Below, in pieces: positions 1-64,000 of a stretch of 64,000 nt of DNA; positions within the stretch are counted from its first letter, which is position 1; every line of letters starts with the position of its first letter. A program made the translations under genes and the position numbers. The notes below the pieces were generated by a model, which saw only the letters and a list, made by a program, of their open reading frames with translations, did no database searches and was not told the origin of the DNA. Source of the DNA: Asterochloris sp. CNOR1 (Eukaryota; Chlorophyta; Trebouxiophyceae; Trebouxiales; Trebouxiaceae); assembly GCA_963969365.1 (NCBI GenBank), contig OZ017764.1, positions 1-64,000 on the forward strand. The letters are read 5' to 3'.

Positions 1-74
1 GTCTGGGTAGCTCAGTTGGTTAGAGCAAAGGACTGAAAATCCTTGTGTCGGTAGTTCAAATCTACCTCCAGACA
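1..74 (+). tRNA. trnF: tRNA-Phe(GAA)
   Basis: A full cloverleaf is visible. The acceptor stem GTCTGGG pairs with TCCAGAC, the T arm is GGTAG-TTCAAAT-CTACC, and the anticodon loop CTGAAAA gives GAA. The discriminator base is A74. The gene starts at the first base of the window. Confidence 0.95.
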
Positions 75-1142
75 GACTTTTTTTAGCACATTTTATTCGA
101 TTAATCTGCTTAAGATTTGTACGTGGTTGCTTCTTGCTCTTGTGCATCGGTTTGTACCCTTACGTGTTGCTTCGCTTACAAGGTCAGCATAGGGTGCAAC
201 ACGAGCAAGGACGCAACAAGGGACACTTGCTGATCTTGCTTTGCACGAAGTACTTCTTCCGCCCTTTTTTTATTGCTTTGCTGTGCTACGTGCAAAGCAA
301 TAAGCGTACCACGCAAGAAGAGAGTACCACAGCAATAAAAAAAGCTACTACGTGCAAAGCAAAGCAATAAAAGCAAGTAATTTGCACGGGCAAGCTTTAG
401 GCAATTGCCTTAGTGCGTTCTTAATAGGGAAAAACAAGTGATGGTAATTGCTTGCCCTACTACTACCTTTTTGCGTGGTACGCTTATTGCTTTGCACGTA
501 GCACAGCAAAGCAATAAAAAAAGCAATCCCGTTCCTATTTTCTAAGGATGGGTCACGCAATTTGCGTACCACAACCAACACTTGTGACCCAAAGCAAGAA
601 GGGACACGCACAAACAATTGTTTTAAATTGCTTAAAGCAAAAAAAAAACAAGCAAAAACGCAATACCAATTGTGTGCATCCCTTTGCTACTTGTCTGCAC
701 CACTTATTGCTTTTTTTATTGCTTTGCTGTGGTACTCTCTTCTTGCGTGGTACGCTTATTGCTTTGCACGTAGCACAGCAAAGCAATAAAAAAAGGGCAG
801 AAGAAGTACTTCGTGCAAAGCAAGATCAGCAACAAGTTGGTTCAGCAAGGACGCAACACTTGCTTCACGTAACCCTTAAAGCTCCACTTGCCTTCTTGGT
901 ACGGGTCACAAGTAAACCTTCGCGACTTTTGCGTGGTACGCTTATTGCTTTGCTTATTGCGTCCTTGCTTTGCACAAGCAACTTGTTGCTAGTGCGAAAA
1001 AAGGGCGGAAGAAGTACGTAGTAGCACAGCACGTACCAATCCCATCCGTTTGTAGCAGAAGGCAAGTGGAGCAAGGACGCACCCTGTGGTACGGGTCACC
1101 ATCACAGGCTGGTAACGTTAGGCCTGTGCTTTGCAAGAACAG
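75..1142. repeat. repeat mosaic spacer between trnF and trnS
   Basis: No gene is recognised here. The stretch is built from recurring words such as AGCAACAAG, TTGCTTTGCACG, CTTCTTCCGCCC and a 'TAATAGGGAAAAACAAGTGA' type word near 422. Every open frame is made of the same peptide words found in other spacers, so none is called as a gene. Confidence 0.8.
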
Positions 1143-1230
1143 GGAAGGATGGCTGAGTGGCCTAAGGCACTGGTTTGCTAAATCAGCGTACAAGTAAATT
1201 GTACCATGGGTTCGAATCCCTTTCCTTCCG
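1143..1230 (+). tRNA. trnS: tRNA-Ser(GCU)
   Basis: A class II tRNA with a long variable arm. The acceptor GGAAGGA pairs with TCCTTCC, the anticodon loop TTGCTAA gives GCU, and the T loop is TTCGAAT. The discriminator is G, as usual for tRNA-Ser. Confidence 0.95.
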
Positions 1231-1629
1231 TGGTTTTTTACAACCTGTGTACCCAAGCAATCCCATCCTACAAACGCACTTGCTGAAGCAACTCGTTGCT
1301 AGAAGCAATAATGGGTAGGTTTACGTAAACCTACCCATGCGTTTGTAGGATGGAATTGCGCCCATCCGTTTGTAGCCGTACTGCTACGTACTTCTTCCGC
1401 CCTTTTTTCGCACTAGCAACAAGTTGCTTGTGCAAAGCAAGGACGCAATAAGCAGAGCGAAAAAGAGTAAAGCAAAAGCAAGTGATCCTTCTCGTGCATC
1501 CTACGGACGGGTCTTCTACCTTCGGCCGCAAAGCAATTGTAAGCGAAGCAACACGTTGCTTCGCACACAAGAGAATTCACCAATTGCTAGGGTCACGTAA
1601 GGGTACAATTGCTTGCCTAACAAAACAAG
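1231..1629. repeat. repeat mosaic spacer
   Basis: Only dispersed repeat words are seen. They include an inverted pair around 1314-1340 (GGGTAGGTTTACG and CGTAAACCTACCC) that forms a near-loopless palindrome. No gene is visible. Confidence 0.75.
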
Positions 1630-1702
1630 GGGGGTGTAGTTTAGTTGGTAGAACACATGCTTTGCAAGCATGAAGTCATCGGTTCGACTCCGTTCGCCTC
1701 CA
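1630..1702 (+). tRNA. trnA: tRNA-Ala(UGC)
   Basis: The acceptor GGGGGTG pairs with CGCCTCC (including G-T and T-G wobbles). The anticodon stem-loop CATGCTTTGCAAGCATG presents UGC. The T loop is TTCGACT and the discriminator is A. Confidence 0.93.
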
Positions 1703-1911
1703 ATTCAAGTGAAGCAACTTGTTTTGCTTTGCACTTAGTTTGTTCCTGTTCTTTGCTTTTAGCAATCGCGTTTCTTACGTGAAGCAATTGGTTTGCTACG
1801 CGACTTGCTTCGCTGTGCTACCTTCTTGCGTGCTACGCTCGCACAGCGAAGCACGCAAGAAGGTAGTAAAGCAAGACTTGCTTCACTTGAGCTTACAATC
1901 GTGCAAAGCAC

Positions 1912-1998
1912 GGGTGAGTGTCTGAGTGGTTTAAGGTACCGGTTTTGAAAACCGGCATGCTGTTCAAGGTATCGGGGGTTCGAATCCTCCCTCACCCG
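1912..1998 (+). tRNA. trnS: tRNA-Ser(UGA)
   Basis: A class II tRNA. The acceptor GGGTGAG pairs with CTCACCC, the anticodon loop TTTGAAA gives UGA, and a long variable arm (ATGCTGTTCAAGGTATC) precedes the T arm GGGGG-TTCGAAT-CCTCC. The discriminator is G. Spacers 1703-1911 and 1999-2451 are repeat words only. Confidence 0.95.
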
Positions 1999-2451
1999 TA
2001 CGAGTTAGAGTGTTATGCCGTTCTTGCTTTTTCAAACCTTTTGCTTTTTGCTACTTGCCTGTACCACTTATTGCTACCTTCTTGCGTGGTACGCTTATTG
2101 TAAGGAAAGCAACACGTAGCACAGATCCTACGGACGGGTCACGTAAAACAATTGCTAAAAGAAAATGACCCTTTGCACGAAAGAAATACCAGCATTGGTG
2201 ACCGTGCGAAGGGTCACAGGGTGCGTCCTTGCTTTGCATAATTCTCTTGTTGCTAGAGATTGCGCCCTACCAATTGGTGACCTAGAGCAAGAAGGGTCGA
2301 CCGAAGTACGTACCACGCAAAAGCAAGTAAACCTTCTTGCTAGTAGCAACAAGAGAATTCACCAATTGGTAGGGTCGACCGAAGAGAGTAAAGCAACAGT
2401 TTTTGCAAAGTACTTACACCGACAACTAATGTAATTTCCTTTAAGGGTTTC
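1999..2451. repeat. repeat mosaic spacer
   Basis: The spacer contains CTTCCGGT-type, AGCAACAAG and GTGACC words but no gene. Word order differs from neighbouring spacers although the vocabulary is shared. Confidence 0.7.
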
Positions 2452-2524
2452 GGGTGATTAGCTCAATTGGTAGAGCACCTCGCTTACAACGAGTAGGTTA
2501 GTGGTTCAATTCCACTATCACCCA
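2452..2524 (+). tRNA. trnV: tRNA-Val(UAC)
   Basis: The acceptor GGGTGAT pairs perfectly with ATCACCC. The anticodon arm CTCGCTTACAACGAG gives UAC, and the T arm is AGTGG-TTCAATT-CCACT. The discriminator is A. Confidence 0.95.
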
Positions 2525-3094
2525 GTACTGTGCGAGCAAAGGTTTCAATAGCAACAAGTTGGTTGGGCGCAATTGCTTAAAGGTTGTGTACCCTTACGTG
2601 ACCGTGACCCGTCCTGTGCTGCGCTACTACCTTCGGTCGCAAAGCAAGTCGCGTAGCAAAGGATGCACCGTCACCAATAAAAGCAAGTAGTTGCTTTGCA
2701 CTAGCAACAAGTTGCTTCGGGCGCAATAAAGCAGAGCAAGAAGCAATATATTGCGTCCTTGCTTTGCACAAGCAACTTGTTGCTAGTGCGAAAAAAGGGC
2801 GGAAGAAGTACTTGGTGCAAAGCAATTGTAAGCCAAGCAACACAAGCAACAAGAGAATTCGCTGTGCTGACCGCAGGTAGTGTTGCTTGGCTTACAATAA
2901 GCAAACCACAATTCTCTTGTTGCTAGTGCAAAGCAAAGACAAGGTAGCAATAAGCAAAGCAATAAAGCAATGCCCCCTTGTGCGTACCAAGCACAGCACA
3001 CCCTTACGCTTATTGCTTTGCTTATTTGTGACCCTTCGCACGGTCACGTAGTAAAGCAGGCAATAAGTTTATTACGTTTTAAGTAAATTCGTTG
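2525..3094. repeat. repeat mosaic spacer
   Basis: Repeat words only. They include a copy of the word reading CGCAGGTAGTGTTGCTTGG with following CTTACAATAAGC (about 2870-2902), which recurs in both orientations through the window. Confidence 0.7.
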
Positions 3095-3177
3095 GCCCTT
3101 GTGGTGGAATTGGCAGACACGGCGGATTTAGGCTCCGTACCTGAATAAGGTTGTCGGTTCAAGTCCGGCCAAGGGTA
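3095..3177 (+). tRNA. trnL: tRNA-Leu(UAG)
   Basis: A class II tRNA with acceptor GCCCTTG/CAAGGGT (terminal G-T pair). The anticodon stem-loop GCGGATTTAGGCTCCGT gives UAG. A long variable arm precedes the T loop TTCAAGT. The discriminator is A. Confidence 0.92.
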
Positions 3178-4086
3178 AAGATATTGTAATTAGAAGGCTT
3201 TATGGATGTGCTGCGTATGTTCTGATTTACGCGTACCAAAAAGCAAAAGCAAGGTAAACCATCCTGTGCCAAGGGTCAGGAAGGGATTGCTTTAAACAAA
3301 TATGTTAAACACGTGACCCTGAAAGCTTGTGCTGTGCTTATTGCTTTGCGACCGAAGGTAGTATAGCAACAAGTTGCTTCACCATCACAAGCAAAATATC
3401 CTTGTTGCTATACGTACTTCTTGCGTGCTACGCTCGCACAGCGAAGCAATAAGCCAAGCAACTACTTGCTTTTATTGGTGACCGTGCATCCTACTAGCAA
3501 CAAGAGAATTGGGTCACCGTCGGCCGAAGTACGTAGCACAAGCAATGCAATTGCTTGTAAATCATGTGTTAGTGATGGTACGCCACGTGACCCTTTGCTT
3601 ATTGTAAGCGAAGCAACACGTAGCAATCTCTTTGCATGGGTAGCAATTGCTTTGCACATAAAGCTTTCAGCAATAAAGGGTCACGTGACCCGTACCACCT
3701 GCTACCTACTTGCTGTAAATCAGAACACAAGCAAATGCAAACTACTTGTACCCTTACGTGCGAAACAAAGTCAGCATAGGGTGCAACACAAGCAATGCAA
3801 TTGCTTAAAGCTTGTCCTTCTTGCGCTTTATTGCTTCGCACACCCTTTTATTGCGTGCGTAGCAAGCACGTACCACAGATCCTTCTTGCTCTGCATCGCT
3901 ACCTTATTGCGTGGTACGCTTATTGTAAGCCAAGCAACACTACCTGCGGTCAGCACAGCAAAGCAATAAAAGCAAGCACTAGCAACAAGTGAATTGAAGG
4001 TAACTAGCAACAAGTTGATGCAGAGCACTTGCTCTGCATCACTAGCAACAAGTTGATGCAGAGCACCGATTGCTTGTCTGTTTTTG
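3178..4086. repeat. repeat mosaic spacer
   Basis: This 0.9 kb stretch has no recognisable gene. Open frames such as 3421-3969 translate only repeat-derived words and look nothing like a conserved protein. Confidence 0.75.
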
Positions 4087-4159
4087 GGCGAAGTAATTCA
4101 GTGGTTAGAATAGTGGGATCATAATCCACAAGTCGAGGGTTCAAATCCCTCTTTCGTCT
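4087..4159 (+). tRNA. trnM: tRNA with CAU anticodon, probably elongator Met
   Basis: A cloverleaf folds with acceptor GGCGAAG/TTTCGTC, D stem ATTC/GAAT, anticodon stem GTGGG/TCCAC around loop ATCATAA (CAU), and T arm GAGGG-TTCAAAT-CCCTC. It differs from the two initiator-type CAU genes and from trnI(CAU), so elongator Met is the best assignment. The acceptor has two G-T pairs and the apparent discriminator is T, which is unusual for Met. Identity is therefore less certain than the fold. Confidence 0.7.
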
Positions 4160-5668
4160 GTTGTTTATAACAAGATCTCTTTTAATAGAAAGAAAAGGGA
4201 TTGCTTTACCTTCTTGCCCTCAACCAAGTGGTACGCCCTACCTTGGGTCGCGAAGCAACTACTTGCTTCTAGCAACAAGTTGGTTCAGCAATTGCTGAAA
4301 GCTTTACGTGCAAAGCAACGGTCGTGCCACAGGCAAATACCATCACAAGCAATTGCTATTGCGCTTTATTGCGCCCATCCGTTTGTACCCAAGCAAAATA
4401 GCCTTGTTGCTAGTTACGTGCAAAGCAATAAAGGGTACCAAGAAGCAACTACTTGCGCGTGTTGCGTCCTGTGACCCTTCGCACGGTCAGGATGCACACA
4501 ATTCCGCCCTTCTTCCGCCCTTCGCTTATTGCTTTGCTTATTGGTGACCGTGACCCGTCCGTAGGATGCACGGTCACGGTCACGTAGTAGCACAGCACAG
4601 CACAGCAATTGCTAGTGACCCTTCGCGACTTTTGCGCCCTACTTGCGTAGTACGCTTATTGGTGAATCCTCTTGTGTGCGAAGCAACGTGTTGCTTCGCT
4701 TACAATTGCGTCCTTGCTTCGCACGATCTGTGCAAACTTCTTGCGTGCTACGCTCGCACAGCGAAGGGCGGAAGAAGGGTCGACCGAAGTACGTACCACA
4801 GCACAGCACAGAACAGTAGCAATTGCTTGCACTTGGTACAAACGCAATTGCTCAGCACGTACCACGTACCACTTGCTTGCCCTTTTTTCGCACAACACGT
4901 GACCCGTCCTGTGCTGCGCTACTACCTTCGGTCGCAAAGCAATAAGCAGAGCAAAGGATGCACGGTCAAGTGTTTAAAAAAACACGCGTATCTTCTTTCT
5001 CTTTTCTTTAATTCTGCGTTAGTGCATTCTTAATAGAGAGAAACAAGTGATGTTAATTGCTTTACTTGCCTTACGTGGAAAGTAACAAGTGGTACAGGCA
5101 AGTAGCAAACGGATGGGCGCAAGTACCAACGCTTTGAACACAAGACACGTATCTTTTTTTTCTTTACGTAAACCTAAAAAAGGAACACAAGCGTTGGTAC
5201 TTGCTGTGCTGACCGCAGGTAGTGCTGCTTGGCTTACAATAAGCGAAGGGCGGAATTGTGTGCATCCTGACCGTGCGAAGGGTCACAGGACGCAACACGC
5301 GCAAGTAGTTGCTTGGCTTATTGCTTGGCTGTGCTGACCGCAGGTAGTGTTGCTTCCCTTACAATAAGCAAACCACAATTCTCTTGTTGCTAGTGCAAAG
5401 CAAGGACAAGGTAGTACTTTTGCTGTGGTACGTACTTCGGTCGACCCTTCTTCCGCCCTTCGCTTATTGTAAGCCAAGCAACACTACCTGCGGTCAGCAC
5501 AGATCGTGCGAAGCAAGGACGCAATTGTAAGCGAAGCAACACGTTGCTTCGCACACAAGAGAATTCACCAATTGGTAGGGTCGACCGAAGAGAGTAAAGC
5601 AATTCCGTTAGTGCTTTCTTAATAGAGAAAAACAAGTAAACCTAAAAAAGAACACAATCAACAAAAAA
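4160..5668. repeat. repeat mosaic upstream of rns
   Basis: This 1.5 kb spacer has no gene. It contains many repeat words, among them CGCAGGTAGTGTTGCTTGG copies near 5215 and 5340, its reverse complement near 5465-5500, and 'TAATAGAGAGAAACAAGTGA' words near 5031 and 5620. Confidence 0.8.
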
Positions 5669-6265
5669 TGGAAATGAGTTTGATCCTGGCTCAGAATGAA
5701 CGCTAGCGGCAGGCCTAACACATGCAAGTCGAACGAATACCCTTTAATTGCTTTCTAGTTTATGCGTCCATAGGATGCACCTGCTTTGCAGGAAAAAACT
5801 TAATACAATTGAATGGTGTGAGTGGCAAACGGGTGAGTAACGCGTGAGAATACTGCCTTGCAGCTCGGTTAAAATACCGGATAACTATGTGCTTTTTGCG
5901 TGAAAAGAAGCAATTGAAACCTTTACCATGCTTGGCACGGTCAAGGTGCTTTGCCTTTTCATTCCTAGCAAATAGAAAGACAAAAGTGTTGCTGCAAGAT
6001 GTGCTCGCGTAGGATTAGGTAGTTGGTGAGGTAAAGGCTACACCAAGCCCAAGATCCTTAGCTGGTCTGAGAGGATGATCAGCCACATTGGGACTGAGAC
6101 ACGGCCCAAACGCTTTCGAGCGGCAGCAGTGAGGAATTTTGGACAATGAGCGCAAGCTTGATCCAGCCATGTCGCCTGGGTGAATAAAGAAGGCTATTTT
6201 GGTTGTAAAACCCTAACCTTGCTTTTGATTATGACATAGGGCAAGGGAACAGTCCCGGCTAACTT

Positions 6266-6304
<39 letters not shown>

Positions 6305-6884
6305 ATTCGTAATGATTGGGCGTAAAGCGCGCGTAGGCGGTTTTCCGAGTTAACTTTTGTTTTTAATGGAGAAACATTTACAATCCCATCCTACTTGCCG
6401 TAGGGGGAGCAATTGCTTGTGTTTCTTTTAGGAAGGAGAAAGACCAAGGCCAAACCATGGGAATTCCTGTTAAACTGATAAACTAGAGAGAGACGGGGGA
6501 GAGTGGAATTCCTGGAGGAGAGGTTAAATTCGTAGATATCAGGAGGAAGGCCGAAAGCAAAGGCAACTCTCTACCTCTTGACTGACGCTGAGGCGCGAAA
6601 GCATGGGTATCGAAGGGGATTAGATACCCCCGTAGTCCATGCCGTCAACGATGAGGATTAATTGTTAGAAGAGCAGTTTAAAGCTCTTTTGGTAGTAACA
6701 GCTAACGCGTTAAATCCTCCGCCTGAGGAGTACGACCGCAAGGTTAAAACTCAAAGGAATAGACGGGGGCTCACACAAGTGGTGGAACATGTGGTTTAAT
6801 TCGAAACAACGCGCAAAACCTTACCAGTTCTTGACATATCTCTGAGCCTGCCTCAAACAGGGTAGGTAATCGAGATACAGGTGT

Positions 6885-6919
<35 letters not shown>

Positions 6920-7475
6920 TGGTTAAGTCCTTTAACGAGCGCAACCCTCCTGAAATGTTGGTAAATCCCTTTGTAAATTCTTGCACAGCACTTGCTTTGC
7001 ATCAATCAACGTACAAAGAGAAGACCACTCTTTTCATACTGCCAGTGATATACTGGAGAAAGGTGAGGATCACGTCAAGTCGTCATGACCCTTATGAGCT
7101 GGGCTACACACGTGTTACATTGGCGGTTACAATGGGATGCAATGGTGAGAGCTGGAGCGAATCCTTAAAAGCCGTCTTAGTTCAGATTGCTCTCTGCAAC
7201 TCGAGAGCATGAAGGTGGAATCACTAGTAATCGTGGATCAGCACGCCACGGTGAATCTGTACCTGAGCCTTGTACTCACCGCCCGTCACACTCTGGGAAT
7301 TGGGTGAGTTGGAAATGAGAGAGTGTTAAAAGTTTTTTTAGAAAAAAAATCTCTTCTTTAGCAAATCGAAGTTAGTTTTCTTAAAAGAAAAAAAACCAAT
7401 CTCATGATAGCTTGCTTGGTGACTGGAGTCAAGTCGTAACAAGGTAACCGTAGGGGAACCTGCGGTTGGATTGAC
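5669..7475 (+). rRNA. rns: small subunit ribosomal RNA
   Basis: Bacterial-type 16S landmarks appear in order. They are GAGTTTGATCCTGGCTCAG near the 5' end (5676), the 530 loop GTGCCAGCAGCCGCGGTAA (about 6268), GATTAGATACCC (about 6619), the 900-region AAACTCAAAGGAATAGACGG (about 6747), and CAAGTCGTAACAAGGTAACC close to the 3' end (about 7430). The sequence ends TGCGGTTGGATT and shows no CCTCC anti-Shine-Dalgarno tail. Repeat words occupy variable regions near 5760-5790, 5925-5990, 6380-6425 and 6978-7015, so repeat insertion is tolerated in the rRNA. Both ends are approximate. The 3' end probably lies within the few bases before the tRNA at 7482. Confidence 0.95.
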
Positions 7476-7481
7476 TCTTTT

Positions 7482-7555
7482 AGCGGGATGGAGAAGTTGG
7501 TAATCTCGCCAGGCTCATAATCTGGAGATCGCAGGTTCAAGTCCTGCTCCCGCCC
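7482..7555 (+). tRNA. trnfM: initiator-type tRNA-Met(CAU), copy 1
   Basis: The cloverleaf has anticodon loop CTCATAA (CAU) and a mismatched first acceptor pair (A1 opposite C72), the hallmark of bacterial-type initiator tRNA. The acceptor GCGGGA pairs with TCCCGC. It starts about 10 bases after the rns terminus, so tRNA 5' processing could also define the rns 3' end. A second, nearly identical copy lies at 12093-12166. Confidence 0.9.
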
Positions 7556-9140
7556 TACTCTTTGGAGGTATAAACAGGTTGTTTTCTTCTTTCTGTTCTT
7601 GTTGTTCTTACCAAAACCAAGAACAACAATAAAAACTATTAACTGCTCTTTTTCTCTTGTTCCATAAAACACTGCATTGTGCTTGGTGATGATACAATTC
7701 TCTTGTGTGCGAAGCAACGTGTTGCTTCTTGCTCTGGGTCACAATTGCGTCCTTGCTTCGCACGATCTGTGTTGACCGCAGGTAGTGTTGCTTGGCTTAC
7801 AATAAGCGAAGGGCGGAAGAAGGGAGAAGACTCAGAGCAAGACGCAATATATTGCTTTACGTGACCGTGACCGTGCGAAGGGTCACGGTCACGGTCAACA
7901 AGTTGCTTTTGCTTCGCTTATTGCTTTGCTGTGCTACCTTCTTGCGTGCTACGCTCGCACAGCGAAGTACGCAAGAAGTACTTGGTGCAAAGCAATTGTA
8001 AGCCAAGCAACACAAGCAACAAGAGAATTCGCACGCAATTGAAACCTTTTTTCGCACAAGCATACCAAACGGATGGGATTGCGTGCGTAGCAAGGGATTG
8101 CTACGCACGTGACCCGTCCTTGCTTGGCACGGATGGGCCAATGAATTGCTTCTTGGTACATGCGAAGCAATCACAATTCTCTTGTTGGTAGGGATTGTAC
8201 CCTGTGCATACCAACTTGTTGCTATACTACCTTGTCCTTGATTTGCTTATTGCTTCGCTGTGCTACCTTCGGTCGCGAAGCACGCAAGAAGAGAGTATAG
8301 CAACAAGTGAATTGTGGTTTGCTTATTGTAAGGGAAGCAACACTACCTGCGGTCAGCACAGCAAAGCAATAAAAAAAGCAAGGACGCAATAAGCAGAGCA
8401 AAGGCAACACTTCTACCCAAGCAATCCCATCCTACACACAATTACTGAAGCAACTTGTTGCTAGAAGCAATCCCTAGCAACAAGAGAATTGTGCGAAGCA
8501 ATGAATTGCTTTGCACGGGTAGGTTTACGCAATAAAGCAAAAAAGAGTGAAGCTTTTAGCAACACTTGCATTGAACACTTCCAAAAAACAGCTTTTTCCT
8601 CGCGAAATATCACGCAATATTAACTTGTTACTATTGCTTTAAATTGCTGTTTGCTTGCCCAAGCAAGTAAACCGTACCACGTGTTGCGTCTTGCTTTGCA
8701 CTAGCAACAAGAGAATTCGCACACAAGACGTACCACAAGCAATTTAAAGCACGCAACAGTAAAGCTTTAAGACTCGTTAGTGGGCTCTTAATAGGGAGAA
8801 ACAAGTAGACCTACATGCAAAGCAAGTGCTGTGCATTCCTATTTTACAAGGCTTCAATAAGTGCAAAGCAAAACAAGTTGCTTTACTACTTTCTTGCCTG
8901 CTTTTTTCGCACAGCGAAGCAAGGAGGAAGGGGAATCTTTAAGGTTGTGCTTTGCATGCGTAGGGTCACGTACTGGTCCTTGCTTGTGGTACGTCTTGCT
9001 TTACTACCTTTTTGCGTGCTTTGCGACCGAAGGTAGCACAGCGAAGCAATAAGGGCAAAAAAAGCGCAAAAAGCACAATTTCTTTAAAGAAAGTTCATTT
9101 AAAACTTACACCCAAAACCAAATGAGAATCACAAGTATTT
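7556..9140. repeat. repeat mosaic spacer
   Basis: No gene is recognised. A GTGACC hairpin has arms at 7861-7872 and 7881-7892 around the 8-nt loop GTGCGAAG. A composite block at about 8218-8362 also appears near 26833, 37437 and 46888. Confidence 0.8.
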
Positions 9141-9323
9141 ATGTTAAACTTTTATCTACTATCTGCGATCCTACTAACGTTGGGATTGCTGAAACTCTCA
9201 TTAAGGGGCTCGAGTTTTAACACATTGATAAGCATTTTTTTTAAATGTTGTTTGTTTTTTATGTTTTTGAAACTTTTCTTCTTGTTGATCAAGAGTGTGT
9301 GTTATTTTCTTCAAACCAATTAG
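9141..9323 (+). CDS. hypothetical small membrane protein
   Basis: I do not recognise this 60-residue ORF. It begins at an ATG in one of the few repeat-free AT-rich patches (about 9060-9665). It is strongly hydrophobic, with likely membrane segments near residues 4-18 and 30-52. It ends 33 bases before the next ORF on the same strand. The lack of repeat words argues that the patch was once, or still is, under constraint. No conserved motif supports a family name. It could be part of a single broken gene with the next ORF. Confidence 0.35.
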   Translation: MLNFYLLSAILLTLGLLKLSLRGSSFNTLISIFFKCCLFFMFLKLFFLLIKSVCYFLQTN

Positions 9324-9356
9324 GTTTCAAAGCAATAGATTGCAATTTGTTAAACA

Positions 9357-9668
9357 ATGATTTATCTGTCTGTTTTTCTCCTGCCGAACAGGGAAGCCAT
9401 TATTCTATCGAAAAAACTAAGTATTGGGCTAATCTTGGCGGCTGCACTGGTTGTTATAAGTCAAATCGTTTTAGGTATCTTGCGTAAATTAAACTTCACT
9501 CAAATGTGGGTTAAGAAATTAACAGAAAAAGGGTACCCTCGATGGTTGTTTTTTCTTATCACCTCTTCTAATGTGAAGCATCTTTCTGAAAAGCGCATCT
9601 TTCATTCAATGGTCTCTATTCTGATTGTCAATTTTTTGATCCTGTTCATGCTTTTCTGCTTGTTCTAA
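9357..9668 (+). CDS. hypothetical membrane protein
   Basis: A 103-residue ORF starts at ATG and ends TAA in the same repeat-free patch as the preceding ORF. It has an N-terminal hydrophobic stretch (about residues 20-42), a basic central part with KKLTEKGYPRW near residues 52-63, and a C-terminal hydrophobic segment (about 85-103). Repeat words resume right after the stop. Its length and two-membrane-pass layout recall small mitochondrial subunits such as Sdh3, Sdh4 or Atp4, but I see no diagnostic residue for any of them. Function is unassigned. Confidence 0.4.
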   Translation: MIYLSVFLLPNREAIILSKKLSIGLILAAALVVISQIVLGILRKLNFTQMWVKKLTEKGYPRWLFFLITSSNVKHLSEKRIFHSMVSILIVNFLILFMLFCLF

Positions 9669-10603
9669 AAGAAACATACGTGATGGTACGCTTATTGCGT
9701 CCTTGCTTCGCACTAGCAACAAGTTGCTTGTGCTACTACTACCTTCTTGCGCCCTTCTAACCGAAGTTTGCACAGCAAAGCAATAAGCAAAGCAATAAGC
9801 GAAGCACGCAAGAAGGTAGTAAAGCATTTGTGTTGAAAGCTTTAAGGGACGACGAGCAGTACCAACAAATTGGTCTTCAAACCATTGGTACGTACCCTAG
9901 CAACAAGGATATTTTGCTCCACTTGCTTTTGCTCTGCTTATTGCGTCCTTGCTTCGCACATGCGAAGCAAGTGCTGACCGCAGGTAGTGTTGCTTCGCTT
10001 ACAGGTCGCGTAGCACTTCCTTCGGACAAGGTAGTAGCAAAGCACAGGGTACAAACGGATGGTACCACAAACTTGTTGCTACTCACCCTACATGCGAAGC
10101 AAGTGCTGTGCAACAATTGGTACGCACCACTTTTAAGCAACACGTAAAGCAAATGTTGTGACCCTAGTACTGTGCGTTCCTGTTTTCCAAGGAAGAGCAA
10201 ACAGCAATTCCGTTAGTGCACTCTTAATAGAGAGAAACAAGTGATGGTAATTGCTTGGCACAACACAACCATTAAAAATTACGTGCCAAACAATTTTGTC
10301 CCACGGATGCACTTGGTACATGCCAAGCAAGTGTTGTGTTGCCTTACGTGACGGTGACGGTGACTTTTCGCACGGTCACGGTCACCGTGACTTCTACCTT
10401 CTTGCGTGCTTCGCTCGCACAGCAAAGCAAGATCAGCAACAGGTTGCTTGTACCAACGCGCGTGCAAAGCAAAAAGGCAAGAAGCAACACTTGGTTGCCC
10501 TTGTGCAAACTACTTGCGCCCTACTTGCGTGCTTCGCTCACACAGCACAAGCAAGCACAGAACACAGCACGTGCTTTGCATCAAAAAGTTACATAAAATC
10601 AAG
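9669..10603. repeat. repeat mosaic upstream of atp8
   Basis: Only repeat words are seen. A GTGACC-type hairpin at about 10337-10392 carries the inverted loop (CTTTTCGCAC variant). Reading frames in this stretch join atp8 in frame, so the true atp8 start is taken from conserved protein sequence and not from the longest frame. Confidence 0.75.
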
Positions 10604-11275
10604 ATGCCACAATTAGATAAAGTTACCTTTCTTTCGCAATTCTTTTGGCTCTCAATCTTCTTTTTGGCCTTCTATATCATACTTTTAAAGCAATTCTTAC
10701 CAAAAATGAGCCGTATTTTAAAGTTTCGAAAAAAGAGACTGAGCTTCTCTGGAGAAGGGGTGGTTCAACTGGGTGGGGAAAAGGAAAAAGTAGAGAAAAG
10801 CTATTCTACGCTAGTAGGGAACGGTCTTTCTCTTCCTAGGAACGTGCTTTCTGTAAACTTTAAAAAGATAGAAAGTTGGTTAAAAGACACCCTTTCTCAA
10901 ACTAACCAAACTAAATTGAAACAGGTTAATAAAAGATACATTGTTTCTCTAGGAGAAAGAGCGGTTGCTCAAAATTTAGCTCTTATTCCAGTCTATACTC
11001 TTCCACTTGCTTCGCACACGCAAGAAAGACAAAACGATTCTTCATCATCACTTTCCTTTTTTTTGTTAAAGAGTCTTGTATCGGCGCAAAAGCAAATTCT
11101 TCGCTCTTTTTCTTCAAAGAAAAAGAGCAGCCAACCCCTTAAAGCAGAGTCAGTTCCCACGGGATCTACAACTCCTTTGTCACAAAACAAAGAGACAGTT
11201 AAAGGAAAAAAAGCGAACGACGGCAAAGACAAACAAGGAGGTAAAGACAAAAAAAAGGGAAAATCTACGGCGTAA
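10604..11275 (+). CDS. atp8: ATP synthase subunit 8 (Atp8/Ymf19)
   Basis: Subunit 8 is a small membrane-anchored part of the Fo stator of mitochondrial ATP synthase. The start MPQLDKVTFLSQFFW is the signature N-terminus of plant and algal Atp8, followed by a single membrane segment (about residues 12-32) and the basic SRILKFRKKR stretch. That is why ATG 10604 is chosen although the frame is open from further upstream through repeat DNA. The product is 223 residues, long for the family. The extra length is a basic tail ending in KDKKKGKSTA, and a repeat word (coding PLASHTQERQ) lies near residue 140. It sits between the two unknown membrane ORFs and the second initiator tRNA. Confidence 0.9.
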   Translation: MPQLDKVTFLSQFFWLSIFFLAFYIILLKQFLPKMSRILKFRKKRLSFSGEGVVQLGGEKEKVEKSYSTLVGNGLSLPRNVLSVNFKKIESWLKDTLSQTNQTKLKQVNKRYIVSLGERAVAQNLALIPVYTLPLASHTQERQNDSSSSLSFFLLKSLVSAQKQILRSFSSKKKSSQPLKAESVPTGSTTPLSQNKETVKGKKANDGKDKQGGKDKKKGKSTA

Positions 11276-12092
11276 TCGCAACCTTTTTCTTACTCTTGAT
11301 GCACTCTACACAGCACAAGCAATTGCATCCTTGCTTTATTTGCCTTTGCTCTGCTTATTGCGTCCTTGCTTCGCACAATTCTCTTGTTGCTAGTGCGAGC
11401 GAAGCACGCAAGAAGGTAGTAGCAAAGCACAGGGTACAAACGGATGGGCCAATAAGCGAAGGGTCTTCTACGTGCAAAGCAATAAGCAAAGCAATTGTAA
11501 GCGAAGCAACACGTTGCTTCGCACACAAGAGAATTCACCAATAAGCAATTTATTGATGCAGAGCACGGATTGCTTGTTAATCAAAACAACACACGTATCT
11601 TCTTTCTCTTTTCTTTAATTCTGCGTTAGTGCACTCTTAATAGAGAGAAACAAGTGATGGTAATTGCTTGCCCGTGCAAAGCAACTACTTGCTTGGGACA
11701 GCAAGTAGTTTGTACAACCCAACCATTAAGAATTACGTGCCAAACAACCCGTGCAAAGCAACTACTCGGTTGACTTGGTACTACCTTCTTCCGCCCTTCT
11801 AACCGAAGTTTGCACAATTCTCTTGTTGCTATACCTTCGGTTAGAAGCAAGGACGCAATAAGCGAAGGATCACGTACCACAAGCACTTGGTCTGCTTGTG
11901 TTGTGGTACGTGGAAAGCAATTGTAAACTGTACCAAGAAAAAGAGTAAAGCAAAATATCCTTGTTGCTATACTACGTGCGAAGCAAGTCAACCCTTCTTG
12001 CTCTGGGTCACCAAATCGCGAAGCAACTACTTGTAGCCTTACGTGCAAAGCAATAAAGGGTAGGGTGAAGAGTAAAGCAAGCAAAAAACACA
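11276..12092. repeat. repeat mosaic spacer
   Basis: Repeat words only, including a 'TAATAGAGAGAAACAAGTGA' word near 11637. The 12.0 kb end runs straight into the tRNA gene. Confidence 0.75.
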
Positions 12093-12166
12093 AGCGGGGT
12101 AGAGAAGTTGGTAATCTCGCCAGGCTCATAATCTGGAGATCGCAAGTTCAAGTCTTGCCCCCGCCC
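12093..12166 (+). tRNA. trnfM: initiator-type tRNA-Met(CAU), copy 2
   Basis: It is almost identical to the gene at 7482-7555. It differs by compensated or wobble changes: the innermost acceptor pair is G-C here and A-T there, and the T stem is GCAAG/CTTGC here and GCAGG/CCTGC there. The A1-C72 mismatch is retained. Paired substitutions suggest that both copies stay functional. It lies about 360 bases upstream of rnl. Confidence 0.9.
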
Positions 12167-12524
12167 TCTCTTTTAGAGATTTCAGGGTTTCTGTGAAAAT
12201 CTAATCGAGTAAAGGTTTACGTGACCCGTCCTCCCTTCTTGCTCTTTGCGCCCTTCTTGCCTGCTTCGCTTATTGTAAGCCAAGCAACACTACCTGCGGT
12301 CAGCACGACCTTGCTTCGCACTTGCTCTGCATCACTAGCAACAAGTTAATTGAAGGTAACTAGCAACAAGTTGCTTTGCTTATTGCGTCCGAAGGATCTG
12401 TGCGAGCGCAGCACGCAACAAGGTAGTAGCAATCCCTAGCAACAAGTGAATTGTGATGGGTACTTGCTTTTACTGCTTCGCACGTAGCACAAGCAAGGAC
12501 ATCAAAACCTTTTTTTAAAAACTT
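12167..12524. repeat. repeat spacer with a ~70-bp element
   Basis: The spacer holds a copy (about 12307-12372) of the element that starts GACCTTGCTTCGCACTTGC and contains two AGCAACAAG words. No gene is seen. Confidence 0.7.
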
Positions 12525-13054
12525 AAAATATCGCGTGGTAAGAGAGAGCTTTGGGTGGATGCCTAGGCAAAGCATTGAAGGGACGTATCAAGCAACGAAA
12601 AGCTACGGAAAGGGGCGAATTCCATAGATCCGTAGATCTCCCGCTGGGAAACCAAAATTCTAACACTTAGCGAATTGAAACATCTTAGTAGCTAAAGGAA
12701 CAGAAATCAACCGAGATTCCGTAAGTAGTGGCGAGCGAAACCGGAAAAGGGCAACTTCTTGTATTTTTTTGCGGCTTACCCTTGACGAGTTGTTTCACAA
12801 CCTTGCCAGGGGTTGTGTTTGTCTGAAAATAAAATACCTTTAGTTTAAAAACTGTAAAGCAACACTCAATCTTTTTGGAACAAAGAGCCATAGAAGGTGA
12901 AAGCCCTGTAAGTGTTTTTGCTTTTTAGTTTTGTATACATGTTTGTATATTAGGCAACCACCAACCGTAAGAATCAGGAAGTTAGAGAGTAAAACGATTC
13001 TCTTGAATTGTTTGAAGAAAGGGGGGCCACCCTCTAACCCTAAAACACTTGCTT

Positions 13055-13100
<46 letters not shown>

Positions 13101-14742
13101 AGGAATGGGAGTGAAATAGACCTGAAACCCAAAGTTTACAAGCAGTTGAACCGGAGACTATGTTGTTTTTGCCAGTTGGGTGTGCGAAGTTCGCACACCC
13201 AACTGTTGATTCTCCGGAACGGCGTACCTTTTGCATAATGGGTCAGCGAGTAAATCTGTTTAGCATGCTTAAACCGTTAGGTGGAGGCAAAGCGAAAGCA
13301 AGTTTGAAAAGAGCGTTGTGTGTTTTTTTAACATAGAGTTAAACAGATTTGACCCGAAACCGGGTGATCTTACCAGGAGCAAGCTGAAAGGGTGGTAATA
13401 CATTCTGGAGGGCTGAACCCACGTCTGTGGCAATAGGCGGGGATGACTTCTGGTAAGGGGTGAAAAGCCAATCGAACCCGGAGATAGCTGGTTTTCTACG
13501 AAATCTATTGAGGTAGACCGCAAGGAGATTAAGGAAAGGGGGTAGAGCACTCGATGAGAAAGGGGGGCCCAAAGCCTTACTGATTTCAAGGAAACTCCGA
13601 ATACCTTTCCCGTGATTGTTTTGCATAAACAAACACCACCCCTTGCAGACAGACTTTGGGTGCTAAGGTCCAAAGTCAAGAGGGAAAAAGCCCAGATCAC
13701 ACGCTAAGGCCCCCAAGAAGCAACTCAGTGGTAAAGGAATTGGTTAGGCGATAACAACCAGGAGGTGGGCTTGGAAGCAGCCATCCTTTGAAGAAAGCGT
13801 AACAGCTCACTGGTCTAGCTCAACCAAACCGAAAATGTAACGGGGCTCAAGTTGCTCGCCGAAGCGGTGGTAAGAAATCCGCCCTTTGCTCTGCTCTGCT
13901 GTGCGAACTTCGGTTAGAAGGAGGCAAGTAGGGCGCAATAGCATTCGTGCAAAGCAATAAATTGCTTGGGGATGGTTTTCTTAGGTAGTAGAACGTTCTG
14001 TAAATCGTTGAAGACTCACCGAAAGGGAGATTGGAGATATCAGAAGTGAGAATGCTGACATGAGTAACGTAAAGTTTTGTGAAATTCAAAACCGCCGCAA
14101 GTTAAAGGGTTTCTACAGACCGGAAATCGGTGTAGATTGAAACGGCTCCTAAGGAAAGAGGGACACCTCTATTCGATGGAAGGCAACTGTCTTGTGCTTG
14201 GTACGTGCAAAGCTAGTGTTTTGCATGCGCAGGTACACATGTGATGTGTAGCACAAGCAAGTAAACTCTCTTGTAAAGTGGTTAATTGTTTTAAAGGAAC
14301 GGGGTTTATCCATTTTATGGAATTAATCGGATCTTTTTCCTGTATTTGGGAACCTCCAGGAAACAACTTTAGAATGTATAAACACGCAAAACAATTTACG
14401 AGGGATCAACCGTACCCAAAACCAACACAGGTGAACTGGTTAAATACCAAGGCGATTGAGACAACCATCTTGAAGGAACTCGGCAAATTGCCTCCGTAAC
14501 TTAGGGATAAGGAGGACCCTTATCTAGCTACGCTTGTGCGAAGGTAGAGAAGGGTGGCACAGAATAGGGGGTGGCGACTGTTTATTAAAAACACAGGACT
14601 CTGCAAAGTGGCAACACGACGTATAGGGTCTGACGCCTGCCCAGTGCTAGAAACTTAAGGGGACAGGTAATTGCATCCTGTGCCAAAGGTCAGGAAGCAC
14701 AAGCTTGGAACTGAAAGCCTAGTAAACGGCGGCCGTAACTCT

Positions 14743-16052
14743 AAAAAAAAATAGACCGTTGGAGTTATAAAATTTGGCTAAATGCTGGAAACTCTTGTTT
14801 GAGCTTTTACTACGACCTTTACACCACTTGGTTCTAAAAACACTACTTGCGTGTACCAACAAGTGAATTGTGACCGTGACCGTGACCGTGACCCTTCGCA
14901 CGGTCACGGTCACGGTCACGTGTTGCTTAAAGCTCCATTTGCCTTTGCTCTGCTTATTGCTTTGCGACCAAAGGTAGTATAGCAACAAGAGAATTCGCAC
15001 AGGGTACAAGTGTTGCCTTTGCTTTGCACGCTATGCACAGGCTACAATCCCATCCGTGCGAAGCAATTCATTGGTGACCCTTCGCACGATCACACGTGAC
15101 CGTGACCGTGACCGTGCGAAGGGTCACGGTCACAAGCAACTAGTGTTGCTAAAAAAAGAACAAAAAGGAAAAGGCGTAACAATGTAAAAGTAGAGACAAT
15201 CAGCAGGAAAGACTAAAGTGTAAAAGTGTGAATAATCAAGAATCTAAATCTATTCCAATAAGGATAGCTTATTATATAACCGGGTTTGCAGATGGTGATG
15301 CGTCAAGCACAAGCTTTAATCTTTCTTTTCTTGCACATTCCTAGCAACAAGTGAATTGTGATGATGGAAAATAATTTCTGTTTTTAATATCAGCCAGAAA
15401 GAAAGAACTATTCTTGCTTTAATAAAACATCATTTAGGATGCGGTACCATTCGTTATCGAAAAGACAATGTATGGGTCTATCAAGTAGATAATATAAAAA
15501 GTATCAAAGAGATTATTATCCCATTTTTTAACAAATTTGGTTTTCTTTCAGAAAAAAGATTTTGCAAGATTTAAGAGAATCATAGAGTTGCTTGTGCTAC
15601 TACGTGACCGTGCGAAGGGTCACCAAGTCGCGAAGCAATAAAAGCAAGTACCCATCACAAGGAGAAAAAAAGCTTAACTTATAACGATCTTGAAATTCTC
15701 TTGCAACTCTTAACCCAAGTAGAAATTCAAAACATAAGTAAATACAATTTATGTGAGATAAAAGAAAGGGGTTCTCTTTTTTGGAAAAGAAATAAAAAAG
15801 ATTGAACAATTAAACACACTCTCTTTAGAATCCTCAGAGACTACACGCCAAACATAGTATCCTTTGGTTATTATGATGATATAGTCCGATCTTTGCTGAA
15901 AAGTAAAGAGAAAACAAATTTGCTCTATTTGTTTTTGCTAATAATTGTTTCTATTTTTAAAAATGTTAGAAAAAGAAACAGGTACACTTATTGGTGACCC
16001 AGAGCAAGAAGGGTCGACCGAAGTACGTACCAACATTAGTTAACAATGCAAG
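14743..16052 (+). mobile_element. group I intron in rnl helix 69 (site ~L1917)
   Basis: The 5' exon ends CCGTAACTCT and rRNA resumes GACGGTCCTCAGGTAGCG, so helix 69 is cut after the equivalent of U1917. The intron has group I core words: ATGCTGGAAACTC (14791), ACAATCAGCAGGAAAGAC (about 15195) and GATATAGTCCGATC (about 15876). It carries a decayed LAGLIDADG reading frame. Several hairpin repeats are inserted, with GTGACC hairpins near 14873-14920 and 15092-15133. The 3' boundary could shift by a base or two. Confidence 0.85.
15255..15820 (+). pseudogene. broken LAGLIDADG homing endonuclease
   Basis: A frame reading YYITGFADGDAS (about 15271-15306) is a first LAGLIDADG motif. It runs into a repeat word containing AGCAACAAGTGAATTGTGATG (about 15344-15364) that brings stops. 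A second frame continues with family-like sequence (NISQKERTILALIKHHLGCG and SIKEIIIPFFNKFGF) to a stop near 15572. A second repeat block (about 15583-15660) follows, and then more remnants. No intact protein is possible. Repeats appear to have inserted into a once-intact endonuclease ORF of the host intron. Confidence 0.75.
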
Positions 16053-16560
16053 GACGGTCCTCAGGTAGCGAAATTCATTGGCACCTAATTAGTGTCCCGC
16101 ATGAATGGCGTCACGACTTCCCCACTGTCTCCAAGATGGTCTCAGTGAAATTGAATTCTCCGTGCAGATGCGGAGTCCCCGAAAAAAGACGGTAAGACCC
16201 TATGCACCTTTACTATAACTTGCCATTGAGAGAGGGAGATGAATGTAGAGGATAGGTGGGAGAGTGACAAACTCATCCTTGAAATACCACCCTTTCTTTT
16301 CCGTCTCTCTAATCCCTTTCCCTTAAAAACGGGAGACATTGGCTGGTGGGTAGTTTGACTGGGGCGGTCGTTTCCTAAAGAGTATCGGAAATGCGCGAAG
16401 GTAAGCTCATACTGGTCGGAAACCTGTAGTAGAGCGTAATGGTAAAAGCTTGCCTGACTGCGAGACTTACAAGTCGAGCAGGGACGAAAGTCGGCCATAG
16501 TGACCCGGGAGCACCGTGTGGAAGGGCTCTCGATCAACGGATCAAAGGTACGCTAGGGAT

Positions 16561-17237
16561 AAGCTCAACATAGCATGTTGTCCCGCCCAGTGGCGATACT
16601 GGGGCAAGCGAAAACCCATCACTAGCAACAATTCTCTTCAACAATAACAGTATTGTTTACAACACTGTAAAAACAAGATGGGTAACCGGGTGAACTGACA
16701 GGAAGGCTGTCCTTTTCCTCTTGCTGTGCCGTGCTTGCTTTTATTGGGTGCCAAGCAACACTTGTTGCCTTCGGTCGTGCCACAAGCAAAGAGCAAGAAG
16801 CAACACGCACAAACTTTCAATAGCAACGAGTTGCTTTACAAACTTCTTCCGCCCTTCTAACCCAAGTTAGCACAATTCTCTTGTTGCTATACTTTCGGTT
16901 AGAAGCAAGGATGCAATAAGCGCAAGAAGGTTTCAAGAGAGTAAAGGTGCTAATCTGCAGCGAAGCCTGCAAACGGATTCCTTAATCTGTCTTGCTATTA
17001 GCAGTAGCAAGACAAAAGGTAGGTGTAAGCAGGAACGTTCAACGACTAGGAGGTGAGGCAACTCCAGCCAATAATCTTCCCACGAGCGCCCGGCAACTCT
17101 AAAACAATCTAATTCCGCACGGTCAGGCAAGTGAAGCAAAGGATTTTGTTGGGTGTTTTTAGAGTTGATGAAATAGTCTGAACTTGTAGGAAACTACAAG
17201 AAGTAATGGATAAAGAGCTATTACGGTAACACAAATG
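16561..17237 (+). mobile_element. group I intron in rnl (site ~L2449)
   Basis: The rRNA reads CTAGGGAT, is interrupted, and resumes AACAGGCTGATG, matching an insertion after E. coli U2449. The intron begins after a T and ends with G, as group I introns do. A P7-like GATGAAATAGTCTGAACTTG lies near 17168. No ORF is seen. Repeat words fill the loop region at about 16800-16945. Confidence 0.8.
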
Positions 17238-17288
17238 AACAGGCTGATGACTCCCAAGAGCTCTTATCGACGGAGTCGTTTGGCACCT

Positions 17289-17967
17289 CAAATCGGGGTC
17301 TACACGTAGGGAACACGTGTTGAAAATTTAGCTATATGCTGGGAAACCCGAGTATCTCCCTTGACGAAGCTATCCTGCCCGTAAAACTAAGGGAGTGCGG
17401 ACAATCAGCAGGGAAGTTTGCTTTGTTTTATTTTACAAACCATAACCCCTCAACGACTACATGCTGAACATCCTAGTTCTTATTAAATTTGAATGGATGG
17501 TGATATAGTCTGATCTTTTAGGCAACTAAAAGGCAAAGCCAGATTAAGACTTGGTATATTTCTATCAAGATTTGGCCCTTTGCATTAGATTTGTGAAAAA
17601 TATAAATCTTTCTCTTTCTGCCCTTCGCTCTTGGGAACCTTTATTGCTTTGCACTTGCTCTTTGCGCCCTTCTTGCGCCCTTCGCTCGCACTTGCTCTTT
17701 GCCTGTGGCAGGACCTTGCTTCGCACTTGCTCTGCATCACTAGCAACAAGTGAATTGAAGGTAACTAGCAACAAGTGAATTAAGGGTCACCAAAACTTAC
17801 GCAAATTCAACGTGAACTTTTAGTAAAAGGAATTTTAGTATACCCTTCTCGCCCATCCTAACCCTTGGCACAGGACGGGTAAACCTTTTCTAATGGGAAA
17901 ACATAAGTGTTTAGAGAAAGAAGGAGGATTTGAAAAGAAAACCCACACAAGTCTAATTAACATTATG
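17289..17967 (+). mobile_element. group I intron in rnl (site ~L2500)
   Basis: The exon GGCACCT is cut, and the rRNA resumes CGATGTCGACTCATCC, so the intron sits after the equivalent of U2500 in the peptidyl transferase loop. Core words TATATGCTGGGAAACC (about 17333), ACAATCAGCAGGGAAG (17401) and GATATAGTCTGATC (about 17501) mark group I. A ~70-bp repeat element (about 17712-17781) is inserted. The remaining interior encodes no intact protein. Confidence 0.82.
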
Positions 17968-18388
17968 CGATGTCGACTCATCCCATCCTGGAGCTGCAGG
18001 CGGTTCCAAGGGTTCGGCTGTTCGCCGATTAAAGGGGTACGTGAGTTGGGTTTAGTGCGTTGAGAAACAGTACGGATCCTATCTTTTTTGGGTGTTTACA
18101 AATTGAGAGAATCATTCCTTTGTACGAGAGGACCGGGAATGATAAACCTCTGGTTTACTAGTTGTTGCGCCAGCAGCATAGCTAGGTAGCTACGTTTAGA
18201 GCAAATAACTGCTGAAAGCATCTCAAGCAGGAATTTGCGTCTCAAAACAAGTTTCTAAGATCGTGGAAAACTACCACGCAATAGGCGAAAGGTGTAAAAA
18301 CAGCAATGTTAAAGCTTATTCGTACTAATCTACCACCCGATATTTTGGTTTTATATCTATACCGCGTTTGTAGGATGCACACAAAGAC

Positions 18389-19330
18389 TTGGGGCACTCT
18401 TCTTTACTGACCGCAGTTGCTTTGCACCATAAGGTAAAAAATGTTGGCCTCTCCCTTGTAAACAAAAACTCTTTAATTGGTGACCGTGACCCGTCCTGTG
18501 ACCCTTCGCACGGTCAGGATGCACGGTCACAGCACTTACTTAACGTTGTTCAAACCCAGGCAAACATTAAAGAGTTTAGAGAGCAATTTAAAGAATATAA
18601 TGAGCAAGTTAAAAACACACTTGAAAGGATTGAAGGGAAAGTTACGCCTAATGAAAGAGTATTTAGAAAGGGTTTGCCCTTAAGAGACCCCGGTACAAAT
18701 ACTATTTATTCCCAATTAATGAAAGAGGCTAGACAGAGAGGAATGAGGATTATCGAGTACTCTGTTTTTCTTGCCACAGGCACTGCCATTACACTGTTGG
18801 CATTCACCGAACTTAGAATTAATGAGATAAGAACTTTTAATAAAGAACAATACCTACAGCTTATAGAAGAAGGAAGAATTCAAGTATATCAAAGTAAGCA
18901 AAACAAATATCGTACAATCTTGCTCAGTAATGGTGCAACTAAAGCTTTAAACGAGCTTAAAGCAGAAGCCATGAGTGTTTTTCGTAAAAGAGAGACTCTT
19001 GCAGGCGGGGCTTCACCGAACAACTGGATTACGTTTGTAAATAATAAATTAAAAGATGTTGCCAAGCAACACAGGTTATTCATAAAGTCTCATTCTTTTA
19101 GAATAAACTTTATCACAAGCTTGTTAAAGTTCGCACCTATTCAGCAAGTAAGCGGCTTAGTGGGACATCAAGATGTTAAGAGCACTATGGCTTACAACAG
19201 ATATACATTGGATCAGACGAAAGCCAGGGATTTAATGGATAGAGCTATCTATAACGTTAAAGATCAAGAAGGGAGAGAAAAAGAAGGGGAGGAAGAGATA
19301 AAGCAAAGGATAATAAAAGAGATAACGTAA
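18389..19330 (+). CDS. tyrosine recombinase (phage-type integrase)
   Basis: Tyrosine recombinases cut and rejoin DNA at specific sites through a covalent 3'-phosphotyrosine. In this 313-residue frame the catalytic set is visible: Arg143 in ELRINEIRTF, candidate Lys170 or Lys173, His235 and Arg238 in SHSFRIN, His260 in GLVGH, and Tyr269 exactly nine residues later in STMAY. The first ~50 residues are encoded by repeat words including a GTGACC hairpin, so the true start may lie downstream at a non-ATG codon or the N-terminus may have been replaced. The C-terminus is charged and probably coiled. A decayed relative lies at 25265-26555. Such genes are rare in mitochondria. Origin from a plasmid or phage-like element is inferred. 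Confidence 0.8.
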   Translation: MGHSSLLTAVALHHKVKNVGLSLVNKNSLIGDRDPSCDPSHGQDARSQHLLNVVQTQANIKEFREQFKEYNEQVKNTLERIEGKVTPNERVFRKGLPLRDPGTNTIYSQLMKEARQRGMRIIEYSVFLATGTAITLLAFTELRINEIRTFNKEQYLQLIEEGRIQVYQSKQNKYRTILLSNGATKALNELKAEAMSVFRKRETLAGGASPNNWITFVNNKLKDVAKQHRLFIKSHSFRINFITSLLKFAPIQQVSGLVGHQDVKSTMAYNRYTLDQTKARDLMDRAIYNVKDQEGREKEGEEEIKQRIIKEIT

Positions 19331-20059
19331 GAATTCAAAGTTAGAGATTCTGAAAAAAGAGAGTAAAAAGAAAGGTCTTTCTTAATAGTTAACTCAAAGG
19401 TTACGTCTATAATCAACGAGTAACACAAGAACCGCTGATTGTAGGAAGCGTGGAATGAAGGAGAGAACAAATAAAATAATTAATTTTTTCTTCGAAAAAC
19501 TGTTGGTAGAGATATCTTGTTAGACACGGGTCGCGTGTTACGTGCCAAGCAATCCCTAGCAACAAGAGAATTATGCGAAGCAAGGACGCACCCGTACCAA
19601 AAGAAGATACCGCTTGTTTAAACCTTTAAGCGACAGGTGGTGTGTAAGCTTGTGCGTAGCAAGTGCTGTGCTGACCGCAGGTAGTGTTGCTTGGCTTACA
19701 ATAAGCAAAAAGCGGAAGAAAAGCGGAATTGTGTGCGAATTCTCTTGTTGCTTGTGTTGCTTGGCTTACAATTGCTTTGCACCAAGTACTTCTTCCGCCC
19801 TTCTAACCGAAGTTTGCACAATTCACTTGTTGCTATACGTACTTCTTGCGTGCTTCGCGACCGAAGGTAGCACAGCAAAGCAATAAGCATAGCAAAAACG
19901 CAATAAGCAAAGCAATAAAAGGGTGTGCAAAGCAATTTGCGCAGCAAACCAAGGAAAAACCTTTGCACTAGCATTCGTGCGAAGCAACTTATTGCTTGAG
20001 ATACAAGCAATTGTTTTGCACAAAACAATCCAAGTATACAGAAGAAGGAAGAAAGGAAC
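19331..20059. repeat. spacer between recombinase and trnG
   Basis: About 19331-19500 is AT-rich unique sequence following the recombinase. From 19540 on it is repeat mosaic, including the CGCAGGTAGTGTTGCTTGG word near 19677. No gene is seen. Confidence 0.65.
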
Positions 20060-20131
20060 GCGGGTGTAGCTCAGCGGTAGAGCGTCTCGTTGCCAATGAG
20101 AAGATCGCGTGTTCGAATCACGTTACCCGCT
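20060..20131 (+). tRNA. trnG: tRNA-Gly(GCC)
   Basis: The acceptor GCGGGTG pairs with TACCCGC. The anticodon arm CTCGTTGCCAATGAG presents GCC, and the T arm is GCGTG-TTCGAAT-CACGT. The discriminator is T, as usual for tRNA-Gly. Confidence 0.95.
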
Positions 20132-20471
20132 TTCCTTTACTCTAGAGAGAAGAGAAAACATTCAGATTAAAACAAACTGTGACCCTTGTCAGTTGCTTTG
20201 GTACGTACTCAATTGCTTGTAAACCAAAAAGCGCGTGACCGTATGCAAAGCAAAACAAAGGTGTGTCCCTTCTTGCTCTGGGTCACAAGTGTTCTTTGCC
20301 GCAGGCAGTACAATTTACTTGTTGGTATTGCTTTTTTCGCACAAAGAACAAGAAGAACAAGCGTGTGACTCAGTTGCTTTAAAAAAGGTGATGGTGAAGC
20401 AACTTGTTGCTATACCTTCGGTCGCACAGCACGTGCTGTGCATCACGATAGCAAAGCACAACCTTGTGCCT

Positions 20472-20531
20472 GTAGTTGTTGTTGTTGTTGTTGTTGTAAA
20501 AACAAACAACAACAACAACAACAACAACTAC
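20472..20531. repeat. palindromic GTT/AAC microsatellite hairpin
   Basis: A run of GTT triplets (20472-20497) is followed after an 8-nt loop by its perfect reverse complement (20506-20531), giving 26-bp arms. Microsatellites normally expand as direct runs, so a perfect foldback is unusual. Confidence 0.9.
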
Positions 20532-21308
20532 AACAACTGCATTATAGTAATTTGCTACCTGCTTTGCGTTCTGTGCCGCCCTTGTACCCTGTGGTACGGT
20601 ACTACCTTCTTCCGCCCTTCTAACCCAAGTTTGCACGAGCAACTTGTTGCTAGTGCAAAGCAAAAACGCAATAAGCAAAGCAATAAGCGCAAAGAAGACG
20701 CGTGTTTTCTTTCTCTTTTCTTTACGTGCAAAGCAATCGCGTTCTTAGTATGAAGAAAAAAATTTAAGCCATTATAGATTACTTTTTGCTTTGCTCACCG
20801 TTTGTGGCCCAGAGCAAGAAGGGACACCCTGTGCTACGGGTCACAAACGGTGAGCAAAGCAATCCCTAGCAACAAGAGAATTGTGCGAAGCAATTCATTG
20901 GTGACCGTGACCGTGACCCTTCGCACGGTCACGGTCACGGTCACGTGCTGTGCTTATTGCTTTGCTGTGCTACCTTCGGTCGCGAAGCACGCAAGAAGTA
21001 CGTATAGCAACAAGTTGCTTCACCATCACACAAAAATTTGAGAAACTTGCCTCTGCTTTATTGCGTGACCCGTAGCACAAGGTAAAGGCTATTGGCCTCT
21101 CCCTTGTAAACAAAAACTCTTCACTTGCTTAGAGCTTTTGCGCCCGAATTCTCTTGTTGCTGATCTTGCTTTGCTGTGCAAACTTCGGTTAGAAGGGCGG
21201 AAGAAGGTAGAAGTGACCGTGACCGTGACCCTTCGCACGGTCACGGTCACCAATAAGCGTAGCAAGACACAACACGTGGCACTAGCAACAAGTTGCTTCA
21301 GCAATCAT

Positions 21309-21372
21309 TTGCCCGTGCAAAGCAATTGAAACCTTCTTGCGAAAAAAGGTTTCAATTGCTTTGCACGGGCAA
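21309..21372. repeat. 27-bp-arm perfect hairpin
   Basis: The arms 21309-21335 and 21346-21372 are exact reverse complements around a 10-nt loop. The arms consist of repeat words (TTGCCCGTGCAAAGCAATTG). Confidence 0.9.
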
Positions 21373-21443
21373 GCACAACACGTGCTTTGCATCAACAAGT
21401 AAATTCAGGTCACGCACAACCAATAGAATAAAAGAGATAAAAC

Positions 21444-21644
21444 ATGAACAGCACTCACTTTTCATTTTTCTACCTTTACACCTTCTTTTTGTTTTTAACC
21501 CTCTCTTATTTGGTGTATCTGCGATTTTTTTATTTCCCAAAATATGTAGATTTTGTTACAAAGGTGACCACTAATTTTACCAATTATCTCCTTCTTTTTT
21601 GGAGCTTTTGGATTGTCTTTGGCGATCAGTATTGCTTTTCATAG
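21444..21644 (+). CDS. hypothetical membrane protein, possibly frameshifted into the next ORF
   Basis: An ATG-initiated 66-residue ORF lies in a repeat-free block (21430-22480). Residues 6-35 are strongly hydrophobic. The next ORF overlaps it in another frame, where its upstream extension also reads as a membrane segment (PIISFFFGAFGLSLAISIAF). One broken gene, or a programmed frameshift, could join the two. I do not recognise a family. Confidence 0.35.
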   Translation: MNSTHFSFFYLYTFFLFLTLSYLVYLRFFYFPKYVDFVTKVTTNFTNYLLLFWSFWIVFGDQYCFS

Positions 21645-22461
21645 CGCAAGCCTAACGAGTGAGGCTCTGGCTTGGTACGTAATTAATGAACTGGACTTTG
21701 AGAAACTAAAAGCTGTTAATGAAACACAAGATTATCCTGCTTTAGGAGAATGGGTCACCCTGGCTAAGCAAAAAGGTTCTTCGATTGATCATTTGGAGGG
21801 CAAAATCAACAGTCCAACTACAACGGCTAAGGGCGAAAGTTCGTGCGAGCCAGGCACACAAAAAGGTTATAATCATTCAACTGGTAAACAAGAGCCACAT
21901 TCACCTATCGAAAACAAGAAATCATTTTTGAGGAATGTTACCAATAGTTTTTTTGGTGATATTCGTCAAGCGGCTCAGCAAAGAGTAAACTCTGAAGGTA
22001 CCGATCTTGTAAAACAAGCAGTTGTAAAAAGCACAATGGAACCTGGAAACGAGAAAATTGCTTTGATGATAATAGACAACCTTTGCGATCCTACAAAGGC
22101 ACTTCCAGCTTCGGCAATAGGTGTCCCTAACCTCGAACAACAGGGGGTTGAACAAATCGTAATTACTTATCGCCGTAAAATGCCAGATGGTTCGACCGTT
22201 CCATATTATTGTGCTAATTCAGTAAAAGGGTTGGAAGTATACAATGAGTGTGATAGGATAGCAAATGCTAAACCAAACTTTAATTTGGCGGAACGAGAGG
22301 TGTTTGCTATGGGTGGTAAAATAGCGGGTCACGATAAGTTGATTTGTGTGGCGGTGAAAGATATATCTCCCTCTGATAACTCCAATCACTTTGAAACAGA
22401 TGATCGTCCAGAATCACCTAGGTCGCCTACGAACACCCCTCACAATCTTTATACGTGGTGA
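21613..22461 (+). CDS. hypothetical protein with N-terminal membrane segment
   Basis: A 282-residue frame starts at a TTG and stays open upstream to 21565, so the start is uncertain. After a short hydrophobic N-terminus it is soluble and polar, with stretches such as DIRQAAQQRVNSEGTDLVKQ (about residues 114-133), NEKIALMIIDNLCDP and REVFAMGGKIAGHDKLICVA. The tail is Pro/Ser-rich. It lacks repeat words throughout, in contrast with both flanks, which argues for recent acquisition or selection. It lies in the rnl-cox1 island with the recombinase. I do not recognise a family. A plasmid- or element-derived gene is a reasonable guess only. Confidence 0.5.
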   Translation: MSLAISIAFHSASLTSEALAWYVINELDFEKLKAVNETQDYPALGEWVTLAKQKGSSIDHLEGKINSPTTTAKGESSCEPGTQKGYNHSTGKQEPHSPIENKKSFLRNVTNSFFGDIRQAAQQRVNSEGTDLVKQAVVKSTMEPGNEKIALMIIDNLCDPTKALPASAIGVPNLEQQGVEQIVITYRRKMPDGSTVPYYCANSVKGLEVYNECDRIANAKPNFNLAEREVFAMGGKIAGHDKLICVAVKDISPSDNSNHFETDDRPESPRSPTNTPHNLYTW

Positions 22462-23508
22462 AAATTGTTTTCGTTCTTGTAAAGCAACAAGCTTTACACT
22501 GTTCAAAGCGTTGCTGATGGTGACCCGTACCAACTACCGTATTGTACCCTGTGCATAGCTACGTAAATATCCTTGTTTTGCTACGCTGTGCTGACCGCAG
22601 GTAGTGTTGCTTGGCTTACAATAAGCAAAGGGCGGAAGAAGGTAGTGCATCCTTTGCTCTGCTTATTGCTTTGCGACCGAAGGTAGTAGCGCAGCACAGG
22701 ACGGGTCAAGTGTTGCTTCTTGCTCTGGGTCACAATTGCTAGTAGTATGCAAACAAGTGAATTGTGCTTTGCTGACCGCAGGTAGTGTTGCTTGGCTTAC
22801 AATAAGCGTAGCAAGCAACGCAAAGAACACAAGCAATTTATTGCTTTGCTTATTGGTGCGAAGGGTCTTCTACGTGCAAAGCAATAAGCAAAGCAATTGC
22901 TTCGCACAAGCAACAAGGATATTCGGTAGTTACGTGACAATTCACTTGTTGCTAGTGCATCGTGACCCGTGACCCGTGACCCGTGCGAAGGGTCACGGTC
23001 ACGCAAAACTATAGTTGTTGCTACTGTTGCTTGCTACGCTTATTGTAAGCCAAGCAACACTACCTGCGGTCAGCAAAGGGCTTGCTTTGCTTATTGGTAA
23101 CCGTGCATCCTTTGCTACGCTTATTGCTTTGCACGTAGCGCAGCACAAGAGGGGTCACGGTCGACCGAAGGTAGTAGTAGCTATGCACAGGGTACAAAAG
23201 CAACAAGTTGACCCGTCTTGCGTGACCGTGACCGTGACCGTGCGAAGGGTCACGGTCACGGTCACGGGCCACGATGCACTAGCAACAAGGATATTTACGC
23301 AAGGTCAGCAGAGCAATAAGCAACACTTGTTGCATACCTTATGATATTTCTGTGATAATTGCGTCCTTGCTTCTAACCGAAGGTATAGCAACAAGTGAAT
23401 TGTGCAAACTTCGGTTAGAAGGGCGGAAGAAGGTAAACAAAAACAGGAACACGTGTTCCTGTTTTTTGTACTCCCTGTGTTAAAAAACAAAAACTTATTC
23501 AATAATTT
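22462..23508. repeat. repeat mosaic spacer
   Basis: No gene is seen. It has two CGCAGGTAGTGTTGCTTGG words (about 22598 and 22778), a GTGACC hairpin (about 23222-23268) and a 28-bp loopless palindrome at 23439-23466 (centre CACGTG) just upstream of the next ORF. Confidence 0.75.
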
Positions 23509-23757
23509 ATGCCCCTTTTTTACCATTGTTTGGCTTTCGCTGTAGCGGTTTCTCTTTTTTACATCCAGTACCTTACACATTTTGTGTATTTCTACCCCAC
23601 ATTCTTTCTAATGGGTGTGATTTATTTTACATACCTACAAGCTTTCTATCTTCCTGACCACACTAACAATGAAACAAGATTTGTATATTATCTTAACCTT
23701 TGTTTAATAGCCCTTTCCAGTATCGGGTTTTGTACCTCTTTGATTTATCCTCTTTGA
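23509..23757 (+). CDS. hypothetical small membrane protein
   Basis: An 82-residue ATG-initiated ORF occupies a short repeat-free block. Three hydrophobic segments (about residues 5-22, 28-46 and 60-80) are separated by short polar loops (LPDHTNNET near residues 48-56). I see no family motif. The preceding 28-bp palindrome could be an RNA hairpin in its leader. Small respiratory-complex anchor subunits are possible, but nothing in the sequence decides this. Confidence 0.4.
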   Translation: MPLFYHCLAFAVAVSLFYIQYLTHFVYFYPTFFLMGVIYFTYLQAFYLPDHTNNETRFVYYLNLCLIALSSIGFCTSLIYPL

Positions 23758-24455
23758 GAGGAGTTTGCTTAACAACTTGCTTGTGCTACGTACTTCTTCC
23801 GCCCTTCGCTTATTGTAAGCCAAGCAACACTACCTGCGGTCAGCACTTGCTTCGCATGTGCGAAGTAAGGACGCAATAAAAGCAAGCACCGATGCACGCA
23901 ATTGCTACGTGACCCTTAAGCACGTGCTACCTACGGTCAAGCAAGCAGGTACGTGATGGGTCATGCAATAAGCAAACCAACACTTGTGACCCAGAGCAAG
24001 AAGGAACACTAGCAACAAGTTAATTCAAGCAATGCAAACAAAGATCTTTTATGTAAAAAAAGATGGCCAGATGCCCTTTTGTTAAAAAAAAAGAAGGGTT
24101 TTCTTTAGAAAACATTCAATAAATGGAGGTTGTGGTACGCATTACCTTTAGCAATAATGGATACGTGCTTGTGCGTACCAACCCCTTCTTGCTCTTGGGA
24201 ACCTTTATTGCTTTGCACTTGCTCTTTGCCTGTGGCAGGACCTTGCTTCGCACTTGCTCTTTGCCTGTGGCACGACCTTGCTTCGCACTTGCTCTGCATC
24301 ACTAGCAACAAGTGAATTCAATATCCTTGTTGCTAGCACGCGTCCGTAGGATACACAGGGTGCAATTGCGTTTAACCAACTTGTTGGTACTGCCAAGTGT
24401 GGTACGGGTCAATCTCTCCTTTTTGCATCCTACTAGCAAAAAGGATATTGGTTTA
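23758..24455. repeat. repeat mosaic spacer
   Basis: Repeat words only. Two tandem partial copies of the GACCTTGCTTCGCACTTGC element lie at about 24238-24319. Confidence 0.7.
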
Positions 24456-25150
24456 CTAATTGTTTTTGTCACAGAACAATAAAGCAAACTGTTTTTGTTC
24501 TTTTGAACAAGAAACAATATCTTGCGAACAAAGTGTATGAATTGTTTCTTTCCGAACAAACTCAATTCACAGAATATTGTTCTAAAACCCAGTCCTGTTC
24601 GGGTTACCGATATCTTTGAATTACCTGTCTTATACAAGAATAAGAATTACAAGAGTGCCATTGTATTTGTTGTTGATATTGCCACGAACGAGCTTTTAAC
24701 CGTTAAAGCGTTTCTAAAAAGCTTTTTTGGAGGGTCTATAAAAAGTAAGCTTATCTGTAGGGTCTTTAAAGAGTTAGTTAAACAGAGACAAATCAAAGAA
24801 AAGCTTCAAATTCTGAATTGTGCCAAGCAAGAACTGCTGTGCTACGGGTCACCCTTCTAAAGAGTTTTACAATCTCATAAAAGGAAACTTTATTCTAATA
24901 GGAGGGGTGAATCAAACTGTTACGCCTAAACAGAATGCCGTACCTGAAAAAATGGTTAGGGATTTAACGAGACAGTTGATGGTAGACTGTGGAGAGATTA
25001 AAAGTGTTCAATCTGTAAAAGAAATTCAACAGTTCTTTAACAAGAAGAAAAAGGGTTATAACGATTACGTAAAGCCTATAAAGAGTCTTAAGGGTACTCC
25101 AGTTGCGAGTCATAAAGGTTTGATAGAAGTGAAGAAGGACGAGCCTTACC
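24456..25150 (+). pseudogene. degraded DDE-type (rve-like) integrase
   Basis: A frame open from 24507 reads VTDIFELPV, then YKSAIVFVVDIATNELLTV, then FKELVKQRQIKEKL. This resembles the first half of a retroviral/IS3-type integrase catalytic core, with Asp in VTDIF as candidate first acid. A repeat fragment (about 24822-24852) interrupts it where the second Asp should be, and the frame shifts. The next frame reads KEFYNLIKGN and PKQNAVPEKMVRDLTRQLM, matching the third-acid region (Glu in AVPE). The frame is then destroyed at about 25150 by a CGCAGGTAGTGTTGCTTGG insertion. An earlier frameshift lies near 24560. The family call is by eye and needs profile search. Confidence 0.5.
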
Positions 25151-25264
25151 TTCTTGCGTGCTACGCTGTGCTGACCGCAGGTAGTGTTGCTTGGCTTACA
25201 ATAAGCGAAGGGCGGAAGAAGTTTGCACGAGCAACTTGTTGCTAGTGCGAAGCAGGGACGCAAT

Positions 25265-26555
25265 AACTTTTAATAGAAAAGATGACGCCAACCCGATTCA
25301 AATACAAGATTATAGGAAAAAACCTTTCCTACAGTTTAGAAATAGAGACCCTTTTAACGTTTTAAGATCTGTCGAACAACGCACTATTTAAACTCAACAG
25401 GTTATTACAGAGTTTAGAAAAGAAGTTAAAGACACACTTGAAAGGATAGAAGAGAAGGTTACTCCCAATGAAAGAGTGTTTAGAAAGGGCCTACCATTAA
25501 GGGACAAGAGACGTTGCCACTAATACCATTTGTTTCCAGTTAATGAACCAGCCCAGACGTAAAGGAATGAGAATGGTCGAGTACTCCGTCTTTCTTGCCA
25601 TAGGCACTGCTATTACACTTTTAGGACTCACCGGGCTTAGAATTAATGATATAAGAACTTTCAATAAAGAACAATTCCTACACCTTTTAGAAAAAGGAGA
25701 GATTCAAATGTATCCAAGTAAGCAAAACAAGGTTTGTACAATCTTGCTTCTGCAAGCAACCCTTTAAATGAACTTAAAATGGAAGGTATGAATGTTTTCT
25801 ATAAAAGAGAAACTCTTGCAGGTGGTCCTTCACTACCTTGTCCTTGCTTTGCGACCGAAGGTATAGCAACAAGTGAATTGTGGTTTGCTTATTGTAAGCC
25901 AAGCAACACGTACCACAATTCACTTGTTGCTATACCTTCGGTCGCAAAGCAAGGACGCAATAGCTGGATTACCTTTATAAATAATAAACTAAAAGACGTA
26001 CCTTGTGCATTCTTTGGTACGCTTATTGCGTCCGAAGGATCTGTGCAAACTTGGGTTAGAAGGGCGGAAGAAGTACGTAGCGCAGCACAGGACGCAACTT
26101 GTTGCTGATCTTGCTTTGCTGTGCAAACTTCGGTTAGAAGGGCGCAAGAAGGTAGAAGTGACGGTGACCGTGACCGTGACCCTTCGCACGGTCACGGTCA
26201 CGGTCACCAATAAGCGTAGCAAGACGCAAAGCACAAGTTGAATATAAGCTGTCATTCCTTTAGAATAAACTTTATTACAAGCTTGTTAAAGTTTGCACCT
26301 ATTAATCAAGTAAGTGGGCATAATAGGACATAAAGATGTCAAAAGCAGTATGGCTTACAACAGATCGAGTTTAGACCAAATAAAAGGTAGAGATTTAATG
26401 GATAGAGGTATCTTTAACGTTCAAGATGAAGAAAGGATAAAACAAGAAGGTGAGGAATAGATAAAACAAAGAACAATAAAAGAGATAAAACAAGAACTTG
26501 GAGTTGGAGATCCTGTGGACCCGGCATTGAGGGATAGTAATAGCGGTACAAATTA
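25265..26555 (+). pseudogene. degraded second copy of the tyrosine recombinase
   Basis: It is a diverged copy of the recombinase at 18389-19330, recognisable from the ERIEEKVTPNERVFRKG region (about 25440) through YSVFLAIGTAITLLG and RINDIRTF, and again from SCHSFRINFITSLLKFAP (about 26250). Two repeat blocks replace short stretches of the original: about 25835-25962 (a hairpin with 45-bp arms) and about 25996-26245 (containing a GTGACC hairpin). Frameshifts occur near 25510, 25767 and in the GH motif near 26320. Its upstream part (25265-25390) is not matched in the other copy, which suggests that copy lost its own N-terminus. Confidence 0.85.
25840..25956. repeat. 45-bp-arm hairpin inserted in the recombinase pseudogene
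   Basis: The arms 25840-25884 and 25912-25956 are exact reverse complements. The 27-nt loop carries part of the GCTTATTGTAAGCCAAGCAA word. Comparison with the intact copy (CTTCAC followed by CGAACAACTGGATT) shows that the block is an insertion. Confidence 0.9.
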
Positions 26556-26559
26556 GAAC

Positions 26560-30029
<3,470 letters not shown>

Positions 30030-30661
30030 GGATTGCTTTCCTTATTGCGTCCTTGCTTCGCACTAGCAACAAGTGAATTGTGCTACGTACTTCTTGCGTG
30101 CTTCGCGACCGAAGGTAGCACAGCAAAGCAATAAGCGAAGCAAGGACAAGTCACTTGTACCCTGTGCATACCGACTTTTGCGCTTTTCGCTCGCACAGCA
30201 CGTAAGGCAAGTGGAGCAATTGCTTTGGACAAAAACAAAGACACCCACGTGACCCGTCGTGCTGTGCGAGCGAAAAGCGCAAGAAGGGCGCAAGAAGGGC
30301 GAGGGTGATGCAGAGCAAAAAGCAAGGACCAACTGCTTGCATTGCTAGGCACCTGCTACGGGTCACTTGCTTTGCGACCGAAGAGAGTAAAGCTTTACTC
30401 TCTTCGGTCGCAAAGCAATCCCATCCTACGGACTTGGTGACCGTGACCGTGCGAAGGGTCACGTGCAGAGCAAAACAAACAAAAAGTGTTTTAATCGTTC
30501 TTGTTTTTAAGATTTTGTTTCTAACCCCTTTTTTTAATAAGTTACTTTTTTAGATTTATCACTTTTTGCTTTGCTTATTGCTTTGCTGTGCTACCTTCGG
30601 TCGCGAAGCACGCAAGAAGAGAGTATAGCAACAAGGATATTTTGCCTTAAGATTAAAAAAA
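30030..30661. repeat. repeat spacer with 48-bp loopless palindrome
   Basis: No gene is seen. A perfect 48-bp palindrome lies at 30369-30416 (centre AGCT). The half-site is made of the words GCTTTGCGACCGAAGAGAGT. Confidence 0.85.
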
Positions 30662-30734
30662 GGGCTTATAGTTCAATGGTTAGAACACGACGCTCATAAC
30701 GTCGTTGCTGCAGGTTCAACCCCTGCTAAGCTCA
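30662..30734 (+). tRNA. trnI: tRNA-Ile(CAU), lysidine type
   Basis: The acceptor GGGCTTA pairs with TAAGCTC, the anticodon arm GACGCTCATAACGTC gives CAU, and the T arm is GCAGG-TTCAACC-CCTGC. The resemblance to bacterial tRNA-Ile2, whose C34 is modified to lysidine to read AUA, is closer than to any Met tRNA. Confidence 0.82.
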
Positions 30735-30918
30735 AGAAGCAACACAAGCAAGTCTTGTTTTGCACTTGTAGCCAAAGGCAACACACGTGACCGTGCGAAG
30801 GGTCACAAGGGTGTGTTGCTTCTTGCGTCCTGTGCATAGGGTCAAGATGGGTCACACAACTCTTAAACTGTAAACTGCACCCTTTATTGCGTGACCCTTC
30901 ACACGGGTCACGTAGCAC

Positions 30919-30990
30919 GGGTACGTAGCTCAGTGGTAGAGCATCGGGCTTTTAACCTGATGGCCGCAGGTTCAACCCCTGCCGTACCTA
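30919..30990 (+). tRNA. trnK: tRNA-Lys(UUU)
   Basis: The acceptor GGGTACG pairs with CGTACCT (terminal G-T). The anticodon arm TCGGGCTTTTAACCTGA presents UUU, and the T arm is GCAGG-TTCAACC-CCTGC. The discriminator is A. Confidence 0.93.
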
Positions 30991-32184
30991 ATAACACCCA
31001 CTTAGTTGGAATCATCGTGATGTGGAATAAGAAAAGTATTACTTTGTAATAGCAAAGCTAAACTTGCCATTACAAAGTAATACCACCACTAGCAACAAGG
31101 ATATTTTGCTTTACGTGACCGTGACCGTGCGAAGGGTCACGGTCACGGTCACCAATAAGCGTAGCAATTGCTTTGCTGACTTGCTTTGCACGTAGCACGC
31201 TAAAAGCAAAGAACAGTTGCTACCGGTCACTTGCTTAAAGCTTGTGATAGTACTTGCTTTGCACGTAAAGCTTTCACCATCACGTGATGGTGACCCGTAG
31301 CACAGGGTGCGTTTGTAGGATGCACTCGCTTTGCACGTAAAGCTTTAAGAGCCGTGACTTGCAAAGCAAGTGACCCGTAGCACAAGCTTTTACCATCACC
31401 TACTTGAAACCTTTGACATCAACCAATTTGTTGCTGATCTTGCTTTACTGTGCGAGCCAAGCACGCAAGAAGGTAGAAGTGACCGTGACCGTGACCCTTC
31501 GCACCGTCACGGTCACCAAGTCGCGCAGCAACATTTTTAGTGACTTGTGTGTTTTGAAAAAATTGCGCGTTACGTGATGCTTCGCACGCAATAAGTGCCT
31601 GTGGCAAGTACCAAGAAGGGTGTTTTTGCTTAAAGCAAAGAACACACGTGACCGTGACCGTGACCCTTCGCACGGTCACGGTCACCAAGTGCGTACAATC
31701 ACGCCCGTGCATCCTACAAACGCAATTGCGTCCAAGCAAGTAGTTGCTTTGCACTAGCAACAAGAGAATTTTGCTTGGACGCAATTGTGTGCAAATTCTC
31801 TTGTTGCTATACTACCTTTGGTCGCAAAGCAATAAGTAAAACAAGAACGCAACACGCGCAATTGTGTGCATCCTAATGGTAGGCACAGGACGCAACATGC
31901 GCAATTTTTTCAAAACACGTGCTACGGGTCAAAATTCTCTTATTGCTAGTTACGTGCGAAGCAAGGTCAGCGTAGCAAGTGCAAAGCAATAAAGAGTACC
32001 AAGAAGCGACACTTGACCCGTAGCACGTCCATCCTACGGACGCAAAACAACGGCAGCATGTGTTGCCTTACTACGTGCGAAGCAAGTCGACCCTTCTTGC
32101 TCTGCATCACGTGCGAAGCATTCAGCGTACCACAGGGTACTACCTTGGGTCGCAAAGCACTCAACAAAAACATTTTAATTATTT
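30991..32184. repeat. repeat mosaic upstream of cob
   Basis: No gene is seen. It has a 15-bp inverted pair (31036-31050 and 31069-31083) of non-repeat sequence, and GTGACC hairpins near 31115-31152, 31480-31516 and 31645-31685. In the first of these the loop reads GTGCGAAG. In the last two it is in the opposite orientation. Confidence 0.8.
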
Positions 32185-33387
32185 ATGAAAAGACTATCAA
32201 TTCTTAAACAACCTGCCTTATCGGTTGTCAACGCTCATTTAATAGATTACCCAACTCCAAGTAACATTAATTACCTGTGGGGCTTTGGAAGCCTTGCTGG
32301 CCTTTGCTTAATGATTCAAATAGCTACAGGTATCTTTCTAGCGATGCATTACACACCACATGTAGACCTTGCCTTTTTGAGCGTAGAGCACATTATGCGA
32401 GATGTGGAGGGTGGATGGCTACTTCGTTACATGCATGCTAATGGGGCAAGTATGTTTTTCGTTGTTGTTTACATGCATATTTTTCGAAACCTTTACTTCG
32501 CGAGTTATTCTTCTCCTCGAGAGGTGGTATGGTGTATTGGAGTTATAATCCTTCTTTTAATGATTATCACTGCCTTTATCGGGTACGTACTTCCTTGGGG
32601 CCAAATGAGCTTTTGGGGAGCAACGGTAATTACAAGTTTGGCGAGTGCAATCCCAGTTGTAGGTGATAGCATAGTAACATGGTTGTGGGGAGGTTTTTCA
32701 GTAGACAATGCTACCCTTAATCGCTTTTATAGCTTGCATTACCTTTTGCCTTTCCTAATTGCAGGTGCTTCTATAGTTCACATAGCGGCGTTGCACCAGT
32801 ATGGAAGCAACAACCCTTTAGGTACTAACTCGGCTGTAGACAAAGTGCCTTTCTATCCCTACTTTTACGTAAAGGACCTTGTGGGTTGGATCTTTTTTTT
32901 TATCTTTTTCTCTTTCTTTGTTTACTTTTACCCTAATTTTCTAGGTCACCCAGACAACTACATACCGGCTAACCCGATGTCTACACCAGCACACATTGTG
33001 CCAGAATGGTATTTTCTATGGGTTTATGCTATATTACGTAGCATACCTAACAAGCTAGGGGGTGTTGCGGCTATTGCTTTAGTTTTTATAGCTCTTCTTG
33101 CATTGCCTTTCATCAACACAGCACAAACTAGAAGTTCTACATTTCGACCAATACACAAAAAGTTGTTTTGGCTCTTAGTGGCTGATTGTGTAGTTCTGGT
33201 TTGGATAGGGCTGAAACCTGTAGAAGACCCTTACGTGTTAATAGGTCAACTGGCTTCTGTTTACTTTTTCCTTTATTTTTTGGTCTTCATACCACTTTTA
33301 GGAAAGGTAGAACACTTTTTGATCCATTATAAAAACACTCCAGAAACTCGTGCTGAGCAAGAGCAGTTGGTAGGAAATGCCGCGTAA
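32185..33387 (+). CDS. cob: apocytochrome b
   Basis: Cytochrome b is the quinol-oxidising core of complex III. The 400-residue protein has the heme ligand pairs His84/His98 and His185/His199 (14-residue spacing in each pair), the Qo-site LPWGQMSFW near residue 136, and PEWYF at 273-277. It is intact, uninterrupted, and free of repeat words. One oddity is [11 protein letters not shown] where nearly all homologues have WYFLPFYAILR, at the end of the PEWY segment. The start ATG 32185 gives the usual N-terminus. Confidence 0.96.
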
Positions 33388-33430
33388 GCAAGGAAACTTG
33401 CGCGTGCGAAGCAATTGCGTGCTACGCTTA

Positions 33431-33526
33431 TTGTAAGCGAAGCAACACGTAAGGGTACTACCTGCGGTCAGCAAAGCAAGACTTGCTGACCGCAGGTAGT
33501 ACCCTTACGTGTTGCTTCGCTTACAA
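33431..33526. repeat. 44-bp-arm perfect hairpin downstream of cob
   Basis: The arms 33431-33474 and 33483-33526 are exact reverse complements around the 8-nt loop AGCAAGAC. Each arm joins several of the standard repeat words. The position 44 bases after the cob stop would allow it to fold at an mRNA 3' end. Confidence 0.92.
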
Positions 33527-34193
33527 GGTCAGCATAGGGTGCAACACATGCTAGTGTTGCTTCTTGCTACGGGTCACGAGTTGCGTGACCAGTAGCACAA
33601 GCAACTGTTAAAAACAAGTGTCTTGCGACCCAAGGTAAAACAACTTGTTGCTGATCTTGCTTTGCACGAAGACCCTTGGCACGCAATAAAGCAGAGCAAG
33701 AAGCAATTGGCACGCCTGTTTTGCTTTATTGCTTTGCTTATTGCGTCCTTGCTTCTAACCGAAGGTATAGCAACAAGAGAATTGTGCAAACTTCGGTTAG
33801 AAGGGCGGAAGAAGTACGTAGTAGCACAAGCTTTAAGCAATTGGTTTTGGTGACCCGTAGCAAGAAGAGTCACTAGCTTTAACCAATATATTGCTTTTAA
33901 ATTGCTTTGCACAGTACATGCGAAAAGCTTTACGTGACCGTGACCGTGACCCTTCGCACCGTCACGGTCAACAAGGATATTTTGCTTTACTTGCACCCTA
34001 TGCTGACCTTGTAAGCGAAGCAACACGTAAGGGTACAAACGGATGCACTTACAGCTTTACTCTCTTCGGTCGCAAAGCAATAAGTGCCTGTGACAAGTAG
34101 CAAGTAGCAAGTGCCTTACGTGACCCAATTCTCTTGTTGCTAGTAGGATGCACGCAATAAAGCGTAAGGATTGCTTTAATTCTGTGCGTTCCT

Positions 34194-34263
34194 ATAAAAG
34201 GAAAACAAGTGCTTGTTGCTTGTGTTTTGATTTACGAGCAACAAGCACTTGTTTTCCTTTTAT
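34194..34263. repeat. 27-bp-arm hairpin upstream of nad3
   Basis: The arms 34194-34220 and 34237-34263 are exact reverse complements around a 16-nt loop. They contain AAGTGCTTGTTGCT. The hairpin ends 71 bases before the nad3 start. Confidence 0.9.
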
Positions 34264-34334
34264 CACGTGTTCTTTTCTTTTGTGCCGCTGAGGGTACAAA
34301 CTCTTGAACCAACAAATAACAAAGTGTTTCAACA

Positions 34335-34688
34335 ATGGTAGAATACGTTTCAATATTTATTTACTTCTTAATAGCTTCCGCTTTGGCTCTAGTGATATTA
34401 GGACTTTCTTTTGTTTTTGCCACACGAAAAGCAGACCCAGAAAAGATATCAGCTTACGAGTGTGGTTTCGACCCTTTCGATGATGCTCGAAGCCGATTTG
34501 ACGTGCAATTCTATCTAGTAGCCATTCTTTTTATAATCTTTGATTTGGAAGTAACCTTCTTGTTTCCTTGGGCTTTAACGCTTAATAGGGTGGGTTTTTT
34601 TGGGTTTTGGTCTATGATGGTTTTCCTACTAATTTTAACAGTTGGTTTCGTTTATGAATGGCGAAAAGGAGCTCTAGATTGGAGCTAG
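34335..34688 (+). CDS. nad3: NADH dehydrogenase subunit 3
   Basis: Nad3 is a membrane subunit of complex I near the quinone site. The 117-residue protein has three membrane segments, the conserved loop [20 protein letters not shown] (about residues 43-62) with the Cys of the active/deactive switch, and [12 protein letters not shown] in the second helix. Length and ends are normal. No repeat words occur inside it. Confidence 0.97.
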
Positions 34689-35784
34689 GAATTAATTTGC
34701 CTTTCCTAAAAAAAAACACTTGACCGTGACCGTGCGAAGGGTCACGGTCACGTGCTAGGTGCAAAGCAATAAAAGGGTGTGACCCTTCTTGCTACGGGTC
34801 ACCAAGTCACGTAGCAATGCTTCTGCGTAGCAAAAACGCAATTTATTTCTTTGCGACCCAAGGTAGTAGCCACAAATTGCTTTTTGCTACGGGTCACCCT
34901 TACCCTTTGCTTTGCATAAGGGTAAGCACTAGCAACAAGTTGCTTGCGTGTACCAACAAGTTGTTTGTGCGAAGGGTCACGCAAGCAACTTGTTGCTAGT
35001 GCGAGACTTACACCCTTCTTGCGTGCTTCGCTCGCACAGCACAGCACAGGGTTCCAATGCGGTACGTGTTGCGTCCGTAAGATGCACGCAAGTGGTAATA
35101 AAACTTACTTTGTACAAACAGGCAATTGTTGACTTGGTGACCGTGCATCCTTTGCTCTGCTTATTGCGTCCTTGCTTTGCACTAGCAACAAGTTGCTCGT
35201 GCAAACTTGGGTTAGAAGGGCGGAAGAAGTACGTAGCGCAGCACAGGACGGGTCACCGTCACTTCTACCTTCTTCCGCCCTTCTAACCCAAGTTTGCACA
35301 GCAAAGCAAGATCAGCAACTGTAGGTAAAAAAGAAAGAAAGAGGGTTTTGCGTTTGTAGGATGCACAAGCAACTTGTTTTGCTAGGTGACCCGTGACCGT
35401 GCGAAGGGTCACGCAGGTCAGCGTAACAACATATTGCGTGTTTGCTAAAAAAAAAACACGGGATTGTAGACTTACCTTCGGTCAGCATAGGGTGCAACAC
35501 ATGGTGAGCTTTACTACCTTCTTGCCTATGGCACAGCAAAGCAATCCCTAGCAACAAGTTGCTTTCCCTACATCTGTGCTGTGCGACCGAAGGTATAGCA
35601 ACAAGTTGCTTCACCATCACACCCTTGTGACCCTTCGCACGGTCACGTGTGTTGCCTTTGGCTACAACAAGTTTTGTTTCACACAAAACTCTTGTGCTAC
35701 CTACGGTCCAACTACCGGTTAACCCGGCACTACCTTGGGTCGCAAAGCATTTAGCAAACACAAAAAGATTTCAAGTTAGATAAA
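34689..35784. repeat. repeat mosaic upstream of nad9
   Basis: No gene is seen. A GTGACC hairpin lies near 34723-34753, and repeat words continue through to the nad9 leader. Confidence 0.75.
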
Positions 35785-36354
35785 ATGTTATCCAAATTTT
35801 CAACCTCTCTTATAAGAATCGTACCCAAATGGATCAATTATCACGTTTCTAGCAAAGGTGAAGAAACTTTCTATATTAAGCCTCAGTTTGTTGTGCCTTT
35901 TTTAAGTGTATTGAAGAAACATATCAATACCCAATACAAAGTTTTAGTTGACTTAACTGCTGTCGACTACCCATCAAGGGAGGTACGTTTTGAGCTGGTT
36001 TACAATCTTTTAAGCGTGCAATATAACTCGAGAGTAAGGGTAAAAACTCTTGTTGATGAGATCACTCCAATCTCTTCGGTAACCCCTTTGTACTCTTCTG
36101 CCGCCTGGTGGGAACGGGAAGTCTGGGACATGTTTGGAGTTTTCTTTTCCAACCATCCCGATTTACGAAGAATCTTAACTGATTATGGGTTTCAAGGCCA
36201 TCCACTGAGAAAAGACTTTCCTCTGACCGGTTATGTTGAAGTTCGTTATGATGACTCTGAAAAAAGAGTGATTCAAGAGCCAGTTGAAGTAACTCAAGAA
36301 CTGCGTTACTTTGATTTCTCTAGTCCGTGGGAACAACTGGAAAAAGGACAATAA
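35785..36354 (+). CDS. nad9: NADH dehydrogenase subunit 9 (30 kDa)
   Basis: Nad9 is a peripheral-arm subunit of complex I (bacterial NuoC). The 189-residue protein contains the family motifs [20 protein letters not shown] (about residues 53-72) and [20 protein letters not shown] (about 110-129), then [12 protein letters not shown]. It ends at TAA after [12 protein letters not shown]. Start and length fit the family and no repeat words intrude. Confidence 0.97.
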
Positions 36355-36982
36355 CTTTCTATGAGCAAAGCACGTGTTGCTTAAAGCTTGTGGTACGTAC
36401 TTCGGTCGACCCGTGACCCAATTCTCTTGTTGCTAGTAGGATGCACGGTCACCAATAAAAGCAAGTAGTTGCTTTTTTTATTGCGTCCTTGCTTCGCACT
36501 AGCAACAAGTTGCTTGTGCTACGTACTTCTTCCGCCCTTCGCTTATTGTAAGCCAAGCAACACTACCTGCGGTCAGCACAGCAAAGCAAAGCAATAAACG
36601 TACCACAATTCTCTTGTTGCTATACTCTCTTCTTGCGTGCTTCGCGACCGAAGGTGGCACAGCGAAGCAATAAGCAAAGCAAGGACAAGGTAGTATAGCA
36701 ACAAGGATATTTTGCTTAGCACTTGTTTTTCTTTTATAGAAACGCACTTGTGTTTGCTAAAAAAGAAAAACAACCTTTGCGTGCCTAGCAAAAGCAACAC
36801 TTGGTTTTGGTGAATTCTCTTGTTGCTAGTGACCCTTGGCACGAGAAGGGTCACTAGCTTTAAGCAACGACAAGCAATTGCTTGTGTTGCACCCTATGCT
36901 GACCTTGTAAGCGAAGCAACACGTAAGGGTACAAGTAGGTAGCACGTCACGTAACCATAAACTGAAACACAAGCAAACATTA
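36355..36982. repeat. repeat mosaic spacer
   Basis: Only repeat words are seen, including a near-complete composite block in reverse orientation (about 36605-36705). Confidence 0.7.
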
Positions 36983-37053
36983 GCGGATATGGATTAATGG
37001 CAAATTGTCTGCCTTCCAAGCAGAGGATACGGGTTCGATTCCCTTTGTCCGCA
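36983..37053 (+). tRNA. trnG: tRNA-Gly(UCC)
   Basis: The acceptor GCGGATA pairs with TGTCCGC, and the anticodon arm CTGCCTTCCAAGCAG presents UCC. The T stem ACGGG/CCCTT has one mismatch. It complements trnG(GCC) at 20060. Confidence 0.92.
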
Positions 37054-37185
37054 CGTGTTGCTTCTTGGTACGGGTTTGACCCGTAGGATGAGATTGCTTT
37101 GCATGTAATAGACGGCAAAACTTATTGCTAATGGGCTGGTTAGTCAAATATATAGCTGTAAGATTGTTGATTAGAGTGAAAAAGC

Positions 37186-37225
37186 CAGAGTGTAGCGCAG
37201 TCGGTAGCGCGTCTGTTTTGGGAAC
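37186..37225 (+). tRNA. trnP: tRNA-Pro(UGG), 5' exon
   Basis: Forty bases give acceptor CAGAGTG, a full D arm, anticodon stem TCTGT, loop TTTGGGA (UGG) and the first two bases of the 3' anticodon stem. The gene is then cut between tRNA positions 40 and 41 by a group II intron. It rejoins the 3' exon at 39364. Confidence 0.9.
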
Positions 37226-39363
37226 GTGCGACGTGAAAACCAAACAGTGAAATGTGGATGGAAAGCCACAGGATGTAACCTCCATCCTAGTCCAACTCAA
37301 CATGCGTCTTTAGCAATAAAGGGGTGTGAAGCTTGAGTATTTTTTCACACCCTCTAGTCCTTGCATTTGGCTTTCTTGTTTTTTACCTACTTTACGTGGA
37401 ACCCTTCTTGCTACGGGTCACGTGCGAATTCTCTTGTTGCTATACTACCTTGTCCTTGCTTTGCTTATTGCTTCGCTGTGCTACCTTCGGTCGCGAAGCA
37501 CGCAAGAAGAGAGTATAGCAACAAGAGAATTGTGGTTTGCTTATTGTAAGGGAAGCAACACTACCTGCGGTCAGCACTTGCTTCGCATGTGCGAAGCAAG
37601 GACGCAATAAGGGTAGCAAAATATCCTTGTTGACCGTGACCGTGCGAAGGGTCACGGTCACCGTCACGTAAACCTTGAAGTAGGGCGAGAGTTTAAGAGA
37701 AAGCAGGGTAAGATAAGAAAATGTTTACTGTTTCAATCGTTTGTTTGAAAAAGTAACAATTGCAAGACTAAGGGTACAATTTAAAAGGGCTTAGATAAAA
37801 ACCTGCTTTTTACCATGCATCTATGAACAACGAGAGTGAACAATTGTTTAGGCTGCGTATTTGCTTATGTTCTTTGCGTGCTTCGCTTATTGTAAGCCAA
37901 GCAACACTACCTGCGGTCAGCACAGCACTACGAACAAAGCAAGAGCTATACCTTCTTCCGCCCTTCGCGACTTGGCGACCCAATTCTCTTGTTGCTAGTA
38001 GGATGCACGGTCACGTAGCACAGCACCAGCGTTGTTGTTGCCTAAAGTTTTCGCGTGCATCCTGACCGTGCGAAGGGTCACAGGACGGGTCACGTAGCAT
38101 CCTTTGCTACTTGCGTGCTTTGCTCTTGGTATTCTTTATTGCATTGCACTTGCTACGCTGACCTTGCTTCGCACGTAACTAGCAACAAGTTCCTTGCAGG
38201 TAGGAGGTTTTGAAAAATGGAGAGGATGCTGTTACGTTCCCATACAGCATCGCAGGTTATATTACCTCCATCGCAGTATAGATTGGTTCTAAGGAATGCA
38301 TGTACTAGTTCACTGTTTGGGACACGGTAAACCCTTATGGCTCCGTCGAGAAAAAGTATGTTTTCAATAGAAAGGTTGTGTTGCGTGACCGTGCACCCTA
38401 CTAGCAACAAGAGAATTGGGTCACGGGTCACCTGTTTGCTACTTGCCATAGGGACTTACTGCTTTGCTGTGCTACTACTACCTTCTTGCGTGCTTCGCTC
38501 GCACTAGCAACAAGTTGCTTGTGCGAAGCAAGGACGCAATAAGCAAAGCAATAAGCGTACCACGCAAGAAAGTAGTAGTACAAAGAATTCTTGTAAAGCA
38601 ACAGTACCACATCTTTTTCTATTTTTCCTGGAGACATGGCGGCAACGCCATGCACCGCTATAAGGGCAAAGGACAGCTCAAAAAGCAAAAGCCTTCCAGT
38701 AACAGGAGGGATAAGGCCTTTTGGTCTAGGTTTAAAAACCGCTTACTTGAGCATGGGTAGTTTGTTATCAATTCAATTCACAAAGAGTGACCCGTCCGTA
38801 GGATGCACTACTACCTTCGGTCGACCCTTCTCGTGCGAAGGGTCACTAGCAACAAGAGAATTCACCAATAAAACAAAGCAAGAAGCAAGTCTCTTGTTGG
38901 TGAAAAAAAAGGGATTGCTTGTGCTACCTACGGTCAGCAATGCAATCCCTTTTTTTGCGTATTTTTCCCCTAATATAAGTAGCACAAGCTTTGCTTGTGC
39001 TACTACCTTCTTGCGTGCTACGCTCGCACTACGTGACCGTGACCGTGACCGTGCGAAGGGTCACGGTCACGGTCACGTAGTCGCGAAGCATTCAGCACAA
39101 CTCATAGAAAAATACGCAACACTTGTTTCTCTTTTATAGGAACACAAGGCCAAACAAGCCGTTTCTACACAAACAGGGCTTGTGTTTTTCTCGCCTTAAA
39201 GGGTGATGGTACGCGACTTGGTGACCCGTAGCAAGAAGGGTCACGTAAAGCAAGGAAAGCACTTTTTTATTAAGATAAGACAAACTGCTTGAGCCGTATG
39301 CAAGGAAACTTGCATGTACGGTTCTAAAGGGGGGAACGCTTGGAAAAGCTTACCTATCCTAAC
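37226..39363 (+). mobile_element. group II intron in trnP
   Basis: The intron begins GTGCGAC, the group II 5' consensus. It contains a textbook domain V at 39291-39324 (GAGCCGTATG stem, GGAAAC-type loop, TGTACGGTTC) and ends with a domain VI-like stem and AC. No maturase ORF survives in its 2138 bases. Unique blocks with intron-like structure (37680-37830, 38196-38370, 38620-38770) alternate with repeat mosaic, including one copy of the 190-bp composite duplication (37422-37611) and GTGACC hairpins near 37634-37666 and 39032-39077. Splicing presumably needs trans-acting factors. Confidence 0.88.
37422..37611. repeat. 190-bp composite duplication, copy A
   Basis: It is nearly identical over 190 bases to 46875-47064. 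It contains GAATTCTCTTGTTGCTATAC, the CGACCGAAGG word and a CTACCTGCGGTCAGCAC word. Related shorter blocks lie near 8218-8362 and 26833-26950. Confidence 0.85.
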
Positions 39364-39396
39364 AGAAGGTCGTAGGTTCGAATCCTGTCACTCTGA
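39364..39396 (+). tRNA. trnP: tRNA-Pro(UGG), 3' exon
   Basis: The exon supplies AGA to complete the anticodon stem (TCTGT/ACAGA), the variable loop, T arm GTAGG-TTCGAAT-CCTGT and acceptor CACTCTG, which is the exact complement of the 5' exon's CAGAGTG. The discriminator is A. Spliced length is 73 bases. Confidence 0.9.
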
Positions 39397-39755
39397 GAAA
39401 CACATCCGTCCTGTGCTGCGCATCAGGATGCACAATTTACTTGTTGGTACTGACCTTCAATTCACTTGTTGCTAGTGATGCAGAGCAAGTGCGAAGCAAG
39501 GTCGTGCCACAGGCAAGAAGCACGCAAGTAGCCAGAAGCAAGTTGCTTGTAGCGTGCTACGTGACCCGTGACCCAATTCTCTTGTTGCTAGTAGGATGCA
39601 CGGTCACGTAGCAAGTGATGGTACGCACTATGTGACCCTTCGCACTACGTGCGAAGCAAGTCGCAAAGCATTCAGCGTAGCACAAGCTTTCACCATCAAG
39701 AAAAAGCATAAACTCTTTCATTAAGAGACACAAAACACGAAAAATCTCTCTTTTT
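39397..39755. repeat. repeat mosaic upstream of atp6
   Basis: Repeat words only. Nothing gene-like is seen before the atp6 leader. Confidence 0.7.
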
Positions 39756-40505
39756 ATGTTGTTTACACCTTTAGAGCAATTCTCTATTATTAGCTTAGTG
39801 CCTATACGAATAGGTCATTTTTATCTGTCATTCACTAACTCCTCTCTATTCCTATTGCTAACTATAGGGCTAGTGTTAACTCTGTTTCAAATGGTCACAC
39901 AAAATGGTGGCTTCTTAGTGCCATCCCGTTGGCAGTCTCTAGTGGAAATGATCACGGAATTTGTCGTGAGTTTAGTTGAAGAGCAGATAGGTGGCCAAGG
40001 AAAAAGATTTTTTCCTTTGATTTTTACAATTTTTGTGTTTTTACTTTTCTCCAATTTAATTGGAATGATACCTTACAGCTTCACTACGACAAGTCATCTA
40101 GTTGTTACTTTTGGTCTTTCCTTGTCCTTGTTTATAGGGGTTACATGCGTTGGGTTTCAGCAACACGGATTACATTTTTTTAGCTTCCTGCTGCCAAAAG
40201 GAGCTCCTCTAGCCCTGGCTCCGTTGCTTGTTGTATTAGAGCTTGTGTCATATTGTTTCCGTGCCGTAAGTTTAGGGGTCCGTCTATTTGCAAACATGAT
40301 GGCAGGCCACACCTTAGTTAAGATTTTGAGTGGTTTTGCATGGACTATGTTGTCTGTAGGAGGCGTTTTAGCTTTTGCTTCTGTAATTCCTTTTGGAGTT
40401 GTTTTCGCTCTGACAGGTCTTGAGATCGGGGTAGCTTGTTTACAAGCTTATGTATTTACCATTCTAATTTGCATTTACTTGAATGATGCCATAAATCTTC
40501 ACTAA
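39756..40505 (+). CDS. atp6: ATP synthase subunit a (Atp6)
   Basis: Atp6 forms the proton half-channels beside the c-ring of ATP synthase. The 249-residue protein starts MLFTPLEQFSIISLVPI and has several membrane helices. The essential arginine is in VSLGVRLFANMMAGHTLVKI (about residues 171-190), and the C-terminal helix reads LEIGVACLQAYVFTIL. Length and motifs are typical and there is no repeat insertion. Confidence 0.97.
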   Translation: MLFTPLEQFSIISLVPIRIGHFYLSFTNSSLFLLLTIGLVLTLFQMVTQNGGFLVPSRWQSLVEMITEFVVSLVEEQIGGQGKRFFPLIFTIFVFLLFSNLIGMIPYSFTTTSHLVVTFGLSLSLFIGVTCVGFQQHGLHFFSFLLPKGAPLALAPLLVVLELVSYCFRAVSLGVRLFANMMAGHTLVKILSGFAWTMLSVGGVLAFASVIPFGVVFALTGLEIGVACLQAYVFTILICIYLNDAINLH

Positions 40506-41543
40506 ATGGTTTAAGCAACTACTACGTGCAAAGCAACTTGTTGGTAGTGCATAGCAAAATATCCTTGTTGACCCGTCCTGTGCTGCGCTACTACCTTCGG
40601 TCGCAAAGCAATAAGCAGAGCAAAGGATGCACGGTCGACCGAAGTACGTAGCACAGCAATTGCTTGTGGTACAAAGCAACTACGTGACCCAATTCTCTTG
40701 TTGCTAGTAGGATGCACAGCAAGTAAGTACCAGGTGTTGCGTCCGTAGGATGAACACAAAGCCTTATCAGCTTTTTGCCTTCTTCTGTTTGCTTGTGTTT
40801 TTTTTAGCAAACGGAAGGGCAGGGACCCTTACGCTTATTGTGTCCGAAGGATCTGTGCTGACCGCAGGTAGTGTTGCTTGGCTTACAATAAGCAAAGGGC
40901 GGAAGAAGTACGTAAAGCAAGAAGAATAAATATAATCCCTAATTCTGTGCCTTGCTTTGCACTTGTACCCTGTGCATAGGGTCAGGCAACACTTGTACCC
41001 TGTGCATAGGGTCAGGCAACACTTGCTTTGCACTTGTACCCTGTTCTACGCGTGCAGAGCAAAGGCAACACTTGCTTTGCACTTGTAGCCAAAGGCAACA
41101 CACGTGACCCGTACCACTTGGTGACCGTGACCGTGACCGTGCGAAGGGTCACGGTCACGTGTGATGGTGACCCTTGGCACAGGGTGCGCCCTTGCTTTGC
41201 ATAAGCAACTTGTTGCTAGGGATTGCACGTAAAGCTTTCACCATATGTTGCGTCCGAAGGATCTCTGCTTATTGCTTGGCTTACAATAAGCCAAGCAATA
41301 AGCCAAGCAAAATATCCTTGTTGACCGTGACCGTGCGAAGGGTCACGGTCACGGTCACGGTCACGTAGCAAGAATCATGCAATAGCAACAAGAGAATTGT
41401 GCATCCTGACCGTGCGAAGGGTCACAGGACGCAAGTGTTTTCATTTACTTTGCACCCTGTGACCCTTCGCACGGTCACGCATCACTAGCAACAAGTTGGT
41501 TAAGCAACAATAAGGTTGTTTCCTTATCAAGAGTTTGAGATTT
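40506..41543. repeat. repeat mosaic between atp6 and nad6
   Basis: No gene is seen. It includes tandem CTTGTACCCTGTGCATAGGG words near 40965-41040 and GTGACC hairpins near 41120-41160 and 41325-41365. Confidence 0.75.
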
Positions 41544-42149
41544 ATGAACACACTTTTTTATTTTTTTGCAAGTCTCGCTTTAATTTCTGGGTTGATGGTG
41601 ATACAAGCACGAAACCCTGTTTATTCAGTACTCTTTCTAATACTTGTTTTCTTTAATGTAGCCGGACTTTTGATACTTCTAGGGTTAGATTTCTTTGCAA
41701 TGGTTTTCTTAGTGGTTTATGTGGGGGCCATTGCAGTCCTTTTCTTATTCGTTGTTATGATGTTAAACATCAAGCTTGCAGAGATCAACGAAAAGAAACT
41801 TAGATATTTGCCTATTGGTGGCCTGCTAGGGTTAATTTTTTTGTTTGAAGTTTTTCTGATAGTGGACAATGATTTGATTCCCCTTTTATGGAGAGATGAT
41901 GAACCTTTATCAGCAACTGCCTTTACACAATACTCTCTATTGGTAGAGAATCTAAGCAACATCGAAAGCGTAGGAATCTTAGTCTATACCTACTACTTCT
42001 ATTACTTTCTAGTGGCAAGCTTAATTTTGCTAGTTGCTATGATTGGCGCCATTGTGTTGACACAGCACAAAGGGGTTTATGTGAAACGCCAACAGGTTTT
42101 TGAACAAAACACTAGAGAATTTGGCAAAACAGTAGGGAAAGTGTCTTAG
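41544..42149 (+). CDS. nad6: NADH dehydrogenase subunit 6
   Basis: Nad6 is a membrane subunit of complex I that takes part in proton translocation. From ATG 41544 (a TTG lies three codons upstream in frame) the product is 201 residues. It has five hydrophobic segments, the conserved ARNPVYSVLFLILVFFN (about residues 23-39) and the pi-bulge helix GLDFFAMVFLVVYVGAIAVL (about 48-67). The C-terminus is hydrophilic. No repeat words occur within the gene. Confidence 0.96.
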   Translation: MNTLFYFFASLALISGLMVIQARNPVYSVLFLILVFFNVAGLLILLGLDFFAMVFLVVYVGAIAVLFLFVVMMLNIKLAEINEKKLRYLPIGGLLGLIFLFEVFLIVDNDLIPLLWRDDEPLSATAFTQYSLLVENLSNIESVGILVYTYYFYYFLVASLILLVAMIGAIVLTQHKGVYVKRQQVFEQNTREFGKTVGKVS

Positions 42150-42161
42150 GAAGCGTATTGT

Positions 42162-42215
42162 GGTTGTGGTTGTGGTTGTGGTTGTGGCAAAGCAACCACA
42201 ACCACAACCACAACC
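42162..42215. repeat. palindromic GGTTGT microsatellite hairpin after nad6
   Basis: The arms 42162-42184 and 42193-42215 are exact reverse complements made of GGTTGT hexamers around the 8-nt loop TGGCAAAG. It begins 12 bases after the nad6 stop. Confidence 0.92.
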
Positions 42216-42599
42216 CAATTGTTTTGTATTCTTATTCTTTAAACCTTGTGATGCAAAGCAATTGCGCGTGTTGCGTCCTGTGACCCTTCGCACGGTCAGG
42301 ATGCACACAATTGCGCCCTTGTGCAAACTACTTGCGTGCTTCTTGCGCCCTTCTAACCGAAGGTAGCACAGCACAAGCAAGCACAGCAGCACCAGCAAGT
42401 GCTGTCGTCTTGCTTTGCACTTGTACCCTGTGCGAATTCTCTTGTTGCTAGTGCAGAGCAAAGGCAACACATGCCACATGGTAAGCTTCAAGTAGAACAC
42501 GCGCGTTTTTTTTAGCAAACACGCCCTTTCATTTGCTAAGAAAAAAAACAGGAGGAATTGGTTTTGCTCTTTGCGTGCTTCTTGCCATAGGCACAGCAC

Positions 42600-42669
42600 G
42601 ACCTTGCTTCGCACTTGCTCTGCATCACTAGCAACAAGTGAATTGAAGGTAACTAGCAACAAGTGAATT
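42600..42669. repeat. ~70-bp dispersed element, best copy
   Basis: It begins GACCTTGCTTCGCACTTGC and continues CTCTGCATCACTAGCAACAA, GTGAATTGAAGGTAACTAGC and a second AACAAGTGAATT. Related copies are seen near 12307, 17712, 24274, 46792, 48882, 53451 and 55733. One is inside an rnl intron and one is inside the trnI intron. Confidence 0.85.
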
Positions 42670-42692
42670 AAACTCCAATAAAACTACCAAGT

Positions 42693-42995
42693 ATGGATTT
42701 AGTAAAGTATATTTTTGTATCCATGATATTGTTTTTGCTTGGGATTTGGGGCATCTTCCTAAATAGGAAAAACATTATCATTATGTTGATGTCAATAGAG
42801 CTTATGCTTCTTGCCGTCAACCTTAACTTTCTTCTATTCTCGGTTTACCTTGATGACATGATAGGTCAACTTTTTGCACTTTTTGTGTTAACTGTTGCAG
42901 CTGCCGAGTCAGCAATAGGGCTAGCACTTTTAGTGATCTACTATAGGGTGCGGGGAACAATAGCTGTCGAATTTATTAACCTTATCAAGGGATAG
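42693..42995 (+). CDS. nad4L: NADH dehydrogenase subunit 4L
   Basis: Nad4L is a small membrane subunit of complex I (NuoK). The 100-residue protein has three helices and the conserved glutamates in [16 protein letters not shown] (Glu37 region) and [13 protein letters not shown] (Glu72 region). It starts at ATG 42693, shortly after a ~70-bp dispersed repeat. Length is normal. Confidence 0.96.
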
Positions 42996-44145
42996 GCCTT
43001 GTGCGAAGCAAGAACTATGCCAACTTTTTTTTTGAAAATATAAAATAATTGGCAAGCAAAAGCAACTTGTTGCTATACGTGCGAAGCAAGTCGCGAAGCA
43101 ACTACTTGCGCCCTTCTAACCGAAGGTAGCACAGCAATTGCTAGTATTCTTGTTCAAGCAACTTGTTGCTAGTGTTGCTTCTTGCTACGGGTCACAATCC
43201 CTTTGCGACCAAAGGTAGAAAACCCTTCTTGCTACGGGTCACCAAGTGTTGCGTCCGTAGGATCACCAACGACAAGCAACAAGAAGAAAAAAAGAAATTG
43301 TGAAATAATAAAAAAACAAGATAAAGGGTGATGGTGAAAGGTTGTGCTACGGATCACAAACATTACGTGACCGTGACCGTGCGAAGGGTCACGGTCAACA
43401 AGGATATTTTGCTCTGCTTATTGCTTGGCTGTGCTACCTTCGGTTAGAAGGGCGCAAGAAGTACGTATAGCAAGAAGAGAATTCGCACGCAATTGCTTTG
43501 AACACACGTGACCGGTCCGTAGGATGCACTACGTGACCCGTCCGTAGGATGCACTACCTTGGGTCGCGAAGCATTCAGCGTACCAATACTTGCATTTTTC
43601 TTGATGGTGAAGCAACTTGTTGCTATAGGTGCAAAGCAATAAGCACAGCACCCGTCTTGCTACGCATAATTCACTTGTTGCTAGGGATTGCTTTGCACGC
43701 AAAGCTTTAAGCAACCGTATGGCAACAACTGCGTGCCTATTCAAAGGTTGTTGCTAAAAAAAACACAAGTGTTGCGTCCTGTGCTGCGCATCAGGATACA
43801 CACAAAAGTGTTCAAAAGGTTGTCCTTAGCGAGTTGCAAGCAACACCAACGAGTTGCTTAGGCTTCACGTGAGAAGAACGGCACCCAAGGGTACGGACTT
43901 GCTAACAGATGCACGTGATGGTGAAAGGTTGTGGTACGGGTCACAACCTTTAAGCAACGCCTGCTTGTGCGTAAGGGTGTGACCGTGACCGTGCGAAGGG
44001 TCATGGTCAACAAGGATATTTTGCTCCACTTGCACCCTATGCATAGGGTACAAACGGATGCACGTGCAAAACATTCGCGTACCAATGTTTGTGACCCGTA
44101 CCACAACCTTTCACCATCACAAAAGAGGACTCTCAAAATAGATTT
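42996..44145. repeat. repeat mosaic upstream of rps10
   Basis: No gene is seen. Repeat words, a GTGACC hairpin near 43365-43398, and an imperfect one near 43980-44010 where GGTCATGG replaces GGTCACGG. Confidence 0.7.
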
Positions 44146-44520
44146 ATGTGGATACCAATATTGATTAGTGTTGAAATAAGATCATACGATTCTCTTTCTA
44201 TAAACAAAAGCAAGGCCGCCATATTGGCAATTAACAGGTATATCAAGGGCTTGCTGGTAAATGAGAACACTAGCAACAAGAGAATTGAGAAATACTTTTC
44301 ATTCCCTACAAAGCGAAAAATGTTTACTGTGCTAAGATCACCACATATTGATAAAAAATCCAGAGAGCATTTTCAATGGAAACAAAGCAAAATGACGCTG
44401 TTTCTTGAATTTAAAAAGCCGGGGGAATGGGACTTATTTCTTTTTATTCTTGAAAATGCAAGATTGCCAGGCGTACAACTTCTTGTTGGGTGCCAATACT
44501 CCACTTTCTGCGCCTTTTGA
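44146..44520 (+). CDS. rps10: ribosomal protein S10
   Basis: uS10 is part of the small mitoribosomal subunit head. The 124-residue ORF has the family sequence IRSYDSLSINKSKAAILAIN (residues 11-30) and FPTKRKMFTVLRSPHIDKKS (53-72) followed by REHFQW. Between these, where homologues have a short loop (KGPIPLPT), residues 39-48 (NENTSNKRIE) are encoded by the ACTAGCAACAAGAGAATTG repeat word, inserted in frame. The stop is TGA, which argues against UGA being read as Trp. The C-terminus (about residues 90-124) diverges from the usual family end. Confidence 0.88.
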   Translation: MWIPILISVEIRSYDSLSINKSKAAILAINRYIKGLLVNENTSNKRIEKYFSFPTKRKMFTVLRSPHIDKKSREHFQWKQSKMTLFLEFKKPGEWDLFLFILENARLPGVQLLVGCQYSTFCAF

Positions 44521-45537
44521 CCTTGTTTTTGTTGAAACTCGTCCTTGCGTCCTTGCTTCGCACATGCGAAGCAAGTGCTGACCGCAGGTAGTGTTGCTTG
44601 GCTTACAATAAGCGAAGGGCGGAAGAAGGTAGTCTTGCTTTTTACTACCGACCACAACCCTTGTGCTGCGCTGAATGCTTCGCTGTGCTGACCGCAGGTA
44701 GTGTTGCTTGGCTTACAATAAGCGTACCACGCAAGAAGGTAGTGCATCCTACTAGCAACAAGAGAATTGGGTCGACTTGCTTCGCACGTAGTAAAGCAAT
44801 TGTGACCCAGAGCAAGAAGCAACACTTGCTTGTAAATCAGAACACTTGCTTGTGCTACGTGACCCTTCGCACCAAGTCAAGCAAGTAGGTAGCACTTGGT
44901 AGTGTTGTGCTACCTTCTTGCGTGGTACGCTTATTGTAAGCCAAGCAACACTACCTGCGGTCAGCACAGCAAAGGGCGGAATTGCTTCGCACGGGCAAGA
45001 GTGATGCAGAGCAAAAAGCAATTTAAAGCAAAGAACAAAAACACTTTTGTGTGCAAAGCAAGGACAAGTGCACGGTTGCTGTTAACATCGTTGTTACTTG
45101 CCATAGGCACAACGCAATTTCTACGGAGTTTCAACAAGACGCGTCAATCTTCGTGACGGTACGCACAAGCTCGTTGTTACACTTGTAGCCTGTGCTACGC
45201 TACTACCTTCTTGCGTGGTACGCGACTTGTAAGCGAAGCAACACGTAGCAGAGCAAAGGTAACACTTCCTCCTGTTCTGAAAAGATTGCGTGATGCAAAG
45301 CAATTAAAACCTTTGCTCGCACCACGTGACCGTGACCGTGCGAAGGGTCACGGTCACGTAGTCGCGAAGCATTCAGCACAAACTTGTGTTTTCTTTTAGC
45401 AAACACTTGGTGACCCGTAGCAAGAAGGGTCTTCTACTACTACGTGCGAAGCAATAAGCAAAGTAATAAGCAAAGCAATAAGCAAAGCAATTGTAAGCGA
45501 AGCAACACCAGCAACAAGTTGCTTGCGTTACACTCTC
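44521..45537. repeat. repeat mosaic between rps10 and tatC
   Basis: No gene is seen. CGCAGGTAGTGTTGCTTGG words lie at about 44585 and 44693, and the reverse complement near 44935. A GTGACC hairpin lies near 45326-45358. Confidence 0.75.
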
Positions 45538-46245
45538 TTAAAAATTCTTCTCAAATAAAAAGCCTATCCAGATAATAATCTCGGCAAACAAGAAAAAAAG
45601 GCTGAAGATTAGGGATTCTATAACAAGATCAGGAGGAGACACAAAAGCTGCTAATAGCAAAAGAACAAAAAAGATTACCTTTCTATTTTTACAAAGAGCA
45701 GAGCTTTTTAACGCTGAATAGTAAAAAAGAAGAGAAAAGACAAGAGGAAGTTGGAAAAAAAGTACAGTGAAAAGAAGCACACTCTGCAACCAATTTACAT
45801 ATGAAACCATCCTTGGCTGCAGCTCCATTGTAAAACCATTCATTTGAATTTCAAAAAGAAGAAGGAATTTAGACAAGAAAGGCAACACAAAAACAAAAGT
45901 GAAAAATCCAGCAAAAACAAACAAAAAAAAAGAGTAAAAAAGCCAACCTCTTGCCTTATAATCTTCAGATTTATGAAAAGTAGGAGACAGAAAAGTATAG
46001 AAATGATAGAGAAGAAAAGGTATAATAGACAAAATAGAAAACAAAAAACAAACTTTCAAAGTGCTTAAAACCCCTTCTGTTACTTCTATGAAAACAAATT
46101 CTCGTTTGCTCTGTAAAAAAGGGTACACAAATAGGAAGAGGGATTCTTTAGATTTAAATAGATAAATAGTAAAAGTAAGAGTTAACGAGAAAACTAAATA
46201 GAGAAACCTTTCTCGTATTTCCTTTAAGTGATCAAATAAGGTCAT
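45538..46245 (-). CDS. tatC: Sec-independent translocase TatC (MttB/Ymf16)
   Basis: TatC is the multispanning receptor subunit of the twin-arginine translocase in the inner membrane. The 235-residue protein begins MTLFDHLKEIRERFLY, the conserved start region with the Glu-x-x-x-Arg pattern. It has EVTEGVLSTLKV in place of the family's P-x-E-x-F region, about six hydrophobic helices, and AFVSPPDLVIESLIF near the C-terminus, matching the PDxxTQ/E loop. It is the only gene recognised on the minus strand and faces the rest of the cluster. No repeat words occur within it. Confidence 0.93.
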   Translation of the reverse strand: MTLFDHLKEIRERFLYLVFSLTLTFTIYLFKSKESLFLFVYPFLQSKREFVFIEVTEGVLSTLKVCFLFSILSIIPFLLYHFYTFLSPTFHKSEDYKARGWLFYSFFLFVFAGFFTFVFVLPFLSKFLLLFEIQMNGFTMELQPRMVSYVNWLQSVLLFTVLFFQLPLVFSLLFYYSALKSSALCKNRKVIFFVLLLLAAFVSPPDLVIESLIFSLFFLFAEIIIWIGFLFEKNF

Positions 46246-47607
46246 AAAAAATTATTGAGTTTTGTTATTGTTGCGCTGAATGCTTCGCTTATTGCTTCGC
46301 TTATTGCTTTGCACGTAGTAGTGCGAATTCTCTTGTTGCTATACCTTCGGTCGCATAGCAAAATATCCTTGTTGACCGTGACCGTGACCCTTCGCACGGT
46401 CACGGTCACGTAAAGCGTTCTACGCTGCAATTCACTTGTTGCTAGTGATGGTGACCCGTAGCACAGGGTACAAAGGGATTGCGTGCATCCTTTGCTCTGC
46501 TTATTGCTTTGCGACCGAAGGTAGTAGCGCAGCACAGGACGGGTCACTTGTAGCCTGTGCTACGCTGAATGCTTCGCACGTGATGCAGAGCAAGAAGGGT
46601 CGACTTGCTTCGCACGTAGTAAGGCAACACAACCTTTAAGCAATAAAGCGTACCAAACGAAAGAAGTGTTGCTTTAAGCAATACAAGTGATGGTACAATT
46701 CTCTTGTTGCTAGTGACTCTTCGCACCAATGAATTGCTTTTTGCTCTTTGCGCATGCGAACCAATTCCGCCCTTCTAACCGAAGGTAGCACGACCTTGCT
46801 TCGCACTTGCTCTGCATCACTAGCAACAAGTGAATTGAAGGTAACAATTCTCTTGTTGGTAGGGATTGTACCCTGTGCGAATTCTCTTGTTGCTATACTA
46901 CCTTGTCCTTGCTTTGCTTATTGCTTCGCTGTGCTACCTTCGGTCGCGAAGCACGCAAGAAGAGAGTATAGCAACAAGTGAATTGTGGTTTGCTTATTGT
47001 AAGGGAAGCAACACTACCTGCGGTCAGCACTTGCTTCGCATGTGCGAAGCAAGGACGCAATAAGCAAAGGCAACACTTGTGAATTCTCTTGTTGCTAGTG
47101 CATAGGGTGCGTCCTTGCTTTGCATGGATGGGATTGCGCCCATCCTACGGACGCAACTTGTTGCTATACTCTCTTCTTGCGTGCTTCGCGACCGAAGGTA
47201 GCACAGCGAAGCAATAAGCAAAGCAAAAGCAACAAGTTGATGCAGAGCACGGTCGACTTGCTTCGCACGTAGTAAGGCAACACAACCTTTAAGCAAGACA
47301 TGCAAAGCAACCACTTTTAAGTCAAGGGTGGCAAATAAGGAAAGCGTTGGTTGCATTTGTATTTCTTGTAGGAGAAAAAAACACACACAACTTGTTGCGT
47401 CTCCTACTTGCGTGCTTCGCTGGCACGACCGCTTGCTACGGGTGCAAAGGGATTGCTTTGCACGTAAAGCGTAGCAAAGTATGGGTAGCAATTGCTCCAT
47501 TGCTTGTGCTGACCGCAGGTAGTGTTGCTTCGCATGCAATAAAAGCAAGTAGGTAGCACAACAATGGATCTTAAGAAAACGGCTTTTTAAAGGTAGGCAA
47601 AAAAGCA
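46246..47607. repeat. repeat mosaic between tatC and trnL
   Basis: No gene is seen. It holds the second copy of the 190-bp duplication (46875-47064), a ~70-bp element copy (about 46792-46855) and a GTGACC hairpin (about 46376-46410). Confidence 0.78.
46875..47064. repeat. 190-bp composite duplication, copy B
   Basis: It matches 37422-37611 almost base for base, with differences such as AACAAGTGAATT here and AACAAGAGAATT there. Such a pair can recombine and could generate subgenomic forms. Confidence 0.85.
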
Positions 47608-47688
47608 GCTCACTTGGTGAAACAGGTAAACACGGCAGACTCAAAATTTGTACCTTTCAGGTTATCGGTTCGAGTCCGATAGTGAGCA
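47608..47688 (+). tRNA. trnL: tRNA-Leu(CAA)
   Basis: The acceptor GCTCACT pairs perfectly with AGTGAGC. It is class II with a long variable arm. The anticodon loop CTCAAAA gives CAA and the T arm is ATCGG-TTCGAGT-CCGAT. The discriminator is A. Confidence 0.94.
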
Positions 47689-48150
47689 TCTCTGTTTCAT
47701 AGGGCAAACATTCTAACCAATACCCGTTTGCTAAAAAAACACAAGCAACTTGTTACTATTGCGTTGTGTTGCTTAAAGGTTGCCCTTCTTGCGCCCTTCT
47801 TGCGCACGCGAAGCAATTCCGCCCTTGTGCGTACCAAGCACAGCACAGCACAGGATGCAATTCTTGCACAGGGATTGCTTCGCATGTACCAAGTGCAAAG
47901 CAATCCCTACCAACAAGTGAATTGAAGGTAACAATTCTCTTGTTGGCAGTTACGTGCGAAGCAAGGTCGTGCTACGTGTTGCTTGGCTTACAATAAGCGA
48001 AGGGCGGAAGAAGGGCGCAAAGAGCAAAAAGCAATTCATTGGCCCATCTGTGCAAAGCAAGGACGGGTCTTCTACCTTCTTGCGTGCTTCGCTCGCACAG
48101 CAAAGCAAGATCAGCAACAAGAGAATTGTACCATCACTTGCTTGCCACCT
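47689..48150. repeat. repeat mosaic spacer
   Basis: Repeat words only. No gene or perfect long hairpin was noticed. Confidence 0.65.
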
Positions 48151-48222
48151 GGTTAGGTAGCATAAAGGCTAATGTATGAGATTGCAAATCTTGTGATGGC
48201 AGTTCGATTCTGCCTCTAACCT
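48151..48222 (+). tRNA. trnC: tRNA-Cys(GCA)
   Basis: The acceptor GGTTAGG pairs with TCTAACC. The anticodon arm GAGATTGCAAATCTT presents GCA, and the T arm is GGCAG-TTCGATT-CTGCC. The discriminator T is typical of tRNA-Cys. Confidence 0.94.
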
Positions 48223-48671
48223 CAATCTTTTCTTTGGAAATAACACTTGTATTACAACGCTTGTACAGCCTATGTCTGTTCTTTGCTTTTACCGTAGCAA
48301 AGGCAATAGTATAGAGTTTACAGGGTAGAGTTGTAAGCAAAATAATACGCTTCGTCCTTTGTCCAAAGGATGGACGAAAAACGAAAAATAAAGGACGAAA
48401 AATGAAGGGCGCGTAATAAGCAATAACTCGTTTTACAGTAAACTAACTTCTTATTGTGCTACGTGATGATACGGGTGCAAAGGGATTGCGCCCATCCTAC
48501 AGACGCAACTTGTTGCTATACTACCTTCTTCCGCCCTTGTGCTACCTACGGTCAGCAAGCACAGCGAAGCAATAAAAAAAGCAAAATATCCTTGTTGACC
48601 GTGACCGTGCGAAGGGTCACGGTCACCGTCACGTAAAGCTTTAAGCAAGTCAACAAAACAATTTCATGATA
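48223..48671. repeat. spacer, partly unique then repeat mosaic
   Basis: Positions 48223-48460 are largely unique, with tandem GGACGAAAAA words near 48370-48405. The rest is repeat mosaic with a GTGACC hairpin at about 48597-48634. No gene is seen. Confidence 0.65.
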
Positions 48672-48745
48672 GTGCTTGTAACTCAATCGGATAGAGTGTC
48701 AAACTACGGATTTGAAAGCTGAGAGTTCGAATCTTTCCAAGCACG
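48672..48745 (+). tRNA. trnR: tRNA-Arg(ACG)
   Basis: The acceptor GTGCTTG pairs perfectly with CAAGCAC. The anticodon stem TCAAA/TTTGA encloses loop CTACGGA (ACG), and the T arm is GAGAG-TTCGAAT-CTTTC. A34 must be deaminated to inosine to read CGN codons, as in bacteria. Confidence 0.92.
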
Positions 48746-49199
48746 AAGTTCTACTTTCTTCATTATTTTCCACTGACTCTAACCGTGACCCGTGAAAGCT
48801 TTACGTGACCCGTCCTTCCTTCTTGCACTTTGCGCCCTTCTTCCGCCCTTCGCTTACTGTAAGCCAAGCAACACGTAGCACGACCTTGCTTCGCACTTGC
48901 TCTGCATCACTAGCAACAAATGAATTTAAGGTAACTAGCAACAAGTTGCGTCCGTAGGATGGGCGCAATCCTTTTGCACCCGTAGCAAAGACAAGGCAAC
49001 ACCCAACAATCAGTACGAGTTGTAAAAAATAATGTTGCGCGTGAAAAGCAAGTGCCAAGCAATATATTGCTGCACATGCAAAGGGATTGCAAAGCAAAAG
49101 CAACACTTGCTTAAAGGTTGTGCTTCCTACTAGCAACAAGTTGATGCAGAGCACGGTCGACCGAAGTACGTACCACTTGTGCAACCTGGAAAACATAAA
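48746..49199. repeat. repeat mosaic spacer
   Basis: The spacer contains a diverged ~70-bp element copy (about 48882-48947). No gene is seen. Confidence 0.68.
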
Positions 49200-49272
49200 G
49201 CCTGCTTAGCTCAACTGGTAGAGTATCGGTTTTGTAAACCGACGGTTATCGGTTCAATTCCGATAGCAGGCT
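49200..49272 (+). tRNA. trnT: tRNA-Thr(UGU)
   Basis: The acceptor GCCTGCT pairs perfectly with AGCAGGC. The anticodon arm CGGTTTTGTAAACCG presents UGU, and the T arm is ATCGG-TTCAATT-CCGAT. The discriminator is T. Confidence 0.94.
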
Positions 49273-50050
49273 TATTCTTTTTAGAAAAAAGTATACAATA
49301 CCTACCTTGAGTTTCACTTAAGGGCCTAAAGAGGTTGCCTCTGGAAGTAGGGCGTGACGTACGCCAGTCCTTTGCTTTGCTGTGCTGACCGCAGGTAGTG
49401 TTGCTTCCCTTACAATAAGCGAAGGGCGGAAGAAGGTAGTGTTGCTTCTTGCTACGGGTCACAAGTACTGTGGTGTGCTTTTTGCGCCCTTCTTGCGCAT
49501 GCGAAGCAATTGCGTGGTACGCTTATTGTAAGGGAAGCAACACTACCTGCGGTCAGCACAGCACAGCAAAGCACACCACAGTACTTGCTTCGCACGTCAC
49601 ACAAAGCACAGGGTCACGAAAAAAACAGGCGTTGTCTTGCTTAAAGGTAGTGACCCTTCTCGTGCATCCTGACCGTGCGAAGCATCACAGGACGGGTCTT
49701 CTACCTTCTTCCGCCCTTCTAACCGAAGTTTGCACGAGCAACTTGTTGCTAGTGCGAAGCAAGGACGCAATTGTGACCCGTAGCAAGAAGCAACACGTTG
49801 CTTCGCACACAAGAGAATTCACCAAAACCAATTGCTTAAAGCTTGTGCTACTATTACCTTCTTCCGCCCTTCGCAACTTGGTGACCGTGCATCCTACTAG
49901 CAACAAGAGAATTGGGTCACCGTCGACCGAAGTAGGTAGCACAGCGAAGCATTTAGCAATTGCTGTACAAAGCAACTAGTTGCTTCGCACCACAGCAATT
50001 TAAACGCAATTGTTGCTTCAACAACTCAAATCTTTTTCTTTGCATCTTTT
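49273..50050. repeat. spacer with a nested inverted repeat
   Basis: No gene is seen. A 19-bp inverted pair (49462-49480 and 49569-49587) encloses 88 bases of other repeat words, so one hairpin seems to have received further insertions in its loop. Confidence 0.75.
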
Positions 50051-50416
50051 ATGACACGGTCTATTTATAAAGGCCCTTTTTCAGAAATAAAAATCGACAA
50101 AACCAATCTTTTAGACGGCCGATCAAATCAAAACGAATTAAGAAGCTCAAGAGAGTTTAAAAAAAGAAATCTCTCTGCTGTTCAAAACTTTAAGCAAGTA
50201 GGGGCAATTACGGGTTTTCAAAGTGGCAAACTTAGGTTGTGGTCACGTCGCTCTGTAATCTTGCCAGAAAATGTAGGTCTTGATTGTGAAGTCCATAACG
50301 GAAAAAGATTTGTTTCCCTGAAAGTGAGAGAGGAAATGGTAGGTCACAGATTTGGGGAGTTTGCTTTGACGCGAAAAAGGCCACAGCACAAAAGCAGCAA
50401 AAAGAAGCGCAGGTAG
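50051..50416 (+). CDS. rps19: ribosomal protein S19
   Basis: uS19 sits in the head of the small mitoribosomal subunit. The protein starts MTRSIYKGPF, the conserved N-terminus, and has WSRRSVILPENVGL (about residues 65-78), VHNGKRF and EEMVGHRFGEFALTRKRP near the C-terminus. At 121 residues it is longer than the usual 80-95. The extra ~30 residues are between KGPF and the WSRRS motif and are not repeat-derived. It heads the ribosomal protein cluster rps19, rpl10, rps3, rpl16, rps4, which here is interrupted by trnI and nad2. Confidence 0.95.
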   Translation: MTRSIYKGPFSEIKIDKTNLLDGRSNQNELRSSREFKKRNLSAVQNFKQVGAITGFQSGKLRLWSRRSVILPENVGLDCEVHNGKRFVSLKVREEMVGHRFGEFALTRKRPQHKSSKKKRR

Positions 50417-51213
50417 TGGTACACATCAAGTTGCTTTTATCAATTTAAACAGTTAGTGTTGCTTTGGTACGCACGTGATGGTAGGCACAAGGGTGTGCCA
50501 AGCAATTTAAACACAACCTTGTCCTTCTTGCGCGACTTGGTGCGAATTCTCTTGTTGCTATACGTACTTCTTGCGCCCTTCTAACCGAAGGTAGCACAGC
50601 CAAGCAATAAGCAGAGCAAAATATCCTTGTTGACCGTGACCCTTCGCACGGTCACGGTCACGGTCACGTAAAGCAAAATATCCTTGTTGCTACCTTCTTC
50701 CGCCCTTCGCTTATTGCGTCCTTGCTTCGCACTAGCAACAAGTTGCTTGTGCGAAAAAAGGGCGGAAGAAGTACGTAGCACAGCAATTGCTATTGAAATT
50801 TTGTGCGTACCAAGCACAGCACTACCATAACGTGAGAAATATCATGCAATACCAACAGGATGGTACAATTCTCTTGTTGCTAGTGTTGCTTCGCACCAAA
50901 ATTCTCTTGTTGCTAGTGATGGTAAAAGCTTGCCCTTCCTGACCCTTGGCACAGGATGGGTCACAAGCTTGTTGCTTAAAGGTAGTGACCCTTCTCGTGC
51001 ATCCTTTGCTCTGCTTATTGCTTTGCGACCGAAGGTAGTAGCGCAGCACAGGATGGGTCTTCTATCTTCTTGCGTGCTACGCTTATTGCTTTGCACGTAG
51101 CACAGATCCTTCGGACGCAATTGTAAGCGAAGCAACGCCAGCAACAAGAGAATTCACCAAAACCAAGTGTTTGCTTCCACAAGAAACTTTACAAGTCACA
51201 TAAAACACAACAA
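50417..51213. repeat. repeat mosaic spacer
   Basis: Repeat words only, with an asymmetrically extended GTGACC hairpin near 50634-50668. No gene is seen. Confidence 0.7.
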
Positions 51214-52326
51214 ATGAATAAAATCTCGGGAAAAAAATTAAATCTCTTAAAAACCTTGGAAATCCTAAAATCCAATCAGTTTGTATCCTTTTACCATTTC
51301 AACAACCTGTCCAAAAGAGAATGGGATACAATCAAGCTTCAACTTAGAAAGATTGAAACACAAGATATCCCTTCCAACGAAAGCGAAGGGGGGGACAAAG
51401 AAAAAAAGGCAAGGACGCAAGTATTGCCTTTGCTGACCGCAGGTAGCACGCGCAGCAATTTATTGCTTGAACGTACAGCACTTGTGTTGCCTCGCACCAA
51501 AAGCAATTTGTTGCTAAAGCAAGTGCCTAGCAATAGCAACAAGTTGGTTAAGGGTGTTACAACAAAAAGAAAGTTAAAAGGCGCAGAAGTTGAACTTTTA
51601 GTCTTAAAATCAAAAGCCGTTGTTAAGGCCCTGTATCCGTTTCTCTTTTATTCCCAGAGTTGTCTTGCTTCGCACGGGGTTGAGCAAACAGTTCATACTT
51701 ATCCTCTTGCTTTGCGTGGTACTAGTACTACGTGCGAAGCAAGTCGCGAAGCAATAAGCAAAGCAATAAAGCAAAGGGATCGCTTTGCGACCGAAGGTAG
51801 TGACCCGTTAAGCATAACCGTTGCTACGCGACTTGGTGACCGTGACCGTGACCCTTCGCACGGTCACCGTCACGGTCACACCCTTACGCACAAGCAATCC
51901 CTTTTAAATGTAAGCGATTCGCTGTTACCGGAAAAAAGCGCGTGCTACCTGCGGTCAGCAAATAACCAATTAGGGTTCACTTTAAACCCTGTGCCTGCGG
52001 CAAGAATAAACTCGCTAATAAACGCTTTTTATCTTATAGAGGGGCCTACCCTTCTAGTAGGAGCTTCTACGATAGAAGGGTTTAAAGAATCTGCCAGGCA
52101 ACTAGAAAAGGAAAAAAGTTTGGTCTTTGTAGGTGGTGTTCTTGAAAATCAATTCATTAACCACCTAGATTTAAAAGATTGTTTAAAAACGTCTCTTCCA
52201 ACCTCTGCAAATTTGTTGCAAACTTTGAACTACCCTTTAATGATACCCCCTCTTAATTATTACTCCAATAAGTTGCTTTTCTCGCTCCAAAAAAGGCAAG
52301 AATCGTTGAAAAAGGAGGAACTTTAA
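51214..52326 (+). CDS. rpl10: ribosomal protein L10 with repeat-encoded insertions
   Basis: uL10 anchors the L7/L12 stalk of the large mitoribosomal subunit. The N-terminus LLKTLEILKSNQFVSFYHFN followed by NLSKREWDTIKLQLRK resembles algal and plant mitochondrial L10. Residues 276-318 (EGPTLLVGASTIEGFKESAR and VFVGGVLENQFINHLDL) fit its GPT and GG-ylen segments. The 370-residue length is about twice the norm. Residues ~67-113 and ~150-250 are translated repeat words, including a complete GTGACC hairpin read as DRDRDPSHGHRHGH, and the whole frame is open. The excess must be tolerated as loops or removed. The family call rests on motif resemblance. Confidence 0.72.
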   Translation: MNKISGKKLNLLKTLEILKSNQFVSFYHFNNLSKREWDTIKLQLRKIETQDIPSNESEGGDKEKKARTQVLPLLTAGSTRSNLLLERTALVLPRTKSNLLLKQVPSNSNKLVKGVTTKRKLKGAEVELLVLKSKAVVKALYPFLFYSQSCLASHGVEQTVHTYPLALRGTSTTCEASREAISKAIKQRDRFATEGSDPLSITVATRLGDRDRDPSHGHRHGHTLTHKQSLLNVSDSLLPEKSACYLRSANNQLGFTLNPVPAARINSLINAFYLIEGPTLLVGASTIEGFKESARQLEKEKSLVFVGGVLENQFINHLDLKDCLKTSLPTSANLLQTLNYPLMIPPLNYYSNKLLFSLQKRQESLKKEEL

Positions 52327-53079
52327 ACTTCGTGCTGTGCTGTGCTTGGTACGCACAAACTTTCAATAGCAATTGCGTCCTTGCTTCGCACAAGCAACTT
52401 GTTGCTAGTGCGAGCTTTGCACGCAATTGCTTCGCACGTGCAAGTAGTTGCTTCGCTTATTGCTTCGCTGTGCGAGCGAAGCACGCAAGAAGTACGTGTA
52501 GCAACAAGAGAATTTTGCTTGGGCGCAAGAAGGGGGCAACCGATTAGTTCCGGGTATTGCTTTAAATTGCTTGTCCTGATGGTGAAAGCTTGTGCTACGG
52601 GTCACAAGCTTTGCGTGCAGAGTAAAGGGATTGCTTTGCGACTTGCTTCGCACGTAGTGCGTACCATCTTGTTGCTAGTGGTAAGCAATTCATTGCTTCG
52701 CTTATTGCGTCCTTGCTTCTAACCGAAGGTATAGCAACAAGTTGCTCGTGCAAACTTCGGTTAGAAGGGCGGAAGAAGTACGTAGTGCGAACCATCACAA
52801 GCAATTGCTAGTAGTGCTGTGCTACCTTCGGTTAGAAGGGCGGAAGAAGGGCGCAAAGAACACTTGTAAGCGAAGCAACACTACCTGCGGTCAGCAAAGC
52901 AAGGCAAACATCTTAATACGCACGTGATAGTACGCACAAGCAATTGCTTGTGTTGGTGCGAAGGGTCTTCTACCTTCTTCCGCCCTTCTAACCGAAGTTT
53001 GCACAGCAAAGCAAGATCAGCAACAAGTTGCTTTAGGTAGCACAACAATACAAAAATAAACTATTTTCTAAACTTCAGT
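52327..53079. repeat. repeat mosaic spacer
   Basis: No gene is seen; repeat words throughout up to the tRNA exon. Confidence 0.7.
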
Positions 53080-53118
53080 GGGCATATAACTCAGCAGGTT
53101 AGAGTATACGCCTGATAA
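53080..53118 (+). tRNA. trnI: tRNA-Ile(GAU), 5' exon
   Basis: The exon gives acceptor GGGCATA, D arm, anticodon stem TACGC and loop CTGATAA (GAU). The gene is interrupted right after the anticodon loop and resumes at 55437. Confidence 0.9.
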
Positions 53119-55436
53119 TTGTGGTCGGAGGCAGATTAGAATCAGTAAAGGTAAATTCCTTTCACATTGGCACATAATGTGTAAATCACCAGCTCTACTC
53201 ATTTTGCGAAAGCAATAGGGGGTTGTAACATGCTGGGAAGATGTTGTGGTAAAATAGTACTTGCTTTGCATGTAAAGGATGCTACGCACGTGACCGTGAC
53301 CGTGACCCTTCGCACGGTCACGGTCACGTAGTGCATCCTACTAGCAACAAGTTGATGCAGAGCACGGTCGACTTGCTTCGCACGTAGTAGTCGTTGCTTA
53401 AAGCTTGTGGTACGCTTTATTGCTTTGCACTTGCTCTTTGCCTGTGGCACGACCTTGCTTCGCACTTGCTCTGCATCACTAGCAACAAGTGAATTTGCAT
53501 AAGCAAATCTAATCTAAGTTTGTATTTTTTTGCGATAACACATCTTCGTGAAAAGTAGGTATGGTGAAAGCGTAATTGTTTGAAATCTGAATGCAAATCG
53601 AGGTTTGCGTGCCTCCCCTAAGAGTTAGGGTCTTAATTGTGTTTTCTTTAGCTTATCAGAAGAAAACAAGTGTTCAACATTAAGAGGTGCCCTTTAATTA
53701 AGGGTTCAAGCAGCAACAGGAACACCTAACCCTTTTTTTCCTAAGGAGATAAAACAGGTAAATGCCTTGCCTTTGGTACGCACATCTTTGTGCCTACCAA
53801 AATTCTCTTGTTGCTAGGAATGTATTTAAAGCTTGTTGCAAGTGTTGCTTAAAGCTTGTGCTTACCATCACTAGCAACAAGAGAATTGTCTCTATCTCAG
53901 GAAATGGATTCTAATATAACCCGGCGGGCTCACTAAAGCGAGAAATAGTATCTTTAAGCAGTTTTCATGTAAAAAGCACGTGTTGCTCGGCACACAAAAG
54001 CTTGCTCCCTGTTGTTGCTTGGCTTATTGTAAGCCAAGCAACACGTAGTGCTGCCCTTGCTTGTGCTGTGCTGACCGCAGGTAGTGTTGCTTGGCTTACA
54101 ATAAGCGAAGGGCGCAATTGCTTCGCACGCGCAAGTAGGTAGCACAAGCAGGCAAGAAGCAACACTTGTTCGAAAACAACTTACTTATTGCTATGTGAGG
54201 AGAAGAATCGGGAATCACATGATTTTGAAAGGTAATCTCTTTCAAGCGTAACTCCTTAATTTTGTTGTTTTTATCGTGTTCCTGTTCTTTATCAATCTTT
54301 TTAGAGAAGTTAGGAGGGATAAAAACGCACAGCGAGAGCACATACAACAAAGAAAAGAATATATGCGTCGTGTTCTTTGCTTAAACAACACAACCCTTAA
54401 GCAATTGCTGGTAGTGCTGTGCTACCTTCGGTTAGAAGGGCGGAAGAAGGGCGGAAAGAACACATGTAGAGCAACGGATGCCTTGCACCCTTAAGCACGT
54501 GCGTTCCTAGTGGTGTGCTGTGCTTGGTAGGCACAAGGGCGGAATTGCTTCGCACGCGCAAGAAGCACTTTTGTTTTACACACAAAAGTGTTTTTGTTCT
54601 TTGCTTTAAATTGCTTTTTGCTCTGCATTACCCTTGCCCGTGCGAAGCAATTCCGCCCTTCGCTGTGCTGACCGCAGGTAGTGTTGCTTGGCTTACAATA
54701 AGCACAGCACTACCAACTGCTACCTACTTGCTTTTATTGCTTCGCGACTTTTGCGTGCTTCGCTCGCACAGCACGTAGTAGCACAAGCAAGTGTTCTGAT
54801 TTACAAGCAACTTGTTGCTAGTGTGCGCAGCACAAGGGTTGTGGTCCGTAGCAAGAAGCAAGACTCTCTTCTTGCGTGGTACGCTTATTGTAAGCCAAGC
54901 AACACTACCTGCGGTCAGCACAGCAAAGCAATTCATTGGTGACCGTGCGAAGGGTCACGTGCATACATTTTTTTTGTTTATAAGGGGTTTGCTGCCAAGG
55001 ATTCTAGGATAAGAAGGGTACATTTTTTGCAATTCAAAATGAAACAGTTGTAAGTAAAAGCAACATCCTTGGATCCGTAGGAAGGATTGAAGGCACAACT
55101 TTTTGTAATAGGCCGCAAAGCAAACTCACGATCATACAAGAATAGCCTTTTTGTTGAAACAACAAACTCGTCCTTTGCTACGCTTTATTGCTTCGCGACC
55201 AAAGAGAATAAAGCAACGCTTGTTGCTCTACTACTCTCTTCTTGCGTGCTTCGCTTATTGCTTTGCACGTAGCACAGATCGTGCGAAGCAAGGACGCAAT
55301 AGGCAAAGTAATAAAGAATCGTAATCTTTCTTCTTATCTAGAGAGCCGTATGCATTGAAAGGTGCCTGTACGGTTCGGGAAGAGGAGCTTTAATAAGATA
55401 AGAGTTGTATCTTACATAGAACCCTCCTACTTTCAT
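53119..55436 (+). mobile_element. group II intron in trnI(GAU)
   Basis: The intron lies between tRNA positions 38 and 39. Domain V is clear at 55343-55376 (GAGCCGTATG stem, GAAA-type loop, TGTACGGTTC), followed by a domain VI stem and a terminal AT. The start TTGTGGTCGG resembles the start of the land-plant chloroplast trnI(GAU) intron, which is at the same site as I recall it. No maturase ORF survives. Unique structural blocks (53500-53760, 53900-53950, 54170-54360, 54975-55100) alternate with repeat mosaic, including a GTGACC hairpin (about 53291-53330) and a ~70-bp element (about 53451-53495). Confidence 0.87.
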
Positions 55437-55471
55437 GCGTAAAGTCGAAGGTTCAAGTCCTTCTATGCCCA
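55437..55471 (+). tRNA. trnI: tRNA-Ile(GAU), 3' exon
   Basis: GCGTA completes the anticodon stem with TACGC. It is followed by the variable loop, T arm GAAGG-TTCAAGT-CCTTC and acceptor TATGCCC, the exact complement of GGGCATA. The discriminator is A. Spliced length is 74 bases. Confidence 0.9.
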
Positions 55472-56140
55472 AGTAATTAGAGAAACCAGTTGTAAGATAT
55501 GGTATTGCGTTTTACGTGCAAAGCAATTGGTGAATTCTCTTGTTGCTAGTAGCAAGAAGCAACACAAGCGTACCAATTGCATTTGTAGGAAGCACGAGGC
55601 CGGTCCTTGCTTTACACAAAAAAACACAAGCAGTTGATGCAGAGCACAAGGTTGTGCTTGTCGTTGCTTCTTGCTCTTTGCGCCCTTCTTCCGCCCTTCG
55701 CTGTGCGAGCGTACCACGCAAGAAGGTAGCACGACCTTGCTTCGCACTTGCTCTGCATCACTAGCAACAAGTGAATTGAAGGTAACTAGCAACAAGTGAA
55801 TTGTTACCTTCGGTCAGCAGAGCACAGGCTCTTGGTACCCATCACTAGCAATTGCTGTGCTACCTTCTTGCGTGGTACGCTCGCACAGCGAAGGGCGGAA
55901 GTAGTTGCTTCGCTTATTGCTTCGCACGTATAGCAACAAGTTGCTTTTGCTTGCATCACGACAAAAGTCCACGCAACCACTTGCGTGCATCCTGATGCGC
56001 AGCACAGGACGGGTCACGTAAAGGTTTTACTTTGTCGTGGTACGTACTTCGGTCGACCCAATTCTCTTGTTGCTAGTAGGATGCATAAGGAAACAATACA
56101 TTAAGAAAAAACACATAAAAAACAAGAAAAAGAAACATCT
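55472..56140. repeat. repeat mosaic upstream of rps3
   Basis: Repeat words, with a ~70-bp element copy at about 55733-55801. No gene is seen. Confidence 0.72.
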
Positions 56141-58069
56141 ATGGGACAAAAAATTAACCCTATCTCTTTAAGGTTGCAAAAGACCAATAGAAGATATGAC
56201 TCCTCGTGGTACAGTAATTACCATTACGGTGAACTGTTTCTCTTTGATCTAAAGGTTAGAGATTATTTAGAACGAATCTTGAAACAGCTCAACTATCCAG
56301 AGGGCCGTGCTTTAATTAGTCATTTCTCCAAGGGTTCTAAAATAAATCTCTTTGCTTTTAATCCCACTTCCTCCCGCCAACAAAAATTGGGCGCTTTTGG
56401 TTTGAAAGGTGGTGTGCGACTTGGTGCGAAGGGTCACACCCTTACGCACAAGCAAGAACGCCAGCGAAAACTATCGCCTGTCCTTGCTAAAAGCTTTGAA
56501 CACAGGAACGAGTTGAAAAGGCCGTTAAAAGCTTTGAGCAGCAAGAGCAAAGCACTTTCAATCGATCAAGAAGTCTTGTTAGTAAATCAAGTGACCCTTC
56601 GCACGGTCACGTGTTCTGAAAAAAAAAACAGTGACCGTGACCCTTCGCACGGTCACTTGCTAGGCACAAGCTTTAAGCAAAACGCTAACAAGACTGGCAA
56701 CAAATGGAATCCTTTTTTACCATACCTTGCGTTGTCTTGGTACGCGTGCGAAGCCAGAATCCCTTGGCTCGGGATTCTGGCTTCGCACGCGAAGCAGGAC
56801 AAGTTTTCAATCTTCGATGAGAAAACTCATGGTGATCTTCTTCTACGTGCAAAGCAAGTCGCAAAGCAAGATGCATTGCTTGTGCCTAGCAAAGCACGTG
56901 GAGCCAAATTGAATGATTTGGGAAGAAAAACTTTTTTCTCTGTTAATGATTCCTTGTTTTTAAAACCTTATCTTTCGTGCGTAGCAAAGCAACAGGCACA
57001 TAACACGGGTGACCCGTCAAGCACAAGCTTTAAGCAAGTGTTCAATGCGAGCAACTTGTTGCTATACTACGTGCGAAGCAATAAGCAAAGCAATAAGCAA
57101 AGCAAGACGAGCAAAGAAATTCCTTTTTGCTACGCATCAGGTACCAAGTGTGTTCCTTCTGACTGGCAACACAACGGTTCACACTTGGTACCTTTTTTTG
57201 CTTTAAAGGATACTTTGAACCCTTCTTACTTACTCAAAACAAAGAGATTGAGAGACTCGTGTTTTGCTCTGCACATGCAACAAGAGAATTGTGCAAGCCT
57301 AACACAATGCTTTGCGACCGAAGGTAGTGTTGCTTCGCACACCCGTACGCACAAGCAACAAGTGGTTTCAAAAACACTCTCTCTTTGGTACCAAAGAGCC
57401 CAAGGTTCAACCCACCCTATTTTAGTATCCCTTGGTGCAGATAAGAAAACAATCCCTTTCTTGACTAAAGAAACTACCTTCGCGACCGAAAAGAGTAAAG
57501 CGGTTGCCAAAAGTAACCCTTACGTGACCGTGCGAAGGGTGACCAATAAGCAAAGCAAAACGTCCGAGCGAAGGGCGGAAAACAGATTGCTCGTACCACT
57601 AGCAACAAGTTGCTTCCCGTTAAGCACAAGCTTTAAGCAAAAGCAACAATCATTTTCTTGCCATAGGCACGAAAACTCTCTTTATAGATGTCACGTAGAA
57701 GGCGTGTTGGACCAACAGACAGGAAGCTCAGTGAAACTGGTACCTTTTCAAGTGTCTACAGAAAAGCAAAGTGCTTTGTTCTTGGCTCAAGAAGTGGTTT
57801 ACTTTCTGGAGAAAAGAGTTTCTTTTCGAAAGATAAAAGACCAAATCTTAAAGGAATTGAAAAACAGTAAAATCATTAAGGGAGTACGGATTACCTGTTC
57901 AGGGCGTGTGGGGGGTAAATCTAAGAAAGCACAAAAAGCTAAAACAGAAACGGTAAAACAAGGTCAAACCTCCTTGGGTGTTTTTTCCTCGAAAATTGAT
58001 TTTGCACAAAAGAGTGCTTTAACCAGTTTTGGCCTTATTGGGGTTAAGGTTTGGATTTGTTTTTACTAA
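56141..58069 (+). CDS. rps3: ribosomal protein S3 with a very large repeat-encoded middle
   Basis: uS3 forms part of the mRNA entry site of the small subunit. The N-terminus MGQKINPISLRLQKTNRRYD followed by SSWYSNYHYGELF is typical. The C-terminal domain (about residues 555-642) with IIKGVRITCSGRVGGKSKKA and SALTSFGLIGVKVWICFY is equally clear. Between them about 450 residues contain repeat words in frame: GTGACC hairpins read as VTLRTVTC and SDRDPSHGH, and ATTC-rich and AGCAACAAG words. A 20-bp-arm palindrome lies at 56744-56790. Plant mitochondrial S3 also has a long middle, so some extra length is normal. The frame is open for 642 codons without a stop. Confidence 0.93.
   Translation: MGQKINPISLRLQKTNRRYDSSWYSNYHYGELFLFDLKVRDYLERILKQLNYPEGRALISHFSKGSKINLFAFNPTSSRQQKLGAFGLKGGVRLGAKGHTLTHKQERQRKLSPVLAKSFEHRNELKRPLKALSSKSKALSIDQEVLLVNQVTLRTVTCSEKKNSDRDPSHGHLLGTSFKQNANKTGNKWNPFLPYLALSWYACEARIPWLGILASHAKQDKFSIFDEKTHGDLLLRAKQVAKQDALLVPSKARGAKLNDLGRKTFFSVNDSLFLKPYLSCVAKQQAHNTGDPSSTSFKQVFNASNLLLYYVRSNKQSNKQSKTSKEIPFCYASGTKCVPSDWQHNGSHLVPFFALKDTLNPSYLLKTKRLRDSCFALHMQQENCASLTQCFATEGSVASHTRTHKQQVVSKTLSLWYQRAQGSTHPILVSLGADKKTIPFLTKETTFATEKSKAVAKSNPYVTVRRVTNKQSKTSERRAENRLLVPLATSCFPLSTSFKQKQQSFSCHRHENSLYRCHVEGVLDQQTGSSVKLVPFQVSTEKQSALFLAQEVVYFLEKRVSFRKIKDQILKELKNSKIIKGVRITCSGRVGGKSKKAQKAKTETVKQGQTSLGVFSSKIDFAQKSALTSFGLIGVKVWICFY
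56744..56790. repeat. 20-bp-arm perfect hairpin inside rps3
   Basis: The arms 56744-56763 and 56771-56790 are exact reverse complements around the 7-nt loop TTGGCTC. Inner parts of the arms (CCAGAATCCC) are not common repeat words. It is translated in frame within rps3. Confidence 0.93.
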
Positions 58070-59230
58070 TTGCATTCCATTTGTAGCCTGTGCGAATTCT
58101 CTTGTTGCTTGTGTTGCTTGGCTTACAATAAGCAATAAGCAAAGGCAAATGGAGCAAGGACGTACTTTTTGGGCAAATTACAATTCACTTGTTGCTAGTT
58201 ACGTGCAAAGCAATAAAGGGTACCAAGAAGCAACACGTGACCCAATTCTCTTGTTGCTAGTAGGATGCACGGTCACGCAATTGCTAGTGCTGCGCTGTGC
58301 TACTACCTTCGGTCGACCGTGACCGTGATGCTTCGCACGGTCACGGTCACCAATAAGCGTAGCAGGCAAGAAAAGCGCAATTGTGACCCAGAGCAAGAAG
58401 CAACACGCGCAAGAAAAAAGCAAAAAGCACAAGTAATGGCTTAAGCAACTTGTTGCTGATCTTGCTTTGCTGTGCGAGCGAAGCACGCAAAAAGGTAGAA
58501 GACCCTTCGCACCAAGTGTTCTGATTTACGAGCAGTAGTTAAAGCTTTACGTGACCGTGCTCTGCATCAACTTGTTACTAGTAGGATGCACGCAATCCCT
58601 AGCAACAAGTGAATTGTGCGTAGCAAGACGGGTGCTGTGCTTATTGCTTTGCGACCGAAGGTAGTATAGCAACAAGTTGCTTTACCATCACTAGCATTCG
58701 TGCAAAGCAATTCATTGGTTGCCCTTGTGCAAATTACTTGCGTGGTACGCTCGCACAAGCAAGGGCAGCACTTGCTTTGCTCTGCACGCAAAGAACAAAA
58801 ACACTTGGAAGATAGGAACGGGTCTGCTTTTGCGGCCTTGACACTTGTGTCCTTGCTTGTGTTTTTTTTACCAAACGGAAGCACGTGGTACGGGTCAAGT
58901 AAACCTTCTCCCTACTAGCAACAAGAGAATTTACCAATTTCTAGTGTTGCTTCGCATGCAACCACTACGTGACCGTGACCGTGCGAAGGGTCACGGTCAA
59001 CAAGGATATTTTGCTCTGCTTATTGCTTCGCTGTGCTACCTTCGGTTAGAAGGGCGCAAGAAGTACGTATAGCAACAAGAGAATTCGCACTACTCTCTTC
59101 TTGCGTGGTACGCTTATTGTAAGCCAAGCAACACTACCTGCGGTCAGCACAGCGAAGCAAGTCGCGAAGCAATCCCTTTGCACCCGTAGCAACAAGTTGC
59201 TCGTCAAAAACTAAACCACTTCAAGTTTTC
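58070..59230. repeat. repeat mosaic upstream of nad2
   Basis: No gene is seen. GTGACC hairpins lie near 58315-58350 (with an A-for-C change in one half, GTGATGC) and 58971-59000. Confidence 0.75.
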
Positions 59231-60949
59231 ATGTTACAAGATTCAATTAACAAACCACTTCTTACTCAGGTGTACGAGTTACCTATTTTGATAAAAAACA
59301 ATTTCTCCCATTTTTCATTCAATTCTTTGATTTTTGAAAATGATATAAAAGGCGTTTTTCCAGAGGTTTTCTTGGTGAGTGTTACCTTACTCCTTCTTAT
59401 GTATGGAGTAGTCCTCACAACCTCAAAAAGTCAAAAGTACCCCCTTTTAGTTGGCAATGTGAGTGGATTAAGCCTTCTTTCCCTTTTCTTTGTTTTGCTT
59501 TTACTGGCTAACAATCCCCTAAAACACGGGTTTCTGTTTTACAACACCCTTTTCTTGGATTCATCCACTTTTTTCGCTAAATGGCTAGTGGTTTGTGGCA
59601 CCTTTTTTAGCCTTTTAATTGCTCTAGATTACATAAAATTAGAAGGGTTAAACAGCTTTGAGTTTGTGATATTGTACTTGCTTTCACTGTCAAGTATGAT
59701 GTTTTTGATTTCTTCTGCAGACTTTCTTTCAATGTACCTAGGAATAGAATTCCAAAGTTTGTGTTTTTATGTGATCGCCGCTTTAAAAAGAGACTCTGAA
59801 TTTTCTACGGAAGCGGGTTTGAAATACTTTATTCTAGGAGCCTTTTCCTCTGGCCTTCTTCTTTTCGGTATATCCCTTATCTATGGATTTACTGGAACTA
59901 CTTCTTTTACGGAGTGTAGCAAGTTGTTTGCTTGCGGTGGCTCTGCCTCTGAATTCTTTTCCTTCAGGGGATGCCAACTAGGTATGATCTTCATTATAGT
60001 AGGCTTTCTGTTTAAGTTAACCGCCTTCCCTTTTCACATGTGGGCGCCTGATGTTTACGAGGGAGCCCCTACTCCTGTAACAGCCTTTTTCTCAATAGCG
60101 CCGAAAGTCTCTGTGTTGGCAATCTTTGTGCGTTTGTTTTTAGAAGGTTTTTATGATTTCTTTCTATCCTGGCAGAAAATTCTTATCTTCTCGAGTATAG
60201 GGTCTATGATCTTAGGAGCGCTTGCCGCTATGTCTCAAAACAAGATTAAAAGACTTTTAGCTTATAGCTCTATTGGACACGTAGGTTACATGCTTGTAGG
60301 TCTTTGCTGTGGAACGGTGGAAGGTATCCAAGCCCTTCTGATCTATCTTGTAATCTATTTAGTAATCACAGTCAACATTTTTGCGATTATTTTGTTACCT
60401 GTGAAAAGAGTGGCAACCCTTGGAAACTCTTCTTATTCCTTAACGCACAACCCAAGCAAAGGTGTTGCTTCAAATAGAGTTGCTTTGCACCACAAGCAAC
60501 CTGTTGGAACTTCGGTCGAAGCAGAAACAAAAAGCCCTATCTTGTCGGAGAAGGGACGTCTCAAATATACTACTGATTTGGCTCTAATGGCCAAGACAAA
60601 CCCGTTAGTGGCTTTCAACCTCACTCTTACAATGTTTTCAATTGCAGGAATACCACCACTTGCAGGATTTTACAGTAAGGCTTATCTTTTTTTCGCAGCG
60701 ATGAGCAGTGGACAATTCCTATTAGCTGTTGTGGGTGTTGTAACAAGTGTAATAAGCTGTTTTTACTACATAAGGTTAGTGAAAATCATGTATTTTGAAA
60801 CACCCCGAAATTGGCTATCCTTTAAAAGGGTACCTAAAGAGATAGGAATCACCTTAGGAAGTTGCTTGTTTTTTCTGCTCTTCTTTATTCTTTATCCATC
60901 GCCGCTATATTTGCTTACTCACAAGGTAGCTCTTGTCTTGTCTTTTTAA
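59231..60949 (+). CDS. nad2: NADH dehydrogenase subunit 2
   Basis: Nad2 is an antiporter-like proton-pumping subunit of complex I. The 572-residue protein has about 14 hydrophobic helices, the conserved FKLTAFPFHMWAPDVYEGAP (about residues 262-281) with its key lysine, KRLLAYSSIGHVGYMLVGL and NLTLTMFSIAGIPPLAGFYS. It is longer than the usual ~490-500. Most of the excess is at residues ~395-445, where a matrix loop contains repeat words (VALHHKQPVGTSVEA) in frame. The start ATG and the hydrophilic leader are typical of green-plant-lineage Nad2. Confidence 0.96.
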   Translation: MLQDSINKPLLTQVYELPILIKNNFSHFSFNSLIFENDIKGVFPEVFLVSVTLLLLMYGVVLTTSKSQKYPLLVGNVSGLSLLSLFFVLLLLANNPLKHGFLFYNTLFLDSSTFFAKWLVVCGTFFSLLIALDYIKLEGLNSFEFVILYLLSLSSMMFLISSADFLSMYLGIEFQSLCFYVIAALKRDSEFSTEAGLKYFILGAFSSGLLLFGISLIYGFTGTTSFTECSKLFACGGSASEFFSFRGCQLGMIFIIVGFLFKLTAFPFHMWAPDVYEGAPTPVTAFFSIAPKVSVLAIFVRLFLEGFYDFFLSWQKILIFSSIGSMILGALAAMSQNKIKRLLAYSSIGHVGYMLVGLCCGTVEGIQALLIYLVIYLVITVNIFAIILLPVKRVATLGNSSYSLTHNPSKGVASNRVALHHKQPVGTSVEAETKSPILSEKGRLKYTTDLALMAKTNPLVAFNLTLTMFSIAGIPPLAGFYSKAYLFFAAMSSGQFLLAVVGVVTSVISCFYYIRLVKIMYFETPRNWLSFKRVPKEIGITLGSCLFFLLFFILYPSPLYLLTHKVALVLSF

Positions 60950-61905
60950 GGTGAAGCAAGTAAACCTTCTCCCTACTAGCAACAAGTTGCATCCTACGGA
61001 CCCAATTGCTAGTGTTGCTTTGCATGCAAAGGAATTGCTTTGCTGTGCTACCTTCGGTTAGAAGCACGCAAGAAGAGAGTAAAGTCTTATAATGTAAACC
61101 TTTTTGTAGCAATTGTGTGCATCCTGACCGTGCGAAGGGTCACAGGACGCAACACGTGTAATATACTTGTAGTGCTGTGCGAAAAAAGCACGCAATTGCT
61201 TCGCACGCGCAACAAGCACAAGCAACTTGTCGCTAGCGTTGCGTCCGTAGGATGCACAAGAGCAAGAAGAAAGGACATTACGCATCACGCGCGAGTAAAT
61301 CACAACACTTGGTGACCCGTAGCACAGCACAAGCTTTCCTGTGCTTTGTGATGGTGAAGCAACTTGTTGCTAGTAGCACAGCACAACCTTCAAGCAAGTG
61401 CGGACCAAGTAGGGTCAATGCTTCGCACGTGATGCAGAGCAAGAAGGGTCACGTAAAACAAAGGACAGGACGGGACAAAACACACGTCTTACTATAGGCT
61501 TGTGTGACCCGTAGCAAGAAGCAACACTTGCTTTGTGAGCAAAGGCAAAAAACAGTTGCTTGCCTTCTTTGCCCCCTTTTTCCGCCCTTTTTTCGCACAG
61601 CACTACAAGCAGACGAAAAAAGCGACCCTACGCACCCGTCCGTAGGATACAATTGCTTTGCACTTGCTACGCACAACCTTTGCTAAAAGATTTTCGTGAC
61701 CCGTGACCGTGCGAAGGATCACGGTCACGCAAGACTTGTGTGCGAATTCTCTTGTTGCTGATCTTGCTTTGCGACCCAAGGTAGAAGTGACGGTGATGGT
61801 GCGAAGGGTCACGGTCACCAATAAGCGTAGCAAGACGCAACACGTTGCTTCGCACACAAGTTGCTTATATTAGGTAACCAAATAACACACAAATAAAAAA
61901 CTCTT
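60950..61905. repeat. repeat mosaic between nad2 and rpl16
   Basis: No gene is seen. It contains GTGACC words, and an imperfect hairpin near 61790-61820 in which one GACC repeat reads GACG. Confidence 0.72.
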
Positions 61906-62313
61906 ATGTTAACGCCTAAAAGATCAAAATATCGTAAACAGCAAAAAGGTAGATGTACGGGTATCAAAGAAAATACTAGCACCTTACAGTTTGGGCGGTA
62001 TGGTTTAAGGTCTTTAGAACCAGGACGGATCAGTGCAAGAGTGATAGAAGCTGTCCGCCGAGTAATGACCCGAAAATTCAAACGGACAGGGCAAATCTGG
62101 ATAAGAGTATTCCCAGATCATCCGGTTACCGCAAAACCAGCAGAAGTGAGAATGGGAAAAGGAAAAGGTAGCGTTTCCTATTGGGCCTGTAAAGTACAAT
62201 CTGGCCAGATACTCTATGAGATGGATGGGGTTTCCCTACAGACAGCGAGAAAGGGTTTTGCTTTAGCTTACCATAAACTACCAATTAAAACCGCTTTTAC
62301 CTACCAAGAATAG
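61906..62313 (+). CDS. rpl16: ribosomal protein L16
   Basis: uL16 lies near the peptidyl transferase centre and the A site. The 135-residue protein starts [20 protein letters not shown] and has the family segments [20 protein letters not shown] (about residues 37-56), [20 protein letters not shown] and [20 protein letters not shown]. It is normal in length and has no repeat words, unlike its neighbours rps3 and rps4. Confidence 0.97.
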
Positions 62314-62474
62314 CAAAACAAAGCAAACGGCTTTTAAAAGCAACGTCTTGCTTCTTGCTCTTTCCGCCCTTCGCTTTTGGGAACCTTTATTGCTTTGCAC
62401 TTGCTCTTTGCCTGTGGCACGACCTTGCTTCGCACGTAACTAGCAACAAGTTCCTTAACCATCACCTGATTTTT

Positions 62475-64000
62475 ATGAAAAGAAAACCATTAAACAAATC
62501 ACGTTTCACTTACCTTAAACAGAACACACCACTTAATGTGGTTCCCGAAAAAAAACTAAAAAAAGCCGATTTGGCTGGTTTGATCGAGAACAGGGGAAAA
62601 TCACGCTTTAGAACAAAGAAATTGAGAGAGAGAGTAGAAACTTTAATAAGGTCAGACCTTGTGTTTAAGAACAAAACAAACGCTAGCAACAAAAGAATTG
62701 TACCATCACCCCTTACTTTGGTACGCACAACGTTCGTTCCACAGGCAAGAAACACTCTCAAAGCAAAATATCCTTTCCATCTCAATATGAACGCAAAACG
62801 TACCGTGCACTTGCTTGTGGTACTACCTTCGGTCGACCGTGACCGTGACCGTGCGAAGGGTCACGGTCACGGTCACGTAGTCAAGCAAGTAGGTAGCACA
62901 AGCGCAGCAAGTGTTGGTGTTGGTGTTGGTGTTGGTGTTGCTTCGCACCAACACCAACACCAACACCAACAAGCTTCTTGCTCTGGGTCTTCTACTACTA
63001 CGTGCGAAGCAATAAGCAAAGCAATAAGCGAAGCAATAAGCAAAGCACAAAGCAATTGCGTGCCTAGCAAAGCACACGAACAAAAGAAAATGGTAGAAAA
63101 AGATGAGATTGGTACCAAATACATTGTCAAAAGAACAGTATTAGGTTCAACAAGGATGTTTTCTAATACAAGGTTTAAAGTTCATTCCCAGGATTTAAAA
63201 CAACTTATTGAGGGAAGAGGGAGAAAGGTTTCCCCATATAAAGCTTGTCTTTTAGAGCGTAAAAAGTTGAGTTTGATTTACGGGAATTTAGGGTGGAGAG
63301 AGCTAAGAAAGTGTGTACTACAGAGTAAACACAAAAAAGGAGTAGCTTCCCCAAAAAGTGGGAATAAGAAAACAAGACCACAAACAAGCTCTCTTCCAGA
63401 GAATTTGATTACACTGTTAGAAAGCAGGCTGGACGTGGTTCTTTATCGTTGTCGTTTTTTCCCTTCTTTTTCTAGTTGCAAACAGGCAATTAACCATGGC
63501 AAGATTTTTGTAAACCACAGACAGGTAAGAATTGCGGGTCATCTTTTAAAGGGCGGAGATCTCATACAAGTAAACCCCCAATCTAAACAATCCTTACTTG
63601 TGGTACTACCTTCGGTCGACCGTGACCGTGATGCTTCGCACGGTCACGCGAGTAAATCAGAACACAAGCAATTCCAAAGGAATGCTACTAAAACATTTGT
63701 TCCTTGTCCTGGCTCTGCACGCAAAGAACAGGAACACGTGGTTTCTAAGAAAGCAAATTATCTGCTTGCTCTTGAAAATGAAAAGCAAAAAACTCTTTTG
63801 TATTTTCAAAACAAGATAAAATCGAGACCCTTTTCCCCTTTTCTTCCGTCTGCTTTGTTGACAAGATTTGACCCGTTACACCACTTTCCTTGGAATACAA
63901 AGCAAAAACCCAACCAGTTAAACAATACTACGTGCAAAGCAATAAGCAAAGCAATTGCTTTGCACAACAAACAAGATTATGGTTCTTGTTTTTTGCGCCC
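62475..64000 (+). CDS. rps4: ribosomal protein S4, partial at the window end, with repeat-encoded insertions
   Basis: uS4 is a primary small-subunit assembly protein. The frame runs from ATG 62475 to the window edge without a stop (508 codons). Its N-terminus MKRKPLNKSRFTYLK, the LRERVETLIRSDLVFKNK segment, YKACLLERKKLSLIYGNLGW and the S4 RNA-binding domain at residues ~309-366 (ENLITLLESRLDVVLYR to GHLLKGGDLIQV) support the call. Residues ~115-195 are translated repeats: a GTGACC hairpin (RDRDRAKGHGHGH), then a foldback microsatellite read as VGVGVGVGV and QHQHQHQ. Another repeat block follows the S4 domain. The true C-terminus lies beyond 64000. Confidence 0.92.
   Translation, partial: MKRKPLNKSRFTYLKQNTPLNVVPEKKLKKADLAGLIENRGKSRFRTKKLRERVETLIRSDLVFKNKTNASNKRIVPSPLTLVRTTFVPQARNTLKAKYPFHLNMNAKRTVHLLVVLPSVDRDRDRAKGHGHGHVVKQVGSTSAASVGVGVGVGVASHQHQHQHQQASCSGSSTTTCEAISKAISEAISKAQSNCVPSKAHEQKKMVEKDEIGTKYIVKRTVLGSTRMFSNTRFKVHSQDLKQLIEGRGRKVSPYKACLLERKKLSLIYGNLGWRELRKCVLQSKHKKGVASPKSGNKKTRPQTSSLPENLITLLESRLDVVLYRCRFFPSFSSCKQAINHGKIFVNHRQVRIAGHLLKGGDLIQVNPQSKQSLLVVLPSVDRDRDASHGHASKSEHKQFQRNATKTFVPCPGSARKEQEHVVSKKANYLLALENEKQKTLLYFQNKIKSRPFSPFLPSALLTRFDPLHHFPWNTKQKPNQLNNTTCKAISKAIALHNKQDYGSCFLR
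62835..62874. repeat. GTGACC hairpin with 8-nt loop inside rps4
   Basis: The arms 62835-62850 and 62859-62874 are exact reverse complements around the loop GTGCGAAG. It is the same element seen in dozens of spacers, here translated in frame. Confidence 0.95.
62913..62970. repeat. palindromic GTTGGT microsatellite hairpin inside rps4
   Basis: The arms 62913-62937 and 62946-62970 are exact reverse complements built from GTTGGT hexamers around the 8-nt loop TTGCTTCG. They are translated as VGVG and HQHQ runs. Confidence 0.95.

Follow-up and report, generated by a model that had tools for sequence, protein, structure and literature searches.

Palindromic repeats occur in the mitochondria of many lineages, and the route by which they spread is not settled. 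The closest described system to the one treated here is the LIMP family in the mitochondrial DNA of the trebouxiophyte Lobosphaera incisa, which has the form (AACCA)m[AATGAAA or TTTCATT](TGGTT)n and is present in 19 copies and 79 remnants (Tourasse et al. 2015, PMC4524435). In the sections of that paper drawn on here the loop is reported in both orientations, the arms are unequal and the flanks shared, some of them reverse-complemented; rare read pairs linked the flanks of one LIMP to those of another, gaps in RNA-seq at long stems are a further feature, and a role as RNA processing site or replication origin was proposed. The organelle palindromes of Volvox carteri are likewise dispersed hairpins in both orientations, which their authors, in the part of the paper used here, took as suggestive of transposition (PMC2670323); their loop is often TAAA or TTTA, and the repeats make up a small share of the nuclear DNA. 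At the level of single events, the portion of PMC8794818 considered here describes interstrand template switching that inverts the loop of an intact hairpin in rRNA genes.

The window, that is the whole stretch analysed here, comprises bases 1-64000 of the mitochondrial contig (C20; 110,056 bases) of a green alga that literature leads suggest is trebouxiophyte-like; C20 is one of 21 contigs in an assembly of 56.4 Mb. The contig carries cox1, cob, atp6, nad2, nad6, nad9-type, rps3, rps19, rpl16 and other mitochondrial genes together with rRNAs, tRNAs and group I and II introns; tatC (window 45538-46245) is on the minus strand, the other genes named in C20 on the plus strand. Another contig (C21; 215,390 bases) is taken as the plastid because both Photo_RC genes found in the assembly lie on it. 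Exact cores of the form GTGACC-octamer-GGTCAC number 34 in the window, where 100 dinucleotide shuffles give an expectation of 0.00, and wherever GTGACC-N8-GGTCAC is found there the eight bases are exactly GTGCGAAG (20 copies) or its reverse complement CTTCGCAC (14 copies). The plus-strand copies lie at 2198..2217, 7861..7892, 15108..15127, 15604..15623, 23234..23253, 30443..30462, 30787..30806, 31121..31140, 34723..34753, 35393..35412 (site 35399), 37636..37655 (site 37642), 39045..39064 (site 39051), 41133..41152 (site 41139), 41327..41346 (with a long right arm), 43373..43392, 45332..45351, 48601..48620 (site 48607), 54939..54958, 58975..58994 and 62835..62874, the last of which reads GACCGTGACCGTGACC-GTGCGAAG-GGTCACGGTCACGGTC and has a perfect stem of 16 bp. 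The minus-strand copies, where the plus strand reads CTTCGCAC, lie at 3028..3047, 14888..14907, 20902..20944, 21225..21244, 26176..26195, 31645..31685, 35627..35646 (site 35633), 41459..41478, 46376..46410, 50636..50655, 51836..51879, 53302..53321, 56591..56610 (site 56597) and 56637..56656 (site 56643). The initial annotation had spoken of about thirty copies with stems of one to four GTGACC units and a loop in two mutually reverse-complement forms, and the count, the two forms and the arms of one to four exact units all agree with it, as do the hairpins it gave as examples (those starting at 7861, 34723, 62835, 20902, 31645 and 46376), which all read as described.

Extraction and tabulation of orientation, units and flanks, which had been proposed as a check, gave 63 exact cores in the whole contig (39 with GTGCGAAG, 24 with CTTCGCAC) and 88 hairpins in which each side has one unit or more, with at most one mismatch per unit. 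Perfect hairpins with a stem of 10 or more and a loop of 3-30 number 250 in C20, whereas two Markov shuffles gave 7 each, nested and overlapping ones being scored separately, and for four of the examples, equally divided between the loop forms, the hairpin fold is predicted both as DNA and as RNA. The octamer itself occurs 258 times in C20 and 144 times in the window (2.08 expected), so that the majority lack a stem in the window and in the contig as a whole; it recurs within other repeated words of the C20 spacers. Copies are found in an rRNA insert and, as had been claimed, in coding regions: three of the 34 window cores (14888..14907 on the minus, 15108..15127 and 15604..15623 on the plus strand) lie inside an LSU rRNA insert of 1,313 bases (14741-16053), one in the reading frame 51214-52326 and two in the rps3 frame, and the remaining 28 are in spacers or unassigned sequence.

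The likeness to LIMP is close. Both have an arm of tandem units and a reverse-complement arm, an invariant short loop in both orientations, arms that are often unequal, short shared flanks and many stemless remnants, and LIMP also resides in mitochondrial DNA, that of a trebouxiophyte. The unit is however GTGACC (six bases) and not AACCA (five), the loop is GTGCGAAG (eight bases) and not AATGAAA (seven), the arms have 1-4 exact units against 2-13, there are 63 exact cores against 19 copies, and 3/34 window cores are in reading frames and 3/34 in the LSU insert, whereas LIMPs, in the sections of the paper referred to, are always intergenic. The GTGACC family is thus not LIMP itself, from which it differs in both unit and loop sequence. 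The initial annotation had called the family unknown, which is right for the sequence family but not for its kind, already known from LIMP; new are the GTGACC family and the flank-anchored evidence for inversion. In-place inversion at orthologous sites is not among the LIMP features described in those sections of PMC4524435, and the GTGACC/GTGCGAAG family was not found among the matches listed in a search of the open-licence literature that was not by motif letters. The Volvox repeats differ in that they are non-repetitive palindromes, according to the same part of PMC4524435, and in that they are found in plastid and mitochondrion (PMC2670323, likewise in part). The rRNA-gene switches share the reverse-complemented loop between intact arms, loops of 7-8 bases included, but as far as the portion of PMC8794818 considered goes they are rare single events and do not form a dispersed repeat family.

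The loop is much more constant than the arms. Eight-base loops between exact units in C20 are exact in 63 of 64 cases, and across the 37 imperfect cores 2 mismatches affect the loop (8 positions) and 49 the arms (12 positions), 20 of these 49 at the outermost 5' base, where a CATCC subfamily differs. This count was limited to cores with at most three mismatches because at four it is swamped by copies in the opposite orientation, which differ at 4 loop positions. Among the 63 exact cores, copies with more exact units in one arm tend to have more in the other (rho 0.40, p = 0.001). A strand bias of the loop had support neither in C20 (39 vs 24, p = 0.077) nor in the window (20 vs 14, p = 0.39), a bias in the strand of the longer arm was not supported (23/34, p = 0.058), and growth of the palindrome past equal arms into the flanks was not above control (p = 0.14). 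At 62918..62971 a 23-bp stem of another six-base unit, GTTGGT, encloses the same octamer, so the loop is not tied to one stem unit, a situation also seen between LIMP and HyLIMP; the latter, in the sections of PMC4524435 used here, is a related palindrome of another unit with one member carrying the LIMP loop, though its unit has ten bases and another sequence.

The family is confined to the mitochondrion. Outside C20 the exact core is found at six nuclear places only, and it is absent from C21. A search of viral contigs gave 0 exact cores, and the 10 pattern matches for nad2 relatives in viral contigs gave 0 confirmed. In 257 Gb of bacterial and archaeal genome contigs there was one match, in Ruegeria, which is about the level of chance since 0.5 was estimated for a search of that size.

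Both loop orientations on one strand had been read as a sign of inversion, but the mixture alone is uninformative. A hairpin with loop GTGCGAAG becomes, when reverse-complemented, the same stem with loop CTTCGCAC, and both forms are therefore expected of any element that can lie on either strand; as a proof of inversion the mixture was rejected for this reason, and inversion must be shown against the flanks. Every copy was thus read with its octamer as GTGCGAAG and flank was compared with flank, a match on both sides requiring a score of 9, the 99.9% quantile (9.0) of 4000 single-flank reversed controls. Among all 88 copies 35 pairs matched in parallel and 3 inverted. The CATCC subfamily (15 of the 88) is all of one polarity with 0 inverted, and among the 73 copies outside it there are 12 parallel pairs and 2 inverted ones. 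One of these is strong: 48607 and C20:79746 share both flanks (scores 15.0 and 12.5) and have opposite loops. The second, 7873/84157, is at the threshold only. The cores at 21225 and 26176 have both flanks in common. Among the 63 exact copies, similar half-flanks share their side of the loop in 101 cases and have opposite sides in 65, where reversed controls give about 2 for either class. The word GCAAAATATCCTTGTTGACC stands on the GTG side at 37642, 41333 and 48607 and on the AAG side at 43379, 46390, 50642 and others; site 37642 has a 20-base flank that is identical in oppositely oriented copies, and the hairpin at 46376 has the flank of 37636/48601 on the opposite side of its loop.

The comparison with sister species at orthologous sites, which had also been proposed, was made with proteins, the codons of the relatives being those expected in the frame fixed by the hairpin family. 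All 18 homologues of the reading frame 51214-52326 were aligned. At the in-frame hairpin (51836..51879, minus strand) the hairpin-coded peptide is present in P0010 and P0011 and absent in the other 16, which show 47-87% identity in the alignment; one of these, P0017, has a related DPSH stretch upstream. P0011 has the orientation of the window, and P0010, which outside the hairpin differs from the window frame by one substitution in 370 residues, has the loop inverted. The peptide reads GDRDRD-PS-HGHRHGH in the window and GDRDRD-RAKH-HGHRHGH in P0010, which corresponds to CCT TCG CAC in the window against what would be CGT GCG AAG CAT CAC in P0010, and hence to a predicted GTGCGAAG-CATCAC where the window reads CTTCGCAC. 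P0010 thereby differs additionally by one unit and CATCAC. An assembly error around a short palindrome in the sources of the relatives is conceivable, but it fits P0010 poorly since a simple flip would not add six bases.

The rps3 reading frame (56141-58069, 642 residues) contains repeat words that read in frame, and 12 of its 24 homologues were aligned. At 56637..56656 the window has NS-DRDPSHGH-LLG and P0031 and P0033 have NS-V-LLG, a near-clean insertion at the protein level, and the hairpin is absent from the covering relatives. At 56591 the window reads VTLRTVT, and P0031 and P0033 read VRRVT, two residues shorter, which would fit GTGCGAAG-GGTCAC; ordinary substitutions could give the same, as P0030 has VRTIT and others SSTIT and SRTIT. 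An imperfect copy on the plus strand (57524..57543) is GTGACC-GTGCGAAG-GGTGAC in the window and reads alike in P0028, and P0029 has VTLRT there, which would fit GTGACC-CTTCGCAC without the right unit. Judged from the residues, the differences at 57524 and 56591 would suggest a half hairpin on one side and, on the other, a more complete one whose octamer is reversed. At 56424-56437 the window frame itself has a half hairpin, the octamer followed by GGTCAC, read as GAKGH, and at the corresponding place P0031 reads ASHTLT, in which the octamer may be present in reverse orientation. Compared with the window, the last part of P0028 is near identical and the earlier part diverged, as if it were a mosaic.

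Nuclear copies of mitochondrial DNA give a further set of flank-anchored sites. Eight comparisons were made, and orientation was kept in six (56597, 56643, 65775, 48607, 35399 and 97404, with one flank only for 65775 and 48607), inverted with good flanks in one (L001) and weakly inverted in one (L002). The copy on C11, 94% identical over 1,190 columns, keeps the orientation of both 56597 and 56643 and has the inner unit CATCAC at 56643 where the mitochondrion has GGTCAC. A second piece on C11 (L004) has one right-arm unit against two at 65775, which supports the unit-wise variation of the stem that had been claimed. The copy on C12 keeps the orientation of 48607, that on C14 is unchanged at 35399, and one on C15, found by a shorter pattern, fits 97404 in the same orientation and has the CATCAC form. 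The inverted case L001, on C2, has its best fit among the compared copies at C20:39051, with matching flanks (scores 25.5 and 13.5), the loop reversed and 2,2 units against 3,3; its top four fits are all inverted. L002, on C5, has two equally good but weak fits, 41139 and 35633, both of them inverted. The inner-unit form GTGATG-CTTCGCAC persists in two nuclear copies (C11, C15) and in four mitochondrial ones (C20 58325, 63628, 78226 and 95980), which suggests that it is an older core, later made perfectly palindromic.

Taken together, the loop is reversed between unchanged flanks at orthologous sites in P0010 (on inferred codons) and in L001, which supports flank-anchored inversion at a few sites; it is rarer than stability. 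Our preferred explanation, to which we give a probability of roughly 0.6, is that this is a LIMP-type family whose core flips occasionally and whose stem gains or loses whole units, either by template switching or by an exchange of strands between the arms. The starting point would be a dispersed octamer GTGCGAAG bordered by inverted arms of GTGACC units, arms that could pair in single-stranded DNA or in an extruded cruciform. The polymerase would then switch template within an arm, or the two arms would exchange strands, so that the core is copied as its reverse complement before copying resumes in the other arm, and the outcome would be an inverted loop between unchanged flanks. Slippage in the repeated units would add or remove whole units, and the same arm-level copying between copies may both spread the core and keep it uniform. 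The switching step, the direction of each change and the route of spreading are what we infer from these comparisons. Copying and flipping through the arms is favoured because the loops are near constant, the arms variable and the empty sites, treated below, within their controls, and no encoded function is needed to explain the family. The initial annotation had suggested a copy-and-flip process; the flank-anchored inversions (P0010, L001 and 48607/79746) agree with it, whereas the hairpin transposition cycle that it also mentioned is so far not supported.

Template switching is the best-fitting known process, and its closest rival is that only ectopic gene conversion or homologous recombination takes place and no copy flips where it stands. 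Because the arms read the same from both sides, a core can be donated between any two copies in either orientation, and the extra unit and CATCAC in P0010 would require a second step after a pure flip, when a single event, copying from another locus such as 95980 or 58325, would explain its orientation, unit and CATCAC together. The half-flanks are unpolarised, as conversion would have it, and the rare read pairs that join flanks of different LIMPs, reported in the sections of PMC4524435 used here, point in the same direction. L001 differs from 39051 in its loop, its unit number and two bases at the junction and carries no other donor-specific marker, which speaks against conversion without being decisive, and on balance we find it rather unlikely, slightly more so than at first, that conversion accounts for everything. 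It is much less probable that whole hairpins transpose in either orientation, as a double-hairpin element or in the manner of a MITE, even if the two orientations, the dispersal and the presence or absence at coding sites between relatives are what such an element would produce, and even if bidirectionality was read in that way by the Volvox authors, in the part of PMC2670323 used here. Inversion at sites where both flanks are shared is not predicted by transposition unless excision is followed by reinsertion. Sites in C20 where the two flanks are joined, with no octamer, GTGCGAAG or CTTCGCAC between 4-8 bases per side, did not exceed the maximum of 300 re-paired controls in any of 15 settings; some settings were slightly over the control mean (58/63 vs 54.95, and 1/63, copy 15610, vs 0.25). 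The near-clean insertion at 56637 relative to P0031 and P0033, at the protein level, is the reason why we raised the odds of transposition, by very little, to a level that is still low.

Two further explanations give the octamer a role of its own. In a loxP site an asymmetric 8-base spacer is flanked by a pair of inverted arms, and the same architecture, with a reading frame of the tyrosine-recombinase type at 18389-19330 (plus strand; Phage_integrase domain PF00589, E 3.6e-12) in the same mitochondrial genome, would make the hairpins candidate sites of that integrase. By eye the frame presumably has the H-x-x-R and Y motifs; the XerA and XerC models score far under their cut-offs, and five of its 8 relatives beyond one 100% match also have an rve domain. 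Nothing was found on tyrosine recombinases in green-algal mtDNA in the open-licence literature. Conservative exchange within the spacer would keep each flank on its side, but 65 of the 166 half-flank matches pair flanks from different sides of the loop, and single-unit copies have arms of only about 6 bases; the loxP-like site was rejected on the flank polarity, and of all the explanations we hold it to be the least credible. The constancy of the loop (63/64) could alternatively be due to selection on an RNA processing site or a replication origin, roles proposed for LIMPs in the sections of PMC4524435 drawn on here. A constrained loop does not agree well with both orientations folding and being able to occur at one site, with 3/34 window cores in reading frames, or with an octamer that is commoner without a stem, and selected function seems to us very improbable.

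Returning to template switching, we could imagine, as a tentative extension, that the palindromes are self-sustaining products of replication, in which a single switch at an octamer bordered by one unit inverts the octamer and creates the missing arm, and further switches turn the core over and alter the length of the arms. If that were so, a family in two orientations might arise and remain uniform without any transposase or recombinase, an idea we regard as less likely than not. The site at 57524 would show such a step, with GTGACC-CTTCGCAC in P0029 against GTGACC-GTGCGAAG-GGTGAC in the window, one base off the prediction; 56591 would show another, with GTGCGAAG-GGTCAC in P0031 and P0033 against GTGACC-CTTCGCAC-GGTCAC in the window, exactly as predicted if the codons are as supposed. 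The mixed loop orientations of LIMP and of the Volvox repeats would then, if this is true, be due to flipping and not to transposition. As a second LIMP-like family, the GTGACC hairpins offer loci at which near-identical relatives carry different loop orientations and numbers of units, and such loci allow replication-based flipping to be tested in reads and strains.

Single GTGACC units also enclose a 28-base loop. It is found on either strand, with 5 exact copies one way and 4 the other, in the window at 3478, 36413, 39568, 49881 and 58237 and in the rest of C20 at 84294, 86004, 86210 and 107123. In those copies that were inspected by eye, flanks held in common stay on their side.
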